Assembly (NCBI RefSeq): GCF_024055715.1 | Contig: NZ_JAMXMV010000008.1 | Coordinates: 310,001 to 374,000, forward strand | Length of the DNA: 64,000 nucleotides | Reading direction: 5' to 3' | From: Actinoallomurus soli | GTDB lineage: Bacteria; Actinomycetota; Actinomycetes; Streptosporangiales; Streptosporangiaceae | Shown here: positions 1 to 64,000 of the stretch, one piece after another | Position numbering within the stretch: position 1 is the stretch's first letter | How the letters are laid out: every line of letters starts with the position of its first letter | Position numbers and translations under genes: made by a program | The notes under the pieces: generated by a model | Told to the model about the DNA's origin: nothing | Database searches by the model: none | Seen by the model: only the letters and a program-made list of their open reading frames with translations

Positions 1-20
1 GAGCGCGCGTCTCTCATCGG

Positions 21-60
21 GCGTCCCGGGCTCCCCCCGGACCCGGGACGCTCCTTTTCC
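21..60 (+). terminator. Intrinsic-type terminator
   Basis: A 10-bp perfect stem (GCGTCCCGGG at 21-30, CCCGGGACGC at 42-51) is followed by TCCTTTTCC. It would end a plus-strand transcript entering from outside the window and lies just past the 3' end of the small minus-strand gene at 63-281. Confidence 0.65.
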
Positions 61-62
61 GG

Positions 63-281
63 TTAGGCCCTGATCTTCGCGCGCCGGCCCCGGGTCTGCT
101 GGACCGGGATCCGCAGCGCCGGGGCGCAGTCGTCGCAGGCGAACACGCGAGAGTCGTCCGGCAGCCGGCCGACGTGGACGCGCGGTCGAGGCCACTTCTT
201 GTGGCAGATCACGCATGCCTCGCCCCAGCACTGCTCGATGGTGAGACCCTTCGGATCGAATGTCGGTGTGGAACGGGCCAT
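63..281 (-). CDS. Small zinc-ribbon-like hypothetical protein
   Basis: A 72-residue protein. It carries two cysteine pairs (CVICHKKW near residue 22 and CDDCAP near residue 49), which suggests one zinc-ribbon-type metal site. The stretch between them is basic and the C-terminus is Arg/Lys-rich (RGRRAKIRA), as in small nucleic-acid-associated actinobacterial proteins; that role is inference. The ATG at 281 is preceded by a GGGGGG run 6-11 bases upstream. The frame stays open further upstream to 362, but that extension has no ribosome-binding site and no family look. The gene diverges from the adenylate-kinase-like gene at 529; the roughly 250 bases between hold no recognisable feature. Confidence 0.6.
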   Translation of the reverse strand: MARSTPTFDPKGLTIEQCWGEACVICHKKWPRPRVHVGRLPDDSRVFACDDCAPALRIPVQQTRGRRAKIRA

Positions 282-528
282 GACGTCCCCCCAACTCCTC
301 GGCTCCGTTCGGCCTCCATTTCTATCGGGGTGCTGGTGAGGCGTAAGTGTGAGAAACCACAAGGCGTCGCAAAGCCTCGGCGAATTGCCGGGCGCATACG
401 ATTCACCGGGATTAGCGCTGGGTTTTGGTCAGCACTCAACTGTCATGGATGTCGGCCGGAACTCCGATCGGCGTGTCCATCCTCATCCGGGCTGACAGCG
501 GAGCGTGAGCTGTGCGATTCTGCTGACG

Positions 529-1216
<688 letters not shown>

Positions 1217-1230
<14 letters not shown>

Positions 1231-1290
1231 CCTCACGGAGATCGCCGCCTCCGATCGACCTGAGGGAGTCGGCCGGTTCGGATTGACGCG
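1217..1290. repeat. 28-bp imperfect tandem repeat at the adk 3' end
   Basis: Two full units and a partial third begin at 1217, 1245 and 1273. They share the core CCGnyTCCGATYGACCT followed by GGAG. The adk-like stop codon lies in the first unit, so the last residues (TGSD) are repeat-encoded. No function is assigned. Confidence 0.55.
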
Positions 1291-1317
1291 CGTGCGGCCG
1301 AGTGCTGGCCTGGGAGC

Positions 1318-1965
1318 ATGACCGACGCCGAGGACCTCGTCCGCCGCGCCCGCGACGACAACCCACCCGGAGGCAACCGCTTCCTCGGCCTCCTGGAGGC
1401 GTCGGCGGTGCCGCGCGAGCGGCTGAGCTGGCTGGCGGGGGAGCAGTGGCACATCGTGCGCAGCGACCGCCGCAGCTTCGCCCTCTTCGCCGCGCGGTTC
1501 CCGGAGCCGCCGGCGGGCGACCTGTTCCTGGCGCTCGCGGGCGGCGAGGGCACCGCGCTCGGCCTGCTGACGGGGTTCGCCGCCGCGCTCGGCTGGACGG
1601 AGGAGGACCTGCGGGCGTACGAGCCGCGCCCCCTCGCCCAGGCCTACCCGGCGTACCTCGCGTGGAGCGCGCTGTCCGGCACGCGCAGCGGCCTCGCCCT
1701 CGCGATGCTGGCCAACCTCCAGGAGTGGGGCGCGTACTGCGGGCGCGCGGCGAACGCGCTCACGGCGCGTTACGGCCTCGCCGAGGAGGACGTGGCCTTC
1801 TTCCGGTACTTCGCCGTTCCGCCGCCGGGCTTCGCCGAGCAGGCCACCGCCGTCATCGAGCAGGGCCTCGCGGCGGGTGAGGATCCGCGGGAGGCGTTGC
1901 GGGCGGCCCGCCTGCTGCACGCCTACGAGTCGGCGTTCTGGACCGCGCTCGCCGAAGGGCTGTGA
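1318..1965 (+). CDS. TenA/THI-4 family (thiaminase-II-like) protein
   Basis: A 215-residue all-helical protein resembling the TenA/haem-oxygenase-like fold family, which includes thiaminase II and actinobacterial proteins annotated as TenA-type regulators. Visible marks are the early helix with GGNRFLGLLEAS, the motif WLAGEQWHIVRSDRRSF, a central helix with NLQEWGAYCGRAA (a cysteine at the place where thiaminases keep theirs) and a terminal YESAFWTAL helix typical of the family. No thiamine genes are nearby, so a classical thiaminase role is uncertain. The ATG at 1318 has GGGAG five bases upstream. Its TGA overlaps the GTG of the decayed transporter that follows (GTGA). Confidence 0.7.
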   Translation: MTDAEDLVRRARDDNPPGGNRFLGLLEASAVPRERLSWLAGEQWHIVRSDRRSFALFAARFPEPPAGDLFLALAGGEGTALGLLTGFAAALGWTEEDLRAYEPRPLAQAYPAYLAWSALSGTRSGLALAMLANLQEWGAYCGRAANALTARYGLAEEDVAFFRYFAVPPPGFAEQATAVIEQGLAAGEDPREALRAARLLHAYESAFWTALAEGL

Positions 1966-2371
1966 CGTCACGCACCGTCGACGATCCGGCCTTCCGCGAC
2001 GCCGTGACCGGAACCCTCGCGCGGCTGCCCCGCGACCAGGTCCGGGGCGTCGCGAGTTTCTGGAGCACCGGATCGCTGTGGCAGCGGATGGGGGACAACA
2101 CCGGCGCGGTGGCCGCGGGGCTGCAGAGCACCGGCCGCATCATCACCAACGCCGCCCTCCTGCTGGCCGTCGTGATCGCCGCCTTCATGACCTCGGGCAT
2201 CTCCATCACGCTGATCGGTGTGGGCCTGCTCGTCGCCGTGGTGGCCGACGCCACCCTCGTACGGGCGCTGCTCGTGCCCGCGACGATGCGGCTCCTCGGC
2301 CGGCCAACTGGTGGCTGCCCAGCCCGCTCCGGCGCCTGCACGCGCGGGTCGCCCTCCGCGAGTCCGCCTGA
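1962..2371 (+). pseudogene. MMPL/RND transporter remnant (internal deletion plus frameshift)
   Basis: Only the two ends of an MMPL-family membrane transporter remain. Codons from 1962 give a piece of the first extracytoplasmic domain (DDPAFRDAVTG, SFWSTGS). They run directly into the last membrane helices (ISITLIGVGLLVAVVADATL, RALLVPATMRLLG), so some 550 residues are missing. The expected C-terminus (ANWWLPSPLRRLHAR) then continues in the neighbouring frame from about 2304; one lost G in the CGGCC at 2301-2305 explains the shift and the frame ends at 2371. It overlaps the preceding TenA-like gene by 4 bases, so it was once translationally coupled. A complete MMPL gene lies at 36292-38469. 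Confidence 0.8.
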
Positions 2372-2506
2372 GCCGACCACCGCGGGCCCGCCGGCCGTCG
2401 CCCTCGCCGCGCCCGCCCTCGTCGAGCCCGCTGGGCCCAGCCTGTCTCCCTGCCGAGCCCGCCTCCGGCCGCGCTCGCCGTCGGCCCGGGGCGGGCCGGG
2501 GGCGGG

Positions 2507-2986
2507 TCAGCGGCCGGTGTCGGCGCGCAGCCTCTTCTCGAAGCAGACGCTGCGCAGGGGGTGCGGGCCGAACGGCGCGATGCGAACGTAGCCGCTGTAC
2601 TCGTACAGGCCGGCGTCGCGCAGGTCGGTGGCCTTGAGGCGCGCGGTCCGGCAGCCGCGCCGCCGGGCGAGGTCCTCGGCCGCTCGCAGCAGCAGCCGGG
2701 TCACCCCGAAGCCGCGGTACTCCGGCCGTACGTAGACGTGGCCGACCTCGGCGATCTGATCGGCGGAGCCGCCCCCGGCGCCGACCCAGCGCAACCCGAC
2801 ACAGCCGATCGACGTGGCGCGTTCGCGGGCGACGAGGAAGGTCGTTCCCGGCGCGGCCGGTGAGGGGCGGTCGGTGGCCGCTCCGAATCGGGCGGCCAGC
2901 TCGGCGGCCTGCTCGACGTGCAGGCCGGTCACGATCGGGTCGTCGAAGGACGCCTCGACCAGTTCCACGCGGGGGCTGTTGATCAT
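2507..2986 (-). CDS. GNAT family N-acetyltransferase
   Basis: A 159-residue cytosolic acetyl-CoA-dependent acetyltransferase. The acceptor is unknown. The core GNAT signature is present: strand beta4 GHVYVRPEYRGFGV, with the R-G-F-G-V loop that binds the CoA pyrophosphate, followed by the helix TRLLLRAAEDLARRRGC. The final Tyr-Gly-Tyr segment (LYEYSGYVRIAPFG) matches the usual xxY..GF end strand. It stands alone on the minus strand; 2372-2506 between it and the transporter remnant is GC-rich and carries nothing recognisable. Confidence 0.85.
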   Translation of the reverse strand: MINSPRVELVEASFDDPIVTGLHVEQAAELAARFGAATDRPSPAAPGTTFLVARERATSIGCVGLRWVGAGGGSADQIAEVGHVYVRPEYRGFGVTRLLLRAAEDLARRRGCRTARLKATDLRDAGLYEYSGYVRIAPFGPHPLRSVCFEKRLRADTGR

Positions 2987-3035
2987 GCCGCGTCAGAGTA
3001 GGGAATCCGGCGCTCTGGCGGCGGTGGTTTCGCGT

Positions 3036-4091
3036 TCACGCCCGCTGGGCCTCCTCGTAGATCCGGTGGACCGCGGCCCCGAAGTAGGGGCCGTACATCG
3101 TCGCCGGGTCATCGGAGTACTTGAAGCTGTTGACCGAGGTGACCACGCCGACACCCGTCCTGGCGTCGAACCGGGTGAGCCACGGCCCCCCGCTGGCGCC
3201 CTCGGACATGTCGCAGCGCAACCCCTGATCCTGGGTGAGGCGGTGCGCGTCCGGATGGGTCCGCCCGCTGCAGTAGGCCAGCCGCTCGCCGTCGTAGCGT
3301 CCGCCCGTGGGGTACCCGAAACCGTAGGCGACGGTGCCCCGCGGCTGGTCGAACGCGATGTTCTGGGCGCCGACCACGTCGGTGACGTGGCGCCCGTCGG
3401 CGGTGGCCAGCGCGACCATCGCGACGTCGTGGTTCTCGTCGTGCCGGCCCGACCATGCCTTGGGCGCGAACATGCGCCGGGCGGTGAACGCGCCGTACGG
3501 GCGGCGTCCCTGGTCGTATCCGGGCACGTAGATCCAGTTACGGGCCCAGACGCCGGCGGCGTTCTGCACGCAGTGGCCGGCGGTGACGACGAGGTCGTGG
3601 TTGGCGCCGTCGACCGTGCCCGCCGAGCACACGTAATCGGCGCCGTCGATGGTGAAGAACACCTTGCCGGTGGTGGCGCGGACCGCGCCGGGTGACGCCC
3701 AGGGCGTGCCCGGCCCCTGGGCGGAGCGCCGGTCCGGGGAGAGGGCGCCGGCCACCGCGAGTGGACTTTTCGGGGGCGGGGTGCCGGTCACCGCGAGGGG
3801 AGTCGCCGGGGAAAGGGCGCCGGTCGCCGCGACCGGCGCCTCCAGGGGCAGGGCACCGGTCACCGCGAGCGGAGCCTGGGGCGGCCGCCGCAGCACCCGG
3901 TCGGGAGGGGTGAGCGCACGGGTCATGCGCTGGACGGTCCAGTACCGCAGGATCGCCGACCGGCTCATGGCGATCACGTGGTCGGACACGCCCGTCACGC
4001 CCGGCCCGGACTGGGAGGCTCCGGTGCCGAGCGTGCCGAGGAGGGCGCCGGCGGTGGACACGGCGTAGGTGATGCGCGCGGCCTTGGACAT
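3036..4091 (-). CDS. Secreted trypsin-like serine protease with 12-residue repeat linker
   Basis: A 351-residue exported protease of the chymotrypsin fold (V8/glutamyl-endopeptidase-like branch). A weak signal peptide (YAVSTAGALLGTL) precedes a Ser-rich pro-region. A linker of four 12-residue repeats (PLAVTGAL..type) follows, then the catalytic domain. The triad is visible as His in VVTAGHCV (residue 173), Asp in NHDVAMVAL (222) and Ser in SEGASGGPW (300). The start at 4091 has a weak ribosome-binding site. The upstream sequence CACCAGGGGTCATG mirrors the CACCAGGGTCATG start of the paralogue at 5274 but is out of frame here, so a small indel near the start is possible. Tandem paralogue immediately upstream. 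Confidence 0.82.
   Translation of the reverse strand: MSKAARITYAVSTAGALLGTLGTGASQSGPGVTGVSDHVIAMSRSAILRYWTVQRMTRALTPPDRVLRRPPQAPLAVTGALPLEAPVAATGALSPATPLAVTGTPPPKSPLAVAGALSPDRRSAQGPGTPWASPGAVRATTGKVFFTIDGADYVCSAGTVDGANHDLVVTAGHCVQNAAGVWARNWIYVPGYDQGRRPYGAFTARRMFAPKAWSGRHDENHDVAMVALATADGRHVTDVVGAQNIAFDQPRGTVAYGFGYPTGGRYDGERLAYCSGRTHPDAHRLTQDQGLRCDMSEGASGGPWLTRFDARTGVGVVTSVNSFKYSDDPATMYGPYFGAAVHRIYEEAQRA
3729..3872 (-). repeat. Four tandem 36-bp (12-residue) repeats in the protease linker
   Basis: Four in-frame copies encode PLAVTGALPLEA, PVAATGALSPAT, PLAVTGTPPPKS and PLAVAGALSPDR. They lie between the pro-region and the catalytic domain. The paralogue at 4156-5274 has an unrelated linker, so the array arose after the duplication. 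Confidence 0.85.
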
Positions 4092-4155
4092 GGGTCGAAA
4101 GTCTGCATGACCCCTGGTGGCCGCATGATGACTTGGAGTAAAGCCCCGCCCTCGA

Positions 4156-5274
4156 TCAGGTGTTCTGTGCTTTGTCATAGAGGGCCTTGACGGCGGCGCC
4201 GAAGTACGGCCCGAACATCACGTTCGGGTCCGCGTCGTACTTGAAGGAGTTGACCGAGTTCTGGGTGCCGGCGCCGGTCCGGGCGTCGAAGCCGAGGAAC
4301 CAGGGCCCGCCGCTGGACCCGGCCGTCATATCGCAGGTCAGCCCCACATCATGGCTCTTGGTGTCGTCCTTGGCCCGGCCGCTGCAGTAGACCAGCCTGG
4401 ACCCGTCGTACGGGGCCTGGGCGGGATAGCCGAAGGCGTACATCCGGCGGCGCCGCGGCTGGTTGAACGCGATGCCCTGCCCGCCGACGACGCTCGTCAG
4501 CGTCCGGCCCTCCTGAGGATCGACCGTCGCGGCGCCCACGTCGTAGTCGAGGTCCTCGTGGGCCTCCCACTGCGGGGTGGTGAGGGTCCGCGCCGCCGTC
4601 CACTTCCCGTACGGCGCCTGACCGTCGTGGTAGCCGGGGACGAACATCCAGTCGGTGTGCCAGGCGCCGTCGAGCCGGACGCAGTGCCCCGCGGTGATCA
4701 CCGTGCTCTGGTTGCCGCTGGTCACCGCGTCTCCGGAGCAGGACGCCGGGCGTCCGGCGTACAGGAAGAAGACCCGTCCGATGGTCTGGGCGACCCTGCC
4801 GCCGGAGGTCCAGGTCGCTCCGGTGGACGGTGCCGACGCGGCCGTCTCGGCGGGGCGCCCGCCGGGGACCAGCCCGCGCACGGCGGCCAGGGCGACGAGG
4901 GTGTCCAGCGGACGGGCCCGGCGCATGCGGGTGGGTGTCCACCACCGCAGGAGCCGCTCCCGGTCCGTACGGGAGTCCGCCATCGGGTGGACGGCCGGTC
5001 CGGCTGCGTCCCGGCCTGGGAGGGGGGACAGGCGCGGACGGTCGCCGGGCCGGTCGGTGCGGCCGATGCGGCCGTCGGGCTCGTCGGTGCGGCCGGGAGA
5101 CCGCTCGCGGAGCCCGAGGCCGGGAACGGCGTCCGACGCGGCGCCGCCGGACACGCCCGGGCCGGGCGGTCCATCGGCGGGGCGCGCGGTGCCCGCCCGG
5201 GAGGCGGACGGGGAAAGGGACAGGAGCGCGCCGGTCAGCACGGACACGGCCGCGAGGCGGGGGGACTTCGTCAT
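4156..5274 (-). CDS. Secreted trypsin-like serine protease
   Basis: A 372-residue exported protease, paralogue of the gene at 3036-4091. It starts with a clear Sec signal peptide (MTKSPRLAAVSVLTGALLSL, cleavage near SPSASRAG). A long Arg/Asp/Gly/Pro-rich pro-region with RTDxPDGR-like repeats covers about residues 60-100. The catalytic domain has its triad in VITAGHCV (His197), DYDVGAATV (Asp245) and TAGSSGGPW (Ser321). The C-terminal block SVNSFKYDADPNVMFGPYFG matches the paralogue closely. The ATG at 5274 has GGG a few bases upstream. Substrate is unknown; the family often cleaves after Glu. Confidence 0.87.
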   Translation of the reverse strand: MTKSPRLAAVSVLTGALLSLSPSASRAGTARPADGPPGPGVSGGAASDAVPGLGLRERSPGRTDEPDGRIGRTDRPGDRPRLSPLPGRDAAGPAVHPMADSRTDRERLLRWWTPTRMRRARPLDTLVALAAVRGLVPGGRPAETAASAPSTGATWTSGGRVAQTIGRVFFLYAGRPASCSGDAVTSGNQSTVITAGHCVRLDGAWHTDWMFVPGYHDGQAPYGKWTAARTLTTPQWEAHEDLDYDVGAATVDPQEGRTLTSVVGGQGIAFNQPRRRRMYAFGYPAQAPYDGSRLVYCSGRAKDDTKSHDVGLTCDMTAGSSGGPWFLGFDARTGAGTQNSVNSFKYDADPNVMFGPYFGAAVKALYDKAQNT

Positions 5275-5447
5275 GACCCTGGTGCCCTTCTGCGGCCGTC
5301 ATGGGGGACGCGGCCGCGATCGTGAGACGGTCGCCGAACCCTAGCGCGAAGCGTGTTCAGTTGACTACGCATAGAAATCACCACATTCCAGGGCCCGTCC
5401 CGGTTTGCGGGTGGGGGTCGCCGACCGGACGCGGGGAACGGGGGACA

Positions 5448-6701
5448 ATGGGGGGCGTGACGCCCGACGACAGCCCGTCCACAGCCGCCCGCCGAGACGT
5501 CGTGATCCTCGGCTCCACCGGATCGATCGGCACCCAGGCCATCGACGTGATCCGCCGTAACCCCGACCGCTTCCGCGTGGCCGGGCTGGCCGCCGGCGGA
5601 GGCCGGGTCGACCTGCTCGCCCGCCAGGTCCTCGACCTGCGGCCGGATGTGGTCGCCGTCGCCCGGGGCTCGGTGGCCGAGGACCTGCAGCTGGCGCTCT
5701 ACGCCGAGGCGCAGAAACGGGGCTACTCCGCGGGGGAGTACCGCCTGCCCAGGCTCCTCGCCGGGCCGGGCACGATCGCCGAGGTCGCCGCCTGGCCGTG
5801 CGACGTCGTGCTCAACGGCGTGGATGGCGCGGCCGGCCTCCGGCCGACCCTCGCGGCGATCGACGCCGGACGGACCCTCGCGCTGGCCAACAAGGAGTCG
5901 CTGATCATCGGCGGCCCGCTCGTCAAGCGCCGGGCCAAGCCGGGCCAGATCGTGCCGGTCGACTCCGAGCACTCCGCGCTGGCCCAGTGCCTGCGCGGCG
6001 GCACGCGCGGCGAGCTGCGCCGCCTGGTGGTCACCGCCAGCGGCGGGCCGTTCCGGGGACGGACGCGCGCCGAGCTGGCCGACGTGACACCGGAGCAGGC
6101 GCTCGCCCACCCGACCTGGGACATGGGGCCGCTGATCACGGTCAACTCCGCGACGCTGGTCAACAAGGGCCTGGAGGTCATCGAGGCCCATCTGCTGTTC
6201 GACGTGCCGTTCGACCGGATCGAGGTGGTGGTGCACCCGCAGTCGATCGTGCACTCGATGGTGGAGTTCGTCGACGGGGCGACGCTCGCCAAGGCGAGCC
6301 CGCCGGACATGCGCCTGGCGATCGCCCTCGGCCTGGCGTGGCCCGACCGGCTGCCCGACGTGGCGCCCGCCATCGACTGGACGCGGGCGCAGACGTGGGA
6401 GTTCTTCCCGCTCGACGACGAGGCGTTCCCCGCCGTGCGCCTGGCGCGGGAGGTCGGCTCGGCCGGAGGCACGGCCCCGGCCGTCTACAACGGCGCGAAC
6501 GAGGAGTGCGTCGCCGCCTTTCTCGCCGGAAGGCTGGCGTTCCCGGCGATTGTCGACACGGTCGCGCGGGTAGTGTCCGAGCACATGACCGCTCCGGGCC
6601 CTCTGATCAGGGAGGATTCGGACGGCGGGCTCACCGTGGAGGATGTGCTCGCCGCCGATCGGTGGGCGCGGACCCGAGCACGGGAGCTGACGTCTGGTTG
6701 A
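5448..6701 (+). CDS. dxr: 1-deoxy-D-xylulose 5-phosphate reductoisomerase
   Basis: Second step of the MEP isoprenoid pathway: NADPH-dependent conversion of DXP to MEP in the cytosol. Family marks are the NADPH loop [24 protein letters not shown], the metal/substrate motif [13 protein letters not shown], the catalytic flap block [20 protein letters not shown] and [12 protein letters not shown]. The length of 417 residues is normal. The ATG at 5448 was chosen because GGGGGAC lies just upstream and the coding match starts a few residues later; a GTG at 5457 is an alternative. Its TGA overlaps the next gene's TTG (TTGA), giving the conserved actinobacterial order dxr - site-2 protease - ispG. Confidence 0.97.
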
Positions 6702-7879
6702 CCTATCTGCTCGGAGCGCTGGCCTTCGTCCTCGCGCTGCTCCTGTCGGTGGTGCTGCACGAGGCGGGGCACTTCCTCACGGCCAAGCGCTTCGGCATGA
6801 AGGCGACGCAGTTCTTCGTGGGGTTCGGGTCGACGCTGTGGTCGCGCCGCCGGGGCGAGACCGAGTACGGCATCAAGGCCATCCCGCTGGGCGGCTTCGT
6901 GAAGATCGTCGGGTACACCCCGCTGGAGGAGATCGACCCCGCCGACGAGGCGCGGGCCTTCCACCGCCGGCCGGCGCTCCAGCGGGCGATCGTGATCGTG
7001 GCCGGCGTCGTGGTCAACCTCCTCCTGGCGTTCGCGCTGATGGTCGTCCTCGCGGCGGCGGTGGGCGTCCCGGACGGGGCGAACGCCACCACCGCCGTAC
7101 GCCGGGTCTCGCCGTGCGTGCCGGTGAGCGGCTCGGCCTGCACGGACCGCGACTCGGTGTCGCCCGCCGCGGTGGCGGGCCTGCGGCCGCGCGACCGCGT
7201 CCTGTCCTTCGCCGGAACGCCGGTCCGCGACTGGAACGGCCTGTCCGGCCTGATCCAGCGGACCGCGCCGGGCACGAGCGTGCCGGTGGTCGTCGAACGC
7301 CATGGGGCCCGGCGTACGGTGACGGTCCGGATCGGGCGGCTGGACGGTCACGGCTACCTCGGGATCGAGCCGGTGGCGCGCGTCCGTACGCTGGGCCCGG
7401 TCGCGTCGGTGCGGTTCGCGGGCCGGTTCACGGGCCAGATGACGGCGGCGATCGGCGGGATCGTCGTCGACATCCCGAAGGCGATCCCCAAGCTGTTCTC
7501 CCGCGAGCGCGCGAACACGCCCGGCGGCCAGGCCGGCAGCGTCGTGGGCGGCGCCGAGGCCTCGGGGCAGGTGTTCGCCTCCGGCGAGACCTGGCGCACC
7601 AAGCTGGGCATGTTCCTGCTGCTCGTCTCGTCGCTCAACCTCTTCGTCGGCCTGATGAACCTGGTTCCGCTGCTGCCGCTGGACGGAGGTCACCTGGCGG
7701 TGGTCTGCTACGAACGGATCAAGGCGTGGGTCTTCCGCGTGCGGGGCCGCCCCGATCCGGGCCCGGTCGACCTCACCAAGCTGATGCCCGTGACGTACGC
7801 CTTCGTCGTCCTTCTGGTCGGACTGGGGGTCCTGCTCATCCTCGCCGACCTGATAAATCCTCTCAAACTCCCCCAGTAA
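6698..7879 (+). CDS. Site-2 intramembrane metalloprotease (RseP/Rip1 family)
   Basis: An M50 zinc protease in the plasma membrane that cleaves anti-sigma factors within the bilayer in this family. The active-site helix carries HEAGH (residues 21-25). A PDZ domain follows (about 130-220; [16 protein letters not shown]), then the second active-site helix [13 protein letters not shown]. Between them lies [10 protein letters not shown]. About 393 residues. No ATG is suitable: the TTG at 6698 overlaps the dxr stop, has GGGAG 11 bases upstream, and gives the usual short leader before the first membrane helix. A GTG at 6662 is the alternative. This matches Rv2869c (rip1) between dxr and ispG in Mycobacterium tuberculosis. 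Confidence 0.93.
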
Positions 7880-7942
7880 GCCCTCGCGTGTGCAGCATCC
7901 CCGCCGGTTGCCTAGTCTTGGAACCACTGCCGAGCACCCACT

Positions 7943-7990
7943 GGAAGGAGGGCGCGGCGCACGGAGCGTGAGCTCCACGCCGCGTGTCCG
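7943..7990 (+). promoter_or_regulatory. ispG leader: ribosome-binding site and start bridged by a hairpin
   Basis: A strong ribosome-binding site GGAAGGAGG (7943-7951) lies about 40 bases before the ispG ATG at 7991, too far to work directly. A stem-loop sits exactly between them: CGGCG (7955-7959) pairs with CGCCG (7978-7982) and GGAGC (7963-7967) with GCTCC (7972-7976) around a GTGA loop. Folding would bring the site to about 11 bases from the start. No in-frame start codon exists closer to the site. Confidence 0.45.
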
Positions 7991-9148
7991 ATGACCGTCG
8001 ATCTTGGAATTCCGCAGGCCAAACCGAGGCCGCTCGCTCCGCGACGCAAGTCGCGGCAGATCATGGTCGGCAACGTGCCGGTCGGCGGCGACGCGCCGGT
8101 GTCGGTCCAGTCGATGACGACCACCCTGACCGCCGACGTCAACGCGACGCTGCAGCAGATCGCCGAGCTGACCGCGGCCGGCTGTCAGATCGTCCGCGTC
8201 GCGGTGCCGTCCCAGGACGACGCCGACGCGCTGCCCGCGATCGCCCGCAAGTCTCAGATCCCGGTCATCGCCGACATCCACTTCCAGCCCAAGTACGTCT
8301 TCGCGGCGATCGACGCGGGCTGCGCGGCGGTGCGGGTGAACCCGGGCAACATCAAGAAGTTCGACGACAAGGTCGGTGAGATCGCCCGGGCCGCCAAGGA
8401 CGCGGGCGTCCCCATCCGCATCGGCGTGAACGCCGGGTCGCTGGACAAGCGCCTGCTGGAGAAGTACGGCAAGGCGACCGCCGAGGCGCTGGTGGAGTCC
8501 GCGCTGTGGGAGTGCTCCCTGTTCGAGGAGCACGACTTCCGCGACATCAAGATCTCGGTCAAGCACAACGACCCGGTCGTGATGATCAACGCCTACCGCC
8601 AGCTCGCGGCCCGCTGCGACTACCCGCTGCACCTCGGCGTGACCGAGGCGGGCCCGGCGTTCCAGGGCACGATCAAGTCGGCGGTGGCCTTCGGCGCGCT
8701 GCTGGCCGAGGGCATCGGCGACACCATCCGGGTCTCGCTGTCGGCGCCTCCGGTCGAGGAGGTCAAGGTCGGCATCCAGATCCTGGAGTCGCTGAACCTC
8801 CGCGAGCGCGGCCTGGAGATCGTCTCCTGCCCCTCCTGCGGCCGTGCCCAGGTCGACGTCTACTCGCTGGCCGACGAGGTCACCGCGGCGCTGAAGGACT
8901 TCCCGGTCCCGCTGCGGGTCGCGGTCATGGGCTGCGTCGTGAACGGCCCGGGTGAGGCGCGCGAGGCCGACCTCGGCGTGGCGTCCGGGAACGGCAAGGG
9001 CCAGATCTTCGTGAAGGGCGAGGTCGTCAAGACCGTGCCCGAGTCGCAGATCGTCGAGACCCTCATCGAGGAGGCCGTCCGGATCGCCGAGGAGATGGGC
9101 GTCGACGTCACCGGCGACGGTCCCGGCGTCGACGTCGCGGTCTCCTGA
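7991..9148 (+). CDS. ispG: 4-hydroxy-3-methylbut-2-enyl diphosphate synthase
   Basis: Penultimate MEP-pathway enzyme: reductive conversion of MEcPP to HMBPP with a [4Fe-4S] cluster in the cytosol. The N-terminal TIM barrel shows [17 protein letters not shown] and [11 protein letters not shown]. The cluster cysteines are in CPSCGR and in [14 protein letters not shown] near the C-terminus. At 385 residues it is the usual bacterial length, with no plant-type insert. The ATG at 7991 is the only sensible start; the upstream leader has an unusual hairpin between the ribosome-binding site and the start. It follows the site-2 protease by 111 bases. Confidence 0.97.
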
Positions 9149-9170
9149 CACGCCTGACTCAGGTCCCTTT

Positions 9171-9203
9171 ACGGCCCTTCCGGAAATGCTCCGGAAGGGC
9201 CGT
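9171..9203 (+). terminator. Terminator after ispG
   Basis: A 13-bp stem (ACGGCCCTTCCGG at 9171-9183 with its complement ending at 9203) around a five-base loop, followed by CATCATTTCT. It closes the dxr-ispG transcript. Confidence 0.8.
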
Positions 9204-9384
9204 CATCATTTCTGATTCACAATGATTACCTCGTTCATCACCTAAAGCGGCATTTCCGGAATTTGTCACAATTCGGCATCCTTGATCCCTGACTCTTGAT
9301 CACCCCACGTGCGACCCGCGCACAATGCCCCGGCATCCACCGAATTGCGGGGCTCAGTGAGGAGCCATGCGGAGGAGGGGACAC

Positions 9385-11031
9385 GTGAGGAAGCTCGTAG
9401 TGGTCACGGCCGCGGTCGGCCTGACCCTCAGTGGCATCGGTACGGCGGGAGCCGCAGGCCGTACGGCCGCGCCGACGCCCGCCCCGGCAGGGGAGTCCGC
9501 CGGGGCCGTGGCCGCCGGGATCGCCTGGACGCCCTGCCCGGACAACGACCCGATCGAGGGCAGCAAACTTCAGGGCCTGGAGTGCGGCACCCTGAAGGTC
9601 CCGCTCGACTACGCCCATCCGCACGGCCGCCAGATCACGCTGGCGCTGACGCGGGCGAAGGCGACCGACACGCAGCACTACCAGGGCATCGTCCTGCTGA
9701 ACCGCGGCGGCCCCGGCGGGCACGGGCGCGACCTGCCGACCCGGTTCGCCAAGGGCACGTACGGCCTGCCGACGTCGGTCGGCGCGACGTACGACTGGAT
9801 CGGCTTCGACCCGCGCGCCGTCGGCGCGAGCTCCATCGACGGCAGCGGCAAGGGCATCATCTGCGACCCGTCCTACCAGGCGCCCGGCAAGGCCCGGCCC
9901 GACTACACGCCGGCCTCCAAGACCGAGGAGCTGGCCTGGCGGGCCAAGGCGAAGAAGTACGCCCAGGACTGCGGCAAGCGGTACGGCTCCGCGCTGAAGT
10001 ACCTGACCTCCGCCAACTGGGCGCGCGACATGGACGCGATCCGGGCGGCCCTCGGCCAGCACAAGATCAGCTACTACGGCTGGTCCTACGGCACCTACCT
10101 CGGGTCGGTCTACGCGTCGCTGTTCCCGACCCACGTGCGCCGGATGGTCCTGGACAGCGTCGTGCGGCCCAGCGGCGTCTGGTACGACGACAACCTCGAC
10201 CAGGACGTGGCGTTCCAGAAGCGCTTCGAGACCTTCCTGACCTGGATCGCCAAGTACGACGCGGTCTACCACCTCGGCGCCACGCACGCGGCGGTCAAGG
10301 CGAACTACTACAAGATCCGCGCGGAGCTAGCCAAGGACCCGATCGACGGGCAGCTCGGCCCCGACGAACTGGACGACACCGTCCAGGCCGACGCGTACCG
10401 CGACTACACCTGGGTCGACCACGCCCAGGCGCTGTCGGACTACTTCGTCAAGCACGACCCGCAGCCGCTGCTCGACCAGTGGGGCGGCTTCCCCACCGAC
10501 GACTTCCTCACGCAGAACAACTACGCCGTCTACGAGGCCGTGCAGTGCGTCGACCGGCAGTGGCCGACGAACTGGGCGACGTGGGATCGCGACAACTGGC
10601 GGCTCTACCGGCAGGGCAATAAGTTCCTGACCTGGGGCAACGCCTGGTACAACGCGCCGTGCGCCTACTGGCCGGTGCCCGGCGGCACCCCGGTGAAGAT
10701 CCAGGGCAGGAAGGGCCTGCCCCCGATCCTCCTCGTCCAGGCCACGAACGACGCGGCCACGCCCTACCCCGGCGCGGTCGAGATGCACAAGCGGTTCCCG
10801 AACTCCCGCCTGCTGGTGGAGAACGGCGGCATCAACCACGGCGTGGCCCTGACCGCGAACGGCGACACCTGCGCCAACACCCTCGTCTCCGCCTACCTGG
10901 GCTGGGGCGCGCTGCCGCCGAACAGGCCCGGCGCCGACGCCCGCTGCCAGGCCCCGGCACTGCCGGTGCCGGGCGCGGCTCCCGCCACGGCCACTTCGGC
11001 GAAGGCCGACGCGGCGGCGACCCGCGAATAG
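9385..11031 (+). CDS. Secreted S33-family alpha/beta hydrolase (tripeptidyl aminopeptidase type), paralogue 1
   Basis: Exported protein of about 548 residues in the actinomycete tripeptidyl-aminopeptidase/SlpD-like family, which removes short N-terminal peptides outside the cell. A Sec signal peptide (VRKLVVVTAAVGLTLSGIGT) precedes an alpha/beta hydrolase core with the GGPGGHG oxyanion loop and FDPRAVG. The triad is Ser234 in GWSYGTYLG, Asp456 in ATNDAATPYP and His485 in NHGVAL; the last two lie in the TAP-like C-terminal domain. The GTG at 9385 has GGAGGGG just upstream and matches the starts of both paralogues. First of three tandem paralogues between ispG and the GNAT gene. Confidence 0.9.
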   Translation: MRKLVVVTAAVGLTLSGIGTAGAAGRTAAPTPAPAGESAGAVAAGIAWTPCPDNDPIEGSKLQGLECGTLKVPLDYAHPHGRQITLALTRAKATDTQHYQGIVLLNRGGPGGHGRDLPTRFAKGTYGLPTSVGATYDWIGFDPRAVGASSIDGSGKGIICDPSYQAPGKARPDYTPASKTEELAWRAKAKKYAQDCGKRYGSALKYLTSANWARDMDAIRAALGQHKISYYGWSYGTYLGSVYASLFPTHVRRMVLDSVVRPSGVWYDDNLDQDVAFQKRFETFLTWIAKYDAVYHLGATHAAVKANYYKIRAELAKDPIDGQLGPDELDDTVQADAYRDYTWVDHAQALSDYFVKHDPQPLLDQWGGFPTDDFLTQNNYAVYEAVQCVDRQWPTNWATWDRDNWRLYRQGNKFLTWGNAWYNAPCAYWPVPGGTPVKIQGRKGLPPILLVQATNDAATPYPGAVEMHKRFPNSRLLVENGGINHGVALTANGDTCANTLVSAYLGWGALPPNRPGADARCQAPALPVPGAAPATATSAKADAAATRE

Positions 11032-11050
11032 TGATCACTGAGTAGAGTTC

Positions 11051-11085
11051 CGAGAGCCCCCGGCCGCCTCGGCCGGGGGCTCTCG
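11051..11085 (+). terminator. Terminator between hydrolase paralogues 1 and 2
   Basis: A 16-bp stem starting CGAGAGCCCCCGG at 11051 pairs with its complement ending at 11085 around a three-base loop. It lies 20 bases past the stop codon at 11031. Confidence 0.75.
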
Positions 11086-11225
11086 CAGTTCGCGGCGGCG
11101 CTCGAACCCGGCCGGTCCCGGCCGGTCTTCGCCACGCCCCTCCCGGCCGCGGCCCGGAATCACCACCATCGTGCGTACGCACGACGGGGAGTCCGGCCCC
11201 GGACTTCCCGTGTGAAAGGGGTTAC

Positions 11226-12779
11226 GTGAACAAGCTCGCCATCACGACGGCCGTCGCCGGAGCCGGGGTGGTCACCCTGAGCCTCGCGCCGATCACCGCG
11301 CAGGCGCGTCCCGCCGGACCCGCCGCCGGGCCGGCCTGGTCGTCGTGCACCGAGGAGAGCCTCGACGGGCTCGAGTGCGCCACCCTCAGCGTGCCGCTGG
11401 ACCACGCCGCTCCGAACGGCTCGCAGATCACCCTGGCGCTGTCCCGCGCCCGGCACACCGGCACGACCGGCTACCAGGGCGTGCTCCTGGTCAACCCGGG
11501 CGGGCCCGGCGGCACCGGCCGCGACTTCGCGCTGCGCGTCGCGAACCATCTCCCCGCCGGCCTGCGGGCCGCCTACGACGTCATCGGGTTCGACCCGCGC
11601 GGCGTCGGCGGCAGCAGCCCGTCGCTCAGCTGCGATCCGGGCTACTTCAAGCCGGTACGCCCCGACTACGTGCCGCGTACGCCGTCGCTGGAGTCCGCCT
11701 GGCTCGGCCGGTCGGCGGCCTACGCCCAGGCGTGCGGGCGCAAGTACGGCTCGCTGCTGTCGCACCTGACGACCGTCGACGCCGCTCGCGATCTGGACGC
11801 CATCCGGGCGGCCCTGGGCGACAAGCAGATCAACTACTACGGCGCCTCGTACGGCACCTACCTCGGCGCGGTGTACGCCACGCTGTTCCCGGCACGCGTG
11901 CGCCGCATGGTCCTGGACAGCAGCGTCCGGCCGAGCGGCGTCTGGTACGCCGACAACCTCGACCAGGACCGGGCGTTCGAGGGCAACATCAACGCGCTGT
12001 TCGCCTGGATCGCCAGGTACGACGCGGTCTATCACCTGGGCACGACCGAGCAGGCCGTACGGGCCGCCTTCTACACGACCCGCGAGAAGCTGACGGCCGA
12101 TCCGGCGGGTGGCATCGTGGGCGCCGACGAGCTCGACGACACCTACCTCGTCGCCGGCTACATCGACCTCGGGGCGTACTGGCCCTACCTCGCGAGCGCG
12201 CTCGCCCGCTACCGGGCCGGTGACACCGCGGCGCTGGTCGACGCCTACAACCGGTTCGGCGCCACCACCGACGACAACGGCTACGCGGTCTACAACGCCG
12301 TCCAGTGCACCGACGTGCGGTGGCCGAGGGACTGGGCGCGGTGGCGCCGGGACAACGGGAGGCTCTACGCCGCAGGTGTCCGGTTCGAGACGTGGGCCAA
12401 CGCCTGGTACAACGCGCCGTGCGCCTTCTGGCCGGCCAGGGCCGGACGGCCGGTCGACGTCGGCCGTACGCGGGGCCTGCCGCCCGTGCTGCTCTTCCAG
12501 GCGACCAATGACGCCGCCACGCCGTACGCCGGCGGGGTCGAGATGAGCCGGCGGCTCGCGGGCTCGCGCCTGGTGATCGAGGACGGCGGGCGTACGCACG
12601 GCATCGTGCAGCGCGGCAACGCCTGCGTCGACGAGAAGTTCGACGCCTTCCTCGCGACCGGCGCCCTGCCGGCGGACCGGTCGCACTGCGCGCGCCTGCC
12701 CGAGCCGGTGCCGCCGTCCGCGGCCGGGATCCGCCCGCTGACCGCGGACCGGTTCCCGCCGGTCCTCCGCCGTCCTTAG
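11226..12779 (+). CDS. Secreted S33-family alpha/beta hydrolase (tripeptidyl aminopeptidase type), paralogue 2
   Basis: A 517-residue exported paralogue of the genes at 9385 and 13012. A short signal peptide (VNKLAITTAVAGAGVVTLSL, then AQARPAGPAAG) precedes the catalytic domain. The triad is Ser208 (GASYGTYLG), Asp429 (ATNDAATPYA) and His458 (RTHGIVQ). The GGPGGTGRDF oxyanion loop and GFDPRGVGGSS are intact. GAAAGGGG lies 8 bases before the GTG. It has its own terminator at both ends, so the three paralogues are probably separate transcripts. Substrate preference cannot be read from the sequence. Confidence 0.9.
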   Translation: MNKLAITTAVAGAGVVTLSLAPITAQARPAGPAAGPAWSSCTEESLDGLECATLSVPLDHAAPNGSQITLALSRARHTGTTGYQGVLLVNPGGPGGTGRDFALRVANHLPAGLRAAYDVIGFDPRGVGGSSPSLSCDPGYFKPVRPDYVPRTPSLESAWLGRSAAYAQACGRKYGSLLSHLTTVDAARDLDAIRAALGDKQINYYGASYGTYLGAVYATLFPARVRRMVLDSSVRPSGVWYADNLDQDRAFEGNINALFAWIARYDAVYHLGTTEQAVRAAFYTTREKLTADPAGGIVGADELDDTYLVAGYIDLGAYWPYLASALARYRAGDTAALVDAYNRFGATTDDNGYAVYNAVQCTDVRWPRDWARWRRDNGRLYAAGVRFETWANAWYNAPCAFWPARAGRPVDVGRTRGLPPVLLFQATNDAATPYAGGVEMSRRLAGSRLVIEDGGRTHGIVQRGNACVDEKFDAFLATGALPADRSHCARLPEPVPPSAAGIRPLTADRFPPVLRRP

Positions 12780-12793
12780 CGGATGACGGCGGC

Positions 12794-12825
12794 GGGTCCC
12801 CGGCGGTGACGGCCGCCGGGGACCC
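12794..12825 (+). terminator. Terminator after hydrolase paralogue 2
   Basis: A perfect 13-bp stem, GGGTCCCCGGCGG (12794-12806) with CCGCCGGGGACCC (12813-12825), around a six-base loop. It lies 15 bases past the stop codon. Confidence 0.75.
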
Positions 12826-13011
12826 GTCCGCACGGCGGGGATCCGCTTTCGCGGTGCCGCGAACCCGTTTTCGCGGCGGCCGGAACCGGCGCGCCGTCAC
12901 GATCGAACAACGGTTACAGCAGCCTCTTCCGTCCCTTTTCTCGCACCGGACACAATTCTTCGCATTCCTACCAGTGCGGGCTTCTCACGCGCCCGCACGC
13001 AAGGGGGTCAT

Positions 13012-14601
13012 GTGAAGAGACTCGTTGCCATCGCCGCCGCCGCGGGCGTCGGACTGTCCGGCGCGGCGATCACCGTTTCGGCGCAGGCGGAGACGGCCCA
13101 GGCGGCCGGCACGATCGCCTGGGTCAAGTGCCCGGCCGACCAGGCGTACCTCGACAAGGCCGAATGCGGCCAGCTGTCGGTACCGCTGGACTACCGGCAC
13201 CCGAACGGCAAGAAGATCTCGATCGCGGTGTCGCGGCTCGAGCACACCGACACCAAGCACTACAAGGGCGTACTGCTCGCCAACCCCGGCGGCCCCGGCG
13301 GCAGCGGCCTGTACCTCGCCGGCGGACTCGCGAGCTGGTTCACCGGCGTCGGCCACCCGGAGGTCCCGGCCGAGTACGACATCATCGGGTTCGACCCGCG
13401 CGGCGTCGGGCTGAGCCAGCCGGCGCTGACCTGTGACCCGCACTACTCCGACCCGATCCGGCCGGACTACGTGCCGCACTCGGCGAAGGACGAGGAGAAA
13501 TGGAAGGCCAGGTCGAAGGCGTACGCCCAGGCCTGCGCCAAGAAGTTCGGCTGGCTGCTGCCGCACCTGCGCACCACCGACGCGGCCCGGGACATCGACT
13601 CGATCCGCGCCGCGCTGGGGCAGAGCAAGATCAGCTACTACGGCTTCTCGTACGGCACCTACCTCGGCGCGACGTACGGCACGCTGTTCCCCAAGCGGGT
13701 GAAGCGGATGGTCCTCGACGGCAACGTCGACGTCCGCGAGGTCTGGTACGACGCGCAGCTGTCGCAGGACAAGGCGTTCGAGCGCAACATCAAGCTCTTC
13801 TTCGGCTGGGTCGCCAAGTACGACTCCCACTACCACCTCGGCAAGAAAGAGGCCGACGTGGAGAAGAAGTACTACAGCATCCGGTCCGCCGCGTTCAGCA
13901 AGCCGATCGGCGGCAAGCTCGGCGGTGACGAGCTGGACGACACGGTCCTCAACGCCGGATACAGCGTCGGCTGGTACGAGCCGGTCGCCGACGTTCTCTC
14001 GGCGTGGGCCGACAAGGGCGACGCGGACCCGCTCGTCAGCCTCTACACGGACTACATCCAGACCCCCGACGACAACGGCTTCGCGGTGTACAACGCCGTC
14101 CAGGCGGCGGACGCCAAGTGGCCCCGGTCCTGGAGCACGTGGCACAAGGACGCCGTCAAGCTCTACGACAAAGAGGGCATCCACTACAACACCTGGCCGA
14201 ACGTCTGGTTCAACGCGCCGATCGCCTACTGGCCGTTCCAGGGCGGCCCGGCGCTGAAGATCAAGGCCAAGGGCATGTCCACGGCGCTCCTCGTCCAGTC
14301 CACGCTGGACGCCGCGACGCCGTACCCCGGCGGCGTGGAGATGCACAAGCTCCTGCCGTCCCGTCTCGTCGCCGAGATCGGCGGCAAGACCCACGCCAAC
14401 ACGCTCAACGGCAACGCCTGCCTCGACGACAAGGTCGCGGCGTACCTGAGCGACGGCACGCTGCCGAAGAACAAGCCGGGCAGCGGACCGGACGCGACCT
14501 GCAAGGCGCTCCCGGACCCCGTCCCGGCCGGTGCCGCCGCCATGGCGACCCGGTCGATCGCGCCCAAGGTGCCCGCCCGGCCGCTCATCGGCCGTCCGTG
14601 A
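13012..14601 (+). CDS. Secreted S33-family alpha/beta hydrolase (tripeptidyl aminopeptidase type), paralogue 3
   Basis: A 529-residue exported paralogue. Signal peptide VKRLVAIAAAAGVGLSGAAI ends near VSAQAE. The triad is Ser213 (GFSYGTYLG), Asp433 (STLDAATPYP) and His461 (KTHANTL). The GGPGGSGLYL loop and FDPRGVGLSQ are intact. Lys-rich compared with its sisters (KKISIAV, VEKKYYSIR), so it is the most diverged copy. AAGGGGG lies about 6 bases before the GTG at 13012. The intergenic stretch upstream (12826-13011) contains no gene and presumably holds its promoter. Confidence 0.9.
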   Translation: MKRLVAIAAAAGVGLSGAAITVSAQAETAQAAGTIAWVKCPADQAYLDKAECGQLSVPLDYRHPNGKKISIAVSRLEHTDTKHYKGVLLANPGGPGGSGLYLAGGLASWFTGVGHPEVPAEYDIIGFDPRGVGLSQPALTCDPHYSDPIRPDYVPHSAKDEEKWKARSKAYAQACAKKFGWLLPHLRTTDAARDIDSIRAALGQSKISYYGFSYGTYLGATYGTLFPKRVKRMVLDGNVDVREVWYDAQLSQDKAFERNIKLFFGWVAKYDSHYHLGKKEADVEKKYYSIRSAAFSKPIGGKLGGDELDDTVLNAGYSVGWYEPVADVLSAWADKGDADPLVSLYTDYIQTPDDNGFAVYNAVQAADAKWPRSWSTWHKDAVKLYDKEGIHYNTWPNVWFNAPIAYWPFQGGPALKIKAKGMSTALLVQSTLDAATPYPGGVEMHKLLPSRLVAEIGGKTHANTLNGNACLDDKVAAYLSDGTLPKNKPGSGPDATCKALPDPVPAGAAAMATRSIAPKVPARPLIGRP

Positions 14602-14644
14602 CGCGCGATGACCCGCGGTCCCACTGACCGGGACCCGCACGTGA

Positions 14645-14673
14645 GGACCCCCGGCTCCGGCCGGGGGTCCTTC
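14645..14673 (+). terminator. Terminator after hydrolase paralogue 3
   Basis: A 10-bp stem, GGACCCCCGG (14645-14654) with CCGGGGGTCC (14661-14670), followed by TTCCC. It ends the hydrolase array. Confidence 0.75.
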
Positions 14674-14832
14674 CCGTCTCACCGGCCGCCGGGGCGAAGC
14701 CGGGCGCGGCATGCCGCACCTGATTACCGATCTTGCCGTGTTCCTCCCGTACCCTTACAACGTGAGCGGAGCGAACGTGTCGACACGCCGGTCCGCCTCC
14801 CCACGCTCCGGATCACCCGCCCGGGAGAGAAC

Positions 14833-15684
14833 GTGAGTCCGATGCTGCGCACGTCTCCGGTGCGGCTCCTGGACGACCGCCACCGTGAAGCGGTCCTGGA
14901 GATCCTCGACGCCGATCCGGTGTCGAACGTCTTCGTCGGCTCGCGCGTGCACGCCGCCGGCGTCGATTCGGGCCGCCTCGGCGCCGAGCTGTGGGGGTAC
15001 CACCGCGGCGGCCACCTGACCTCCCTGTGCTACTCCGGCGCGAACCTCGTCCCGGTCGCGGCCGACCGCGAGGCCGCGCGGTCCTTCGCGGACCGGGCAC
15101 GCTCGCAGGGACGACGCTGCTCGTCGATCGTCGGCCCGGTGCCCGCGGTGACCGAGATGTGGAACACCCTGCGCCCCTTCTGGGGACCGCCCCGCGCGAT
15201 CCGGGCCGCCCAGCCGGTCATGTCGACGGTGTCGCCGCCGCCCGTCGAACCGGACCCGGCCGTCCGCCGCGTCACCATGAACGACTTCGACGTCCTCTAC
15301 CCGGCGTGCGTGGCGATGTTCACCGAGGAGGTCGGCGTCTCGCCGCAGGCGGGCGACGGGGGAGTGCTGTACCGCGCCCGCGTGGCCGAGCTGATCCGCT
15401 CCCGGCGGGCCTTCGCCCGCATCGAGGACGGCCGCGTGGTGTTCAAGGCCGAGATCGGCGCCGTCACCCCGTACGCCTGCCAGGTCCAGGGCGTCTGGGT
15501 CAACCCCGAACTGCGCGGCCGGCGGTACGCCGTGCACGGCATGGCCGCCGTCGTCACCGAGGCCCTGCGCAGCATCGCCCCCGCGGTCACGCTGTACGTC
15601 AACGACTTCAACACCCCGGCCCGCGCCACCTACCGCCGCGTCGGCTTCCAGGACGTCGACACCTTCATGTCCGTCATGTTCTAA
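14833..15684 (+). CDS. DUF4081/GNAT N-acetyltransferase (Rv2867c-like)
   Basis: A 283-residue two-domain protein. The N-terminal half (about 1-140; LDDRHREAVLEILDADP, GAELWGYHRGGHLTSLCYSG) is the DUF4081 type. The C-terminal half is a GNAT domain with the acetyl-CoA loop VQGVWVNPELRGRRYAVHGM and the closing YVNDFNTPARATYRRVGF. The GTG at 14833 has GGGAGAGAAC just upstream; the frame is open further upstream but lacks a ribosome-binding site. In mycobacteria this family member (Rv2867c) directly follows ispG. Here three hydrolase genes separate the two, so it is the displaced last member of that block. Confidence 0.87.
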   Translation: MSPMLRTSPVRLLDDRHREAVLEILDADPVSNVFVGSRVHAAGVDSGRLGAELWGYHRGGHLTSLCYSGANLVPVAADREAARSFADRARSQGRRCSSIVGPVPAVTEMWNTLRPFWGPPRAIRAAQPVMSTVSPPPVEPDPAVRRVTMNDFDVLYPACVAMFTEEVGVSPQAGDGGVLYRARVAELIRSRRAFARIEDGRVVFKAEIGAVTPYACQVQGVWVNPELRGRRYAVHGMAAVVTEALRSIAPAVTLYVNDFNTPARATYRRVGFQDVDTFMSVMF

Positions 15685-15734
15685 TTCGCCGCCACGACCA
15701 GCGGCCGGCAAGCGGCCGACGATTTCCCCATTTT

Positions 15735-15844
15735 CTGCTGCAGCAATCCGTGCCCGCGTCGACGCGTGCTCAGATCTGGGCTGGCTCGAAATCTGGATGG
15801 AGCGAGCCGCGACGGCGACGTCCATCGATGAGGTGTTCGGTTGA
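15735..15844 (+). pseudogene. Possible C-terminal remnant of an Rpn-like/hypothetical family protein
   Basis: One frame ending at TGA 15842-15844 reads AAIRARVDACSDLGWLEIW followed by MERAATATSIDEVFG. This resembles the conserved tail of actinobacterial Rpn/DUF4351-like (PD-(D/E)XK) proteins, typically IRARI.ACTDL..LE.WL.RAATATS..EVF. No upstream domain or start is visible, so it would be a relic. From 15845 to 16078 nothing recognisable was found. Confidence 0.4.
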
Positions 15845-16078
15845 TCGCCGTCTCACACGGCGGCCTTCAACGATCGATCAGCGGCCTGTCCGTGCTCAGT
15901 CGAGGGGGCGCGGCCCCGGCCGATAGCGGGGCTGTCCGGAGAGGGCTGGGCTTGTGTCTTGTGAGCGTGACCCGCGCTCACCATCGTCTTCGTCCTATGA
16001 GTGGACCGGCGATCCGGTCGACATCGAGTCCTCGAAGATCTTGGCCGACGAGCGGTGCCCGTCGCGAAGATCAGAATT

Positions 16079-16600
16079 TCAGCGGTGGGCGTCTGCTTCG
16101 ATGAGCCATCGTCTGGCCTGGCGGGCCGTATGCAGGCGAATGACGGTCACGTCCGGGTGGCGGGTTGCGCGATCGGCGGTCTGGGCTCTTCTCCCGTCGA
16201 ACTGGGACCAGGCCCAGCGGATCGGGTGGTCCGCCCGGAGCCAGTCGCGGACGCTCTCCTTGTTGCCGTTCCACAAGGGGCGCCGGTCGACGGCGCGGAG
16301 GACCGAACGCCGGATCACCCGCCACATCACCGTGCGGCGCGGCAGGTCGAGCCAGATCACCGTGTCGGCGCGGTCCCAGAGCAGGTCGCCGAGGACGCGG
16401 TGGTACTGGTCCTCGGTCACCCAGCGATCCTGATCGCTGAACTCCTTCACGTCGGACTCGAACTCCGGCCGCGGTACCCAGCCGGGTCCGTGGTGCAGGG
16501 CGTCCAGCTCGTAGTGGGGGAGTCCGTATCGCTCGGAGAGCCTCCGGGCGAGTGTCGTCTTGCCGGCTCCCGAGATGCCCGCGATCAGCACCCTGTCCAT
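16079..16600 (-). CDS. P-loop AAA/adenylate-kinase-like protein (FlaR-type topology modulation family)
   Basis: A 173-residue cytosolic P-loop protein. Walker A is ISGAGKTTLARR near the N-terminus, followed by the typical YGLPHYELDALHHGPGW block and a Walker-B-like DTVIWLDLPRRTVMWRV. The pattern L-D-x-L-x-H-x-P-x-W is characteristic of the small kinases annotated as DNA topology modulation protein FlaR or adenylate kinase-like. Substrate is unknown. The ATG at 16600 was chosen because the P-loop strand begins at once (MDRVLIAGISGAGKT); the frame remains open to 16675 but that stretch has no family look. Confidence 0.8.
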   Translation of the reverse strand: MDRVLIAGISGAGKTTLARRLSERYGLPHYELDALHHGPGWVPRPEFESDVKEFSDQDRWVTEDQYHRVLGDLLWDRADTVIWLDLPRRTVMWRVIRRSVLRAVDRRPLWNGNKESVRDWLRADHPIRWAWSQFDGRRAQTADRATRHPDVTVIRLHTARQARRWLIEADAHR

Positions 16601-16752
16601 CGGATCGATCCCCGCCTCCCCTGTTCCGACCCCTCGGAGAACGCTACCGACCATGCGGCCGCGCGGTGAGGGCACCCGCGCCGGGGAACCATAGCCGCTG
16701 AGTCTCCGGATTGCGGCCGATGGGTGACGACGTGGCGAGGAGGGGGCTTCCC

Positions 16753-17508
16753 ATGAAGATCAGGACGCAGCGGGACGTCGAGGTCGCCGAAATAACGGTA
16801 GGTGACGGGCGGCGCGGCAACGCGCTGGCCAGCGCCGACTGGCGGGAGCTCGAGCAGACCTTCCGGCGCCTCGCCCTCGATGCCGAGCTGCGGGTCGTCG
16901 TCGTCCGCGGCCAGGGTGGAATGTTCAGCTCCGGGTCGGACGTGCGGGAGTGGGTCGAGGCGGACGTCACGGACGTGGCGGACAGCTTCGCGGCCATGGA
17001 GGCGGCGTTGACCGCCATCGAGGATCTTCCCGTCCCGGTCATCGCCCAGGTGGAGGGCGTCGCCGCCGGCGCCGGGTGCCAGCTCGCGCTGGCCTGTGAC
17101 CTGCAGGTGATGGCGGAGAGCGCGCGGATCGGGATGCCGATCGCGCGGCTCGGCATCCTCGTCAGCCCCGCGTTCGCCGCCCGGCTGGTCGTGCTCGCCG
17201 GGCCCGGCGTCGCGCGGGAACTCCTCTACACGGGCCGTCTGGTCTCCGCCGCCGAGGCCATGAGGCTGGGGCTCGCCACCCGTTGCGTGCCGGACGCGGA
17301 GCTGGCCACGGCGACCCGCAGGCTGGTGCTGGGCATCACGCGCCATCCGGACGCGGCCGTACGGGCCGCCAAGCACGCGGTCGGGGCCGTGCTCACGCCC
17401 GCGTGGGCGGCGGCGAAGGCGCAGGCGGGCGGGCCTCCCGTCGCGTTCGAGGACTTCCAGCGGGGGATCGCGACGTTCCTCCGGGACCCGCGCGCGACCT
17501 CTCCCTGA
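16753..17508 (+). CDS. Enoyl-CoA hydratase/isomerase family protein
   Basis: A 251-residue crotonase-fold enzyme acting on acyl-CoA thioesters in the cytosol. The oxyanion-hole motifs are GGMFSSGSDVREW (about residues 55-67) and VEGVAAGAGCQLALACDLQV (about 100-119). The C-terminal helix region and length are typical. The acid residue of true hydratases after the second motif is not obvious (SARIGMPIARLGI), so the exact reaction is open. The ATG at 16753 has GGAGGGGG upstream. It stands alone, convergent with the DUF3037 gene. Confidence 0.85.
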   Translation: MKIRTQRDVEVAEITVGDGRRGNALASADWRELEQTFRRLALDAELRVVVVRGQGGMFSSGSDVREWVEADVTDVADSFAAMEAALTAIEDLPVPVIAQVEGVAAGAGCQLALACDLQVMAESARIGMPIARLGILVSPAFAARLVVLAGPGVARELLYTGRLVSAAEAMRLGLATRCVPDAELATATRRLVLGITRHPDAAVRAAKHAVGAVLTPAWAAAKAQAGGPPVAFEDFQRGIATFLRDPRATSP

Positions 17509-17559
17509 CGCGGCTGGCGGCGGCCGAGGACCTCGGTGAGGCCCTCTCGGCGGCCGGGC

Positions 17560-17675
17560 GCGTCGGGCGGTCTGCGCGTGAGGCGCCTCAACGGCCGGAC
17601 GTGTCGGGCGGTCTGCGCGTGAGGCGCCTCAACGGCCGGGTGCGCCGGGCGGTCTCCGCGTGAGGCGGCTCAGCG
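17560..17675. repeat. 41-bp tandem repeat with a palindromic core
   Basis: Three units, starting near 17563, 17604 and 17645, share TCGGGCGGTCTGCGCGTGAG at their left end. The first two contain the perfect palindrome TGAGGCGCCTCA and the third the variant TGAGGCGGCTCA. They lie between two convergent genes; the last runs into the stop codon of the DUF3037 gene. A bidirectional terminator role is possible but there is no T-run. Confidence 0.7.
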
Positions 17676-18053
17676 GACGAGGACGTCGAGCAGGCGGTCG
17701 AGCTCGGCGGCCGGGTCGGCGGTGAGGCCCGAGTGGACGGGGCCGGGCTGCACGACGGTGCTGCGCGGCGCGGTGAGCCAGCGGAACCGCGAGCCGAGGG
17801 ACTCGCCGGCGGCCTGGCCCGCCTGCGGTCCGCCGCAGCAGACGCCGTCGACCGCTCCCAGCGCGGCGCGCACCCCGTCGACGTCGAGGTCCGGGGCCAG
17901 GGCGCGGAGCCGTACGTCGTCGACGTGGGTGCGGCAGCCGAGGAAGTCCTTGGCCTGGCAGTAGAGGATCACTCCGACGTTCACGGTCTCGCCGCGTTCG
18001 ACGCGGGGGATCACGCGCAGGATGGCGTACTCGAAGATGTTCATGAGAGCCAT
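17670..18053 (-). CDS. DUF3037 domain protein
   Basis: A 127-residue protein whose N-terminus (FEYAILRVIPRVERGETVNV, then GVILYCQ) is the DUF3037 signature. Function is unknown. In actinobacteria DUF3037 genes are typically adjacent to a HipA-like kinase gene, as here. The ATG at 18053 overlaps the 3' end of the kinase gene by about 13 bases (MALMNIF start; MNIF at 18044 is an alternative). Translational coupling and a joint role are therefore likely (inference). The last codons lie in the third unit of a tandem repeat. Confidence 0.85.
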   Translation of the reverse strand: MALMNIFEYAILRVIPRVERGETVNVGVILYCQAKDFLGCRTHVDDVRLRALAPDLDVDGVRAALGAVDGVCCGGPQAGQAAGESLGSRFRWLTAPRSTVVQPGPVHSGLTADPAAELDRLLDVLVR

Positions 18054-18904
18054 TTCGGTCGGGCCGACGGGCGGTGCTCGGTCCGGGGCGTCGCCGGGCG
18101 GGCCTCGCCCACCTCGGGCAGCCAGATCTCCGGGGTGGCCGCGCGGGTCCGCAGGTGGGCGACGTAGGCGGCCGCGACCTCGGCAGGGGAGCCGAAGCCG
18201 GGCTCGTCGGCCAGCCACTCCTCGGGCACGAGGGCCACGACCTCGCGGAGCAGGTCCTCGGTGACCTTCGGGCCGAGGTCGCGGCCGGCGCGGGCCAGAC
18301 CGGCGTCGTCGACGAAGGTCGTCAGGACGTGGTCGCTCGCGTCGTACGGCCGGGAGATCAGCTTCTCCGCCGATGCCCAGGCGTGGTGGAAGTACAGGCT
18401 GGCGCCGTGGTCGATCAGCCAGACGTCGCCGTGCCAGACCAGGAGATTGGGGTTGCGCCAGCTGCGGTCGACGTTGCCGATCAGCGCGTCGAACCACAGC
18501 ACGGACGCGGCGAAGTCGGCCTCGGGGGCCCAGGCCAGCGGGTCGAAGCCGAGGGAGCCGGGCAGGTAGTCGACGCCGAGGTTGCGGCCGGGGCTGGCCT
18601 TGAGCAGGTCCTGGATGTCCGGGTCGGGCTCGTGACGGGCGATGGCGGGGTCGATGTCCACGGTGACGAGGTCAGGCACCCGGAGCCCGAGCCGTCGGCC
18701 CAGCTCACCGGCGATGATCTCCGCGATGAGGGCCTTGCGGCCCTGCCCGGCGCCGTGGAACTTCACGACGTACGTGCCCAGGTCGTCGGCTTCGACGATG
18801 GCGGGCAGGGACCCGCCCTCCCGGAGGGGTGTCACGTAGCGCGTGGCGGTGACGTTCGGCAGCACGAGGGCAACCGTACCGGGCGTGTGGCGGCATGCGA
18901 GCAC
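18041..18904 (-). CDS. HipA-like kinase family protein
   Basis: A 287-residue protein of the small HipA-like kinase family (HipA_2 type), not the two-domain HipA toxin. Visible kinase-like features are a nucleotide-lysine strand (YVVKFHGAGQGRKALIAEII), the catalytic segment WFDALIGNVDRSWRNPNLLV with D..N, and the metal Asp in VWLIDHGASLYFHH. The C-terminal tail (about 255-287) is polar and probably disordered. No HipB-type antitoxin adjoins; the coupled downstream partner is DUF3037. The start (GTG at 18904) is uncertain; a GTG at 18865, at VLPNVTATRYV, is an alternative closer to the family start. Confidence 0.8.
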   Translation of the reverse strand: MLACRHTPGTVALVLPNVTATRYVTPLREGGSLPAIVEADDLGTYVVKFHGAGQGRKALIAEIIAGELGRRLGLRVPDLVTVDIDPAIARHEPDPDIQDLLKASPGRNLGVDYLPGSLGFDPLAWAPEADFAASVLWFDALIGNVDRSWRNPNLLVWHGDVWLIDHGASLYFHHAWASAEKLISRPYDASDHVLTTFVDDAGLARAGRDLGPKVTEDLLREVVALVPEEWLADEPGFGSPAEVAAAYVAHLRTRAATPEIWLPEVGEARPATPRTEHRPSARPKWLS

Positions 18905-19012
18905 GACGTGCGCGCATGCCGGCCCCCGCCGCTGACGCGCACACGCTCCGGTGATCGAGGCAATCGTATGAACGCGCGCGCCGGAGAGATGATGCAGATG
19001 TCACACACCGTG

Positions 19013-19049
19013 TTGACGCGTTGAACAATGCCATATCTAATATATTGCA
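19013..19049 (+). promoter_or_regulatory. Leaderless-type promoter with overlapping inverted-repeat operator
   Basis: TTGACG (19013-19018), a 17-bp spacer and TCTAAT (19036-19041) form a good vegetative promoter whose start would fall at or next to the ATG at 19049. The same bases carry an inverted repeat, TGCCATATCT (19029-19038) and ATATATTGCA (19040-19049), which agrees at 8 of 10 positions. This is an AT-rich island in GC-rich DNA. It probably binds the GntR product itself. Confidence 0.6.
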
Positions 19050-19708
19050 TGCCACCTGAACGGCTCCGTCCTCTCGACCGGTCCCTCCTGCGCGACCAGG
19101 CGTACCGCATGCTCCGCGACGCGATCGTCGAGGGCGACCTCGCGCCCGGTGAGATCATTCGCGACGGCGAGCTGGCCGAGCGGGTCGGGCTGTCGCGCAC
19201 GCCGGTGCGCGAGGCGCTCGCCCGTCTCGCCGACGAGGGGCTCGTCGAGACCAAGCCGCACGCCTACACGCGGGTCACGCCGCTCGTGCTCCGCGACGTA
19301 CGGGACGCGTACGTCGTCGTCCGGGCCATGCACGAGCTCGCCGTACGCGCGGCGGTGCCGGTTCTGACCGAGCGGCACCTCGAGACGATGCGCGCCGCGA
19401 ACGCGCGGTTCGCCGCCGCCCTCGACGAGGGGGACGTGCCCGCCGCGCTGGCCGCCGACGACGAGCTGCACGACGTCCCGGTCGCCGCGGCGGGCAACCG
19501 CGCGGTGGCCGCGACGATCGAGCGGTACGTGCCGCTGATCCGGCGGCTGGAGCGGCTGCGGTTCGGCTCGCTCCCGGGCCGGCGTTCCATCGCCCTGCAC
19601 GACCGCCTGATCAACGCCTGCGCCGCGGGCGACACCGAGGCGGCCGCGGCCGCCACCGCCGAGATCTGGGCCACGCTCGGCGACCTTCTGGATGAGGAGA
19701 CCTCGTGA
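19049..19708 (+). CDS. GntR family (FCD domain) transcriptional regulator
   Basis: A 219-residue repressor. The N-terminal winged helix includes [20 protein letters not shown] and the recognition region [19 protein letters not shown]. The C-terminal all-helical FCD domain (from about residue 85) shows the metal/ligand His residues in DDELHDVPV and LHDRLINAC. The ATG at 19049 is preferred over 19028 because a promoter and operator occupy 19013-19049, implying a leaderless message. Its TGA overlaps the acdS GTG (GTGA), so it very probably controls ACC catabolism. Confidence 0.9.
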
Positions 19709-20706
19709 CGACACTGGACGACTTCCCCCGCGAGCGCCTGCTGTTCGGCCCCTCGCCCGTGCATCCGCTGCCCCGGCTGACCGGGTACCTCGGGGGCGGG
19801 GCGAGGCTCTGGGCCAAGCGCGAGGACTGCAACTCCGGCCTGGCGTTCGGCGGCAACAAGACGCGCAAGCTGGAGTACCTCGCCGCCGACGCGCTCGCCC
19901 AGGGCTGCGACACCCTCGTGTCCATCGGCGGCGTGCAGTCCAACCACACCCGGCAGGTCGCCGCCGTGGCCGCCCGGCTCGGCCTGAAGTGCGTCCTGGT
20001 CCAGGAGAGCTGGGTCGACTGGCCCGACGCCGTCTACGACCGGGTCGGCAACATCCTGCTGTCCCGCCTGCTCGGCGCAGACGTACGCCTGGTGGAGGCC
20101 GGGTTCGGCATCGAGTTCAAGCAGAGCTGGGAACAGGCCCTGGAGGACGTCCGCGCCCGTGGCGGCCGGCCGTACGCCATTCCGGCGGGCGCGTCGGACC
20201 ACCGTCTCGGCGGCCTCGGCTTCGCGAACTGGGCGCGCGAGGTGGAAGAGCAGGAGCGGGAGCTCGGCGTCCGCTTCGACACGATCGTCGTCTGCTCGGT
20301 GACCGGGAGCACGCAGGCCGGGATGGTCGCGGGCTTCGCGGGCAAGGGTCGCCGGATCATCGGCATCGACGGCTCCGCCAAACCGAAGGAGACCTGGGAG
20401 CAGATCGCCCGGATCGCCCGGAACACCGCCGAGCTGATCGGGACGGAGGTCGCCGACGACGAGATCGTCCTCGACGAGCGGTACCACGCCGGGACGTACG
20501 GCATCCCGGACGAGCGGACCCTGGAGGCCATGCGGCTGGCCGCGCGGCTGGAGGGGATGATCACCGACCCGGTCTACGAGGGCAAGTCCATGGCCGGAAT
20601 GGTCGATCTGGTGACGAACGGGGAGATCGAGGCAGGATCCAACGTCCTTTACGCTCATCTCGGAGGGCAACCCGCGCTGAACGGATACAGTGCGCTCTTC
20701 CGCTAG
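19705..20706 (+). CDS. acdS: 1-aminocyclopropane-1-carboxylate deaminase (PLP enzyme)
   Basis: A 333-residue fold-II PLP enzyme converting ACC, the ethylene precursor, to 2-oxobutyrate and ammonia. The PLP lysine block is [20 protein letters not shown]. Then come [15 protein letters not shown], the phosphate loop [13 protein letters not shown] and the C-terminal [12 protein letters not shown]. Length and motif spacing favour ACC deaminase over D-cysteine desulfhydrase, but the two families are close and activity needs testing. It is coupled to the GntR gene by a 4-base overlap. Its last 27 codons are duplicated at 33789-33869, upstream of the E1-like gene that was originally its downstream neighbour. 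Confidence 0.88.
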
Positions 20707-20771
20707 CTGATGGGCTGACATCCAGGACGTTCGTGACAATGGGGTCGCGGGTGTGGACCTGGCCGGCGTCG
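20626..20771. repeat. Left copy of the island-flanking direct repeat
   Basis: 146 bases covering the acdS 3' end and the start region of the former downstream gene. They match 33789-33930 (142 bases). The only block of differences is just past the acdS stop: TAGCTGATGGGCTGACATCC here against TGAGAGGCTGACATGC on the right. The ATG of the E1 gene reads ATC in this copy, so the left E1 start is dead. Confidence 0.92.
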
Positions 20772-20772
20772 T

Positions 20773-20836
20773 CTGGACCACTCACCGCTGGAACAACCGG
20801 CCAGCACGACGCCCCTGAACATCGCCAATCCGCGCG
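20773..20836 (+). mobile_element. IS end fragment, copy 1
   Basis: 64 bases identical but for one base to 22954-23017. They encode the last residues of a transposase (WTTHRWNNRPARRP, stop) plus about 18 bases beyond. The fragment starts two bases after the left direct repeat ends, so it marks the left junction of the island. From 20837 to 21022 no gene was recognised. Confidence 0.75.
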
Positions 20837-21022
20837 ACCCTGAAGTGAGAACGCTTCAAGAATCCCGAAGTTACGTCACAGACCTGCGGAGCACCCGAAG
20901 GAGGAAGAACCCCCTGGCTACGGGGTCAGCGGCTCAGCGGGGCTCAGAGGAACTCACGGGATGTCGCACAATCGAGGACACTCGGCCGTGTCCAGGTAGT
21001 CCGTGACGGCCCCGTGAGGGTG

Positions 21023-21775
21023 TCAGACCTGGCCGTATCCGCCGTCGACCTGGTAGTCGGCGCCGTTGACGTGGGAGGCTGCATCTGAGGCGACGAAGGC
21101 GATGACGGCGGCGACCTCTTCCGCGGTACCGGCCCGGGTCATCGGGGTCCCGGTGCCCATCGTGGCGATGAGCGCCTCGCGTTCCTCGGCGGTGGCGGCC
21201 AGTCGTGCGATACCGGGCGTGTCCGTCGGGCCCGGGCTCACCACGTTCACTCGGATCCCGCGTGGGGTCAGCTCAAGGGCCCAGGTACGGGCGAGGGCGC
21301 GGACCCCGGCCTTGGAGGCCGCGTAGAGACTCCGCCCGCGCGACGCCTTGTGCGCGGCCATCGAGCCGGTGAGGACGATGACGCCACCGTCCGCCAGCAG
21401 CGGCAGCGCCTTCTGGACGGTCATGATCGTGCCGGTGATGTTGACGTCGAAGACCGACCTGATGACGTCCTCGGTGATGGTTCCCAGCGGTGCGGTCGCG
21501 ATCGCCGCCGCGTTGACGACCAGCACGTCCAGCCGGCCGCTGCGCTGCTCCACCTGCGCGAAGAGCCGGTCGAGGTCGTCGGCCGAGCGCGAGTCGGCCC
21601 GCACCCCGATGACATCACCCGGTATGTCCGCGGCCGCCGCCGTCAGGGCGTCCTGGTCCCGGCCCGTGATGTAGACGGTGCCGCCCCCTTCGGCGATCTT
21701 CCTCGCGGTGACGTGGCCGATACCGGCACTCCCGCCCGTCACGACCGCGACCTTGTTGCGAAATTCGTTGCTCAT
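21023..21775 (-). CDS. SDR family oxidoreductase
   Basis: A 250-residue classical short-chain dehydrogenase. The cofactor loop is TGGSAGIG (residues 13-20), followed by NAA at the end of strand 4. The catalytic Ser is in LTGSMAAHK and the Y..xK pair in SLYAASKAG. The sequence ends with the usual VDGGY(GQV). The ATG at 21775 starts right before the Rossmann fold; longer in-frame extensions are not credible. It diverges from the XRE regulator at 21940, a frequent actinomycete arrangement in which the regulator controls the SDR gene. Both lie between two copies of the same IS end. Confidence 0.9.
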   Translation of the reverse strand: MSNEFRNKVAVVTGGSAGIGHVTARKIAEGGGTVYITGRDQDALTAAAADIPGDVIGVRADSRSADDLDRLFAQVEQRSGRLDVLVVNAAAIATAPLGTITEDVIRSVFDVNITGTIMTVQKALPLLADGGVIVLTGSMAAHKASRGRSLYAASKAGVRALARTWALELTPRGIRVNVVSPGPTDTPGIARLAATAEEREALIATMGTGTPMTRAGTAEEVAAVIAFVASDAASHVNGADYQVDGGYGQV

Positions 21776-21939
21776 GGAACTCGTCGTCCGTTCATCTGGG
21801 TAGCCGTTCCGAAGGGAACGTCCTGGGGAACACAGGCGGTACGAGCCTGCGCCTTGTGCGGACACCGGTTCCAGAAGCCTGCTGATACTGGTACTGGCAG
21901 CACCAAGCCGACGCCTCCCGGCTCTGGCACAGTGGACAT

Positions 21940-22779
21940 GTGCCGACAACCACGAACCGGACCGAACTGCGGGAGTTCCTGCGCTCACGACGCGCGCGGG
22001 TCTCACCCGAGGACGTCGGCATACGCCCGGGAGTCCGGCGGCGCACCCCCGGACTGCGCCGCGAGGAGGTCGCCCAGCTGGCCGGTGTCGGCATCACCTG
22101 GTACACGTGGCTGGAACAGGGGCGGCCGATCAACGTCAGCTCCCAGGTGCTCGACGCGGTGGCCCGCACGCTGCTTCTGGATGCCGCCGAGCGGGACCAC
22201 CTCTACCGTCTGGCCGAGGTCCCCCAGCCTCCGGTCACCAGCGATCCGCCGACCGAGCTCCCCGGCCACCTCGACACCGTCCTGGAAGCCCTGGACCCGT
22301 TGCCCGCCATGTTGGTCGACGCCCGCACCGACGTGCTGCGCTGGAACCGCGCATACGCCGCCCTGCACCCCGCTCTGGTCAGTGCTCCGCCCGGCAAGCG
22401 CAACACCCTCTGGCACCTCTTCGCGGCACCGGAGGGGCAGCACCGCATCGTCAACCGCGACGAGCAGGCGCCCGAGGCCGTGGCAGGGTTCCGCTATCGC
22501 TACAGCCAGAACATGGGCGACCCGCAATGGCAGGACTTCGTCACCCGTCTGTGCACCGCCAGCCCGCTGTTCTCCCGGCTCTGGGCCACGCACGACGTCG
22601 CTCCACCGCGCCTGTGTGACAAGCGCTACGACGTTACGGGGATCGGCGAAGTGAGCCTGCGTGCCACCGGCATGGAACTGACCGACCACCCCGGTGTCCG
22701 CCTCGTCGTCCACACCCCCACCGACAGGCGCAGCCGCGAGAACATCGACCGCCTGCTGCGCCGGGCGACGCACCTGTGA
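21940..22779 (+). CDS. XRE family regulator with MmyB-like ligand domain
   Basis: A 279-residue regulator. The N-terminal helix-turn-helix shows RRTPGLRREEVAQLAGVGIT followed by WYTWLEQGR. The C-terminal PAS-like MmyB domain (about 105-270) has MLVDARTDVLRWNRAYAALH and ends with the usual LVVHTPTDRRSRE. The family binds small hydrophobic ligands and often represses a divergent oxidoreductase gene, here the SDR at 21023-21775. The start is the GTG at 21940; no strong ribosome-binding site is seen, so the message may be leaderless. Confidence 0.9.
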   Translation: MPTTTNRTELREFLRSRRARVSPEDVGIRPGVRRRTPGLRREEVAQLAGVGITWYTWLEQGRPINVSSQVLDAVARTLLLDAAERDHLYRLAEVPQPPVTSDPPTELPGHLDTVLEALDPLPAMLVDARTDVLRWNRAYAALHPALVSAPPGKRNTLWHLFAAPEGQHRIVNRDEQAPEAVAGFRYRYSQNMGDPQWQDFVTRLCTASPLFSRLWATHDVAPPRLCDKRYDVTGIGEVSLRATGMELTDHPGVRLVVHTPTDRRSRENIDRLLRRATHL

Positions 22780-22788
22780 CGAATGGAC

Positions 22789-23017
22789 CGAGGCCCGGGT
22801 GCGGGCCAAGCCCCACCAGCTGATCCGACAAACTCGGTGGCAAAACGCCTTCAACCGCCTCCAGCACTGCTACGAACGATGCGAGAACGTCATCGACGCA
22901 TTCTTCGACCTCGCCGACGCCATCATCACCCTGCGTAGCCTGATCCGCCGCGCCTGGACCACTCACCGCTGGAACAACCGGCCAGCACGACGCCCCTGAG
23001 CATCGCCAATCCGCGCG
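22789..23017 (+). mobile_element. Transposase C-terminal remnant (IS5-like) with IS end, copy 2
   Basis: A fragment of about 68 codons ending at TGA 22997-22999 reads RVRAKPHQLIRQTRWQNAF, then RLQHCYERCENVIDAFF and LIRRAWTTHRWNNRPARRP. The pattern (R....Y.R....I.AF..L....I..R.L) is that of the C-terminal region of IS5-superfamily transposases; the family assignment is tentative. No upstream part remains. The last 64 bases repeat 20773-20836. Confidence 0.65.
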
Positions 23018-23024
23018 GCTCATA

Positions 23025-23038
23025 AGACAACGTTGTCA
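23025..23038. promoter_or_regulatory. LacI-type operator 1
   Basis: AGACAACGTTGTCA, with a perfect 12-bp palindrome GACAACGTTGTC centred on the CG typical of LacI-family sites. It lies 273 bases upstream of the lacI-type gene at 23311, just past the IS end. One of five related sites in the island. Confidence 0.65.
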
Positions 23039-23203
23039 ACGACGGGTTGATCGCCGTGATCTTCTTGTGATCGGCGGCCTTCCCCGGATGGCCACGGTGG
23101 TGGGCGAGAGAGGCGGTGCTGACCTGGTGATCTAAGGGCCGGAACTCCCCCGACGGCTCGGCCGTTGACACTTCGGGTGGACGGACGGTGCCCAGGGCAG
23201 GGA

Positions 23204-23217
23204 TGATAACGATGTCT
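23204..23217. promoter_or_regulatory. LacI-type operator 2
   Basis: TGATAACGATGTCT, a degenerate form of the shared palindrome, 94 bases upstream of the regulator gene at 23311. It suggests autoregulation, possibly by looping with the site at 23025. The rest of 23039-23310 holds no gene. Confidence 0.5.
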
Positions 23218-23310
23218 CAACCTGGCGGGCTATGCCGCCAAGCGGCCGTCAACCCGCCGAAATCAGGGTGCGACGAACAGGGCTGAGCGATCTCTGGCAG
23301 AAGGGCTCTG

Positions 23311-24327
23311 GTGGACAAGCAGGACAGGCGGCGCAGGCCGACGATCTCAGACGTGGCGGCCGCCGCCGGAGTCAGCCCGAAGACGGTGTCCCGTGTCATC
23401 AACAACGAGCCGGGCGTGCGCGCCGAACTGGCCGATCAAGTGCTCGAGGTGATCAGCAAGCTCGGGTTCCGCCGCAACACCATGGCCAGCTCACTGCGCT
23501 CCGGCAGGCAGACCGCGACCATCGGGCTGATCATCGAAGACCTGGCCAACCCGTTCTACTCCACGATCGCGGCGGCGGTGGCCAACGTCGCGCGCACCCA
23601 CGACACCCAGCTGATCACCGTCAGCTCGGAAGAGGACCCTGACCTCGAGCAACGTCAGTTCCTCCAACTGTGCCAGCGCCGGGTGGACGGCATGATCATC
23701 GTGCCCGCCGGCTCGGACCACTCCTACACCCGGTCCGAGGTCGAGATGGGCATGCGGATGGTCTTCCTGGACCGTCCGCCGTCGGGCATCCTGGCCGACA
23801 GTGTCGTCATCGACAACGCGGCGGGGGCCCGGGCCGGCATCATGAGCCTGCTCGAGGACGGGCACCGCCGGATCGGGGTCGTCATCGACTCCCCGATCAT
23901 CTACACCGCGCGCGAACGGCTGGCCGGCGTACGCTCGGCGCTGGCCGACGCGGGCATCCCCTATGACGACGCCCTGGTCGAGGTCGGCGTCACGAATCCC
24001 GATGAGGCCGCCCACGCCATCGCCACCATGCTCGACGGCGTCGACCCGCCCACCGCGTTCTTCACCGGCAACAACCGGAGCACCATCGGTGCGATCCAGG
24101 AGTTGTACCGCCGTGACAGCGACGCCGCGCTGCTGGGCTTCGACGACTTCGAACTGGCCACACTGATGCCGCGCCCGCTGACCGTGATCGCGTACGACGT
24201 GCAGGAACTCGGCCGCGCAGCCGCCCTCCGGCTGTTCGAGCGGATCGGCGGGGACACCTCCTGGCCGTCGGAGACCGTGATTCCCACGCACCTGGTTCAG
24301 CGGGGCGTCCAGCTTCTGAAGTCCTGA
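23311..24327 (+). CDS. LacI family transcriptional regulator
   Basis: A 338-residue repressor. The helix-turn-helix and hinge are RPTISDVAAAAGVSPKTVSR and RRNTMASSLRSGR. The C-terminal periplasmic-binding-protein-like effector domain starts at TATIGLIIEDLANPFYSTIA and carries the sugar-binding Asp/Arg region RERLAGVRSAL. The start is the GTG at 23311, directly before the HTH. Five matching palindromes around it and its glycosidase neighbours make it the likely local regulator of the glycan-degradation genes at 24488-33714; a mannose-derived effector is inference. Confidence 0.93.
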   Translation: MDKQDRRRRPTISDVAAAAGVSPKTVSRVINNEPGVRAELADQVLEVISKLGFRRNTMASSLRSGRQTATIGLIIEDLANPFYSTIAAAVANVARTHDTQLITVSSEEDPDLEQRQFLQLCQRRVDGMIIVPAGSDHSYTRSEVEMGMRMVFLDRPPSGILADSVVIDNAAGARAGIMSLLEDGHRRIGVVIDSPIIYTARERLAGVRSALADAGIPYDDALVEVGVTNPDEAAHAIATMLDGVDPPTAFFTGNNRSTIGAIQELYRRDSDAALLGFDDFELATLMPRPLTVIAYDVQELGRAAALRLFERIGGDTSWPSETVIPTHLVQRGVQLLKS

Positions 24328-24487
24328 CGCCGGCGCGCGGGACGTGCCGCCGGCGGTCACCCGCGCCCCGGCGAGGGAGCCGCGCGGGCGGCCGGTCAGG
24401 GCGAGGGCGGTGGCGTTCGGCATGACCGCACCGGCGCGGGAGGGAGTACCGCCTCGATGAGCGATGCCCCCTCCGTGATCCGGCGCC

Positions 24488-25702
24488 CTACCGCGCGAAG
24501 CGCAGGTCGAGGAAGCGGGCGCGGTTGTTGTTGACGTTCGCGTACAGGTCGTCGATCTTCTGGCTGTTGACGTTGTAGGAGATCACCAGCTCACCGGGGC
24601 GGCTCAGCTCCGGGTGCGCGGCGATGTTGTACGGCGCGTAGATGTCGCCGCCGCCCTCGGGGGCGGTGTACACGTCGGTGCGGTTCGTGAACGGACCGAC
24701 GGGTGTCGGCGCGGTCGCCACGTAGATGTCGTGACCGAGGTAGGCGTCGGAGGTGGTGAGGACGTAGAAGCCGTTCACCTCGGTGACGCTGTACGAGGCC
24801 CCGACGTTGTCGGTCACGCGCGCCGACGTGGTCGGGTCGTGCGACCAGCCGGAACCGGTGTAGAACTCCCACGAGCGGTCGACGAGGTGGCCGACGCGGG
24901 CCCGCGCGACGTGCATGTGGCCCGACTCGGCGCCGTAGATGTAGATGTAGCCGCCGACGCGCGTCAGCTCGACGCCCCACGACACGTTGCCCTCGTCGTA
25001 GCTGTGGGTCACCTTCGCGCTGCCCAGGTCGCGGGAGAAGGAGGCGATGTCGGTCCTGACCCACGCGAAGTTCCACGGCGGCGGGTCGTCCGTGGGGACC
25101 TGGGCGTACTCGAACAGACGCAGCTTGCCGCCGTCCATGATGCCGTCGCCGTTCCAGTACCAGACGTCGTTCGTTCCCGAGGGATCCCACGGCGGCGTCG
25201 TCGGCGTCTCGCCGACGAGCGACCGCGGTACGTCGTGCGTCCCTCCGGTCAACGTGGTCTCGGGAGGCCCGTCGCGTCCGGCCGTGACGATGGTGTTGTG
25301 CACGAAGCCCGCGTCTTTCGGCAGGCTCTCGTCGGCGTTGACCGGGCCGAGGAAGGTGTCGTTGAGGAGCCATGCGACGCGCCCGCCCGGCAGCGTCGCC
25401 GAGTACGTGCCGTCCGATGCGGCCCAGCCGCGATGGTTCGTCCAGCCACCACCGCTGTCGCCGAACGCGCGCCAGGCGGCGTTCAGGCGCTCATCAGGGA
25501 CGACGCTCGTCACCACCGGTGCCTGCCGGGTGCCGGCGCCGTGCCCGGACTGCGTCGGGGTGCTCGCGAGGGCACTCGGCGCGAGGGTGCCGGTACCGAG
25601 CACCGCCGCGGCCAGAACGGCCGTCGCCGGCCCCACGCGAGCACGCCGGCGACTGCGTCCGGCGGCTCGGAGGCAATGAGCGGGCCACCTACTACGCGTC
25701 AT
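24488..25702 (-). CDS. Secreted five-bladed beta-propeller protein (DUF4185/DUF5005-like)
   Basis: A 404-residue exported protein. A long basic signal peptide (RSRRRARVGPATAVLAAAVL, then GTLAPSALA) is followed by a propeller resembling GH43/GH117-like glycosidases: WRAFGDSGGGWTNHRGWAAS with WLLNDTFLG, GDGIMDGGKLRLFEYAQ, NVSWGVELTRVGGYIYIYG and GDIYAPYNIAAHPELS. Blade-start Asp and Glu residues recur at places where clan-F enzymes keep catalytic acids, but the activity is unproven. A LacI-type operator lies 29 bases upstream of the ATG at 25702. It diverges from nothing; GH92 follows on the same strand upstream. Confidence 0.8.
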   Translation of the reverse strand: MTRSRWPAHCLRAAGRSRRRARVGPATAVLAAAVLGTGTLAPSALASTPTQSGHGAGTRQAPVVTSVVPDERLNAAWRAFGDSGGGWTNHRGWAASDGTYSATLPGGRVAWLLNDTFLGPVNADESLPKDAGFVHNTIVTAGRDGPPETTLTGGTHDVPRSLVGETPTTPPWDPSGTNDVWYWNGDGIMDGGKLRLFEYAQVPTDDPPPWNFAWVRTDIASFSRDLGSAKVTHSYDEGNVSWGVELTRVGGYIYIYGAESGHMHVARARVGHLVDRSWEFYTGSGWSHDPTTSARVTDNVGASYSVTEVNGFYVLTTSDAYLGHDIYVATAPTPVGPFTNRTDVYTAPEGGGDIYAPYNIAAHPELSRPGELVISYNVNSQKIDDLYANVNNNRARFLDLRFAR

Positions 25703-25730
25703 GGAATCGCCTCCTGATTCCTCTCCTCGC

Positions 25731-25744
25731 TGACATCGTTGTCA
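25731..25744. promoter_or_regulatory. LacI-type operator 3
   Basis: TGACATCGTTGTCA, matching the island consensus TGACAWCGWTGTCA with both half-sites intact. It sits between the beta-propeller gene (start 25702) and the 3' end of the GH92 gene (25773), where it would block initiation of the propeller gene. Confidence 0.75.
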
Positions 25745-25772
25745 TCGGTGGACCCGTGTACGGTCCGGGCGG

Positions 25773-28700
25773 TCAGTGCTGAGCGAGCAGCTCCACCTCG
25801 GACAGTCTCAGCGCCTGGCCGTCCGTGGGCGGGTCGAACTCGAACCGTACGTACTGGTAGCTGCCGGTCGCGTCACTCGGCGTGAAGGCCCGCGTCTGCT
25901 GGCGCCAGGTGAACTGCTCTCCGCTTCGGCGGTCCACCTCTGTCCAGTGCGTCCCGTCGGTGGAGACGCTGACCTTCCAGCCCGCCGGATCGCCGCCGGT
26001 CTGGGCGGTGCTGGTGAGCGTGTACTGGGCGATGGAGTGCGGCTGGTCGAACCGGTAGGTGACGGATGCCGATCCGGCGGCGAAGGTGGTCGCGGTGTTC
26101 GAGTCGTTGTCGAACAGTGCGGCCGGGTCGGTGCCGTCGTTCGTCGTGGCCGTTCCCTTCCCCGAACCGGTCTGGTCGGCCGGCGGGTCGGCGACCTTGG
26201 ACCCCGTGGTCAGCGACGGCGGTGCGGCCGAGGGCGCGGTACCCCAGCTCGAGGGGCGCGGGCCCATCTGCAGATCGATGTGCCCACCGCGGGTCAGGTC
26301 GGCGTGCTGGAGATAGGTCTTGTCCCAGCTCTTGCCGTTGATCCGCATCGACTGGACGTAGATGTTCCGGTCGGAGTCGTGGTGCGCGGTGATGGTCAGC
26401 GCACGGCCGCCGGCCGGGCGGATGGTGACCCGCTCGTACAGGGGCGATCCGATGGCGAAGGTGGGCGAGCCCTGCTGCAGCGGGTAGATGCCGAGCGCGT
26501 TGTCGATGTAGAACGCCGACATCGAACCGTTGTCCTCGTCACCGGGGTAGCCCTGGCCGATCGTGCTGCCGGTGAACAGCCGGCCGAGCGCGTCTCGTAC
26601 GTGCGCGGCGGCCTTGGCCGGCTGTCCCACGTAGTCGTACATGTAGGGCACGTGCATCGACGGCTGGTCGTTGAAGGCCCACTGCCCGATCTGGTCGTCC
26701 CGGGACTCGAACATCTCGTGGTAGGCACCGCCCCAGCCGCCGCCGTACTGCGCGGTCTCCGGGGTGGCGAAGAACTGGTCGAGCTTGGCGGCGAGGCCGG
26801 CCCGGCCGCCGTAGAGGTTGGCCAGACCGTTGCCGTCCTCGGGAACGAGGAAGGCGTACGTCCATCCGTCGCCCTCGGTGTAGTCGGTGGAGTTCCAGTC
26901 CAGCGGGTTGTAGGTGCCCGGCGCGTGCTCCCAGCTGCCGTCGGCGTTGCGCGGCTGGAAGAAGCCGGTGGACTTGTCGAACAGGTCGACGTAGTGCTGG
27001 GCCCGGTCGCGGAAGTACCGGTAGTTGTCCTGGTACTCACGCCGGTGCGGGTCGTCGGCCGCACTGGTCTGGTACAGCTTCAGCGACATCTGGGAGATGC
27101 CGTAGTCGGCGATGTAGTCCTCCAGCGAGACCGACGCGCTGGACCCGGTCGTCTGCGGGGTGTAGCCGAGGAAGGTTGAATGCGCCATGTCGGGCCGGCC
27201 GGTCAGCCCGGACGACGGGATGGTGGCGTCCTTGACCGCGGCCTCGTACGCGCTGCGGACGTCGAAGTTCGTCACCCCGCGCAGGTAGGCGTCGGCGATG
27301 GCCACGTCCGAGCTGGTGCCGCTGAAGCCGAGGTAGCCGGGCGCCGTCCACTGCCCGATCCAGCCGCCGTCCCGGTACTGCTGCACGAATCCGTCGATCA
27401 TCTCGCCGGTCAGCTTCGGGTAGAGCAGCGCGTCCAGCGACCAGGCGGTCCGGTAGGTGTCCCAGAAACCCTCGTTGGCGTACGGCTTGCCCTTCACCAC
27501 CGCCGATCCGGTGGTGGTGGGGGTCGCGTGGCCGGTGCCCGAGCGGTACGGGCTGGCGTAGCGGTAGTCGGGGGCGGCCTGGGTGCCGGTGTTCTCGAAC
27601 AGCTCGTTCGGGTACAGGTTCAGGCGGTAGAGACTGGAGTAGAGGCTGGTGAGCTGGTCCTGGCTCGCGCCCTTCGGCTCGATCACGCCCAGTGCCTCAT
27701 CCCAGGTCCGCTGCGCCGCGGCGTGCACCTGGTCGAAGCCGGCGTCGCCGACCTCGAGTTCGAGGTTGTGCTTCGCCTGGTCGACGCTGATGAAGGACGT
27801 GGCGATCCGCATGGTCAGCCGGTGGTCGGCGCCCAGGTCGAAGCCCGCGTATCCGGAGACGTTCGCCCCGCCGCCGCCGGTCAGCGTGCCGTTACCGGTC
27901 ATCGGCCGGTCGAAGGTGGCGTAGACGAACATGCGGGGCGCGCCCCAGAACCCCGAGACGTCGGAGTAGCCGCTGACCACGCCATGCGCGCGGTCGATCG
28001 TCAGACCGCCGTTGTCGTTGACGTTGTCGAAGATCAGGCTGTTCTGGCCGGAGGGGAAACCGAACCGCATCACGGCGGCGTGATCGGTCGGCGTGATCTC
28101 CCCGCGCAGGCCGTTGTCGAAGGTCACGCCGTAGTAGTCGGCGCGAGCCGTCTCATGGTCGTGGCTGAACGCCAGCGCGCGGGCGGCGCGGTCGGCCGTC
28201 GCCGGGACGGCGGACGTGGACGGCATCACCTGGAACGTCTGATGATCGGCGACCCAGATGCTGGGCTCGTGGCTGACGGAGAACGCCTGCAGCTCGGGCT
28301 CGTTCGCGGCGTTGTTGCCCTTCTGGTACGCGTAGATGATCCCGGTGCTGCCCGCGTCGGTGACCGGAGTCCAGAAGTTGAAGCCGTGCGGGAGCGCGGC
28401 GGCCGGGATGTCGTTGCCCCGCGAGTAGTCGCCGGTGGAGTTGGTGCCCCGCGTGGTGATGACGCACGTCGACGGGTGGTGGGCGCAGTCGTTCGCCGGG
28501 GGCGCCGGTGCGATGTCGATGTCGTCCAGCCAGCCGGCGAAGTGCCCGGGACCGGACGGGTCGTCGTAGCCGACCAGGACGCGGGTGATGGTCTTGCCGG
28601 CCGCGACCCGGCCGATGTCGGCGGCCACCGCGTTCCACTGGTCGGTGTGCAGGACCTTCGCCGCTCCCTGCGCCCGCGGGCTCAGGCCCTTGCCGTTCTG

Positions 28701-29687
28701 GTCGGTGGCGCCGAGTTCGCTGAGGTAGGTGCCGTCGCTGAAGGCCAGGTCGACCGCGACGTACGTACTCGGGTATCCCAGATCCCTGCCCGTGAACTCC
28801 GGGAAGACCTTGTAGGACAACCGGGTGTCGCGGCGTACCGGCAAAGAGACCCGGTAGATCTTGTCGTACGCCGTGCCGTGGCCGGTGAGCTGCCAGCCCG
28901 CGTAGTGGAGAGCGTGCGTCCCGGTGAAGCCGACGTGCGTCTTGGCCGTGGGGCTCGACGCCGGGCCGTCCCCGATCGCGGTCGTCATCCCGGCGTCACC
29001 CGGCGGCGCCCCGCCCAGTGCCAGTTCGGCGAGCTGGGTGTGACCGTCACCGTGATTGGCGGAGACCGCCAGCCGGTAGTGGGAGTACGCTCCCGCGTGC
29101 CGGACGGTGAAGAGTCTCGTCTGCGAGCGCTGACCGAACCGCTGCCTGCTCTCGGTGTCCACCGTCTGCCAGGTCCGGCCGTCGGTCGAGCCCTCCAGCC
29201 GCCAGGACTCGGGGTCCCGTTCGGGCCAGTCGGAGGCCGAGGTCATGGCGTAGCCGTCGATCCGGGTGGGTGCGGCGAAGGCCACCGTCAGCGAGGGCGT
29301 CCGGCTCGCGGCCTGCCAGCTGCTGCCGACGTCGCCGTCGACGGCACGTTTCGCGCCGTGGTCGGGCAGGACCTCGTCGCTCGCGGTGACCTCCGTCACC
29401 GCGGACATCGCCGAGCCGGGCAGCCCGGCGCCGGTGTCGGGGTACACGCCCGCCGTTCGGTGGGCGCCGCGGCCGCTGTCCGAGGTGTTCTGCCAGGTAG
29501 GGGCGGGGTCGTTCGGCTCGAACGAGGTCGCGAAGGTGCCGCGTTCGGCGGAAGCCGGCGCGGGCCCGGCCAACGCGCTCTGCGCCGGGAGCAGGGACAG
29601 GACGATGCCGGCCAGTGCCGCCAGCGGTACGGGCGCGGGAGGTCGGGAACAGCGCCTGTGGGAGAGGCGACGAGGGGGTCGGGCCAC
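25773..29687 (-). CDS. Secreted GH92 alpha-mannosidase with F5/8-type C domains
   Basis: An exported exo-alpha-mannosidase of about 1304 residues. Domain order: Sec signal peptide (VPLAALAGIVLSLLPAQSAL), an F5/8-type C/discoidin domain (about 85-220; AVDGDVGSSWQAASRTPSL), a sandwich domain, then GH92 with CVITTRGTNSTGDYSRGNDI, NEGFWDTYRTAWSLDALLYP and the catalytic-base motif GDEDNGSMSAFYIDNALG. A second F5/8-type C domain forms the C-terminus (about 1155-1304). GH92 enzymes are Ca-dependent exo-mannosidases acting mostly on alpha-1,2 to alpha-1,6 links. The GTG at 29687 was chosen for its AAGGAG site seven bases upstream; the frame is open to 29789 without such a site. Operator at 29800. Confidence 0.92.
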   Translation of the reverse strand: MARPPRRLSHRRCSRPPAPVPLAALAGIVLSLLPAQSALAGPAPASAERGTFATSFEPNDPAPTWQNTSDSGRGAHRTAGVYPDTGAGLPGSAMSAVTEVTASDEVLPDHGAKRAVDGDVGSSWQAASRTPSLTVAFAAPTRIDGYAMTSASDWPERDPESWRLEGSTDGRTWQTVDTESRQRFGQRSQTRLFTVRHAGAYSHYRLAVSANHGDGHTQLAELALGGAPPGDAGMTTAIGDGPASSPTAKTHVGFTGTHALHYAGWQLTGHGTAYDKIYRVSLPVRRDTRLSYKVFPEFTGRDLGYPSTYVAVDLAFSDGTYLSELGATDQNGKGLSPRAQGAAKVLHTDQWNAVAADIGRVAAGKTITRVLVGYDDPSGPGHFAGWLDDIDIAPAPPANDCAHHPSTCVITTRGTNSTGDYSRGNDIPAAALPHGFNFWTPVTDAGSTGIIYAYQKGNNAANEPELQAFSVSHEPSIWVADHQTFQVMPSTSAVPATADRAARALAFSHDHETARADYYGVTFDNGLRGEITPTDHAAVMRFGFPSGQNSLIFDNVNDNGGLTIDRAHGVVSGYSDVSGFWGAPRMFVYATFDRPMTGNGTLTGGGGANVSGYAGFDLGADHRLTMRIATSFISVDQAKHNLELEVGDAGFDQVHAAAQRTWDEALGVIEPKGASQDQLTSLYSSLYRLNLYPNELFENTGTQAAPDYRYASPYRSGTGHATPTTTGSAVVKGKPYANEGFWDTYRTAWSLDALLYPKLTGEMIDGFVQQYRDGGWIGQWTAPGYLGFSGTSSDVAIADAYLRGVTNFDVRSAYEAAVKDATIPSSGLTGRPDMAHSTFLGYTPQTTGSSASVSLEDYIADYGISQMSLKLYQTSAADDPHRREYQDNYRYFRDRAQHYVDLFDKSTGFFQPRNADGSWEHAPGTYNPLDWNSTDYTEGDGWTYAFLVPEDGNGLANLYGGRAGLAAKLDQFFATPETAQYGGGWGGAYHEMFESRDDQIGQWAFNDQPSMHVPYMYDYVGQPAKAAAHVRDALGRLFTGSTIGQGYPGDEDNGSMSAFYIDNALGIYPLQQGSPTFAIGSPLYERVTIRPAGGRALTITAHHDSDRNIYVQSMRINGKSWDKTYLQHADLTRGGHIDLQMGPRPSSWGTAPSAAPPSLTTGSKVADPPADQTGSGKGTATTNDGTDPAALFDNDSNTATTFAAGSASVTYRFDQPHSIAQYTLTSTAQTGGDPAGWKVSVSTDGTHWTEVDRRSGEQFTWRQQTRAFTPSDATGSYQYVRFEFDPPTDGQALRLSEVELLAQH

Positions 29688-29799
29688 GACCAGGCTCCTT
29701 GGCGGGGGAGAGAGACGCTTCGACAGCTCGGGAGTTCGCGAAGAGATCTGACGGCTCGGGGAGCGCGGCCGGCGGTCGACGCTAGGCACGCAGGGGCAA

Positions 29800-29813
29800 T
29801 GACAACGTTGACA
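29800..29813. promoter_or_regulatory. LacI-type operator 4
   Basis: TGACAACGTTGACA, one base off a perfect palindrome of the island consensus. It lies 113 bases upstream of the GH92 start at 29687, in the divergent region between GH92 and GH2. Confidence 0.72.
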
Positions 29814-29948
29814 ACAAGGGGACAGTGTCAGACGTGCCGAATTCGCCTGTCAACCCTCCGTCGAGCCCCATCGACGGACATCGGCACCTCGGGTCAGCGT
29901 TGGAGTCTTGACGAACGTGCGGCCTGAGGCCAAAACTAGGCGGAGCTT

Positions 29949-29962
29949 TGACAACGATGTCA
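29949..29962. promoter_or_regulatory. LacI-type operator 5
   Basis: TGACAACGATGTCA, matching the island consensus on both half-sites. It lies 69 bases upstream of the GH2 ATG at 30031 and about 136 bases from operator 4, so the two divergent glycosidase genes can be controlled together. Confidence 0.75.
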
Positions 29963-30030
29963 TGCCATCCGACCTACGTTGCCGTGCCTCCGCGCCACGA
30001 GGTCTCCGCACCACGAGCCAAGGAGCGCCG

Positions 30031-33000
30031 ATGCTCGACGACCATGCCGAGGACACCCGCGAGAGAGCGCGGTTGTCGCGCCGCGACATCCTGCGCACGG
30101 GGGCCACTGTGCTCGCGAGCGTCAGCCTGTTCGGGGCGTTCGAGGACCGGGCCGTCGCGTCGCCCGCCGCAGCGGGCCAGGCGCCCGCCGGCGACCTGGC
30201 GCTCTACCGCCCCGTACAGGTCTCCTCGACCGCTTACGCCCCCACTCCCGGTCACTTCGTCGTCGACCGCATGGCGAGCAGCGGGCCCCGCGGCAGCGGG
30301 TGGCGGGCGGCCGACGCCGAGACCCCGCAGTGGGTGGCCGTCGATCTTCAGGCGGCGTGTCAGGTCACCTCGGTCGTCCTCGTCTTCGAGGCGGCCGAGG
30401 GCGACGTCGTGTTCAAGCCCGCCGACGACGTCAACCCTCGCGTGAACACGACGGGCTGGGAAGTCCTGTCCAGCTACGCCACCCGCTTCCGCATCGAGGT
30501 CTCGCCCGACGGAAAAGCGTGGAAGACGGTCAAAGAGGGCACCACCAAGGCCGGCGGCACCGTCGAGGTGGCCCTCGACCAGCCCGTCACGACGCGGTGG
30601 ATCCGCATGGTCGGCACCGCGCTGTCCAACCCGAACCCCCTGGGCCTGAACTCCTTCCAGGTCCTCGGCACCGCGCCGGCCAACCGTCCGCGGTCGTCGG
30701 GATGGACCGACTGGACGAGCGGCGCCCGGCCGGTCCCCCCGCTCAAGGTCGCGGACGACGGCACCGTGCCGATCGAGTCGGGCTGGAACCTCACCCTCGA
30801 AGGATTCGCCGGCACCGGTGACGGATCGCGGCTGTCGTCCCCTGAGGTGGACACCTCGCGCTGGTTGCGGGCACAGGTGCCGGGCACGGTACTGGCCTCC
30901 CTGGTGGAGGAGGGCCACCTGCCCGACCCCGTGCGGGGCCTCGACAACCTCCACGTCCCGGAGGCGCTCAGCCGCAACTCCTGGTGGTACCGCCGCGTCT
31001 TCGACGTCCCGCATGGTTTCGGCGCCCGCGGCCATGACCACGTCTGGCTGGAACTGGACGGCGTCAACCACCAGGCCGAGATCTGGCTCGACGGCACCAA
31101 GGTGGGCGAGCTCGCCCACCCGTCCGCGCGCGGCGCCTTCGACGTCACCGCCCGGCTCCAGAACGGCGGGCGGCACGTGCTGGCCGTCCGCATCGACCCC
31201 ATGCCCTACCCGGGCAGCCCCGGGGACAAGGGTCCCGACGGCATCCCCTACGCCGACGCCGGCTCCGGCATGATGATGCGCAACGGCCCCACCTACCTGG
31301 CGGTGTCCGGCTGGGACTGGATGCCCGCGGTACGCGACCGCGTCATGGGCATCTGGAACCATGTGCGGCTGCGCTCGACAGGCCCGGCCGTCATCGGCGA
31401 TCCACGGGTGGACACCGTGCTGCCCGATCTGCCGGAACGCTCCCGGGCCGACGTCACCATCACCGTGCCGATCCGTAACGCCTCCGCGAACCGGCGTACG
31501 GTGACGGTCCGGGCCCGGCTCGGCGACGTCCGCGTCCGCAAGGACGTCCCGGTCGACGGCGGGAAGATCGCCGACGCGGTCTTCACCCCGGACGAGTTCT
31601 CCGCCCTGCGCCTGTCCGACCCGGCCCTGTGGTGGCCCAACGGCTACGGCGATCCCACCCTGCACGACCTGGAGGTCTCCGCCTCGGTCGGCGCCGTCAC
31701 GAGCGACCGGCGCACCGTACGGACCGGGTTGCGCCACCTGCAGTACGCCTCCGAGAACCCCATCACCTTCGAACCGGGCGCCAACCGCGTCGAGCAGACC
31801 GTCGACATCCCGACGCAGCAGGCCCGATACGTCCGTGTGCAAGCGGGCCGTCGCGCCACCGGCTACGGCGTCTCCCTGTGGACGCTGTCCGTCATCGACA
31901 GCGCCCAGCCCCAGACCGACCTCGCTCTGCACGGCGACGCCTCCGCCTCTTCCACCGACAATTCCAGCAATCCCGCTTCGGCCGCGGTGGACGGCGACCC
32001 CCAGACCCGCTGGTCGTCCGCCTACTCCGACAACCAGTGGATCCAGGTGGACCTGGGCAAGACACGAACCTTCAACCGGATCACCCTGCTCTGGGAGGTC
32101 GCGTACGCCCTGACCTTCACCATCCAGGTCTCCGACGACGGTCAGAAGTGGACCGATGTCCAGGCCGTCGACAACCGGCCTCACCAGCTGCAGATCAGCG
32201 TCAACGGCGTGAAGATCATGTGCCGTGGCGGCAACTGGGGATGGGACGAACTGCTGCGCCGCATGGGGGGCGGCCGCATGGAGGCCGTGGTCGAGATGCA
32301 CCGCGACATGAACTTCACGATGATCCGCAACTGGCTCGGCAGCAGCGACCGCGAGGAGTTCTACGCCCGTTGCGACGAGAACGGCCTGCTGGTGTGGAAC
32401 GACTTCTGGAACGCGTGGTTCCTCGACCCGCCGGACCACGCGCTCTACCTCGACCACGTACGCGACACCGTGCGACGGTACCGATCGCACCCGTGCATCG
32501 CGGTGTGGTGCGGCGCCAACGAGGGCACTCCTTCGGGCGAGATCGACGAGGGCGCCAAGACGGCCGTCGCCGAGGAGCATCCCGGCGTGCGTTACGTCAG
32601 CAACTCGGCGGCCGGCGTCGTCAGCGGCGGCGGGCCGTACGCCTGGATCGATCCCGCGCAGTACTACTCGCCCCACACTTACGGTGCCGGCACCTTCGGC
32701 TTCCACACCGAGATCGGCATCCCGACCGTGTCGGTCGTCGAGAGCATGCGCAACCTGGTGGGCGACGAGGAGGGCTGGCCCATCGGCACGGTGTGGAACT
32801 ACCACGACTGGTCCACCCGCGGAAACCAGTACCCGCAGAACTACAAGGCGGCGATCGACGAACGCCTGGGCGAGTCGTCCAGCCTGGAGGAGTTCTGCGC
32901 CAAGGCGCAGCTGGTCAACTTCGAGTCCATGCGCGCGATGTTCGAGGCGTGGAACGCCAATCTGTGGAAGGACGCCAGCGGCCTGCTGCTGTGGATGTCC

Positions 33001-33714
33001 AACCCGGCCTGGCACAGCACCGTGTGGCAGACATATGACTACGACCTCGACGTCAACGGCAGCTACTATGGCGCCCGCGCCGGCTGCGAGGCGCACCACG
33101 TGCAGGCCGACCCACAGCACTGGAACGTGATCGCGGTCAACCACACCGCCGGCGAACTGCGCGCGGCGGTCGTCGAGGCCGAAGTGCTGGACCTGTCCGG
33201 TCGGCGGCTGGCGGCACTTCAACGGCAGACCGTCGACATCGCCGCCTCCTCGACGGCGCCCGCCTTCACCGTCGCCCAGCCGGGCGGTGACGTCCCCCTG
33301 CACCTGGTCCGGCTGCGCCTCACGGACGCCGACGGGAAGAAGCTGTCGGAGAACACCTACTGGCGCTGCGCCGAGCCCAAGAATCTCCAGGCGCTGACCA
33401 AGCTGTCCGGAGCCGTCTTGCGCCTCACCGGAGGCCACGTCCGCACCGGACGTGACGGCCGCCTGACCACCACGGTGACCGTGCGCAACACCGGCGACGT
33501 CGTCGCCCCGATGGTCCGGCTCTCGCTCCGCGACCACCGGTCGGGAACCCGGGTGCTGCCCACCCGATACTCCGACAATTACCTGTGGCTGCTGCCGGGA
33601 GAACAGCGGACCGTGACGATCTCCTGTCCACGAGGCGAGCTGTCTCCCGGGCACCTGGAGGTCACGGCGCAGGGCTACGGCACCTCCCGCGTCTCGGATC
33701 GCCCAGGACGCTGA
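30031..33714 (+). CDS. Tat-exported GH2 glycoside hydrolase with nested F5/8-type C domain
   Basis: A 1227-residue enzyme with a twin-arginine signal (LSRRDILRTGATVLASVSLF). Domains: F5/8-type C (about 45-215), GH2 galactose-binding jelly roll (250-440; VPGTVLASLVEEG, SWWYRRVFDVP), immunoglobulin-like domain (445-570), a second discoidin domain (about 575-718) inserted just before the barrel, then the TIM barrel starting VNGVKIMCRGGNWGWDELLR. Acid/base is Glu831 in WCGANEG; the nucleophile is probably Glu894 in FHTEIGIPTV. Motifs are closest to exo-beta-glucosaminidase or beta-mannosidase-like GH2; beta-mannosidase would fit its GH92 partner but is inference. AGGAG lies five bases before the ATG. 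Confidence 0.88.
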   Translation: MLDDHAEDTRERARLSRRDILRTGATVLASVSLFGAFEDRAVASPAAAGQAPAGDLALYRPVQVSSTAYAPTPGHFVVDRMASSGPRGSGWRAADAETPQWVAVDLQAACQVTSVVLVFEAAEGDVVFKPADDVNPRVNTTGWEVLSSYATRFRIEVSPDGKAWKTVKEGTTKAGGTVEVALDQPVTTRWIRMVGTALSNPNPLGLNSFQVLGTAPANRPRSSGWTDWTSGARPVPPLKVADDGTVPIESGWNLTLEGFAGTGDGSRLSSPEVDTSRWLRAQVPGTVLASLVEEGHLPDPVRGLDNLHVPEALSRNSWWYRRVFDVPHGFGARGHDHVWLELDGVNHQAEIWLDGTKVGELAHPSARGAFDVTARLQNGGRHVLAVRIDPMPYPGSPGDKGPDGIPYADAGSGMMMRNGPTYLAVSGWDWMPAVRDRVMGIWNHVRLRSTGPAVIGDPRVDTVLPDLPERSRADVTITVPIRNASANRRTVTVRARLGDVRVRKDVPVDGGKIADAVFTPDEFSALRLSDPALWWPNGYGDPTLHDLEVSASVGAVTSDRRTVRTGLRHLQYASENPITFEPGANRVEQTVDIPTQQARYVRVQAGRRATGYGVSLWTLSVIDSAQPQTDLALHGDASASSTDNSSNPASAAVDGDPQTRWSSAYSDNQWIQVDLGKTRTFNRITLLWEVAYALTFTIQVSDDGQKWTDVQAVDNRPHQLQISVNGVKIMCRGGNWGWDELLRRMGGGRMEAVVEMHRDMNFTMIRNWLGSSDREEFYARCDENGLLVWNDFWNAWFLDPPDHALYLDHVRDTVRRYRSHPCIAVWCGANEGTPSGEIDEGAKTAVAEEHPGVRYVSNSAAGVVSGGGPYAWIDPAQYYSPHTYGAGTFGFHTEIGIPTVSVVESMRNLVGDEEGWPIGTVWNYHDWSTRGNQYPQNYKAAIDERLGESSSLEEFCAKAQLVNFESMRAMFEAWNANLWKDASGLLLWMSNPAWHSTVWQTYDYDLDVNGSYYGARAGCEAHHVQADPQHWNVIAVNHTAGELRAAVVEAEVLDLSGRRLAALQRQTVDIAASSTAPAFTVAQPGGDVPLHLVRLRLTDADGKKLSENTYWRCAEPKNLQALTKLSGAVLRLTGGHVRTGRDGRLTTTVTVRNTGDVVAPMVRLSLRDHRSGTRVLPTRYSDNYLWLLPGEQRTVTISCPRGELSPGHLEVTAQGYGTSRVSDRPGR

Positions 33715-33788
33715 GGCCCGGCCGAACGAGGGATCACTCGAGTCCCGGCGCGCCGCGTCCTGGCGGGCGGCGTGCCGGGCCGAGCAGT

Positions 33789-33930
33789 ATCGAGGCAGGA
33801 TCCAACGTCCTTTACGCTCATCTCGGAGGGCAACCCGCGCTGAACGGATACAGTGCGCTCTTCCGCTGAGAGGCTGACATGCAGGACGTTCGTGACAATG
33901 GGGTCGCGGGTGTGGACCTGGCCGGCGTCG
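33789..33930. repeat. Right copy of the island-flanking direct repeat (acdS 3' fragment plus E1 start)
   Basis: 142 bases matching 20626-20771. The first 81 bases are an in-frame acdS 3' fragment ([20 protein letters not shown] onward, then stop TGA at 33867-33869). It has no start codon of its own acdS frame and is a duplication relic. The rest covers the ribosome-binding site (GAGAGG), the intact ATG at 33879 and the first codons of the E1-like gene. Confidence 0.92.
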
Positions 33931-36242
33931 ACCTGAGTGTGCTGGAGGAGATCCAGCGCCGGGTGCTCTGGCTGGCCGTGCGCATCGTCGACGCGGCCAA
34001 CCGGGAGCGCAGCACCGGCGATGGCGTGAAGGTCGGCGGGCACCAGGCGTCGAGCGCGTCGCTGGTCACCGCGATGACCGCGCTGTGGTTCGCGCACCTG
34101 AACGCCGAGGACCGGGTGAGCGTGAAGCCGCACGCCTCCCCGGTGTTCCACGCGATCAAGTACCTCCTCGGCGACCTCGACCGGTCCTACCTGACGACCC
34201 TGCGCGCCCGCGGCGGCCTGCAGTCCTACCCGAGCCGTACGAAGGACCCCGACGACGTCGACTTCTCCACCGGCTCGGTCGGCCTCGGCGCGGCGGCGCC
34301 GCTGTTCGCCGCCGCGGTCCGCCGTTACGTCGACGCGCACTGGGGTGACGGGTCCGGGCCGGCGGCGCGGTTCGTCGCGCTGCTGGGCGACGCCGAGCTC
34401 GACGAGGGCAACGTCTGGGAGGCCATCGCCGACCCGGCGACCCAGGGCCTCGGCAACGTCATGTGGGTCGTCGACTTCAACCGGCAGTCCCTCGACCGCG
34501 TCGTGCCGGGCATGCGGATCGCACAGTGGCGCGGCCAGTTCGAGGCGGCGGGCTGGCACGTCGTCGAGGTGAAGTACGGCCGGCGGCTGCGCGAGGCGCC
34601 CGCCGCCGTGCGCTCCTGGATCGACGCGATGCCGAACGAGCACTACCAGGCGCTGTTCGGGCTGACCGGCACGAAGCTGCGCGAGACGTTCCTGGAGGGG
34701 GCACCGGCCGAGGTCGCCGCGGCCGTCGCCGGCCTGCCCGACGACGAGCTCGCCGGGCTCGTGCAGGACCTGGGCGGCCACGACCTGGTCGCCATGCTGG
34801 AGGCGTACGCCCAGTGCGACGCGGTCACCGACCGGCCCAGCGTCGTGTTCGCGTACACGGTTAAGGGCCACGGCCTGCCGATCGCCGGGAATCCGCGCAA
34901 CCACTCCGCGCTGCTGACCGGCGAGCAGATCGACGCGCTGCGCACCTCACTGCGGCTGACCGACGACTGGGAGCGGTTCGACCCGGCGACGCCCGAGGGC
35001 ATCCTGTGCAACCAGCGGCGCGAGGCCCTCCGCCGTACGCCCGCGCCGCGCTCGCTGGGCGTCAAGGTCCCGGCGGCGACCGGGGTGCGCACCTCGCGGC
35101 CCGTCTCGACCCAGGACGCCTTCGGGAAGATCCTCGTCGACCTGTCCCGCGCGGAGGAGGTCGCGCCGTACCTCGTCACGACCGCGCCGGACGTGGCGAC
35201 GTCGACCAACCTCGCCGGGTTCATCAACCGCAAGGGCGTGTTCGCGCCCGCCGAGCAGCGGGCGTGGAGCGTCGACCCGCTGCTGAAGTGGACCGAGGGG
35301 CCCACCGGCCAGCACATCGAGCTGGGCATCTCGGAGATGAACCTCTTCCTGCTCCTCGGCCAGCTCGGCCTCGCCGGCGACCTGCACGGGCAGCCGCTGC
35401 TGCCGGTCGGCACGGTGTACGACCCGTTCGTCTGCCGGGGGCTGGACGCCTTCATCTACGGCGTCTACTCCGGGGCGCGGTTCGTCGTGGCCGGTACGCC
35501 GTCCGGGGTGACGCTCGCGCCGGAGGGCGGGGCGCACCAGTCGACGATCACGGCCTCGATCGGGCTGGAGCTGCCCAACGTCACCTACGTCGAGCCGGCG
35601 TACGCCACCGCCCTGGACTGGCTGCTGTGCGACGCGCTCGGCCGGATCGCCGCCGGCCCGGCCGAGACGACCACCGCGGTTCCGGCGGAGGATGGCGCCT
35701 ACTACTTCCGCCTGACCACACGGCCGCTGGACCAGGCGCCGTTCGAGGGGGCGCGGGAGCGTCTCGGCGACGCGGTGCTGCGCCGCCAGGTGCTCGCCGG
35801 GGCGTACGTGCTGCACCGCTCGCAGATCGACGGACCGGCCGTGCAGCTGGCCGCCTCGGGTGCGGTCCTGCCCGAGGCCCTCGCGGCGGCCCGCGAGCTG
35901 GAGGAGGAGGGCATCGCCGCCCACGTCGTCGACGTGACCTCGCCGGACCGGCTGTACTCCGCGTGGCAGCGGACCCTGCGGCAGGGCGTACGGACGGCGA
36001 GCACGCCGTCCGAGGCGGGCGCGCTGCGGGCGGCGTTCCCGGTCCGCGCACCGATCGTCACGGTGCACGACGCGGCCTCGCACGCCCTGGCCTGGCTCGG
36101 CTCGGCGTTCGGCGTGCCGTGCGTGCCGCTCGGCGTCGACCAGTTCGGCCAGTCCGGTTCGATCGCCGAGCTGTACGAGCTGCACGACCTGCTCCCGGGC
36201 TCGATCGTGAACGCCGCCCTGGCCGCTCTCGCACTCGGCTGA
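33879..36242 (+). CDS. Transketolase-like / pyruvate dehydrogenase E1-type TPP enzyme
   Basis: A 787-residue thiamine-diphosphate enzyme of the homodimeric E1/transketolase superfamily. The N-terminal domain shows GGHQASSASLVTAMTALWFA, KPHASPVFHAI and the TPP-binding run GDAELDEGNVWEA, then VVDFNRQSLD. The middle Pyr domain carries QHIELGISEMNLFLLLGQLG with the Glu that activates TPP, and the C-terminal domain is transketolase-like. No E2 or E3 gene adjoins. The flanking repeat proves it once followed acdS directly, so its substrate may be the 2-oxobutyrate made by ACC deaminase (inference). GAGAGG precedes the ATG. Confidence 0.85.
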   Translation: MQDVRDNGVAGVDLAGVDLSVLEEIQRRVLWLAVRIVDAANRERSTGDGVKVGGHQASSASLVTAMTALWFAHLNAEDRVSVKPHASPVFHAIKYLLGDLDRSYLTTLRARGGLQSYPSRTKDPDDVDFSTGSVGLGAAAPLFAAAVRRYVDAHWGDGSGPAARFVALLGDAELDEGNVWEAIADPATQGLGNVMWVVDFNRQSLDRVVPGMRIAQWRGQFEAAGWHVVEVKYGRRLREAPAAVRSWIDAMPNEHYQALFGLTGTKLRETFLEGAPAEVAAAVAGLPDDELAGLVQDLGGHDLVAMLEAYAQCDAVTDRPSVVFAYTVKGHGLPIAGNPRNHSALLTGEQIDALRTSLRLTDDWERFDPATPEGILCNQRREALRRTPAPRSLGVKVPAATGVRTSRPVSTQDAFGKILVDLSRAEEVAPYLVTTAPDVATSTNLAGFINRKGVFAPAEQRAWSVDPLLKWTEGPTGQHIELGISEMNLFLLLGQLGLAGDLHGQPLLPVGTVYDPFVCRGLDAFIYGVYSGARFVVAGTPSGVTLAPEGGAHQSTITASIGLELPNVTYVEPAYATALDWLLCDALGRIAAGPAETTTAVPAEDGAYYFRLTTRPLDQAPFEGARERLGDAVLRRQVLAGAYVLHRSQIDGPAVQLAASGAVLPEALAAARELEEEGIAAHVVDVTSPDRLYSAWQRTLRQGVRTASTPSEAGALRAAFPVRAPIVTVHDAASHALAWLGSAFGVPCVPLGVDQFGQSGSIAELYELHDLLPGSIVNAALAALALG

Positions 36243-36255
36243 CCACGTACGTCCG

Positions 36256-36278
36256 CCGGCCCGGTCGACGGGCCGGCA
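36256..36278. terminator. Bidirectional hairpin between convergent genes
   Basis: GCCGGCCC (36256-36263) pairs with GGGCCGGC (36271-36278) around a seven-base loop. It lies between the convergent E1-like and MMPL genes and has no T-run on either side. Confidence 0.6.
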
Positions 36279-36291
36279 GACAGGGTGGTGC

Positions 36292-38469
36292 TCAGTGGTT
36301 CGTCGGGACGTAGATCGGCTGCGGCACGGTGGGCGCGGCGGCCGTCGGCTCGCCGTGGGACACGCCGGGCAGCCAGGACAGGGCGCGCGGGAGGTACCAG
36401 TTCCGCTCGCCGAGCAGCGTCATCACCGCCGGCAGCAGCACCGCCCGTACGATCGTGGCGTCCAGCAGCACGGCGATGGACAGCCCGACGCCCATCTGCT
36501 TGAAATCCTGCATCGACAGGGTGCCGAAGACGGCGAAGACCGCCACCATGATCACCGCCGCGCTGGTCACGGCGCCGGCGGTCGCCCGGATGCCCTGCGC
36601 CACCGCCGCCGTGGTCGGGACACCGCGGTCGTACGCCTCGCGGATCCGCGACACCACGAAGACGTGGTAGTCCATCGACAGCCCGAACAGCACGACGAAG
36701 ACGAACAGCGGCAGCCATGCCTCGATGGCGCCGACGCCCTGGGTGCCGACGAGGCTCGCGCCCCATCCGTGCTGGAACATCGCGACCATCACCCCGTACG
36801 CCGCGCCGACCGACAGCAGGTTGAGCGCGATGGCCGTGGCGGCGATGGGCACGGAGCGGAACGAGATCAGCATCAGCAGGAACGTGACGCCCAGCACGAA
36901 CAGGAAGACCGGCACGATGCTGTCGCGCAACTGGGCGTTCCAGTCGGTCGAGAAGGCCAGGGGGCCGCCGACGCGCGCCTCCGCGACCCCGCCGAGCGCC
37001 GCGGGCACCAGGCGCTGCCGCAGGGTCGCCAGCGCGTGCCGCGACGTGGCGTCCGAGCCGTTGCCGGCCAGCGGCACGCTGATCGTGGCGACGTTCGCCG
37101 CGGCGTGGACCTGCTCGCGGATCGGCTGCCCGAACTCCCCGTTCCGCCGCGCGGCGTTCCGCAGCGACGCGATCGCCTGCCGCACGCGGGGTGCCTGGAT
37201 GTCGGACGCCTTGACCACGACGAGGGCCGGGTCGTTCCCGCCGGGGAACGCCGCGTTGATGCGCTCGTAGGTCTTGATCAGGGCGGTGTCCTTCGGCACC
37301 TGCTGATCGATCCGGAGCTTCTCGGTGTGCATGCCGAGCGCGGGCGCGGCGAGCGCGAGCAGGAACGCCGCGGCCAGCGCGGCGGAGACGCCCGGCCTGG
37401 CCAGCACCGGACGCAGGACGGCGTTCCAGAACCGCCCGCTCGACCGCCTGCGGCGCAGGAAGGGGATGCGCCCGAACTCCACCCTGTCGCCCAGCAGCGA
37501 CAGCAGCGCGGGCAGGACCGTCACCGAGCCGATCACCGCGATGAGCACCACGAGGATCGTCGCGACCGCGAACCCCTCGAAGATCGCCATCCCGGACATG
37601 AACATCCCGGCCATCGCCACCATGACCGTCAACCCGGACACCAGGACCGAGCGGCCGGACGTCGCGGCGGCGATGCGCAGCGCGGTCTCCCGGTCCCGTC
37701 CGGCGGCCCGCTCCTCGCGCTCACGCCGCAGGTAGAACAGGCAGTAGTCGACGCCGACGGCAAGGCCCATCAGCAGCATCACCGAACTCGCCGAACCGTC
37801 CATGTGCATGGCGTGGCTGATCACGGCGAGCAGTCCGTTGGCCGCCAGGAACGCCGTCAGCGCGATGCCCACCGGCACCACGGCGGCCAGCAGCGCGCCG
37901 AAGGCGACGAGCAGGATGCCCAGCGCGAGCGGCACGGCGGTCAGCTCCGCCTGGGAGAAGTCCTTGCCCAGCGTCTTGTTGAACCAGCGGTTCCCGGACG
38001 CGTCACCGAACTCCTCGACCCGGACCTCAGGGTGCGCGGTACCCGCCCGCGCCACCGCGGCCTGGACGGGCTCCACCCGGTCCGCCGCCGTCTTCGGATC
38101 CCCGGCCATGTCGAACTGCACCAGCGCGTCCCGGTGATCACGGGAGATCAGCGGCTCGCGGACGGTCGCCGCCCGCCCGCTGTCCCGGATCGCGCGGGTG
38201 ACGTCCGGGACCGCCGCGCGGAATCCGTCCGGGGCCGCGCTGTGGATCAGCACCATCTCCGTGGCCGGGCTCGTGATGCCGGCCTCCTCGAGGATGCGGA
38301 CCGCGCGCCCGGAGTCCCCGGCGCCCTGCTCGCCGTCGGTGAGCTGCCGCTGCCCGGCCATCCCGCCGATGAGCACCGCCGCCACGACGAACACCAACCA
38401 CCCGATTATCGCCGTCTTCCTGTGGCGGGCACTCCAGCCGCCCAACCGAGCGGCCAGGTTCTCCTCCAT
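36292..38469 (-). CDS. MMPL family RND transporter
   Basis: A 725-residue inner-membrane exporter driven by the proton gradient. It has the duplicated RND topology: first helix (KTAIIGWLVFVVAAVLIGGM), an extracytoplasmic domain, five helices containing GLAVGVDYCLFYLRREREE with the proton-relay Asp-Tyr pair, then the second half with LFGLSMDYHVFVVSRIREAY. The C-terminus (LLGERNWYLPRALSWLP) is the same family end as the relic at 1962-2371. AAGGAG lies upstream of the ATG. Actinobacterial members export lipids or small toxic compounds; no regulator adjoins. The 169 bases before the next gene hold only promoter-like sequence. Confidence 0.92.
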   Translation of the reverse strand: MEENLAARLGGWSARHRKTAIIGWLVFVVAAVLIGGMAGQRQLTDGEQGAGDSGRAVRILEEAGITSPATEMVLIHSAAPDGFRAAVPDVTRAIRDSGRAATVREPLISRDHRDALVQFDMAGDPKTAADRVEPVQAAVARAGTAHPEVRVEEFGDASGNRWFNKTLGKDFSQAELTAVPLALGILLVAFGALLAAVVPVGIALTAFLAANGLLAVISHAMHMDGSASSVMLLMGLAVGVDYCLFYLRREREERAAGRDRETALRIAAATSGRSVLVSGLTVMVAMAGMFMSGMAIFEGFAVATILVVLIAVIGSVTVLPALLSLLGDRVEFGRIPFLRRRRSSGRFWNAVLRPVLARPGVSAALAAAFLLALAAPALGMHTEKLRIDQQVPKDTALIKTYERINAAFPGGNDPALVVVKASDIQAPRVRQAIASLRNAARRNGEFGQPIREQVHAAANVATISVPLAGNGSDATSRHALATLRQRLVPAALGGVAEARVGGPLAFSTDWNAQLRDSIVPVFLFVLGVTFLLMLISFRSVPIAATAIALNLLSVGAAYGVMVAMFQHGWGASLVGTQGVGAIEAWLPLFVFVVLFGLSMDYHVFVVSRIREAYDRGVPTTAAVAQGIRATAGAVTSAAVIMVAVFAVFGTLSMQDFKQMGVGLSIAVLLDATIVRAVLLPAVMTLLGERNWYLPRALSWLPGVSHGEPTAAAPTVPQPIYVPTNH

Positions 38470-38626
38470 CGGCGTTCTCCTTCACCGTCTGACGGGTACG
38501 TCTCTTCGCTGAAGACGGTAGGAATCCGGGGATCTCAGCCCCAGCCGGTGGGCACCCGGCTTCCCCGTGGGGGTGACCACCCGTGGACGGTGTCGCTGGC
38601 TACACCTTGACCCGACTCGCTGTCCC

Positions 38627-38639
38627 TATTCTTGACTCA
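38627..38639 (+). promoter_or_regulatory. Leaderless-type -10 element of the M18 peptidase gene
   Basis: TATTCT (38627-38632) ends six bases before the ATG at 38639, and no ribosome-binding site precedes that ATG. This TANNNT-to-start spacing is typical of leaderless actinobacterial genes. TTGACC at 38607 is 14 bases upstream, short for a -35 box. Confidence 0.4.
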
Positions 38640-39931
38640 TGAGCGCGCAGCCCCAGTTCGACCGCGGCCACACGGACGACCTCGCCGACTTCATCGCCGC
38701 CAGTCCCTCGCCCTACCACGCGGTCGCCAGTGCCGCCGAGCGCCTGGAGAAGGCCGGGTTCCGCCAAGTGGCGGAGACCGACCCCTGGACTGGGGAAACG
38801 GGTGGACGATACGTCGTACGCGGCGGCGCGATCGTCGCCTGGTACGTCCCGGAGGGGGCGGGTCCGGAGACGCCGTTCCGGATCGTCGGCGCGCACACCG
38901 ACTCGCCGAACCTCCGGGTCAAGCCGCGACCCGACTTCGCCGCCCATGGTTGGCGTCAGATCGCTGTCGAGATCTATGGGGGGCCGCTCCTCAACAGCTG
39001 GCTCGACCGCGACCTCGGCCTGTCCGGCCGGATCGTGCTGCGCGACGCCACCACGCGGCTGATCGCCGTCGACCGCCCGCTCCTGCGGGTGCCGCAGCTG
39101 GCCATCCACCTGGACCGGAGCGTCAACGAGAACGGCGTCGTCCTCGACCGGCAGCGGCACGTGCAGCCGATCTGGGGCCTCGGCGACGCCCACGAGGAGA
39201 CGCTGATCCGGTTCGTCGCCGAAGAGGCCGGGGTGGACGCCGACGACGTCGTCGGCTGGGACCTGATGACCCACGACGTCCAGCCGCCCGCGTACCTCGG
39301 CCGGGACCGGGAGCTGCTCGCCGCCGCCCGGCTGGACAACCAGCTGTCGGTGCACGCGGGCACGGCCGCGCTCGCCGCGGCCGCCGGCTCACCCGGCCTG
39401 TCCCGCATCCCGGTCCTCGCCGCCTTCGATCACGAGGAGAACGGCAGCCAGTCCGACACCGGCGCGTCGGGCCCGCTGCTCGGCGCCGTCCTCGAACGCT
39501 CGGTCTTCGCCCGCGGCGGCTCGTACGACGACAAGGCGCGTGCGTTCGCCGGGACGATCTGCGTCTCCGCCGACACGGGCCACGCCGTCCACCCGAACTA
39601 CCCCGAACGGCACGATCCGACCCACCGCCCGATGCCGAACGGCGGGCCGATCCTCAAGGTCAACGTCAACCAGCGGTACGCCACCGACGGCATCGGCCGC
39701 GGCGTCTTCGCCGCGGCCTGCGACCGGGCGGGCGTGCCCTGTCAGGAGTTCGTCTCCAACAACGCGATGCCGTGCGGGACCACCATCGGCCCCATCACCG
39801 CCGCCCGGCACGGGATCAGCACCGTCGACATCGGCGTTCCGATCCTGTCGATGCACTCGGCCCGCGAGCTGTGCGGCGTGGACGACCCGCACCTGCTGGC
39901 GAGCGCGCTGAAGGCGTTCCTGGAGGGCTGA
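38639..39931 (+). CDS. M18 family aminopeptidase (aspartyl aminopeptidase)
   Basis: A 430-residue cytosolic dinuclear-zinc peptidase that removes N-terminal acidic residues. Metal and catalytic residues are in VGAHTDSPNLRVKP (His and Asp), AFDHEENGSQSDTGA (Glu pair and following ligand) and PILSMHSARELCG (final His). The N-terminus DLADFIAASPSPYHAV is the M18 family start. The length is normal for bacterial members. Expression appears leaderless. It converges with the esterase-like phytase gene, with seven bases between the stops. Confidence 0.93.
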   Translation: MSAQPQFDRGHTDDLADFIAASPSPYHAVASAAERLEKAGFRQVAETDPWTGETGGRYVVRGGAIVAWYVPEGAGPETPFRIVGAHTDSPNLRVKPRPDFAAHGWRQIAVEIYGGPLLNSWLDRDLGLSGRIVLRDATTRLIAVDRPLLRVPQLAIHLDRSVNENGVVLDRQRHVQPIWGLGDAHEETLIRFVAEEAGVDADDVVGWDLMTHDVQPPAYLGRDRELLAAARLDNQLSVHAGTAALAAAAGSPGLSRIPVLAAFDHEENGSQSDTGASGPLLGAVLERSVFARGGSYDDKARAFAGTICVSADTGHAVHPNYPERHDPTHRPMPNGGPILKVNVNQRYATDGIGRGVFAAACDRAGVPCQEFVSNNAMPCGTTIGPITAARHGISTVDIGVPILSMHSARELCGVDDPHLLASALKAFLEG

Positions 39932-39937
39932 CCGGGC

Positions 39938-41545
39938 TCAGCCGGTGACCTTGACGGTCACCGTGGCGGTCGCGACGGCCGCCGGCAGGCGCGTCGTGTC
40001 GATCTCCAGGTACTCGCCGTCGTCCTGCCGGCCGTCCGGCAGCGTCTTGGTGTGCAGCGCGAACGGCGGCGCGTCGTTCGTGATCCCGTCGATGCCGAAG
40101 TCGCTGTCGTTGCTGATCACGAGGGTACGCCCGCCGTCGGTCGTGGCGACGCCCTCGATCTTGTCGTGCCCGAAGAAGCCGCCCGCCGGGTCCAGGCGGG
40201 TGAGCAGGCCGCCCAGGTCGAGGCCGAGGCTCTTGCGGACCGGCGTCACGCCGGCCGAGGCCAGCGCCGCCTGCGCCGTCGCGGTGTCGTCCGCGCCGAC
40301 GTACGCGTCGATCGTCCGGTGATCGGCGCCGACGAGCAGCCCGCCCTTCGCCGCGTCGTAGCCGGCGCCGGGCACCGACGCCCGCGGCCCGACGTCCGTC
40401 GCGCCGGACAGGTCGATCGTGAACAGCCTCTTGTACGCGCCCGGCTCGGGGTTCCCGTCCCGCTCGTCGACGAGGAACCTCGTGCCCGACAGTGCGGTGA
40501 TCTCGCTGACCGCGCCACTGTTCGTCTTGGGATCGTCGAGCAGGTAGACGTACTCGTGGGTGGCACGGGTGCGCAGGTCGTACGTCACGATGCGCAGCGT
40601 CGTCACGTTCTTCGTCTTGGCCGTCAGGTCGGGCTGCTGCAGCGCCGACTGCATGATCCCGACGAGCGTCCTGCCGTCGGGCGTCAGGGTCAGGCCCTCC
40701 ATGCCCTTGTTCGGCACCCGGTTCGCGAGCTCGCGGGGCAGCGACCCGTCGAACGGCGACAGCCGCTCGATCGCGCGGCCGTCCCGGTCGAAGTGCGTGA
40801 TGAACGGCCCGTACTCGTCCGACACCCAGAAGGACCCGTCCCGCATCGCGACCAGGCCCTCGGAGTCGTACCCGTTCGCGCTCGGCGCCAGGGTGTTCCC
40901 GTCCAGGTCGGTGAGGGTCTCCCCGGTCGTCGCCTGCGGATTGACCCGCCCGTTGTAGGGGGTGCCGTCGGCGGCCCGCAGCGGGATCGTCCGCTCCAGG
41001 ACGGCCGTGCCGTCCTTCAGCCGGAACCGCCCGATGGCCGGCGTGAAGCCGGGCAGCGGCAGGATCTTCGTGCCGTTCGGGCCGTCGACGTTCGGCCCCC
41101 GGTCGGTCAGGCCGTAGAACTCGTCCCGGTGACCCGGCACGGGCGCGAGCGCCGATCCGTACGCGCCGCCGGTGACCTTCACACCGCCGATCGTGGCGAG
41201 CGGCGGCAGGTGGGTGGCGTAGAGCCGGACCGCGTCGCTGACGGTGTAGCGGAACGTGTCCGTCCCGGTGAACCCGGCGGCCGGCGTGTAGCGGAAGGAG
41301 CCGTCGGGGTTCAGGCTCAGCGACCCGTGCGCCGGGGAGGTGTGCGAGACCAGCGTGACGGGCCGGCCCCGGTCGTTCTGCAAGACGCCGTGCCCGTGGA
41401 CGGTGAGCGTCCGCCCGGCCCGTACCCGGTAGGCGTCGTCCCGCGCCCTCAGGGCGGGGGCCGTACCGGCGGTCGCGATCCCCGCGCCGGAAAGGGACAG
41501 GGCGAGCGTTCCGGCGGCGGTGACCGCGACGGCTCGACGGTTCAT
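39938..41545 (-). CDS. Secreted esterase-like-activity-of-phytase protein with cadherin-like N-domain
   Basis: A 535-residue exported protein. The Sec signal is AVAVTAAGTLALSLSGAG, cleavage near TAGTAPA. Residues about 35-100 form a small beta domain (DDAYRVRAGRTLTVHGHGVL, LNPDGSFRYTPAAGFTGTDT), the Ig/cadherin-like unit often seen in secreted proteins. The rest is the PF13449-type propeller (GLTDRGPNVDG, NKGMEGLTLTPDGRTLVG, FFGHDKIEGVATTDGGRTLV). Phytase or esterase activity is reported for the family but not shown here. The ATG at 41545 has GGGAG 12 bases upstream; a GTG at 41560 lacks one. Confidence 0.85.
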   Translation of the reverse strand: MNRRAVAVTAAGTLALSLSGAGIATAGTAPALRARDDAYRVRAGRTLTVHGHGVLQNDRGRPVTLVSHTSPAHGSLSLNPDGSFRYTPAAGFTGTDTFRYTVSDAVRLYATHLPPLATIGGVKVTGGAYGSALAPVPGHRDEFYGLTDRGPNVDGPNGTKILPLPGFTPAIGRFRLKDGTAVLERTIPLRAADGTPYNGRVNPQATTGETLTDLDGNTLAPSANGYDSEGLVAMRDGSFWVSDEYGPFITHFDRDGRAIERLSPFDGSLPRELANRVPNKGMEGLTLTPDGRTLVGIMQSALQQPDLTAKTKNVTTLRIVTYDLRTRATHEYVYLLDDPKTNSGAVSEITALSGTRFLVDERDGNPEPGAYKRLFTIDLSGATDVGPRASVPGAGYDAAKGGLLVGADHRTIDAYVGADDTATAQAALASAGVTPVRKSLGLDLGGLLTRLDPAGGFFGHDKIEGVATTDGGRTLVISNDSDFGIDGITNDAPPFALHTKTLPDGRQDDGEYLEIDTTRLPAAVATATVTVKVTG

Positions 41546-41669
41546 GCGAACGTCTCCCACGGAGGTGATACAGATCTGCCAACCGGATTCTGCAGATCAC
41601 GCATGGCCGTGGGACGCCCCCGAGACGACGCGCCGGTTAACCACCGAGGGTGAGTGCCCACCCGGAAGG

Positions 41670-41727
41670 CGCCGGGCGGCGTCAGGAGGACGCGGAGGGG
41701 CGTCAGCAGGGCGCCGGGAGGCGTCAC
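41670..41727. repeat. 21-bp tandem repeat before the oxidoreductase 3' end
   Basis: Two full 21-bp units (41670-41690, 41691-41711) and a partial third share CGCCGGGcGGCGTCAg..GG. The last unit overlaps the stop codon of the oxidoreductase gene at 41724. No function is assigned. Confidence 0.6.
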
Positions 41728-43148
41728 ATGCCGTAGTCCAGCAGGAGGTTCAGCCAGATCTCGCTCGTGGTCGGGAAGGACGGAACGGCGTGCCAGAGCC
41801 GGTCGAGAGTGACCTCGCCGGTCACCGCGATGGTCGCTCCGTGGAGGAGGTCAACGGTCGCCGGACCGACGAAGGTGGCGCCGAGCAGCACCCGCCGCTC
41901 CTCGTCGACGATCAGTTTCGCCCGGCCGGTGTAGCCCGGGGACTGAAGCCGGGCGCCGATCACCGCCCCCATGTCGGACTCCACGGTACGGACCGGGAAG
42001 CCGGCGGCGCGTGCCTGCGACTCGGTGAGCCCGACCGCGCAGACCTGCGGGTCGGTGAAGATGACCTGAGGGGCGCCCCGGTCGTCGGCGGTCCCGCGGA
42101 ACGCCGGCAGGTCGTCGGGCCGGCCTTCGGCGCGGGCGACGATCACGTCGCCGCAGACGCGGGCCTGGTACTTGCCCATGTGGGTGAGCAGGTCGCGCCC
42201 GTTGACGTCTCCGACGGCGTACAGCCAGCCGTCCGGCACTCCCGTCGCCCGCATGCTCGCGTCGACCCGGATCGGGCCGCCGGCATCGAGACCCACCGTC
42301 TCCAGCCCGATGTCCTCCACGGTCAGGCGCCGGCCGGTGCCCACCAGGACCTCGTCCGCCTCGATCGAGGCGCCGTCGTCGGTGTGGACGGTCACCGGAC
42401 CACCCGGAGCGAGGCGTTCGACGCGGACGGGGGTGCGGCCGAAGCGCACGTCGATCCCGGCCGCGGCGAACGACGCGGCCACCAGTTCCCCGGCGAACGC
42501 CTCGGTCCTGGTGAGGAGACGGTCCTCACGGACGACGACGGTGGTCTCCACGGCGCCGAGCGAGTGCAGGGCCTGGGACATCTCACAGGCGACGGGGCCG
42601 CCGCCGATGACCACGAGCCGTTTGGGCACCTGCTGGACGCTGGTCGCCTCCTGGTTCGTCCACGGACGCGCCTCGCGAAGCCCGGGCACGTCGGGGATGA
42701 GGGGATCGCTGCCGGTCGCGACCACGACGGCGTGCCGGGCCCGCAGCCGCCGGACGCCGCCGTCCGGCGTCGTCACCTCCACCCGCCGTGGTCCGGCCAG
42801 GCGCCCGTGCCCCCGCACGAACGTCGCCGGCAATCCCTCGAGCCATCCCACGTAGCCGCTGTCGTCGAAGTGGGAGACCACCTCGTCACGGCGGGCCAGC
42901 ACGGCGGCCGCGTCGATCGGCCCGCTCAGTGCCAGGCCCGGCATCCGATCCACCTCGGCCGCCAGTTCCATCGGCCACAGGAGCGCCTTGCTCGGCACGC
43001 ACGCGTAGTAGTTGCACTCGCCGCCCACCAGGCGCTTCTCGACGACGACGGCCGTCAGCCCGCCCCGTACGACACGCGCGGCGACCGTCTCGCCGACCGG
43101 TCCGGCGCCGACCACGATCACGTCGAAGGAGTCGTCCCCGTCTGTCAT
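41724..43148 (-). CDS. FAD-dependent pyridine nucleotide-disulfide oxidoreductase
   Basis: A 474-residue flavoprotein of the lipoamide dehydrogenase/mercuric reductase group. The FAD motif is VIVVGAGPVGETVAARV and the redox disulfide is in GGECNYYACVPSKALL (C-x4-C). The NAD(P)H motif VVIGGGPVACEMSQAL and the second FAD motif GWLYAVGDVNGRDLLTHMGK are intact. The usual C-terminal His-x-Pro-Thr dyad reads VPSFPTTSE, with Phe in place of His, so the classical base is missing. GGAG lies eight bases before the ATG. Substrate is unknown; dihydrolipoamide is unlikely without the His. Confidence 0.87.
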   Translation of the reverse strand: MTDGDDSFDVIVVGAGPVGETVAARVVRGGLTAVVVEKRLVGGECNYYACVPSKALLWPMELAAEVDRMPGLALSGPIDAAAVLARRDEVVSHFDDSGYVGWLEGLPATFVRGHGRLAGPRRVEVTTPDGGVRRLRARHAVVVATGSDPLIPDVPGLREARPWTNQEATSVQQVPKRLVVIGGGPVACEMSQALHSLGAVETTVVVREDRLLTRTEAFAGELVAASFAAAGIDVRFGRTPVRVERLAPGGPVTVHTDDGASIEADEVLVGTGRRLTVEDIGLETVGLDAGGPIRVDASMRATGVPDGWLYAVGDVNGRDLLTHMGKYQARVCGDVIVARAEGRPDDLPAFRGTADDRGAPQVIFTDPQVCAVGLTESQARAAGFPVRTVESDMGAVIGARLQSPGYTGRAKLIVDEERRVLLGATFVGPATVDLLHGATIAVTGEVTLDRLWHAVPSFPTTSEIWLNLLLDYGM

Positions 43149-43244
43149 GAGATTCTCCGATCGCGGTCGGCGTGGCGGGACCCGCTGTTGGACCTGCCCC
43201 GACTCACGGCAACGGACCGGAAACACACCCCCGTGAATCCTTGG

Positions 43245-43475
43245 CGGAAGGAACGCCGGACGGTCGCGAAGGAGTTCGACGGCCGGGCTCCCGAGCTCAC
43301 CGCCCTGATCACCGACAGCGACACCCCGCCGGCCCTGCGCCCCATCTTCACGCTGCCGGCCGGGCACCGCTGGGACCGCGTACCGGGGGTGACCCTGCTC
43401 GGCGATGCCGCCCACCTCCGGGCGCCGAACGGACGCGGGGCGCCGGCGGCCGGGACGCCGGCGGTGAAGCCGTAG
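43245..43475 (+). pseudogene. FAD-dependent monooxygenase (TetX-like) C-terminal remnant
   Basis: In one plus frame the sequence reads EFDGRAPELTALITDSDTPP, then RPIFTLPAGHRWDRVPGVTL and LLGDAAHLRAPNGRGA. This is the FAD-binding C-terminal block (GDAAH..P..G.GA) of PHBH-type monooxygenases close to TetX-like proteins. The start, the N-terminal FAD fold and the helix after GRGA are missing, so it is a relic. It lies directly upstream of, and divergent from, the disulfide oxidoreductase. Confidence 0.7.
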
Positions 43476-43602
43476 CGGCCGAGCAAAGCGGCCGCCGGCA
43501 GAGGGGGTGGACCGCGGTCTCCACCCCCGGTCCTCGGATCCCCACCCGGTGACCGGCCCGGAGGCCGATGGCAGGGCCGGGCGTCGCGGCGAGGGTGGGT
43601 GC

Positions 43603-44193
43603 ATGACAGCGAACATCGTGATCATGCAGCTGGCGATCCTGGCCGTGGTGCTCGAGTCCGATCTCGGCCGCCGCAAGATCGGCTGGTTCCGGGTGGGACG
43701 GCCGGTCATCGGCGTCGCCCTCATCGTGCCGTTCTTCTTCACCTCGCTGCCCACCGGCGGCAACGACCTGCTGCTGCAGGGCGTCAGCGCGCTGGCCGGG
43801 GCGGCGCTCGGGCTTTTCTCCGTCTGCCCGCTGCTGGTGTCCGTCGACTACCACCTCGATTGGCGACGTCGTTGGCCGCGCACCTCGCCCACCTCGGGCA
43901 GGCCCGCTGCGGTCAGCCGCTCAGGGGCCGGTTACGCGGCGGTCTGGATCGCCGTGACCGCCGCCCGGTTCGGCTTCGCCTACGGAGCCCAGCACATCTT
44001 TCCGGTAGGGCTCGGCGTGTTCATGACCACCCACCACCTGAGCAGCACCGGTCTGACGAACGGCTTCATCTTCCTGTCCGTGAGCATGAGCCTGTTCCGT
44101 AGCCTGGGGCTATGGGTACGCGGCCGCCGTGCGCGTCTGGCCCAGGCCGGCCCGGTCGTGGACGCCGCGCATACGACGGGCGTCGCACGGTGA
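43603..44193 (+). CDS. Four-helix integral membrane protein
   Basis: A 196-residue membrane protein of unknown function. Helices are at about 4-20 (VIMQLAILAVVLESDL), 28-48 (PVIGVALIVPFFFTSL), 55-78 (LLLQGVSALAGAALGLFSVC), 105-125 and 150-170. The pattern of an RK/RR motif between helix 1 and helix 2 (LGRRKIGWFRVGRP) vaguely resembles DUF1453/CcdC-like proteins, but this is not certain. The ATG at 43603 was chosen because the first helix starts at once. It lies 91 bases before the histidine kinase gene and may belong to the same signalling unit. Confidence 0.72.
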   Translation: MTANIVIMQLAILAVVLESDLGRRKIGWFRVGRPVIGVALIVPFFFTSLPTGGNDLLLQGVSALAGAALGLFSVCPLLVSVDYHLDWRRRWPRTSPTSGRPAAVSRSGAGYAAVWIAVTAARFGFAYGAQHIFPVGLGVFMTTHHLSSTGLTNGFIFLSVSMSLFRSLGLWVRGRRARLAQAGPVVDAAHTTGVAR

Positions 44194-44284
44194 TCCTCAT
44201 ACCGCTGCTCACCCTCATCATCCGTACTGTCCGCGCGCTTCGGGCACGCTGTTCAGGCACGCCGTCCCGGGATAATGAGGGTCG

Positions 44285-45475
44285 ATGAGCATCACCAGTA
44301 GATTCACCCCGGACGCGGACCATCCCGGGATCGGGCTGAGCGGTATGATCCCCGACCCGCGGGCGCGCGTCGCGGTCATGCTGGTAGGGCTGGGAGTGTC
44401 GATCTGGATCAACGTCGTCACGCTCCCCGCCGATCCGGGGATCGTGGCGCCCGTCGCCCTGGCCGTCGCCGCGCTGGCCTGGCTCGCCCTGATCGCCGGC
44501 ACCCGCGGTGGCCACGTGGCCGCGGTCGCCGCGGTGATGTGCGCGGCCGGGGCGGTGATCGCCGTCACCGATACCAACGGGCTGATCTTCACCGGCGTTG
44601 CGGCGAGCATATCCGCCGTCGCATTCGATCCGGTCGCCGCCCTCGTGCTGGCCACCGCCGGTCCCGTCGCCCACTGTCTCGCAGCGATCCCCCATGGGCC
44701 GTTTCCCGGGCGCCTGCTGACCACCGCTGCGGTGGCCCTCGCCGGACTGGCGGCCGGTGCGAGCCGACGCGAGACCGAGCAGCGGGCCCGGCGCAGCGCG
44801 CTGGTCGCCACGGAACGCCGGCGTGCCGAGCTCGCTCGGGCCCAGGCGGCGCTCACCGGTGAACGCAACCGTCTCGGCCGCGAACTGCATGACGTGCTCG
44901 CCCACACCCTCGGCGCCCTGTCGATCCAGCTCACCGCGATCGACACCCTCGCCCGCAACGACGCGCCGCGCGAGAAGCTCATCACACAGATCGAACTCGG
45001 CCACGAGCTGGTCAGCAGAGGCCTGGACGAGGCACGCCAGGCGGTCCGCGCGTTGCGCGGCGAGAGTGCACCGCCGGCCGCGCAGCTCGAACGGCTCTGC
45101 GAACTCCACCAGGCAGAGCTCGAGCTGGTCGGCAGCCGGCGGGAACTCGATGCCGACATCATGCTCGCGCTTTACCGCCTCACCCAGGAAGCACTGACCA
45201 ACGCCGCCAAACACGCCCCCGGCTCGCGCGTGAGCGTCCGGGTCGACTTCGGTCCGCAGGACGTGACCGTACAGGTCGGCAACACCAGACCCGCCCCGGA
45301 CGCGCCCGCAGCGCTGCGCGCGAGCGGCGGCGGGTTCGGGCTCCAGGGCATGAGGGAACGCGTCGAACAGGCGGGCGGCGATCTCCAGGCGGGCCCCACG
45401 CCCGATGGCGGTTGGAAGGTCGCCGCACGCATCCCCTACCGACAAGGCAACCGCGGCGACGGGAGCAACCGATGA
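44285..45475 (+). CDS. NarL/DesK-type sensor histidine kinase
   Basis: A 396-residue membrane kinase. Four to six helices (about 30-160) form the sensor with almost no external loop, so it probably senses the membrane or an intramembrane ligand. A short coiled segment (ETEQRARRSALVATERRRAE) leads to the HisKA_3 box GRELHDVLAHTLGALSIQLT with the phospho-His, and the ATPase N-box is ALTNAAKHAPGSRVSVRV. The G-box is FGLQGMRERVEQAGG. The stop overlaps the regulator's ATG (ATGA), so kinase and regulator are translated together. Confidence 0.93.
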   Translation: MSITSRFTPDADHPGIGLSGMIPDPRARVAVMLVGLGVSIWINVVTLPADPGIVAPVALAVAALAWLALIAGTRGGHVAAVAAVMCAAGAVIAVTDTNGLIFTGVAASISAVAFDPVAALVLATAGPVAHCLAAIPHGPFPGRLLTTAAVALAGLAAGASRRETEQRARRSALVATERRRAELARAQAALTGERNRLGRELHDVLAHTLGALSIQLTAIDTLARNDAPREKLITQIELGHELVSRGLDEARQAVRALRGESAPPAAQLERLCELHQAELELVGSRRELDADIMLALYRLTQEALTNAAKHAPGSRVSVRVDFGPQDVTVQVGNTRPAPDAPAALRASGGGFGLQGMRERVEQAGGDLQAGPTPDGGWKVAARIPYRQGNRGDGSNR

Positions 45476-46161
45476 GCCCTGCACCGATCTCCGTCATCAT
45501 CGCCGACGACCATCGGGTCGTGCGCGAGGGACTGGTCACCATTCTCGGCGCCGTCGACGGGGTGCACGTCGCCGGGGTGGCCGCGGACGGCGCGCAGGCC
45601 GTCGACCTCGCCGTCGAGCATGAGGCCGACGTGGTCTTGATGGACCTTCACATGCCCGGCACCGACGGCGTCGAGGCCACACGCCGGCTGAGGACCGAGC
45701 GTCCGGCCACGGCCGTCGTGGTACTCACCACCTACACCGACGACGACTCCATCCTCGCCGCACTCGAGGCCGGCGCCACCGGTTACCTGACCAAGAACGC
45801 CTCCGCCGCGGACATCCACCGCGCCATCGAGGCCGCCGTCTCCGGCCACGCCATGCTCGACCCGCTCGCCGCCGCCCGTCTGATCCACGCGAGCCGCCGC
45901 AACGACCCAGGCCACCCCGGGAAGGACGCCACCCTCCCCGACGGCCTCACCGAACGGGAGGGCCAGGTGCTCGGCCTGATCGCGCAGGGACTGTCCAACG
46001 CCGAGATCGCCGCCAGGCTCTACCTGAGCCGCTCGACGGTGAAGACCCACATCAATCAGATCTTCGCCAAGACCGGCAGCCGCGACCGCCCGCAGGCCAT
46101 CGTGTACGCGCACCGGCATGGGATCCACGCCGAGGAGGATCCGGCCCAGCGGAACAGGTGA
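45472..46161 (+). CDS. NarL/FixJ-type response regulator
   Basis: A 229-residue regulator. The receiver domain has the acidic pair IIADDHRVVREG, the phospho-acceptor Asp in DVVLMDLHMPGTDG and the switch Thr/Lys in VVVLTTYTD and GYLTKNASAAD. The C-terminal LuxR helix-turn-helix is LTEREGQVLGLIAQGLSNAE followed by LYLSRSTVKTHINQIF. The ATG at 45472 overlaps the kinase stop. The target is unknown; no ABC transporter or other common target operon adjoins, only the small membrane protein upstream of the kinase. Confidence 0.95.
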   Translation: MSPAPISVIIADDHRVVREGLVTILGAVDGVHVAGVAADGAQAVDLAVEHEADVVLMDLHMPGTDGVEATRRLRTERPATAVVVLTTYTDDDSILAALEAGATGYLTKNASAADIHRAIEAAVSGHAMLDPLAAARLIHASRRNDPGHPGKDATLPDGLTEREGQVLGLIAQGLSNAEIAARLYLSRSTVKTHINQIFAKTGSRDRPQAIVYAHRHGIHAEEDPAQRNR

Positions 46162-46286
46162 CGGGCATGGCCCGTTGGGGCTTCAAGATCAATTCATGGG
46201 CCCCTTTGACGCTTCACGCCGCCGCTCGCCCACCGGACCCTGCCCCGCCCCGGTCGCCCGCCATGGCGGCGCGGGAAGCCGCCATC

Positions 46287-46332
46287 AGCGCCGAGGATCG
46301 TCGTCGCTCCCGGCACCGGAACCCTCGGCGCT
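46287..46332. repeat. Hairpin repeat, copy 1
   Basis: A 46-base element with a 10-bp stem AGCGCCGAGG / CCTCGGCGCT and a conserved inner part (ATCGTCG..GC..C..GGCACCG). It lies 126 bases past the response-regulator stop, in a gene-free stretch (46162-46362). Two further copies are at 48138 and 48233. Confidence 0.8.
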
Positions 46333-46362
46333 AAGCCGGCGAAGCCTCAGGCCGCACGGCCG

Positions 46363-46494
46363 TCATGATGGTTCGACGCAGTCACCGCCGTTGGAGGAGC
46401 TGTGGCTCGCCTTGCGCCAGGCGGTGGCGACCTCGACACAGTTGCCGCCGTTGGAAGAGCTACGGCTGGCCTTCCGCCACTTCATTACAGCCAT
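46363..46494 (-). CDS. Collapsed double DUF397 mini-protein
   Basis: A 43-residue open frame (MAVMKWRKASRSSSNGGNCV onward). It contains two copies of the N-terminal DUF397 motif, WRKASRSSSNGGNCVEVA and WRKASHSSSNGGDCVE, joined by two residues. Normal DUF397 proteins have one such motif plus a conserved second half (RDSKDP..P.L.....W..F), which is absent here. The frame looks like two neighbouring DUF397 genes fused by a deletion that removed the tail of the first. ATG at 46494, stop TGA at 46363-46365. It may be a relic. Confidence 0.6.
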   Translation of the reverse strand: MAVMKWRKASRSSSNGGNCVEVATAWRKASHSSSNGGDCVEPS

Positions 46495-46499
46495 ACCGG

Positions 46500-46610
46500 C
46501 TACCCCGCAGCCTTGCGGCTGGTCAGGGCGGCGACTTCTACGCAGTCACCGCCGTTCGGAGAGCTGTAGCGGGACTTGCGCCACTCGGTCACGGTCACAA
46601 CCGCATCCAT
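46500..46610 (-). CDS. Truncated DUF397 protein
   Basis: A 36-residue frame (MDAVVTVTEWRKSRYSSPNG onward) with one intact DUF397 motif (WRKSRYSSPNGGDCVEVA) and then a stop after SRKAAG instead of the usual second half. Its ATG at 46610 overlaps the end of the XRE/DUF5753 gene by 16 bases, the standard coupling of these two families. Five bases separate its stop from the next DUF397 frame. DUF397 proteins accompany DUF5753 regulators in actinomycetes, with an antitoxin-like or developmental role proposed. Confidence 0.6.
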   Translation of the reverse strand: MDAVVTVTEWRKSRYSSPNGGDCVEVAALTSRKAAG

Positions 46611-47441
46611 CGGTCCTGCCTCACCTTCGATATGAGGTCGACGCTCGCTTGGGCGGGAAGTGCATCCGCGCGAATCGCATCGTACCAGTTGAGGATTTCC
46701 GTGATCTCTGATGAATTGCTTGCGACGCGCCCCTCGGCGGCATCATCCAGGTAAATGGCGTCGGGCTCTCCGTCCATCGTTGCGATCACGAAAGGGCCGG
46801 ACAAGCCAGCCGTTCCGGCCCTCTCCTTCGGCACGACCTGGACGGTGACATGGTTGACCGCTGCCGCCTCGATGAGAGCGGCGAGTTGATCCCGCATGAT
46901 CTCCTCGCCGCCGACCAGCCGCCAGAGGACGCTCTCATCCACGATCGCCCAAAGCAGCGGTGGGTTGTCGACCGCTAGGAGTTGTTGTCGCTCGATCCGT
47001 GCCGCGACCTGTTTCTCCAGCCAGTTGCTCATCGGTGATTCCGGGCCTGCCCTTGAGGATCGTTCGTGCGTAAGCAGGCGTCTGCAGGAGACCGGGGATC
47101 ACTAGCGGTTGCCAGGACCTGAGAACCTTCGCTTTTCGCTCGATCGAAATCCAGGGTTTGAACCAGGAAGGCGGTGCCGTCCTTTGGTTGGCGCATTTGA
47201 TCGTTTTCCAGAGGCGGTGGAAGGAGCCGTTCGTCTGGAAGTAGGTGTCGAGGTCCTGGGCGAACGCTTCGGAGGGGGCCTTGTCGGCGAGTTCGACCGC
47301 GCCGACCCACTGGCCGGTGCAGCCGAGGGCGTCGGCGAGCTGGCCTTGGGACAGTCCCGCGTCATTGCGGTAGGTGCGGATTTCCAGGCCGAAATGACCG
47401 ATAAGTGAGTCTGGAGCGAGGTCGCGCTGGGGTCGGGCCAT
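46595..47441 (-). pseudogene. XRE/DUF5753 (Scr1-type) regulator, frameshifted by a CTGG duplication
   Basis: The ATG at 47441, with GAGGAGG just upstream, opens a helix-turn-helix protein (YRNDAGLSQGQLADALGCTG) and the first part of DUF5753 (VIPGLLQTPAYARTIL). After GITDEQL the frame fails. The remaining DUF5753 part (QVAARIERQQLLAVDNPPLL, WRLVGGEEIMRDQL) continues in another frame from about 47020 to the stop at 46595. The break is a 4-base tandem duplication, CCAGCCAG on the plus strand at 47017-47024. Removing one copy restores DEQLEKQVAARIERQ and a protein of about 280 residues, the normal length. It may be inactive, phase-variable or a sequencing error. Confidence 0.85.
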
Positions 47442-47594
47442 GGAGACCTCCTCGATTCTCAACCTCCGGCCGGCGGTGGAAATCGCTAGAGCGGAGGTGA
47501 TTTGCGGTTGGTTGTCGTTGGTGGCTGAGCGTAATCGGTCCGCGCGAGTCTGTAACCGGATTTCAGCGAATTCGGAGAGCGAGGGTCGCGCGAA

Positions 47595-47954
47595 ATGGAA
47601 ATACCACCGCAATGCGCAATGGTCGGGTCGCTCGTCAGGGACCTCGCGCGTTCTCTGGCCGCGCGGGGGCTCGCCGCGGAGGTCGTCGGCGCGAGCATGG
47701 TGTGGGCGGTCAACCGGGCGGTCGACGGCGAGGATCCGGTGGGCAGGGCGATGAGTCCGGGTCTGCGGCAGGCGGTCGCGTGCCGGCCGGACGAGGACGG
47801 GCGGCTGCTGTGGTGGTGGGTCTGGTCCGGACCCACCCGGGACGCGCCGTCGGAGTACGAGCCTCTCGGCCCCGCGGCCGACGTCGAGGCGGCAGCCGAC
47901 CGGATCGTCTCGGTCCTGCGCCTGGACGGGGTAAGTCCGGAGGCGACGGCATGA
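47595..47954 (+). CDS. Hypothetical protein divergent from the XRE/DUF5753 locus
   Basis: A 119-residue protein with a basic, helical N-half (LVRDLARSLAARGLAAEVVG) and a Trp-rich motif LLWWWVWSGP followed by YEPLGPAADVEAAADRIVSV. Small proteins of this pattern are commonly found beside XRE-DUF5753/DUF397 pairs in actinomycetes; no function is known. No membrane segment or signal. The start at ATG 47595 lacks a strong ribosome-binding site. Its stop overlaps the next gene's ATG (ATGA). The 153 bases upstream (47442-47594), shared with the divergent regulator, presumably hold both promoters. Confidence 0.7.
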   Translation: MEIPPQCAMVGSLVRDLARSLAARGLAAEVVGASMVWAVNRAVDGEDPVGRAMSPGLRQAVACRPDEDGRLLWWWVWSGPTRDAPSEYEPLGPAADVEAAADRIVSVLRLDGVSPEATA

Positions 47955-48319
47955 CCGCGCCGCCCACGCTCGTCGGCTCATGGCCGTCCGGCGCGCTCTC
48001 GGAGATGCAGCTGACGGTGATTCTGCGGCGGCGGTTCCCGGACACCGTGCTGTGGTTCGGTCCCTACACGCGGCACTGGTGGGCGATGCTCCCCGCGCGC
48101 GGCCGGCAGGGTCTGGACGACCCGGGCCCGCCATCAACGCCGAGGATCGTCGATGCCCGTGGCCCCGAAACCCTCGGCGCAACCGAACGTATCGGCGATC
48201 GACACGTCCGACCCGCCCGCGCTCGCGCCGTCAACGCCGAGGATCGTCGTTGCCCCCGGCACCGAAACCCTCGGCGTTGTCCGGTACGAGGTCGGTCAGC
48301 AGACTCTGGACGGCCCTAA
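47951..48319 (+). CDS. Hypothetical protein with repeat-derived C-terminal half
   Basis: A 122-residue frame starting ATGA-coupled to the gene before it. The first 60 residues (LSEMQLTVILRRRFPDTVLW, FGPYTRHWWAMLP) look like the small partner usually found at these loci, in which a Trp-Trp motif ends a short protein. From about residue 62 the sequence is encoded by two copies of the hairpin repeat and their spacer (INAEDR-like in another frame), so the natural stop was probably lost by repeat insertion. The 3' end overlaps the convergent LysR gene. Function unknown. Confidence 0.55.
   Translation: MTAPPTLVGSWPSGALSEMQLTVILRRRFPDTVLWFGPYTRHWWAMLPARGRQGLDDPGPPSTPRIVDARGPETLGATERIGDRHVRPARARAVNAEDRRCPRHRNPRRCPVRGRSADSGRP
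48138..48179. repeat. Hairpin repeat, copy 2
   Basis: A 42-base core with the stem CGCCGAGG / CCTCGGCG and the same flanks as copy 1 (GCCATCA before the stem). Three stem-adjacent bases have changed, so this copy has the shortest stem. It lies inside the 3' part of the frame at 47951-48319. Confidence 0.8.
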
Positions 48320-49160
48320 TGGCGGGGGAGGGCCAGCGGGAGCGGGGGCGTAGAAGCCAGAGTCGCTGGTCGGCGAGGCGGGGAGGCGTGAGCCGTACGA
48401 GACGGCCGTCGGCGAGTTCTTCGGCGACGGTGACGGTCGGCAGGAGGGCCAGGCCGAGACCGGCCGCGACGCACCGCTTCACCGTCTCGACGCCGCCGAA
48501 CCGGGGCTGGGCCACCGGCGTCCCGGCGGCGGCCATCAGGGCGGCGAGGTCGTCGCTGTACGCGCAGCCCTCCTCCAGCAGGAGAACGCCCGCCGCCGCG
48601 AGCTCCGCCGGGGTGATCGGGCGGTCGCGGGGGAGGCCGCACGAGGCGGGCGCGACCAGGGACAGCTCGACCCGGCCCAGGTCGACCAGGTCGGCCTGTG
48701 GCGTGTCGACGGACGGCTCCAGGAGGAGGGCGAGGTCGGCGCGGCGTTCGGCGATCGCGGCCAGCGCGGTCCGGGTGTCGGCGGGGAACAGCGAGAGGCG
48801 GACCTCCGGCAACCGCTCCCGGAACACGGACAGGAGCGGCGCCAGGTGGTAGGCGCACACCGACTCGGGGGCGCAGAGCCGTACGGGACCGGCCGGGCGG
48901 GCGGCGTCGGCGGTCAGCTCGGCGAGCATGCGGTCTTCGAGGTCGAGGATCTGCTGGGCGCGTTCGGCGAGCAGCGCGCCCGCGTGGGTGGGGGAGACGC
49001 CCCCGGGGTGGCGGTCGAGCAGCGGGGTGCCGGTCAGGCGTTCGAGGGCCTGGACGTGCGTGGTGACCGTCGACTGGACGAACCCGAGCTCGGCGGCGGC
49101 CGCCGTGATCCCGCCGGCGCGTACGACCGCGAGGAAGCTGCGGAGCAGGCGTGTGTCCAT
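48231..49160 (-). CDS. LysR family transcriptional regulator
   Basis: A 309-residue regulator. The HTH is LRSFLAVVRAGGITAAAAEL followed by VQSTVTTHVQALERL. The effector domain (about 88-295) ends normally with RSRWPSPAIRAVQSLLTDL. The last 15 residues or so (NAEGFGAGGNDDPRR, stop) are encoded by hairpin repeat copy 3, so the original C-terminus was replaced. The ATG at 49160 diverges from the PhzF-type gene at 49227, the classic layout for a LysR protein and its target. The 66 bases between include ATCGATATTCATCG-like sequence that may be the operator. Confidence 0.92.
   Translation of the reverse strand: MDTRLLRSFLAVVRAGGITAAAAELGFVQSTVTTHVQALERLTGTPLLDRHPGGVSPTHAGALLAERAQQILDLEDRMLAELTADAARPAGPVRLCAPESVCAYHLAPLLSVFRERLPEVRLSLFPADTRTALAAIAERRADLALLLEPSVDTPQADLVDLGRVELSLVAPASCGLPRDRPITPAELAAAGVLLLEEGCAYSDDLAALMAAAGTPVAQPRFGGVETVKRCVAAGLGLALLPTVTVAEELADGRLVRLTPPRLADQRLWLLRPRSRWPSPAIRAVQSLLTDLVPDNAEGFGAGGNDDPRR
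48233..48278. repeat. Hairpin repeat, copy 3
   Basis: A 46-base element with a perfect 10-bp stem AACGCCGAGG / CCTCGGCGTT. It lies 95 bases from copy 2 in the same orientation. Read on the minus strand it supplies the stop codon and last residues of the LysR gene. Confidence 0.8.
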
Positions 49161-49226
49161 CGGAGTTCTCGATCCCTCTGATCGATATTCATCGTTGGAC
49201 GCGATGGTATCCCCGCCCGCAGAATC

Positions 49227-50120
49227 ATGGGCATGACGAACACCGCATCGCAGACCCAGCGCCAGGCGGCCCCGGCGGCCGTCCTCCGGTACACCGCCTT
49301 CGACCTGAACGGAGCGGGCGGCAATCCGGCCGGGGTCGTGCTCGACGCGCGGGGGATGGACGAGGCACGGATGCAGGAGATCGCCGCCGAGGTGGGCTAC
49401 TCGGAGACGGCGTTCCTGACCGAGGAGGGGGCTGGCGAGCGCCGGTACCGGATCCGGTACTTCAGCCCGCTGGCCGAGGTGGCCTTCTGCGGGCACGCGA
49501 CGATCGCCACGGCCGTCGCGCTGGCCGAGCGCGAGGGCCCGGGAGACGTCGTGTTCCGTACGTCCGCCGGGGAGGTGCCCGTCGAGACCCGCGTCGAGGA
49601 CGGCCGGATCCTGGCCACTCTGACCAGCGTCGCCCCTGCCGTACGCGCGGTGGACGACGCCGACCTCGCCGCGGCGCTGACCGCACTCCGCTGGGACGCG
49701 GCCGAACTCGACCCGGCCCTCCCGCCGCGCATCGCCAGCGCGGGCAACGACCACCTGGTCCTCGCCGCCGGCTCACGCGCCCGGCTCGCGGATCTCGACT
49801 ACGACTTCGAGGCGCTGGGCGACCTGATGGCCCGCCGGGGCTGGACGACCGTGCAGCTCGTGTGGCGGGAGAGCGAGACCGTCTTTCACGCGCGCGACCC
49901 GTTCCCGCCGGGCGGGGTCGTCGAGGACGCCGCGACCGGCGCGGCGGCCGCGGCCTTCGGCGCGTACCTCCGCGCTCTGGACCTCGTCGTGCCCCCCGCC
50001 CGCGTCAGGATCGATCAGGGGGAGGACATGGGCCGCCCGAGCCGCCTCCTCGTCGACGTGCCCGCCGGAGCGACCTCGGGCATCCGGGTGAGCGGTACGG
50101 GAGCCCCGATCACGGACTGA
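49227..50120 (+). CDS. PhzF family isomerase-type protein
   Basis: A 297-residue protein of the PhzF/diaminopimelate-epimerase fold, built of two similar halves. The catalytic Glu is in GYSETAFLTEEG (about residue 52). Other family marks are NGAGGNPAGVVLDARGM, FCGHATIATAVAL and the C-terminal EDAATGAAAAAFGAYL with DQGEDMGRPSRL. No phenazine genes are present, so it is one of the many stand-alone PhzF paralogues of unknown substrate. The ATG at 49227 is used; ATG 49233 is an alternative. Probably controlled by the divergent LysR gene. Confidence 0.92.
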   Translation: MGMTNTASQTQRQAAPAAVLRYTAFDLNGAGGNPAGVVLDARGMDEARMQEIAAEVGYSETAFLTEEGAGERRYRIRYFSPLAEVAFCGHATIATAVALAEREGPGDVVFRTSAGEVPVETRVEDGRILATLTSVAPAVRAVDDADLAAALTALRWDAAELDPALPPRIASAGNDHLVLAAGSRARLADLDYDFEALGDLMARRGWTTVQLVWRESETVFHARDPFPPGGVVEDAATGAAAAAFGAYLRALDLVVPPARVRIDQGEDMGRPSRLLVDVPAGATSGIRVSGTGAPITD

Positions 50121-50275
50121 GCGGATCGGCCGCCCCCGTTCGGCCGTCCCTGTCTGGTTGTTCCGTCCGGCCGCCCGGGGACGGCAGGGGTTTCCCGGGT
50201 CAGCAGGACGGCGGTCCCGATCGGCGGCTGAGACTCGGGCCGCCCGGTGCGGGACCCCGTTCGGGCCCGGGGCCC

Positions 50276-50372
50276 GGGGCGTGGCCGGGACTCCGGGTCG
50301 CCGGATGCGAACGGCGGCCCGTGCCTGGGGCGTGGCCGGCGTTCTCAGGTCGCCTGATGCGGATGGGTGCCT
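50276..50372. repeat. Two imperfect ~50-bp direct repeats
   Basis: The segments from 50276 and 50327 share GGGGCGTGGCCGG, then TC.GGTCGCC.GATGCG. They lie past the PhzF stop; the second enters the M56 peptidase 3' end at 50345. Otherwise 50121-50344 is GC-rich and shows no gene. Confidence 0.5.
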
Positions 50373-51403
50373 GGAGCGAGAGCGCGGTCCGGATCCAGGG
50401 CTCGTCGGGCCGTCTGGACCGGGCATTGCGGCGCGCACAGGACGTGACCGGTGGTGGGCGACGGGCCGCAGCAGGCCACCGTCGTGGTGATGACCGGGCC
50501 GGCGGCCGCGAGTGGAGCGGTCAGGACCGCCGCCGCGACGGTCAGACCCAGCAGGGTACGGGCGGGACCGAGCGGCCGGGTGCCGGTGATGAGGCGGCGC
50601 GCGCGGGCGCCCGTCGCCGTACCGCCGGCGGCCAGCACGGGCGCCGGCGTTCCGATCGGAACGGCCTCGGACAGCGTCAGCAGGCTCTCGGCCACGGTGA
50701 GGCGGCCGGTGCGCCTCGCCGCGGCGTCGTCGGCGGCCAACTCGACCAGGAAGGCGATCTGGTCCGTGGCGGCCGTGAAGGCGGGGAGCGGGCCGAACGC
50801 CCGGACCAGGGCCCGGCTCGTGGTCAGGGCGAGGTGGTGGCGCTGGCGCAGGTGGGCGCGCTCGTGCGCGAGGACGGCGCTCAGTTGCGCGTCGTCGAGG
50901 GCCGCGAGCGCGCCGCTCGTCACGACGATCCGGGAACGGCGGCCGGGGACGCAGTACACGGTCGCGGTCGCGTGGTCGACGACGGTCACGCCGAGCCGGG
51001 CGTCGGCGTGACCGACCAGGGTGAGGGCGTCGAGCCGTCGGCCTCGCTCACGGGCGGCGGCGCGGAACTCGGCGAGCAGGCACCATGCGGTACGAGTGGT
51101 CAGGGCCAGCGCGGCGACGGCGCCGGCCGCGGCCAGGACGCCCATCTCGGAGAGGGCGTCGGGGGCGCACGGCCAGTGAACGGGCCCGTAGCACCGGCCC
51201 GGGGCGACACCGGCCCGGACCGCCGCCGAGGTGGCGGTCAGCCCGGCCAGGACCACCGAGCCGACGATGGACGCCGACATGCCCAGCCAGGCGGCGACGG
51301 CGAGGCGGGGAGCGCGCGACGGCCATCCGGCCCGGCGGAGCGCGGCCGTGCCGACGGTCGCCAGCAGCAGGGCGTGTCCCAGGAGGAGCAGTGTGACGGT
51401 CAT
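50345..51403 (-). CDS. M56 family membrane metallopeptidase (BlaR1-like)
   Basis: A 352-residue membrane zinc protease. Three N-terminal helices precede a cytosolic catalytic domain with AHERAHLRQRHH (HExxH, His180/His184) and the downstream Glu/Asp in VELAADDAA. A last helix (TLLGLTVAAAVLTAPLAAAG) is followed by a short external tail with three Cys (VACCGPSP, LCAPQCPV), a possible sensor or metal site. There is no penicillin-binding sensor domain, so the signal is not beta-lactam as such. It overlaps blaI by 4 bases; in this family the protease inactivates the BlaI repressor. Confidence 0.9.
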   Translation of the reverse strand: MTVTLLLLGHALLLATVGTAALRRAGWPSRAPRLAVAAWLGMSASIVGSVVLAGLTATSAAVRAGVAPGRCYGPVHWPCAPDALSEMGVLAAAGAVAALALTTRTAWCLLAEFRAAARERGRRLDALTLVGHADARLGVTVVDHATATVYCVPGRRSRIVVTSGALAALDDAQLSAVLAHERAHLRQRHHLALTTSRALVRAFGPLPAFTAATDQIAFLVELAADDAAARRTGRLTVAESLLTLSEAVPIGTPAPVLAAGGTATGARARRLITGTRPLGPARTLLGLTVAAAVLTAPLAAAGPVITTTVACCGPSPTTGHVLCAPQCPVQTARRALDPDRALAPGTHPHQAT

Positions 51404-51774
51404 CGCGGCCGCCGGTCGGCGTCCTTGGCGGCGTCGAGCGCGCGGCGGATCTCGGCCATCTCTCCCGGCTCCATCTTCTCCATGAACCGTACGAGGGCGG
51501 CGGCACGGTCCTGCGCGGAGTCGAGCGCCTCGGCCACCAGCTGGGCGGTGTAGTCGTCTCGGCTGCCCGCCGGCCAGTAGCGGAAGGCCCGGCCGTGCTT
51601 CTCCCGGGCCAGCCAGCCCTTCCGGTAGAGGATCTCCGTCACCGTGAGCACGGTGTTGTAGGCGGGGGTCGGCTCGCGGCTCAGCCGGTCACGGACGTCC
51701 CGGACCGTGATCGCCTTGTCGGCCGACCACATCACCTCCATGATCGCCGCCTCGAGCTCCCCGAACCGCGGCAT
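51400..51774 (-). CDS. BlaI/MecI/CopY family transcriptional repressor
   Basis: A 124-residue winged-helix repressor. The start LGELEAAIMEVMW-type helix (FGELEAAIMEVMWSADKAIT) and recognition region PTPAYNTVLTVTEILYRKGW match the family; the C-terminal half is the dimerisation domain cut by the partner protease in related systems. AAGGGG lies upstream of the ATG at 51774. An operator-like sequence lies 26 bases upstream and is shared with the gene at 51826-52545. Its stop overlaps the M56 gene start. Confidence 0.93.
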   Translation of the reverse strand: MPRFGELEAAIMEVMWSADKAITVRDVRDRLSREPTPAYNTVLTVTEILYRKGWLAREKHGRAFRYWPAGSRDDYTAQLVAEALDSAQDRAAALVRFMEKMEPGEMAEIRRALDAAKDADRRPR

Positions 51775-51795
51775 GGGTCCCCTTCCGCCTCTGCT

Positions 51796-51814
51796 TTCAC
51801 CTAAGCCGGATAGT
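51796..51814. promoter_or_regulatory. Putative BlaI operator at blaI
   Basis: TTCACCTAAGCCGGATAGT, a half-conserved palindrome of type CCTAAGC-N-GNTTAGG. Thirteen bases (TTCACCTAAGCCG) are identical to the complement of the site at 52568. TACATGTGA follows directly. Confidence 0.6.
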
Positions 51815-51825
51815 ACATGTGATCG

Positions 51826-52545
51826 TCACTCGCCGACCGGGAAGTCGTAGTGGGACGGCACCCGAATGCTCGCGTGCGCCGGTCCGTACACCAGCGCGAT
51901 CTCCCGGTGGGGTGCCAGTTCGATCGCGGCGGGGTCGCCGGTCTGCCGCTTGCCGTCGACGTAGGCGGTCAGCGTGCGGGTGCCGCCGGCCTTGAGGGCG
52001 CCGAGGCCCGTGGCGCTCAACGGGACACCCCATTCGGTGAACAGTTGGCCGAGCGTGTACCGCTTGCCGGTCGTGGGCGCTTCGATGTGCAGCACTCCGG
52101 TGGTGTCGTGGGTGTGCAGCTCGGACATGGCGTCGCCGGACGCCGCGATGCCCAGGTCGGCCGGAACCGGCACGGCCTTGCCGTCGACCAGGATGTCCAG
52201 GTGCGTGTGGAAGTGCACGGCGGTGCCCTCCATGGGGGCCACGGCCAGGCCTTCCTTCCGGGCGCGGTCGGCCGTGTCGTCCGGGCGGGGCCACGGCGGG
52301 CGGGCCGCCGCCGCGCCGTCCGCCGCGGCGGGGGCGGCCGCACCGCCGGGGCTCTTCTTCTCATGGGACGTCGAGGCCCAGACGCCCGCGGCCACCAGGA
52401 CGGCGGCGACGCCCCCGCCCGCGACCCAGGTCGTGATCCGCCGGCGCCGCCGCCTGCGCTCCTCGGCGGCCCGCTCGGCCGCGAGCCGCTCCCGCGCGCT
52501 CCGTCGGCGCGCCGCCTCTCTGTCGCGTCCGTCCGTCTTAGCCAT
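51826..52545 (-). CDS. Membrane-anchored His-rich domain protein under BlaI-type control
   Basis: A 239-residue protein. The N-terminus is a highly charged helix (residues 5-38, Arg/Glu/Ala-rich), then one membrane span (TTWVAGGGVAAVLVAAGVWA) and an Ala/Gly/Pro linker. The outer domain (about 95-239) has two His clusters, VHFHTHLDILVDG and ELHTHDTTGVLHIEAP, followed by YTLGQLFTEWGVPL. This domain occurs in many actinobacterial membrane proteins of unknown function; metal binding by the five His residues is inference. GAGGAGG lies before the ATG at 52545 and a perfect operator palindrome 23 bases upstream. It is on the same strand as, and just before, blaI. Confidence 0.8.
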   Translation of the reverse strand: MAKTDGRDREAARRRSARERLAAERAAEERRRRRRRITTWVAGGGVAAVLVAAGVWASTSHEKKSPGGAAAPAAADGAAAARPPWPRPDDTADRARKEGLAVAPMEGTAVHFHTHLDILVDGKAVPVPADLGIAASGDAMSELHTHDTTGVLHIEAPTTGKRYTLGQLFTEWGVPLSATGLGALKAGGTRTLTAYVDGKRQTGDPAAIELAPHREIALVYGPAHASIRVPSHYDFPVGE

Positions 52546-52567
52546 CCCGCGCCTCCTCGACGTAAAA

Positions 52568-52582
52568 CCTAAGCGGCTTAGG
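52568..52582. promoter_or_regulatory. Putative BlaI operator at the His-rich membrane protein gene
   Basis: CCTAAGCGGCTTAGG, a perfect 15-bp palindrome 23 bases upstream of the ATG at 52545. The complement of its flank extends the match with the blaI site to TTCACCTAAGCCG. Confidence 0.7.
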
Positions 52583-52715
52583 TGAAGGGTAGCGCGCTTC
52601 GATCCCGTGATCGAGGCTCGGGTCGTACGTCGTGCCGTTCCGGGCGCGAGCGAACGTCCGCGGGGCCCCGGCACGTCCGCGCGGGCTCCGGCACGTCGGC
52701 GCGGTGTTCTCGGCG

Positions 52716-52775
52716 GGCGACGTGCGGCGGGGCGACGTGCGGCGGGGCGACGTGCGGCGGGTGACCTGCGGCGGG
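52716..52775. repeat. 15-bp tandem repeat (four units)
   Basis: GGCGACGTGCGGCGG occurs three times in register (52716, 52731, 52746) and once with changes (52761). It ends right at the stop codon of the LLM oxidoreductase gene at 52778. The rest of 52583-52715 holds no gene. Confidence 0.8.
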
Positions 52776-52777
52776 GG

Positions 52778-53653
52778 TTACATCCGGGCGATGACGTCCT
52801 CGGCGAAGCGCTCCATCGTGGCGATCTTGAGGGCCAGGCCGGAGCAGCGCCGCTTCTCCTCCTCGGTGGCGAGCCGCCAGGGGGCGGCCATGGTCCCGTC
52901 GACGCCCCGGTCCCGCCACTTCCGGTACAGCGACGGGCTCGGCATCGCCGCGATCGGCGCGATGACCCGCAGGTCGCCGAGCTTGCGGCCGTACTCGGCG
53001 AGGTGCGCGGACAGGCGTTCGAGCAGCTCGGACAGCCGGTCCTCCGAGTAGATCCGGTTGCCGATCCACCCGTCGGCGAACCGTGCCGTACGGCGCAGCG
53101 CCGCGTCGCTGTCCCCGCCGACGTACACCGGGATCGGCTCGGAGGGGACCGGTGCGATGCTCAGCGGCCCGAAGTCGTACCGGTCGCCGTGGTGCTCGAC
53201 CGGTCCGGCGCGCCACAGCGTCCGCAGGGCCGGCAGCATCTCGTCGAGCCGCCGGCCGCGCGTGTGGAAGTCCTGCCCGGTCTGCCGGAACTCGTCCGCG
53301 CACCAGCCGACGCCGACGCCGAACCGTACGCGGTTCGCCGACAGCACCGCCGCGGTCGACACCGCCTTCGCCACCGTGAACAGGTCGCGCGCCGGCGCGA
53401 CGTAGACGTTCGTGGCGAAGTTCAGCCGGGAGGTCACCGCGGCCATCGCGCCGATGGTGACCCACACGTCCGGCCAGTGCGTGGTCGCGTCGTACGGCGG
53501 CTCACCCGTCCGGGAGTACGGGTAGCGGGACGTGAAGTCGGCGTGGAACAGGTGGTCCGAGACGGTCAGGGTGTCGTAGCCCAGCCGCTCGGCCGCCTGT
53601 GCCAGCCCGACGTACTCCCCGGCGTCGCAGAACCCGCCGAGCCAGAACTCCAT
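52778..53653 (-). CDS. LLM class F420-dependent oxidoreductase
   Basis: A 291-residue TIM-barrel oxidoreductase of the luciferase-like superfamily, probably using coenzyme F420 as most actinobacterial members do. Family marks are TVSDHLFHADF, SRLNFATNVYVAPARDLFTV, RVRFGVGVGWCADEFRQTG and PIPVYVGGDSDAALRRTARF. The start at ATG 53653 is six bases from the stop of the next gene upstream (53660), so it is the last gene of a minus-strand operon: hydrolase, LLM, LLM. Substrate unknown; two LLM enzymes with an alpha/beta hydrolase suggest a small catabolic pathway. Confidence 0.9.
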   Translation of the reverse strand: MEFWLGGFCDAGEYVGLAQAAERLGYDTLTVSDHLFHADFTSRYPYSRTGEPPYDATTHWPDVWVTIGAMAAVTSRLNFATNVYVAPARDLFTVAKAVSTAAVLSANRVRFGVGVGWCADEFRQTGQDFHTRGRRLDEMLPALRTLWRAGPVEHHGDRYDFGPLSIAPVPSEPIPVYVGGDSDAALRRTARFADGWIGNRIYSEDRLSELLERLSAHLAEYGRKLGDLRVIAPIAAMPSPSLYRKWRDRGVDGTMAAPWRLATEEEKRRCSGLALKIATMERFAEDVIARM

Positions 53654-53659
53654 GGCCGC

Positions 53660-54910
53660 TCAGTCCGCGAACTCGGGGATGACCTTGGTGGCGAACAGTT
53701 CGAGGTTCCGCTTGACGGTGTCGAGCGGCAGCACGCCCTGCTGGCCCTGCATGTACAGCCCGAACCATTCGAGGTCCGGCATCCGGTCGAGCATCCGCTG
53801 GATGCCGCGCTTGACGTCGTCCGGGCCGCCGAGCAGCGCCATCTCGACCTCGTTCATGCGCTTGAAATCGCCCTTCTCCGGGCTGATGGGGACGTGCTTG
53901 TCGTCCTCCTTCTTGCGCATGACCTCCAGGTACCCGAACGGGCCGAAGAAGGCGGCGAAGTCCTTGGGCATGTTCCGGCCGTACGTCTCGATGGCGTCCT
54001 CACGCGTGTCCGCCATGCCGACGATCTTGAGGATGCCGGTGTGCTCGCCGAGCTTGTAGTTCTTGCCGCACTTGGCCGACTCCTCCTGGTACAGGCGGGC
54101 CTTGGCGGCGTGGTCGTCCGGGTTCGGCGTGAACAGCCACGGCAGGATGCCCTCCTGGGCCGCCCGGATCACGGACCGGTCGCTGATCGTGAACGGCTGC
54201 CACAGCTCCGGGTAGGGGTTCTGGTACGGCCGCGGGCACACGGCGACCGAGCGGATCACGCCCTCGTCGTCGATCTCGCCCGGCGCGCCGAACGTCCGCG
54301 TCCACTCGGTGGCCGGCCAGCCCTCGATGCCGTCGTACGGGAACGGCACCTCGTAGTCCAGGACGTCGCTCTTGTACTTCACCGTGTCCTGCGTCCACGC
54401 CATCTTCATGATCTTCAGGACTTCGCCGAAGACGTCGAAGTTGCGGTTGTCGGACGCCGAGCCGTCGGACCGCGCGGCCGCGGCGTGCCAGCGCTGGCCG
54501 AGCACGTTCATCCAGCGGTTCTGGTAGCCGCGGGCGACGCCGAGGCGCAGTCGCCCCTTGGAGAACTGATCGAGCAGCGCGACGTCCTCGGCGGCGCGGA
54601 TCGGGTCCCAGGCCGGCAGGACGAGGCCGAGCGGCGCCAGCAGGATCCGCTCCGTACGGGCCGCCAGGTCGGTGAGGAACATCAGCGGGTTGACCGAGAA
54701 CTCCATGCCCTCGGAGTGGAAGTGATGCTCGGTCATCATGAGGGCGTCGAAGCCGACCCGGTCCGCGTGCACCGCGATCTCCCGGACCTCGTGCAGGAGT
54801 TTCTGGTACGACTCGGTGTCCCGCCCGATGGGGCGCCTCGCCCTGGCGTTCTCCTCGGCGCTGTAGCCCGACCCCGGAATCTGCGGATTGAGGAAGATGG
54901 CGAACTTCAC
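53660..54910 (-). CDS. LLM class flavin-dependent oxidoreductase (long type)
   Basis: A 416-residue luciferase-like enzyme, longer than its two neighbours. It resembles the group containing two-component flavin monooxygenases: MMTEHHFHSEGMEFSVNPLM, LGLVLPAWDPIRAAEDVALL and SKGRLRLGVARGYQNRW. An insert at about 195-260 (DVLDYEVPFPYDGIEGWPAT) covers the active site. The GTG at 54910 overlaps the hydrolase stop (GTGA) and has AGGGG upstream; a start at 54931 would overlap too far. No flavin reductase gene is nearby. Confidence 0.9.
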   Translation of the reverse strand: MKFAIFLNPQIPGSGYSAEENARARRPIGRDTESYQKLLHEVREIAVHADRVGFDALMMTEHHFHSEGMEFSVNPLMFLTDLAARTERILLAPLGLVLPAWDPIRAAEDVALLDQFSKGRLRLGVARGYQNRWMNVLGQRWHAAAARSDGSASDNRNFDVFGEVLKIMKMAWTQDTVKYKSDVLDYEVPFPYDGIEGWPATEWTRTFGAPGEIDDEGVIRSVAVCPRPYQNPYPELWQPFTISDRSVIRAAQEGILPWLFTPNPDDHAAKARLYQEESAKCGKNYKLGEHTGILKIVGMADTREDAIETYGRNMPKDFAAFFGPFGYLEVMRKKEDDKHVPISPEKGDFKRMNEVEMALLGGPDDVKRGIQRMLDRMPDLEWFGLYMQGQQGVLPLDTVKRNLELFATKVIPEFAD

Positions 54911-55719
54911 TGCGTAACCCCTTTGATCCATCGGTTCATGACGAGCAGGAATTCCCTGGGGCGTTCCTCATGGAGGCGGTGGCCCGAGCCGGGCCACGTC
55001 ACGGTCGTCGAGGCGGGATGCCTGAACAGCGACTCCTCCCAGGCGGCCTGGGCCGGGTCGTAACGGAAGGTGAGCACCGGGCACTCGCGGCGCTTGAGGT
55101 AGTGGTCGGAGGCCGGCCGGCTGCCGATCTGGTCGTCGCCGGTGAACAGCCCCGCGAACGCCTCGGCCAGCACGTGCGGCGGCATGGCGAGCAGCCGCCG
55201 GGCGTGCCACACCTTGATCATGGGCGGCGTGACCGGCGTGTAGCACCACTCGTCGATCCGCAGCGCGGCTCCGGCGTCCGCCCGCAGCGCCCGTACCTGC
55301 GCCGGAGCGGCCTCGGAGATCGCGGGTGGATGGCCGTAGCCCGGGTCCACGCAGACGAGCGCCGTGATCCTTTCGGGATGCTCGACCGCGAGGACGCTGA
55401 CGATCTGGCCGCCCATCGAGTGACCGACCCCGATGACCCGCGGGATGTCGAGGTGGTCCAGCAGCCGCACGAGGTCGGCGGCCATGTCGCGCGGGTGGAA
55501 CCCGCTCGGCGGCACCGAGGAGTTGCCGTGGCCGCGCAGGTCGACGGCGATGACGCGGCGGCGCGCAGTCAGGTCCGGCAGGTGCCAGGACCATTCCTGG
55601 GAGTCCGAGCCCCAGCCGTGCACGAGGAGGAGCGGCGGGTCGCCGGTCCCGTCGTCGGTGTAGAACAGCCGAACGTCGCCTCCCGGCCGGCCCGGATCCG
55701 CGAGGTCCGCGAACGGCAT
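54907..55719 (-). CDS. Alpha/beta fold hydrolase
   Basis: A 270-residue cytosolic hydrolase. The oxyanion motif is LLVHGWGSDSQEW, the nucleophile Ser is in VGHSMGGQ (about residue 100), the Asp is probably in TFRYDPAQAAW and the His is in PGSGHRLHEERP. The cap domain (about 125-200) has Trp and Met residues that fit a hydrophobic substrate. First gene of a minus-strand operon with two LLM oxidoreductases and divergent from a third. An inverted repeat at 55785 in the 104-base divergent region may serve both directions. Confidence 0.9.
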   Translation of the reverse strand: MPFADLADPGRPGGDVRLFYTDDGTGDPPLLLVHGWGSDSQEWSWHLPDLTARRRVIAVDLRGHGNSSVPPSGFHPRDMAADLVRLLDHLDIPRVIGVGHSMGGQIVSVLAVEHPERITALVCVDPGYGHPPAISEAAPAQVRALRADAGAALRIDEWCYTPVTPPMIKVWHARRLLAMPPHVLAEAFAGLFTGDDQIGSRPASDHYLKRRECPVLTFRYDPAQAAWEESLFRHPASTTVTWPGSGHRLHEERPREFLLVMNRWIKGVTQ

Positions 55720-55784
55720 GGCGCCCCTCTCCGTCGTGCTGCCGGCTGTGCCCGAACAAGCGCACGCTACATCAATCTACAATT

Positions 55785-55802
55785 ACCGAGCAATCGCTTG
55801 GT
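55785..55802. promoter_or_regulatory. Inverted repeat between divergent hydrolase and LLM genes
   Basis: ACCGAGCAATCGCTTGGT: seven-base arms ACCGAGC and GCTTGGT, one mismatch, around AATC. It sits in an AT-rich patch 22 bases before the LLM ATG at 55824 and 66 bases before the hydrolase ATG. The size and spacing fit a TetR-type operator, but no regulator gene adjoins. Confidence 0.5.
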
Positions 55803-55823
55803 CGAATAACCTTCGGAGGGCGT

Positions 55824-56699
55824 ATGAGGCTCGGCGTCACGATGTTCGCCACGGACCGGGCGATGGCCGTCCCCGAACTCGCCGTGGAGGCCGAGAGGCG
55901 CGGGTTCGCCTCCCTCTACCTGCCCGAGCACACGCACATCCCCGTGAGCCGCACCACCCCGCCGCCGACCGGCGACGCGGCCCTGCCGGAGGAGTACGCG
56001 CGGACGCTCGATCCGCTCATCGCCCTGGCCGCCGCCGCGTCGGTCACCTCGCGGATCGTCCTGGGCACCGGCGTCTCGCTCATCGCCGAGCGGGAGCCGA
56101 TCGTCACCGCCAAGGCGGTCGCGACCCTCGACAACCTCAGCGGCGGCCGGGTCGCCCTCGGCGTCGGCTTCGGCTGGAACCGCGAGGAGGCCGCCGACCA
56201 CGGAGTGCGCTGGGAGACCCGCCGCGCCCGCGCCCGCGAACACGTCCTCGCCATGCGCGCCCTGTGGGAACGCGAGGAGGCGTCGTACGAGGGGGAGTTC
56301 GTGCGCTTCACCCCGTCATGGGCCTGGCCCAAACCGGCCCGGCGCATCCCGGTCCTGCTCGGCGGCGCGCCGGGACCGACGCTGTTCCGCCACATCGCGG
56401 AGTACGGCGACGGCTGGCTGCCCATCGGCGGCGCCGGCGTCCGCGAGGCGCTGCCCGCCCTGCGCGACGCCTGCGCCCGCGTCGGCCGCGCCCCGGTCCC
56501 GGTCATCCCGTTCGGCACCGAGCCGACCCCGGGCAAGCTCGACTACTACGCCTCCCTCGGCATCGAGGAGGTCGTCCTCCGCCTCCCCGCGGGCCCGAGG
56601 GACGAGGTCCTCCCGATCCTCGACGCCTATGCCGACACCTACCTGTCGATCCACCTCGGCCGGACGCGGGTAACGCGTCGCGGATCACGGCTTCCGTGA
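55824..56699 (+). CDS. LLM class F420-dependent oxidoreductase
   Basis: A 291-residue luciferase-like oxidoreductase. Motifs: LYLPEHTHIPVSRTTPPPTG, SRIVLGTGVSLIAEREPIVT, GRVALGVGFGWNREEAADHG and RIPVLLGGAPGPTLFRHIAE. It is of the Rv-type family with a TIGR03619-like length and is related to the gene at 52778. GGAGGG lies six bases before the ATG. The C-terminal tail (RTRVTRRGSRLP) runs into IS-derived sequence, and the normal end is probably near VLPILDAYADTYLS, so the last residues may be foreign. Confidence 0.88.
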   Translation: MRLGVTMFATDRAMAVPELAVEAERRGFASLYLPEHTHIPVSRTTPPPTGDAALPEEYARTLDPLIALAAAASVTSRIVLGTGVSLIAEREPIVTAKAVATLDNLSGGRVALGVGFGWNREEAADHGVRWETRRARAREHVLAMRALWEREEASYEGEFVRFTPSWAWPKPARRIPVLLGGAPGPTLFRHIAEYGDGWLPIGGAGVREALPALRDACARVGRAPVPVIPFGTEPTPGKLDYYASLGIEEVVLRLPAGPRDEVLPILDAYADTYLSIHLGRTRVTRRGSRLP

Positions 56700-56715
56700 T
56701 CACAGATCCTCGCCG

Positions 56716-56950
56716 GATGGAGACTGCGGCCTGGATCTTCATCACCGACCCCGACTTCAGGATCAAGGCCGAGCGGGTGCTCGGCTTGTACGCCCGCGCC
56801 TGGCAGAGCGTCCAGCTCGACACGGGCGAGTACGTCATCAGCGCGGGCCCGAAGACCTCCATTCAGGCCCGCTGCCGCTGTCACCCCACCCTCGCCCCGG
56901 GCCAGGCGAGAGCGATGCGCGTCAACCACACCTACGGACGCGGCGGCGCC
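56716..56950 (+). mobile_element. IS630-type transposase fragment, copy 1
   Basis: One frame reads IFITDPDFRIKAERVLGLYA, then LDTGEYVISAGPKTSIQARC and RCHPTLAPGQARAMRVNHTY. This is the region around the first catalytic Asp of IS630-family transposases, where SADEKTSIQAR is usual. Here the D-E reads G-P, so the Asp is gone. No N-terminal HTH or later DDE parts remain. The stretch 56794-56846 recurs at 60445-60498. Confidence 0.8.
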
Positions 56951-57097
56951 TGCTCCAGCGAAGGAGCCGGCCGAGGTTCGGACGATGACGTCGGCGGCGG
57001 CCAGGTCGGTGCCGACGTCGCGCAGCCCGGTGAGAACGCCGATCTACCAGCAGATGCCGACCATTCCGCCGCCGCTGAGGACGAGTGCGATGTGGCC
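56948..57097 (-). pseudogene. Patatin-like phospholipase N-terminal remnant
   Basis: On the minus strand from 57097 the sequence reads HIALVLSGGGMVGICW, an in-frame stop, then IGVLTGLRDVGTDLAAADVI and VRTSAGSFAGAG. This matches the start of patatin-family lipases (ALVLGGGG..G...E.GVL.GL, then GTSAGS). The nonsense codon, the G-to-R change before TSAGS and the IS630 junction at about 56950 show it is dead. 57098-57157 holds nothing else. Confidence 0.65.
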
Positions 57098-57157
57098 ATG
57101 AGGATCTGCATTTCGCGGATGATGGTGGTTTGTCCGGGCTCGGGTCGGCGTCGGGTG

Positions 57158-58642
57158 TCAGAGGTTGACGACGACGGCCTTGGTTTCGGTGTAGGCGTCG
57201 ATGACGTCGGTGCCGTGCTCGCGTCCGATGCCGGACTGCTTCATGCCGCCGAAGGGCAGTGGGCCGGTGCTCATGTCGTTGACCGTGTTGACCCATACCG
57301 TGCCGGCCTGCAGGCGCTCGGCCATGGTGTGGGCGCGGGAGAGGTTGGTGGTGTAAATGCTGGCGGCCAGGCCGTAGGGGGAGTCGTTGGCGATGTGTAC
57401 GGCTTGCTCGTCGTCGTGAAAGGGCATCAGCAGGGCTACGGGCCCGAAGATCTCTTCCTGGGCGATGCGGGAGGCGTTGTCCAGGCCGGTGACCAGGGTG
57501 GGGCCGACGAACAGGTCCTTGTCCCCGAAAGGACCGGTGCCGGCGATGGTGCCGCCGAGTTGCCGGGCGAGGCCGATGTAGCCGGTGACCTTCTCGTAGT
57601 GGCCGCGTGAGGCGAGCGGGCCCATCGCGGTGGCCGGGTGGAAGGGGTCGCCGAGGGTGTAGGCGGCCATCCTCTCGGTGAGAAGTCGGGTGAATGGCTC
57701 GCGTACGTTCTCGTGGACCAGGATGCGGGTGCCGGCGACGCATCCTTGTCCGCTGCCGGCGCAGAACGCCATTGCGGCCGCTGTGGCCGCGTCGTTGAGG
57801 TCGGCGTCATCCAGGACGATGAACGGGGATTTACCGCCCAGTTCGAGGGTGACGCGTTTGAGGGTGGTGGCGGAGGCTTGCAGCACGTGCTTGCCCACGG
57901 CTGTCGAGCCGGTGAAGCTGATCTTGTCCACGCCGGGGTGGGTGATCAGGAGTTCCCCGGTGCTGTGCCCGGGCCCGGTCACCACGTTCAGCACACCGTC
58001 GGGCAAGTCGGTGTGCTGGGTGATCAGTTCGGCGATCCGCAGCAGGCTCAGTGATGTCTGCTCGGAGGGCTTGGCCACCACGGTGTTGCCGGTGGCCAGG
58101 GCCGGGGCGATCTTGTAGCCCATCTGCAGCACCGGGCCGTTCCAACCGGCGATGGCGGCGACCACGCCCAGCGGCCTGCGGGTGGTGTACTTCAGTTGCG
58201 AGGGTGCGGAGGGGGCGGTGGCACCGTAGATGCGGGTGGGCCAGCCGGCGTAGTGCCGGAACACCTCCACGGTGTGCGCCACCATGTAGCCGGTGCCGGC
58301 CAGCGGTCCGCCCATCTCCAGCGAGTCGAGGGTGGCCAGCTCCTGCGCATGGGCCTCGATCACATCAGCGATCTGATACAGGATCCGGCTGCGCCGCTCG
58401 GGCGTGATGCCGGACCACTGCGGCGAGGCGAAGGCCCGCCGTGCGGCCGCGACCGCGGCATCGACATCCTGCGGCCCGGCCACGGCGATCGTGGTCAGCT
58501 CCTGTTCGGTCATCGGGTCGATGCTGGCGATGCGCTCACCCTGCTGCGCGGGCTGCTCACGGCCATCGATGAAGACGCCGTGCGGCATCTCCAGGAAGGG
58601 GGGAGCCGGCCGGGGCGTGGTCAGAGTCAATGGGGAGGACAT
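57158..58642 (-). CDS. NAD(P)-dependent aldehyde dehydrogenase
   Basis: A 494-residue ALDH-superfamily enzyme oxidising an aldehyde to its acid in the cytosol. The catalytic Glu is in VTLELGGKSPFIVL, the nucleophile Cys in GSGQGCVAGTRILV, and the cofactor loop is FTGSTAVGKHVLQ. Other marks are GWNGPVLQMGYKIAPALATG, EEIFGPVALLMPF and PFGGMKQSGIGREHG. The length is standard. It is followed downstream by remnants and shares the minus strand with the SDR gene 56 bases upstream; a two-step alcohol-to-acid route is plausible but inferred. Both are bracketed by IS630 fragments. Confidence 0.93.
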   Translation of the reverse strand: MSSPLTLTTPRPAPPFLEMPHGVFIDGREQPAQQGERIASIDPMTEQELTTIAVAGPQDVDAAVAAARRAFASPQWSGITPERRSRILYQIADVIEAHAQELATLDSLEMGGPLAGTGYMVAHTVEVFRHYAGWPTRIYGATAPSAPSQLKYTTRRPLGVVAAIAGWNGPVLQMGYKIAPALATGNTVVAKPSEQTSLSLLRIAELITQHTDLPDGVLNVVTGPGHSTGELLITHPGVDKISFTGSTAVGKHVLQASATTLKRVTLELGGKSPFIVLDDADLNDAATAAAMAFCAGSGQGCVAGTRILVHENVREPFTRLLTERMAAYTLGDPFHPATAMGPLASRGHYEKVTGYIGLARQLGGTIAGTGPFGDKDLFVGPTLVTGLDNASRIAQEEIFGPVALLMPFHDDEQAVHIANDSPYGLAASIYTTNLSRAHTMAERLQAGTVWVNTVNDMSTGPLPFGGMKQSGIGREHGTDVIDAYTETKAVVVNL

Positions 58643-58698
58643 GGTGGTGGCGTACTTCTCTCTGGGTGCGGGCGTGAGCGATCGGCTGTGCAGGCCGC

Positions 58699-59514
58699 TC
58701 AGGCGTTCTTGCGGTCGCCGGCGGCAGTCATCCGGTCGATCATCTGGGTCATCTGCTTGCGGGTCATCAGGTGCCGCCCCAGGGCGGCCATCAGGCGGTT
58801 GCGTCGCCCGGCGGCCACGCTGGGCGGCGGGTTGGTGCGGTCCAGGGCCCTGAACACGTCGGCCACCACCTCACGTGGTTCCTGCAGCTTCTGCCCGCCC
58901 GTGGCCGCAGTGGTACCGGCGACGTCGAAGAACTCCGTGGCGGTCGCTCCGGGCGACAGTGCGATGACCTTCAGACCGGTGCCGCGGGATTCCGCCCACA
59001 GCGCCTCCGTCAGGCTCAACACGAACGCCTTCGTCGCGCCGTAGACCGCCATCCGCGGGGTGGCCTGATACGCGGCCATGCTGGCGACGTTGATGAGGAC
59101 GCCGTCGCCGCGCTCACGCAGCGGGCCGATGAAGGCGCGGGTGATGTCCACGACCGCGGCCACGTCCAGCGCGATCTCCTGCCGGATCCGCTCCGGGTCC
59201 TCCTCGTGGAAGGGCCCGTAGGTGGCGAAGCCGGCGTTGTTGACCAAGCTGGTGACCTGAAGGCCGCGGCGCTGGAGCTCGGCCGCGAGCTTCGCCCCCG
59301 CGCGGTCATCCGCCAGGTTCTGTGCGACCGTGTGCACGGCGACCTGGTGCCGGTCCGAAAGTTCGGCCGCCAGCGTCTTGAGCCGGTCCTCGCGGCGGGC
59401 GACCAGCACCAGGTCCGAGCCTCTCGCGGCCAGCTGTCGGGCGAACTCCGCGCCCAGCCCGGCACTGGCCCCGGTGATCAGAGTCAGCTGCCCCCGGTAC
59501 GTCATGGGTGCCAT
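58699..59514 (-). CDS. SDR family NAD(P)-dependent oxidoreductase
   Basis: A 271-residue short-chain dehydrogenase. The cofactor loop is LITGASAGLGAEFARQL, with VNNAGFATYGPF, the catalytic Ser in INVASMAAYQATP and Tyr/Lys in AVYGATKAFVLS. The C-terminal extension (about 225-271; RRNRLMAALGRHLMTRKQMT) matches the DltE/YdfG-like group acting on hydrophobic substrates. Divergent from the TetR gene at 59629, the usual SDR/TetR arrangement. The 114 bases between contain an inverted repeat at 59576. Confidence 0.9.
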   Translation of the reverse strand: MAPMTYRGQLTLITGASAGLGAEFARQLAARGSDLVLVARREDRLKTLAAELSDRHQVAVHTVAQNLADDRAGAKLAAELQRRGLQVTSLVNNAGFATYGPFHEEDPERIRQEIALDVAAVVDITRAFIGPLRERGDGVLINVASMAAYQATPRMAVYGATKAFVLSLTEALWAESRGTGLKVIALSPGATATEFFDVAGTTAATGGQKLQEPREVVADVFRALDRTNPPPSVAAGRRNRLMAALGRHLMTRKQMTQMIDRMTAAGDRKNA

Positions 59515-59575
59515 CTCGATACCTCACTTTCAGATCCCGAATGTCCGTTTAGTCTGTCTCGGCCAACCTGTCAGT

Positions 59576-59594
59576 CATTGACTATAAGGCAATG
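59576..59594. promoter_or_regulatory. Inverted repeat in the SDR/TetR divergent region
   Basis: CATTGAC and GGCAATG are seven-base arms with one mismatch around TATAA, forming an AT-rich 19-base site. It lies 35 bases before the TetR ATG and 61 bases before the SDR ATG and may be the TetR operator. Read on the minus strand it also contains a TATAGT -10-like box. Confidence 0.45.
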
Positions 59595-59628
59595 TAGGAC
59601 TGAGTGGCAGTTGCGGTAGGCTGGTGGC

Positions 59629-60237
59629 ATGAAGCAGGGTGCAGGTGCGACGTCGGTGTGGGATCGCTCGCGGCGGATGGTCAGCCGGGAGATCTTCGAG
59701 ACGGCGATCCGGCTGTTCACCACCCAGGGCTACGAGGAGACGACGACCGAGCAGATCGCCCGCGAGGTCGGGATCTCCCAGCGCACTCTGTTCCGCTACT
59801 TCGGCACCAAAGAAGACCTCGTCTGCGGAGATCAGGAGGCCATCGGCGCGCTGCTCAAGAAGACCGTCGAAGAGCAGTCGGTCGATGTCTCGGTCTGGGA
59901 TGCGCTGCGCACCGGGTTCGCCACGATCGTCACGGCCAACCACTCCCTGGAGGAGACGCTCACCGTCTCGGCCCTGATCTTCCGCACCCCCGCCCTGCGC
60001 GCCCGCTACGAGCAAAAGCGCATCCGCTGGCAGTACGACCTGATGCCCGTGGTCCGCGACCGGCTCATAGCGCAGGGACGGAAGGGGCTGCTCGCCGATC
60101 ACGAGGCCCGCACCGTCATCGCCGTCTCCTTCGCCTGCTCCGATGCGGCAACCGGTACCTGGATCGCCAGCAACGGCGAAGCCGATCTCGCCGAGCTCTA
60201 CGACCAGGCCCTGGCCCTCACGCGCGCCGCCCCCTGA
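59629..60237 (+). CDS. TetR/AcrR family transcriptional regulator
   Basis: A 202-residue repressor. The HTH is TTTEQIAREVGISQRTLFRY followed by FGTKEDLV. The helical ligand domain is of the common actinobacterial type (MftR-like C-terminal, LRTGFATIVTANHSLEETLT with LIFRTPALRARYEQK). No good ribosome-binding site precedes the ATG, so translation may be leaderless. Likely controls the divergent SDR and the ALDH gene behind it. Confidence 0.92.
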   Translation: MKQGAGATSVWDRSRRMVSREIFETAIRLFTTQGYEETTTEQIAREVGISQRTLFRYFGTKEDLVCGDQEAIGALLKKTVEEQSVDVSVWDALRTGFATIVTANHSLEETLTVSALIFRTPALRARYEQKRIRWQYDLMPVVRDRLIAQGRKGLLADHEARTVIAVSFACSDAATGTWIASNGEADLAELYDQALALTRAAP

Positions 60238-60304
60238 GCGCCGCCGCGGCGTATCCCGCCCGACGGCCGGCGTGCCAGAGCGCGAGCAGCAGCGCTTCCT
60301 TTCA

Positions 60305-60441
60305 TCACTCCGGGAGCGTGAACGCCTCGGTGATGCCGCCGTCCAGGGGGCGCCGCGCAGTGATGAATCCCGCGTCGTCACCAGCGGCGAACGCTCCAGG
60401 ATGAGCCGCTGGTTGGCGGTGTCGATCGGCCCGAACAGCAC
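60305..60441 (-). pseudogene. SDR C-terminal remnant, frameshifted
   Basis: On the minus strand one frame gives LFGPIDTANQRLILERSPLV and another gives FAAGDDAGFITARRPLDGGI then TEAFTLPE and a stop at 60305. Together these resemble the end of an SDR (NQR.ILER.PL ... AGFITG..L.VDGGI). At least one frameshift or deletion separates the two parts, and the upstream side ends at the IS630 fragment at 60445. The remainder of 60238-60642 shows no gene. Confidence 0.45.
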
Positions 60442-60444
60442 CGT

Positions 60445-60498
60445 CCGCGCCTGGCAGGGGCGTCCAGTTCGACACGGGCGAGTACGTCATCAGCGCGG
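60445..60498 (+). mobile_element. IS630-type transposase fragment, copy 2
   Basis: 54 bases matching 56794-56846 with one extra base and a few substitutions (FDTGEYVISAD in one frame). It keeps D where copy 1 has G, so the two fragments come from separate, independently decaying copies. It brackets the ALDH-SDR-TetR block on its right. Confidence 0.7.
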
Positions 60499-60642
60499 AT
60501 CCGTTGCTGGGCGCTGAGGACCCAGTCCTTCAGCCCACGGGAGCGATCCTCGGCGGTGAGTTGGAGCCGGAGGAGACCGACCGGCGTCTAAGGCGTCATA
60601 CTCCGCGATAACGCGCGTCGGGCTGTCTCGGGAGGGCTTCGC

Positions 60643-63600
60643 ATGGCACTGGAGGCCGTGGCCGTCGCCGTCGGCAAGGCGCTGGGCCGGCACCTGGCTC
60701 AGACCTGGCTGACCGGGCGGTCCGCCGAGCAGGAGCGGGCCCGGGACCTCGTCGACCTGCTGCAGACGCGGTTCCCCGACCGGATCGTGCGCCGTCGGTT
60801 CGAGCGGCAGATCGACGACATCGCCGACCAGGTCGCCGAGCGGCTGCTCACGATGTGCGGGCACGAGTACGGCGGACTGCGCGAGAACGACAAGGCCGCC
60901 GCGCTGGCCGAGGTCGCGCAGACCCTCGCCGGCGCCGACCTGTCCGACCGTGCGCTGCTGGCGACCGACCTGGACCCGGCGCGCCTCGCCGCCCACGTAC
61001 GGGCCGGGCTGCCGCGTCGCGGGCTCGACGGGCAGCTCGGGGAGGCCGGGGCGCGGCTGTACGACGTGGTGCTGGACGAGTGCTGCGACTGCTTCGCCCG
61101 CATCGTCCAGCAGCTGCCGCAGTTCGGCCCCAGGGCGTCCACCGAGACGCTGGCGCGGCTGACGGCCGTCGCGGACCAGGTGTCGCTGCTGCTGGCGCGT
61201 CTCCCGGTCCGCACGCTCGACGCGCCGGAGGGAACGGCCACCGACGAGGCGTTCCGGCGGCGCTACCTCGAACACGTCAGCACGACCTTGGACGTCCTGG
61301 AGCTGTTCGGCGTACGGGTCGAGCGCTACCGCCCCCGTACGACGCTGAGCGTCGCGTACATCAGCCTCAGCGTGTCCACGGAAGAGGAGCAGGCCAAGAG
61401 CTCCCGCAGGTCCGCCGCTCCCGGCATGCCGGACATCGGCGAGTGGCGCAGAGACGAGCCGCAGCCGGGAGAGGCGACACTGCGCGTCGAGACGGCGCTG
61501 GGGCGCGCGCCGCTGACGCTGATCCGCGGTGAGGCGGGCTCGGGCAAGAGCACCCTGCTGCGCTGGCTGGCGATCTCCGCCGCGCGGGGCGCCTTCACCG
61601 GAGACCTCGCGGACTGGAACGGCTGCGTGCCCTTCCTGATCAAGCTGCGCAGCCACACCGGCGGGACGCTCCCGTCGCCCGAACGCTTCCTCGAAGGCGT
61701 CGCCGACCCGATCGCCGGGCTGATGCCGGCTGGCTGGGTGCACCGGGTGCTCGGCAGCGGCCGGGCGCTGCTGATGGTCGACGGCGTGGACGAGCTGCCG
61801 GGCGCGCGCCGCCGGGCCGTACGGCCATGGCTCAGCGGGCTGCTCGCGGCGTACCCGGGGCTGCGGGTCGTCGTCACCTCCCGGCCCGCGGCGGCGAGCG
61901 CCGACTGGCTGGCGGGGGAGGGGTTCGCCACCGCCCTGCTGGAGCGGATGACCCCGGCGGACGTCAAGGAGCTGGTCCGGCACTGGCACGAGGCCGTACG
62001 CGATGCGGGTGACCTGCCCTGCGCTCCCGAACACCTGCCCGGCTTCGAAGCGGCGCTGCTGGCGCGGCTGGAGTCGGCGCCGCACTTGCGCGCCCTCGCC
62101 GGCAGCCCGCTGCTCGCCGCGATGCTGTGCGCGCTCAACCTCGACCGGGAGAAGCAACTGCCGCGCGACCGGATGGGCCTGTACGCGGCGGCGCTGGAAC
62201 TGCTGCTCGAACGCCGCGACGTCGAACGGCAGATCGCGGTCGACGACGCCGTCGTTCTCGAACGCGCCCAGAAGATGCTCATCCTGCAGGACCTGGCCTG
62301 GCGGCTGTCGATCACTGGGCGGACCGAACTGCCCAAGGACGCGGTCGTCCGCTGGATCGGCACCAGGCTCGCGACGATGCCGAGCGCGCCCACTGACGCG
62401 GAGGCGGTGCTCGACCACCTGCTGGAGCGCAGCGGCGTGCTCCGCGAGCCGGTCGCCGGGCGGATCGACTTCGTCCACCGCACCGTGCAGGAGTACCTGA
62501 CGGCCAAGCAGTTCGCCGACGACGGCGACCTCGAACCGCTGCTCGCCCAGGCCCACAAGGACCAGTGGCGCGAGACGACCATCATGGCGGCGGGTCACGC
62601 CAACGCCCCGCAACGCGCCGAACTGCTCGGCGGCCTGTTCCGCCGGATCGAGACCGAGCCGCGCCACGCCCGGCGGCTCAAACTGCTCGTCGCCGGCTGC
62701 CTGGAGACCCTTCCCGCCATCCCGGCCGAGTTGAGAAGCGCCTTCGACGCCTGTCTCGACGACCTCGTCCCGCCCCGCGACCTGGCCTCGGCACGCTCTC
62801 TGTCGAGCGTCGGCGAGACGATCCTCGACCGCCTCCCCAAGAAGCTCGACGACCTTACGCCCGCCGCCGCGCGAGCCGTCGTCCGTACCGCCTGGCTGGT
62901 GAACGGCCCACGCGCTTTCGACCTGCTGGTCGGCTACCGCACGGACACGCGGAAGCTCGTGCAGGAGGAGCTGATCAGGGCCTGGGACTACTTCGACCCG
63001 GACGACTACGCCCGTCGGGTTCTCGCCGGCGCCCCATTGATCGGCGGCCATCTCCCCGTGACGGCACGGCGCTTGCTCCCCGCCGTCCAGCACATCACGC
63101 ACCTCGGCTCCGTATTCTTCTCCGGCGGTCGCGACGTGGTCGATCTGGGACCGTTGACCGCTTGCGCGGAGAGTCTGCACACGCTGAACGTCGTCGCCCC
63201 GTCGGGTGTGGCAGACCTTGCGCCGCTACGTCGACTCCCGCGGCTGACGCAGTTGTGGCTGACAATGCCCGGACTGAGGGGCGTGGAGTTCGTGAGGGAC
63301 CTTCCTCAACTGGAGTCGCTGTACCTCGACGATCTGATCGATGTCCGTGATATCTCCGCCCTCCGTTCGCAGCGCTCACTCAAGGACCTCAGCCTCATCG
63401 GCTGTCGTTCGCTGAGTGATCTCGATGCTCTGCCTCCATTGGACGGTCTCGTCGAGCTGACCATCACCGGCTCATGCCTGAGGGAACTGCGCGATCTGGT
63501 GGGGCGTGCACCGAAGCTGCGGTCGCTCACCCTCAATGAGTCCCAGCGGGCGATCGACCTCAGCCCGCTCACCGGCATGGCTCTGACGAGCCTCGGCCTG

Positions 63601-63930
63601 TGGGCCTGCCGAGAGATCACCGATTTCGCCCCTCTCGCGCAGTTGACCGGACTGACCTTTCTGGACCTCGAGGGCACGGTGATCAACGACCTCACCCCAC
63701 TCGCCCCGCTCGCCGAGTTGGAGACGGTCTGGTTGCGCGAGTGCTCCGAGGTCACCGACCTGGCTCCGCTGAAGGGGCTGAGTAAGCTGCGACGTCTCTA
63801 CATCAGGGGAGTCGCGCCAGGCGTGGATCTTGCGCCGCTGGCCGGACTTCGGCGGGTGACCGTCTACATCGATCACGGGCAGGACGTGCGGAACGGGCAT
63901 CTGCTCGGGCGGCGGCTGCAGGTGGGCTGA
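60643..63930 (+). CDS. NACHT-domain STAND ATPase with C-terminal leucine-rich repeats
   Basis: A 1095-residue NLR-like protein. Residues 1-220 are a helical domain (YGGLRENDKAAALAEVAQTL, LGEAGARLYDVVLDECC) of the kind preceding bacterial NACHTs (NNH type). The NACHT ATPase has Walker A GEAGSGKST (296-304), Walker B ALLMVDGVDELP (Asp380), VVVTSRPAA as sensor 1, then winged-helix and helical parts (HRTVQEYLTAKQF). Residues about 830-1088 hold some eleven 22-23-residue repeats of type LAPLxxLxxLxxLxLxxC. Bacterial NACHT proteins of this build (bNACHT) protect against phages by sensing infection through the C-terminus. No separate effector gene adjoins, so the N-terminal domain would act. GGGAGGG precedes the ATG. 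Confidence 0.9.
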   Translation: MALEAVAVAVGKALGRHLAQTWLTGRSAEQERARDLVDLLQTRFPDRIVRRRFERQIDDIADQVAERLLTMCGHEYGGLRENDKAAALAEVAQTLAGADLSDRALLATDLDPARLAAHVRAGLPRRGLDGQLGEAGARLYDVVLDECCDCFARIVQQLPQFGPRASTETLARLTAVADQVSLLLARLPVRTLDAPEGTATDEAFRRRYLEHVSTTLDVLELFGVRVERYRPRTTLSVAYISLSVSTEEEQAKSSRRSAAPGMPDIGEWRRDEPQPGEATLRVETALGRAPLTLIRGEAGSGKSTLLRWLAISAARGAFTGDLADWNGCVPFLIKLRSHTGGTLPSPERFLEGVADPIAGLMPAGWVHRVLGSGRALLMVDGVDELPGARRRAVRPWLSGLLAAYPGLRVVVTSRPAAASADWLAGEGFATALLERMTPADVKELVRHWHEAVRDAGDLPCAPEHLPGFEAALLARLESAPHLRALAGSPLLAAMLCALNLDREKQLPRDRMGLYAAALELLLERRDVERQIAVDDAVVLERAQKMLILQDLAWRLSITGRTELPKDAVVRWIGTRLATMPSAPTDAEAVLDHLLERSGVLREPVAGRIDFVHRTVQEYLTAKQFADDGDLEPLLAQAHKDQWRETTIMAAGHANAPQRAELLGGLFRRIETEPRHARRLKLLVAGCLETLPAIPAELRSAFDACLDDLVPPRDLASARSLSSVGETILDRLPKKLDDLTPAAARAVVRTAWLVNGPRAFDLLVGYRTDTRKLVQEELIRAWDYFDPDDYARRVLAGAPLIGGHLPVTARRLLPAVQHITHLGSVFFSGGRDVVDLGPLTACAESLHTLNVVAPSGVADLAPLRRLPRLTQLWLTMPGLRGVEFVRDLPQLESLYLDDLIDVRDISALRSQRSLKDLSLIGCRSLSDLDALPPLDGLVELTITGSCLRELRDLVGRAPKLRSLTLNESQRAIDLSPLTGMALTSLGLWACREITDFAPLAQLTGLTFLDLEGTVINDLTPLAPLAELETVWLRECSEVTDLAPLKGLSKLRRLYIRGVAPGVDLAPLAGLRRVTVYIDHGQDVRNGHLLGRRLQVG

Positions 63931-64000
63931 TCAGTCGAAGACGATGACGGAGCGGGCGACCGCGCCGGAGCGTACGTGGGCGATCGCGTCGTTGATCTTG
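63931..64000 (-). CDS. Alcohol dehydrogenase, C-terminal end (partial)
   Basis: The last 22 codons of a minus-strand gene, ending at TGA (63931-63933), read KINDAIAHVRSGAVARSVIV then FD. This is the normal C-terminus of zinc-type medium-chain alcohol dehydrogenases (IN.A...V..G.V.RSVI.F). The gene continues beyond the window. Its stop touches the stop of the convergent NACHT gene. Confidence 0.7.
   Translation of the reverse strand, partial: KINDAIAHVRSGAVARSVIVFD

What the first reader, a model, noticed from the sequence alone, without database searches (positions are those of the whole stretch)
20626..33930. A 13-kb island splits an acdS - E1 operon and is flanked by a 142/146-bp direct repeat
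The 3' end of acdS, its downstream gap and the first codons of the E1-like gene appear twice, at 20626-20771 and 33789-33930. Only the right copy keeps the E1 ATG and only the left keeps the full acdS. The uninterrupted arrangement can therefore be rebuilt exactly: acdS stop, GAGAGG, ATG of E1. A duplication of this length is too long for a transposase target site and suggests integration by homologous recombination with a donor already carrying this junction, or a replicative rearrangement. The repeat would also allow precise excision.
Basis: seen in the sequence. Interest (0 to 1): 0.8.

Follow-up and report, generated by a model that had tools for sequence, protein, structure and literature searches.

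The report
Gene insertion with long target duplication
A 13-kilobase block made mostly of ordinary sugar-degradation genes was inserted between two neighbouring genes of a soil actinomycete, and the 142-146 bases at the insertion point now lie on both sides so that both genes stayed whole; this resembles a known but poorly understood way for genes to move without a mobile element.

Summary
Window 20626-20771 and 33789-33930 are copies of one acdS-E1 junction: 79 bp identical, three substitutions and a 4-nt insertion within 18 bp, then 49 bp identical. A same-genus genome (G007) has GntR-acdS-E1 uninterrupted, so the 13,017 bp between the copies are an insertion. None of the 11 insert ORFs scanned is a recombinase or transposase. 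Its main part, LacI-DUF5005-GH92-GH2 (23025-33714), is 90-92% identical to a cluster elsewhere in G004, probably Actinoallomurus spadix; the DNA flanking that cluster in G004 lies on another contig of the window's genome, without the cluster. A scan of 1.92 Mb from two Actinoallomurus genomes found a second such insertion (G004 uninterrupted) and a third candidate. An element with RepSA, an integrase-like gene and tRNA-Tyr in the same genome looks different. This fits "insertion with long target duplication", described in Helicobacter pylori. Illegitimate end-joining or copying repair is the likeliest mechanism, not proven.

The parts
19028..19708 (+). GntR/FCD regulator, first gene of the split operon
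   Evidence: Pfam GntR and FCD over cut-off; contiguous with acdS in G007 and G004
19705..20706 (+). acdS, ACC deaminase, complete
   Evidence: NCBIfam TIGR01274 557 bits, cut-off 392
20626..20771 (+). left copy of the target duplication: acdS 3' end, gap, first bases of E1 with ATG changed to ATC
20770..20836 (+). remnant 1 of an IS5-type transposase 3' tail, abutting the left copy
   Evidence: 97% over 67 bp to remnant 2; about 84% to a tail on G000 contig C9
21023..22006 (-). SDR-family oxidoreductase ORF (the domain covers about residues 81-326, so the true start is probably nearer 21770)
   Evidence: Pfam adh_short_C2 191 bits; NCBIfam stretches
21940..22779 (+). MmyB-type helix-turn-helix regulator
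22781..23026 (+). remnant 2 of the IS5-type transposase tail (72 codons and stop, then the end region)
   Evidence: translation; one matching plasmid gene is annotated IS5 family transposase
23025..33714 (.). block orthologous to G004 C11:134111-153812
   Evidence: 90-92% identity
23311..24327 (+). LacI-family regulator
   Evidence: Pfam LacI, Peripla_BP_1
24488..25702 (-). DUF5005 protein
   Evidence: Pfam PF16396
25773..29789 (-). GH92 glycoside hydrolase with F5/8 type C modules
   Evidence: Pfam Glyco_hydro_92 441 bits
29908..33714 (+). GH2, exo-beta-D-glucosaminidase-like, with F5/8 type C modules
   Evidence: Pfam Ig_GlcNase, Glyco_hydro_2_N2
33715..33788 (.). 74 bp with a strong hairpin between the GH2 stop and the right copy; origin unknown, perhaps the GH2 terminator
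   Evidence: fold -42.7 kcal/mol; matches only its own place in the loci held; in the family search only stretches of about 45 bp or less among the listed rows
33789..33930 (+). right copy of the target duplication: truncated acdS 3' end, gap, intact E1 start
33879..36242 (+). E1-type (pyruvate dehydrogenase E1 / transketolase-like) gene, complete
   Evidence: Pfam Transketolase_N, PDH_E1_M; aceE-like, below cut-off

Best explanation
[quoted passage not shown] SHOWN: acdS and E1 are neighbours in a relative; 13,017 bp lie between them here; 142-146 bp of the target lie on both sides, so acdS ends on the left copy and E1 starts in the right copy. No gene for the block's own movement was found, and most of it is a glycan-degradation cluster that sits at another chromosomal place in the close relative G004. 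INFERRED: a break or stalled fork at the acdS-E1 junction took up this piece of chromosomal DNA by illegitimate repair. Either a staggered break was filled in on both sides and joined to a captured fragment (Ku-type end joining), or a copying strand left in E1 and came back about 146 bp upstream in acdS. Insertions whose duplication spares both genes are the ones that survive. The 18-bp cluster of changes in the gap is read as a scar of that event or of later decay.
For: Uninterrupted acdS-E1 in G007 and E1 still joined to a decayed acdS end in G001. No recombinase among the 11 insert ORFs scanned, which fill most of the insert. Orthologous block at another locus in G004 whose flanks map to G000 contig C60 without the block. 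Block identity (90.2-92.1%) is like that of its flanks (86.9-92.6% in six pieces), as for ordinary vertical descent. A second insertion of the same build at C59:137397-141713, 3,072 bp between copies of a 755-bp target (left copy lacks 265 bp), with G004 uninterrupted. A third candidate on C22, 259-bp repeat around an MFS/MerR insert. Target lengths differ, as expected for repair and not for an enzyme. In the third candidate the six differences fall two each on codon positions 1, 2 and 3, as in a freely decaying copy. Ku is present. In Streptomyces ambofaciens five insertions of its own DNA, 30 bp to 18.8 kb, were found at break-healing sites (PMC5869714, passages and Discussion).
Against: No donor copy of the 13 kb was seen in the genome, which a copying mechanism would leave behind unless lost later or taken from another cell. 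The inferred old site on C60 is not clean: it holds 4.8 kb of other genes, and in G007 its two flanks lie on different contigs. Direction of the move is not settled: G004 has 9 kb between GH92 and GH2 and Actinacidiphila rubida 5.8 kb, where the window and Streptomyces acidipaludis have them adjacent. Microhomology at the junctions could not be scored, because the pre-insertion ends of the fragment are unknown. The changes are clustered in the gap (P about 0.006) rather than spread, and both copies differ from G007 there. In the second case two of the three differences, both in the response regulator, are at third codon positions, which fits two selected alleles as well as decay. LigD was not looked for.
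Confidence: 0.5

Rival explanations
1. One-sided homologous recombination. A related strain had acdS followed by an E1 stub and the island; its DNA entered, crossed over in acdS on the left and joined illegitimately on the right inside the recipient's acdS end. The left copy is then the donor allele with a decaying E1 start, the right copy the recipient allele.
For: Explains why only the left copy has a broken E1 start. E1 loss behind acdS does occur in the genus: G004 goes from acdS straight to the gene that follows E1 in the window. In the second case two of three differences are at third codon positions.
Against: No strain with that donor arrangement was seen: of 60 relatives only G007 matched through the junction, with E1 intact behind it; the insert's left part had no close match in 8 genus genomes. 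The copies are identical over 79 and 49 bp, little for two alleles of separate strains. In the third candidate the differences are not biased to third codon positions.
Confidence: 0.25
2. Decayed site-specific element: the repeat is attL/attR of an integrase that used the acdS 3' end, and the integrase gene has been lost.
For: Long att-like repeats exist in this genome: the pair C22:2608-2720/12517-12628 (113 bp, 96.5%) flanks 9.8 kb with RepSA, an integrase-like gene and tRNA-Tyr at the right copy. The repeat spans a gene 3' end.
Against: No integrase or Rep among the 11 insert ORFs scanned and no tRNA in the window. The cargo lies in G004 without such a repeat around it (0 direct repeats over the threshold in 57.6 kb). 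Repeat lengths differ between the cases (146, 755, 259 bp).
Confidence: 0.1
3. A circle bearing the island and a copy of the acdS-E1 junction integrated by a single crossover (circle model proposed for moved genes in Arabidopsis, PMC2869330).
For: Gives the same end structure; the circle model is in print (passages).
Against: The circle must first pick up exactly this junction; there is no third copy of the junction in the genome.
Confidence: 0.08
4. IS-driven movement: the two IS5-type tails mark a composite or one-ended transposition that brought the block.
For: IS tails abut the left copy and the left end of the glycosidase block.
Against: Both are 3' fragments; none was seen at the right end; IS5 is reported to make 4-bp duplications (PMC3031569, passages), not 142 bp. 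They explain the internal joins, not the flanking repeat.
Confidence: 0.04
5. Assembly artefact: a chimaeric contig with a false repeat.
For: Draft genome of 60 contigs.
Against: The copies differ by 3 substitutions and 4 nt, unlike a false join of one sequence; the insert's neighbours are syntenic with G007 on both sides.
Confidence: 0.03

Closest known systems
Insertion with long target duplication in Helicobacter pylori (Nobusato et al. 2000; described in passages of PMC1643837 and PMC3031569)
   Same: Genes inserted in one strain and flanked by a long, variable duplication of the target
   Different: There frequently linked to restriction-modification genes; here a glycosidase cluster in a Ku-bearing actinomycete, at another place than in a close relative, with one more case in the same genome. 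The 2000 paper itself was not read
Insertion of own DNA at double-strand breaks in Streptomyces ambofaciens (PMC5869714)
   Same: Actinomycete; inserted DNA from its own chromosome, 30 bp to 18.8 kb
   Different: No long target duplication is mentioned in the passages and the Discussion read
Transposed Arabidopsis genes with flanking repeats (PMC2869330)
   Same: Moved non-transposon genes, some flanked by direct repeats matching the target site of a sister species
   Different: Plant; circle insertion proposed (passages read)
Actinomycete integrative conjugative elements (pSAM2/SLP1 type; the class is recalled, RepSA is named 'pSAM2' by Pfam)
   Same: Direct repeat of about 110 bp at both ends; one such element is on C22 of this genome
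   Different: Integrase-like gene, Rep and tRNA target there; none found here

Membership tests
Insertion with long target duplication | Target single-copy and uninterrupted in a relative | tested here: met
   G007 GntR-acdS-E1 contiguous
Insertion with long target duplication | Long direct duplication of the target flanking the insert, of variable length between cases | tested here: met
   146/142 bp here; 755 bp with a 265-bp deletion in one copy at C59:137397-141713
Insertion with long target duplication | Frequent link to restriction-modification genes (association, not definition) | tested here: not met
   Pfam hits among the 11 insert ORFs scanned are SDR, MmyB, LacI, DUF5005, GH92, GH2
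Capture at a double-strand break by Ku-type end joining | Ku protein present | tested here: met
   PF02735, 195 bits, C3:7183-7725
Capture at a double-strand break by Ku-type end joining | Staggered ends filled in before joining; LigD | not tested
   Needs the event itself in a tractable strain; LigD not searched
Integrative element (AICE/IME) | Integrase gene within the element | tested here: not met
   None among the 11 insert ORFs scanned; the contrast element on C22 has an integrase-like gene, Pfam 26.3 bits, just under the 27.1 cut-off
Integrative element (AICE/IME) | tRNA target | tested here: not met
   0 tRNA genes in the 64-kb window; some elements use protein genes, so this alone does not exclude
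Composite transposon | Complete IS copies at both ends, short target duplication | tested here: not met
   Two 3' fragments, both in the left quarter; 142-146-bp duplication

The most novel reading that the evidence does not exclude
Actinoallomurus genomes repeatedly take up blocks of ordinary genes by a recombinase-free process that duplicates about 140 to 760 bp of the target and so keeps both neighbouring genes whole. This would be a general, non-mobile-element route by which metabolic clusters relocate in actinomycete chromosomes.
Probability: 0.25. Interest if true: 0.65.

Novelty: new member of a known kind. Interest (0 to 1): 0.45.

Why it matters
How non-mobile genes change place in bacterial chromosomes without transposases or integrases is little understood. 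Here the target before insertion, the product, and a relative holding most of the cargo at another locus can all be read, and a second case of the same build lies about 189 kb away on the same contig. That makes break-repair, copying and one-sided homologous models testable by comparing conspecific strains.

Tried and rejected
Chance repeat: rejected. Site-specific element: no integrase, Rep or tRNA found. Composite transposon: only 3' tails. Phage or plasmid origin: no megablast match in phages; in plasmids 14 records, none covering 80% of the query, the best listed about 10%. A quasi-palindrome explanation of the 18-bp cluster (by eye, no call) was dropped because both arms would have had to change. 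An empty donor site on C60 was expected, but 4.8 kb of other genes lie there. The repeat in G000 C11 (two neighbouring ORFs sharing a segment) and two C22 rows near an ORF that looks like an integrase by eye (not scanned) were set aside as other causes. The two short C59 rows (51 and 57 bp) and the five rows from G007 C11 were not resolved. Not all overlapping and antisense ORFs of the insert were scanned: 11 were.
Full report
OBSERVATION. The two copies are 20626-20771 and 33789-33930. They share 79 identical bases, then differ by a 4-nt insertion and three substitutions within 18 nt of the left copy, then share 49 identical bases. In the whole 9.42-Mb draft genome (60 contigs, window on contig C59) the 146-bp sequence matches only these two places at E <= 0.001. 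Shuffled windows gave longest exact repeats of 16-19 bp (20 mononucleotide shuffles).

THE TARGET. In G007 of the same genus, GntR, acdS, E1 and the following gene are contiguous, with the gap TAA GGGGCTGAC ATG; the right copy here reads TGA GAGGCTGAC ATG, the left TAG CTGATGGGCTGAC ATC. G001 has a degenerate acdS end joined to E1, close to the end of its contig. G004 has acdS but no E1: its acdS is followed directly by the gene that lies behind E1 here. In G002, G005 and G006 no acdS was matched within the 1.5 kb held upstream of E1. So the contiguous state exists outside this lineage and the 13,017 bp are an insertion.

THE INSERT. From left to right: an IS5-type transposase tail (20770-20836), an SDR and an MmyB-type regulator, a second longer IS5-type tail (22781-23026), LacI, DUF5005, GH92, GH2, and 74 bp with a strong hairpin. 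The transposase is named from one annotated Streptomyces plasmid gene; Pfam gave no significant match to the fragment. No recombinase was found among the 11 insert ORFs scanned. The block 23025-33714 is orthologous to G004 C11:134111-153812 at 90-92%; there it has an extra 9 kb between GH92 and GH2, and upstream of LacI, beyond a palindromic sequence GACAACGTTGTC, lies other DNA whose matches in the own genome are 66-72% for the larger pieces. G004 is probably A. spadix KCTC 9252, because its C11 has the same length (467,626) as a named A. spadix contig with the same GH2. The DNA on both sides of the cluster in G004 maps to contig C60 of the window's genome (C60:164800-173239 and 149801-160023), and between these points C60 holds 4.8 kb with SDR, Clp_N, DUF6000 and DUF2332 genes instead. 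In G007 the two flanks are on different contigs. Block identity (90.2-92.1%) is like that of the flanks (86.9-92.6%), so vertical descent with a change of place is the simplest reading. Which species moved the block is not settled: GH92 and GH2 are adjacent in Streptomyces acidipaludis as in the window, but 5.8 kb apart in Actinacidiphila rubida.

IS IT ALONE? All of C59 (389 kb) and C60 (328 kb), the first 400 kb of G000 C11, of G000 C22 and of G007 C11, and 57.6 kb of G004 were scanned for direct repeats (at least 50 bp, at least 88%, 0.5-80 kb apart): 6, 0, 1, 4, 5 and 0 rows. The six rows of C59 are the finding, the IS tails, two rows of one further case, and two short rows not followed. 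The further case, C59:137397-137886 and 140959-141713, has 3,072 bp between copies of a response-regulator / SseB-like junction; the left copy lacks 265 bp; G004 C8 is uninterrupted there. As in the finding, the left copy completes one gene and the right copy the other. Two ORFs of its insert were scanned and matched no Pfam family, so what it carries is unknown. Its three differences are two at third codon positions (response regulator) and one at a first (SseB-like). On C22, 259-bp copies (116255-116513, 119104-119362) flank an MFS transporter and a MerR regulator; on the left the copy ends an open frame at its stop codon, on the right it is only a fragment; its six differences are two each at codon positions 1, 2 and 3; no empty site was available, so it stays a candidate. 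On the same contig a 113-bp repeat pair flanks DNA with RepSA and an integrase-like gene, with a tRNA-Tyr at the right copy: this shows what a site-specific element looks like in this genome, and the finding does not look like it. With stricter limits (at least 60 bp, at least 92%) the five genus stretches keep 8 rows (recounted; the AICE-like, paralogue and IS rows included), while 79 loci (1.73 Mb) of actinomycetes (one of them A. spadix) gave 0. Those loci are short (up to about 25 kb) and all centred on GH2 genes, so this is a weak control.

MECHANISM. Variable target lengths, absence of a recombinase among the genes scanned, presence of Ku and insertion of own DNA at breaks in S. ambofaciens (PMC5869714, passages and Discussion) favour illegitimate repair: fill-in of a staggered break around a captured fragment, or a copying strand that returns upstream. 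Against: no donor copy was seen, junction microhomology cannot be scored, and the clustered changes are not explained.

LITERATURE. 'Insertion with long target duplication' was described by Nobusato et al. 2000 in H. pylori; I saw it through passages of PMC1643837, PMC3031569 and PMC3154945 and a reference entry in PMC3874152, not the paper itself; Furuta et al. 2010 is not held. PMC2869330 (passages) reports a like pattern in Arabidopsis and proposes circles. The listings of searches (13 of 13 papers; 10 of 111; 19 of 19 papers with the phrase 'long target duplication'; 8 of 9,760) showed no title or abstract start on this pattern in actinomycetes; apart from the papers named above only listings were read, and most subscription papers are not held.

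VERDICT. A well-supported case of a known but mechanistically open kind of insertion, in a new setting, with one further confirmed case and one candidate in the same genome.

Noticed in passing
G000:C59:137397-141713 (L236, L237), outside the window: Second insertion with target duplication: 3,072 bp between copies of a response-regulator/SseB-like junction; left copy lacks 265 bp; G004 C8:161969-163511 uninterrupted.
   Followed up: yes
G000:C59:140060-140103 (L237:60-103): A stretch of about 40 bp inside that second insert matches several places in four or more genus genomes at 89-97%: a small dispersed repeat.
   Followed up: no
G000:C22:116255-119362 (L304): 259-bp direct repeat (97.7%) around an MFS transporter and a MerR regulator; candidate third case, no empty site available.
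   Followed up: partly
G000:C22:2608-12660 (L299): Element of pSAM2/SLP1 type: RepSA, integrase-like gene, 113-bp repeat pair, tRNA-Tyr at the right copy.
   Followed up: partly
G004:C13:2241-2321 (L025): G004 (probably A. spadix) has no E1 behind acdS: acdS is followed directly by the gene that lies behind E1 in the window.
   Followed up: partly
L215 and L216 (G000:C9, G007:C19): Two IS5-type tails at apparently unrelated places both begin at the same base (CTGCGTAGCCTGATCCG); a defined small element or a breakage hot spot.
   Followed up: no
G000:C60:160024-164799 (L105:2025-6800): The place where G004 has the glycosidase cluster holds other genes here, one of them (Clp_N) 91% identical to DNA on contig C1 of G004: a hot spot of gene exchange.
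   Followed up: partly
window 17546-17668: Three tandem 41-bp repeats; copies 2 and 3 are 90% and 85% like the first.
   Followed up: no
G007:C11:264827-270576 and 281663-283304: Two direct-repeat pairs; homology to G000 C60 (182889) ends exactly at the end of the left copy at 281801.
   Followed up: partly
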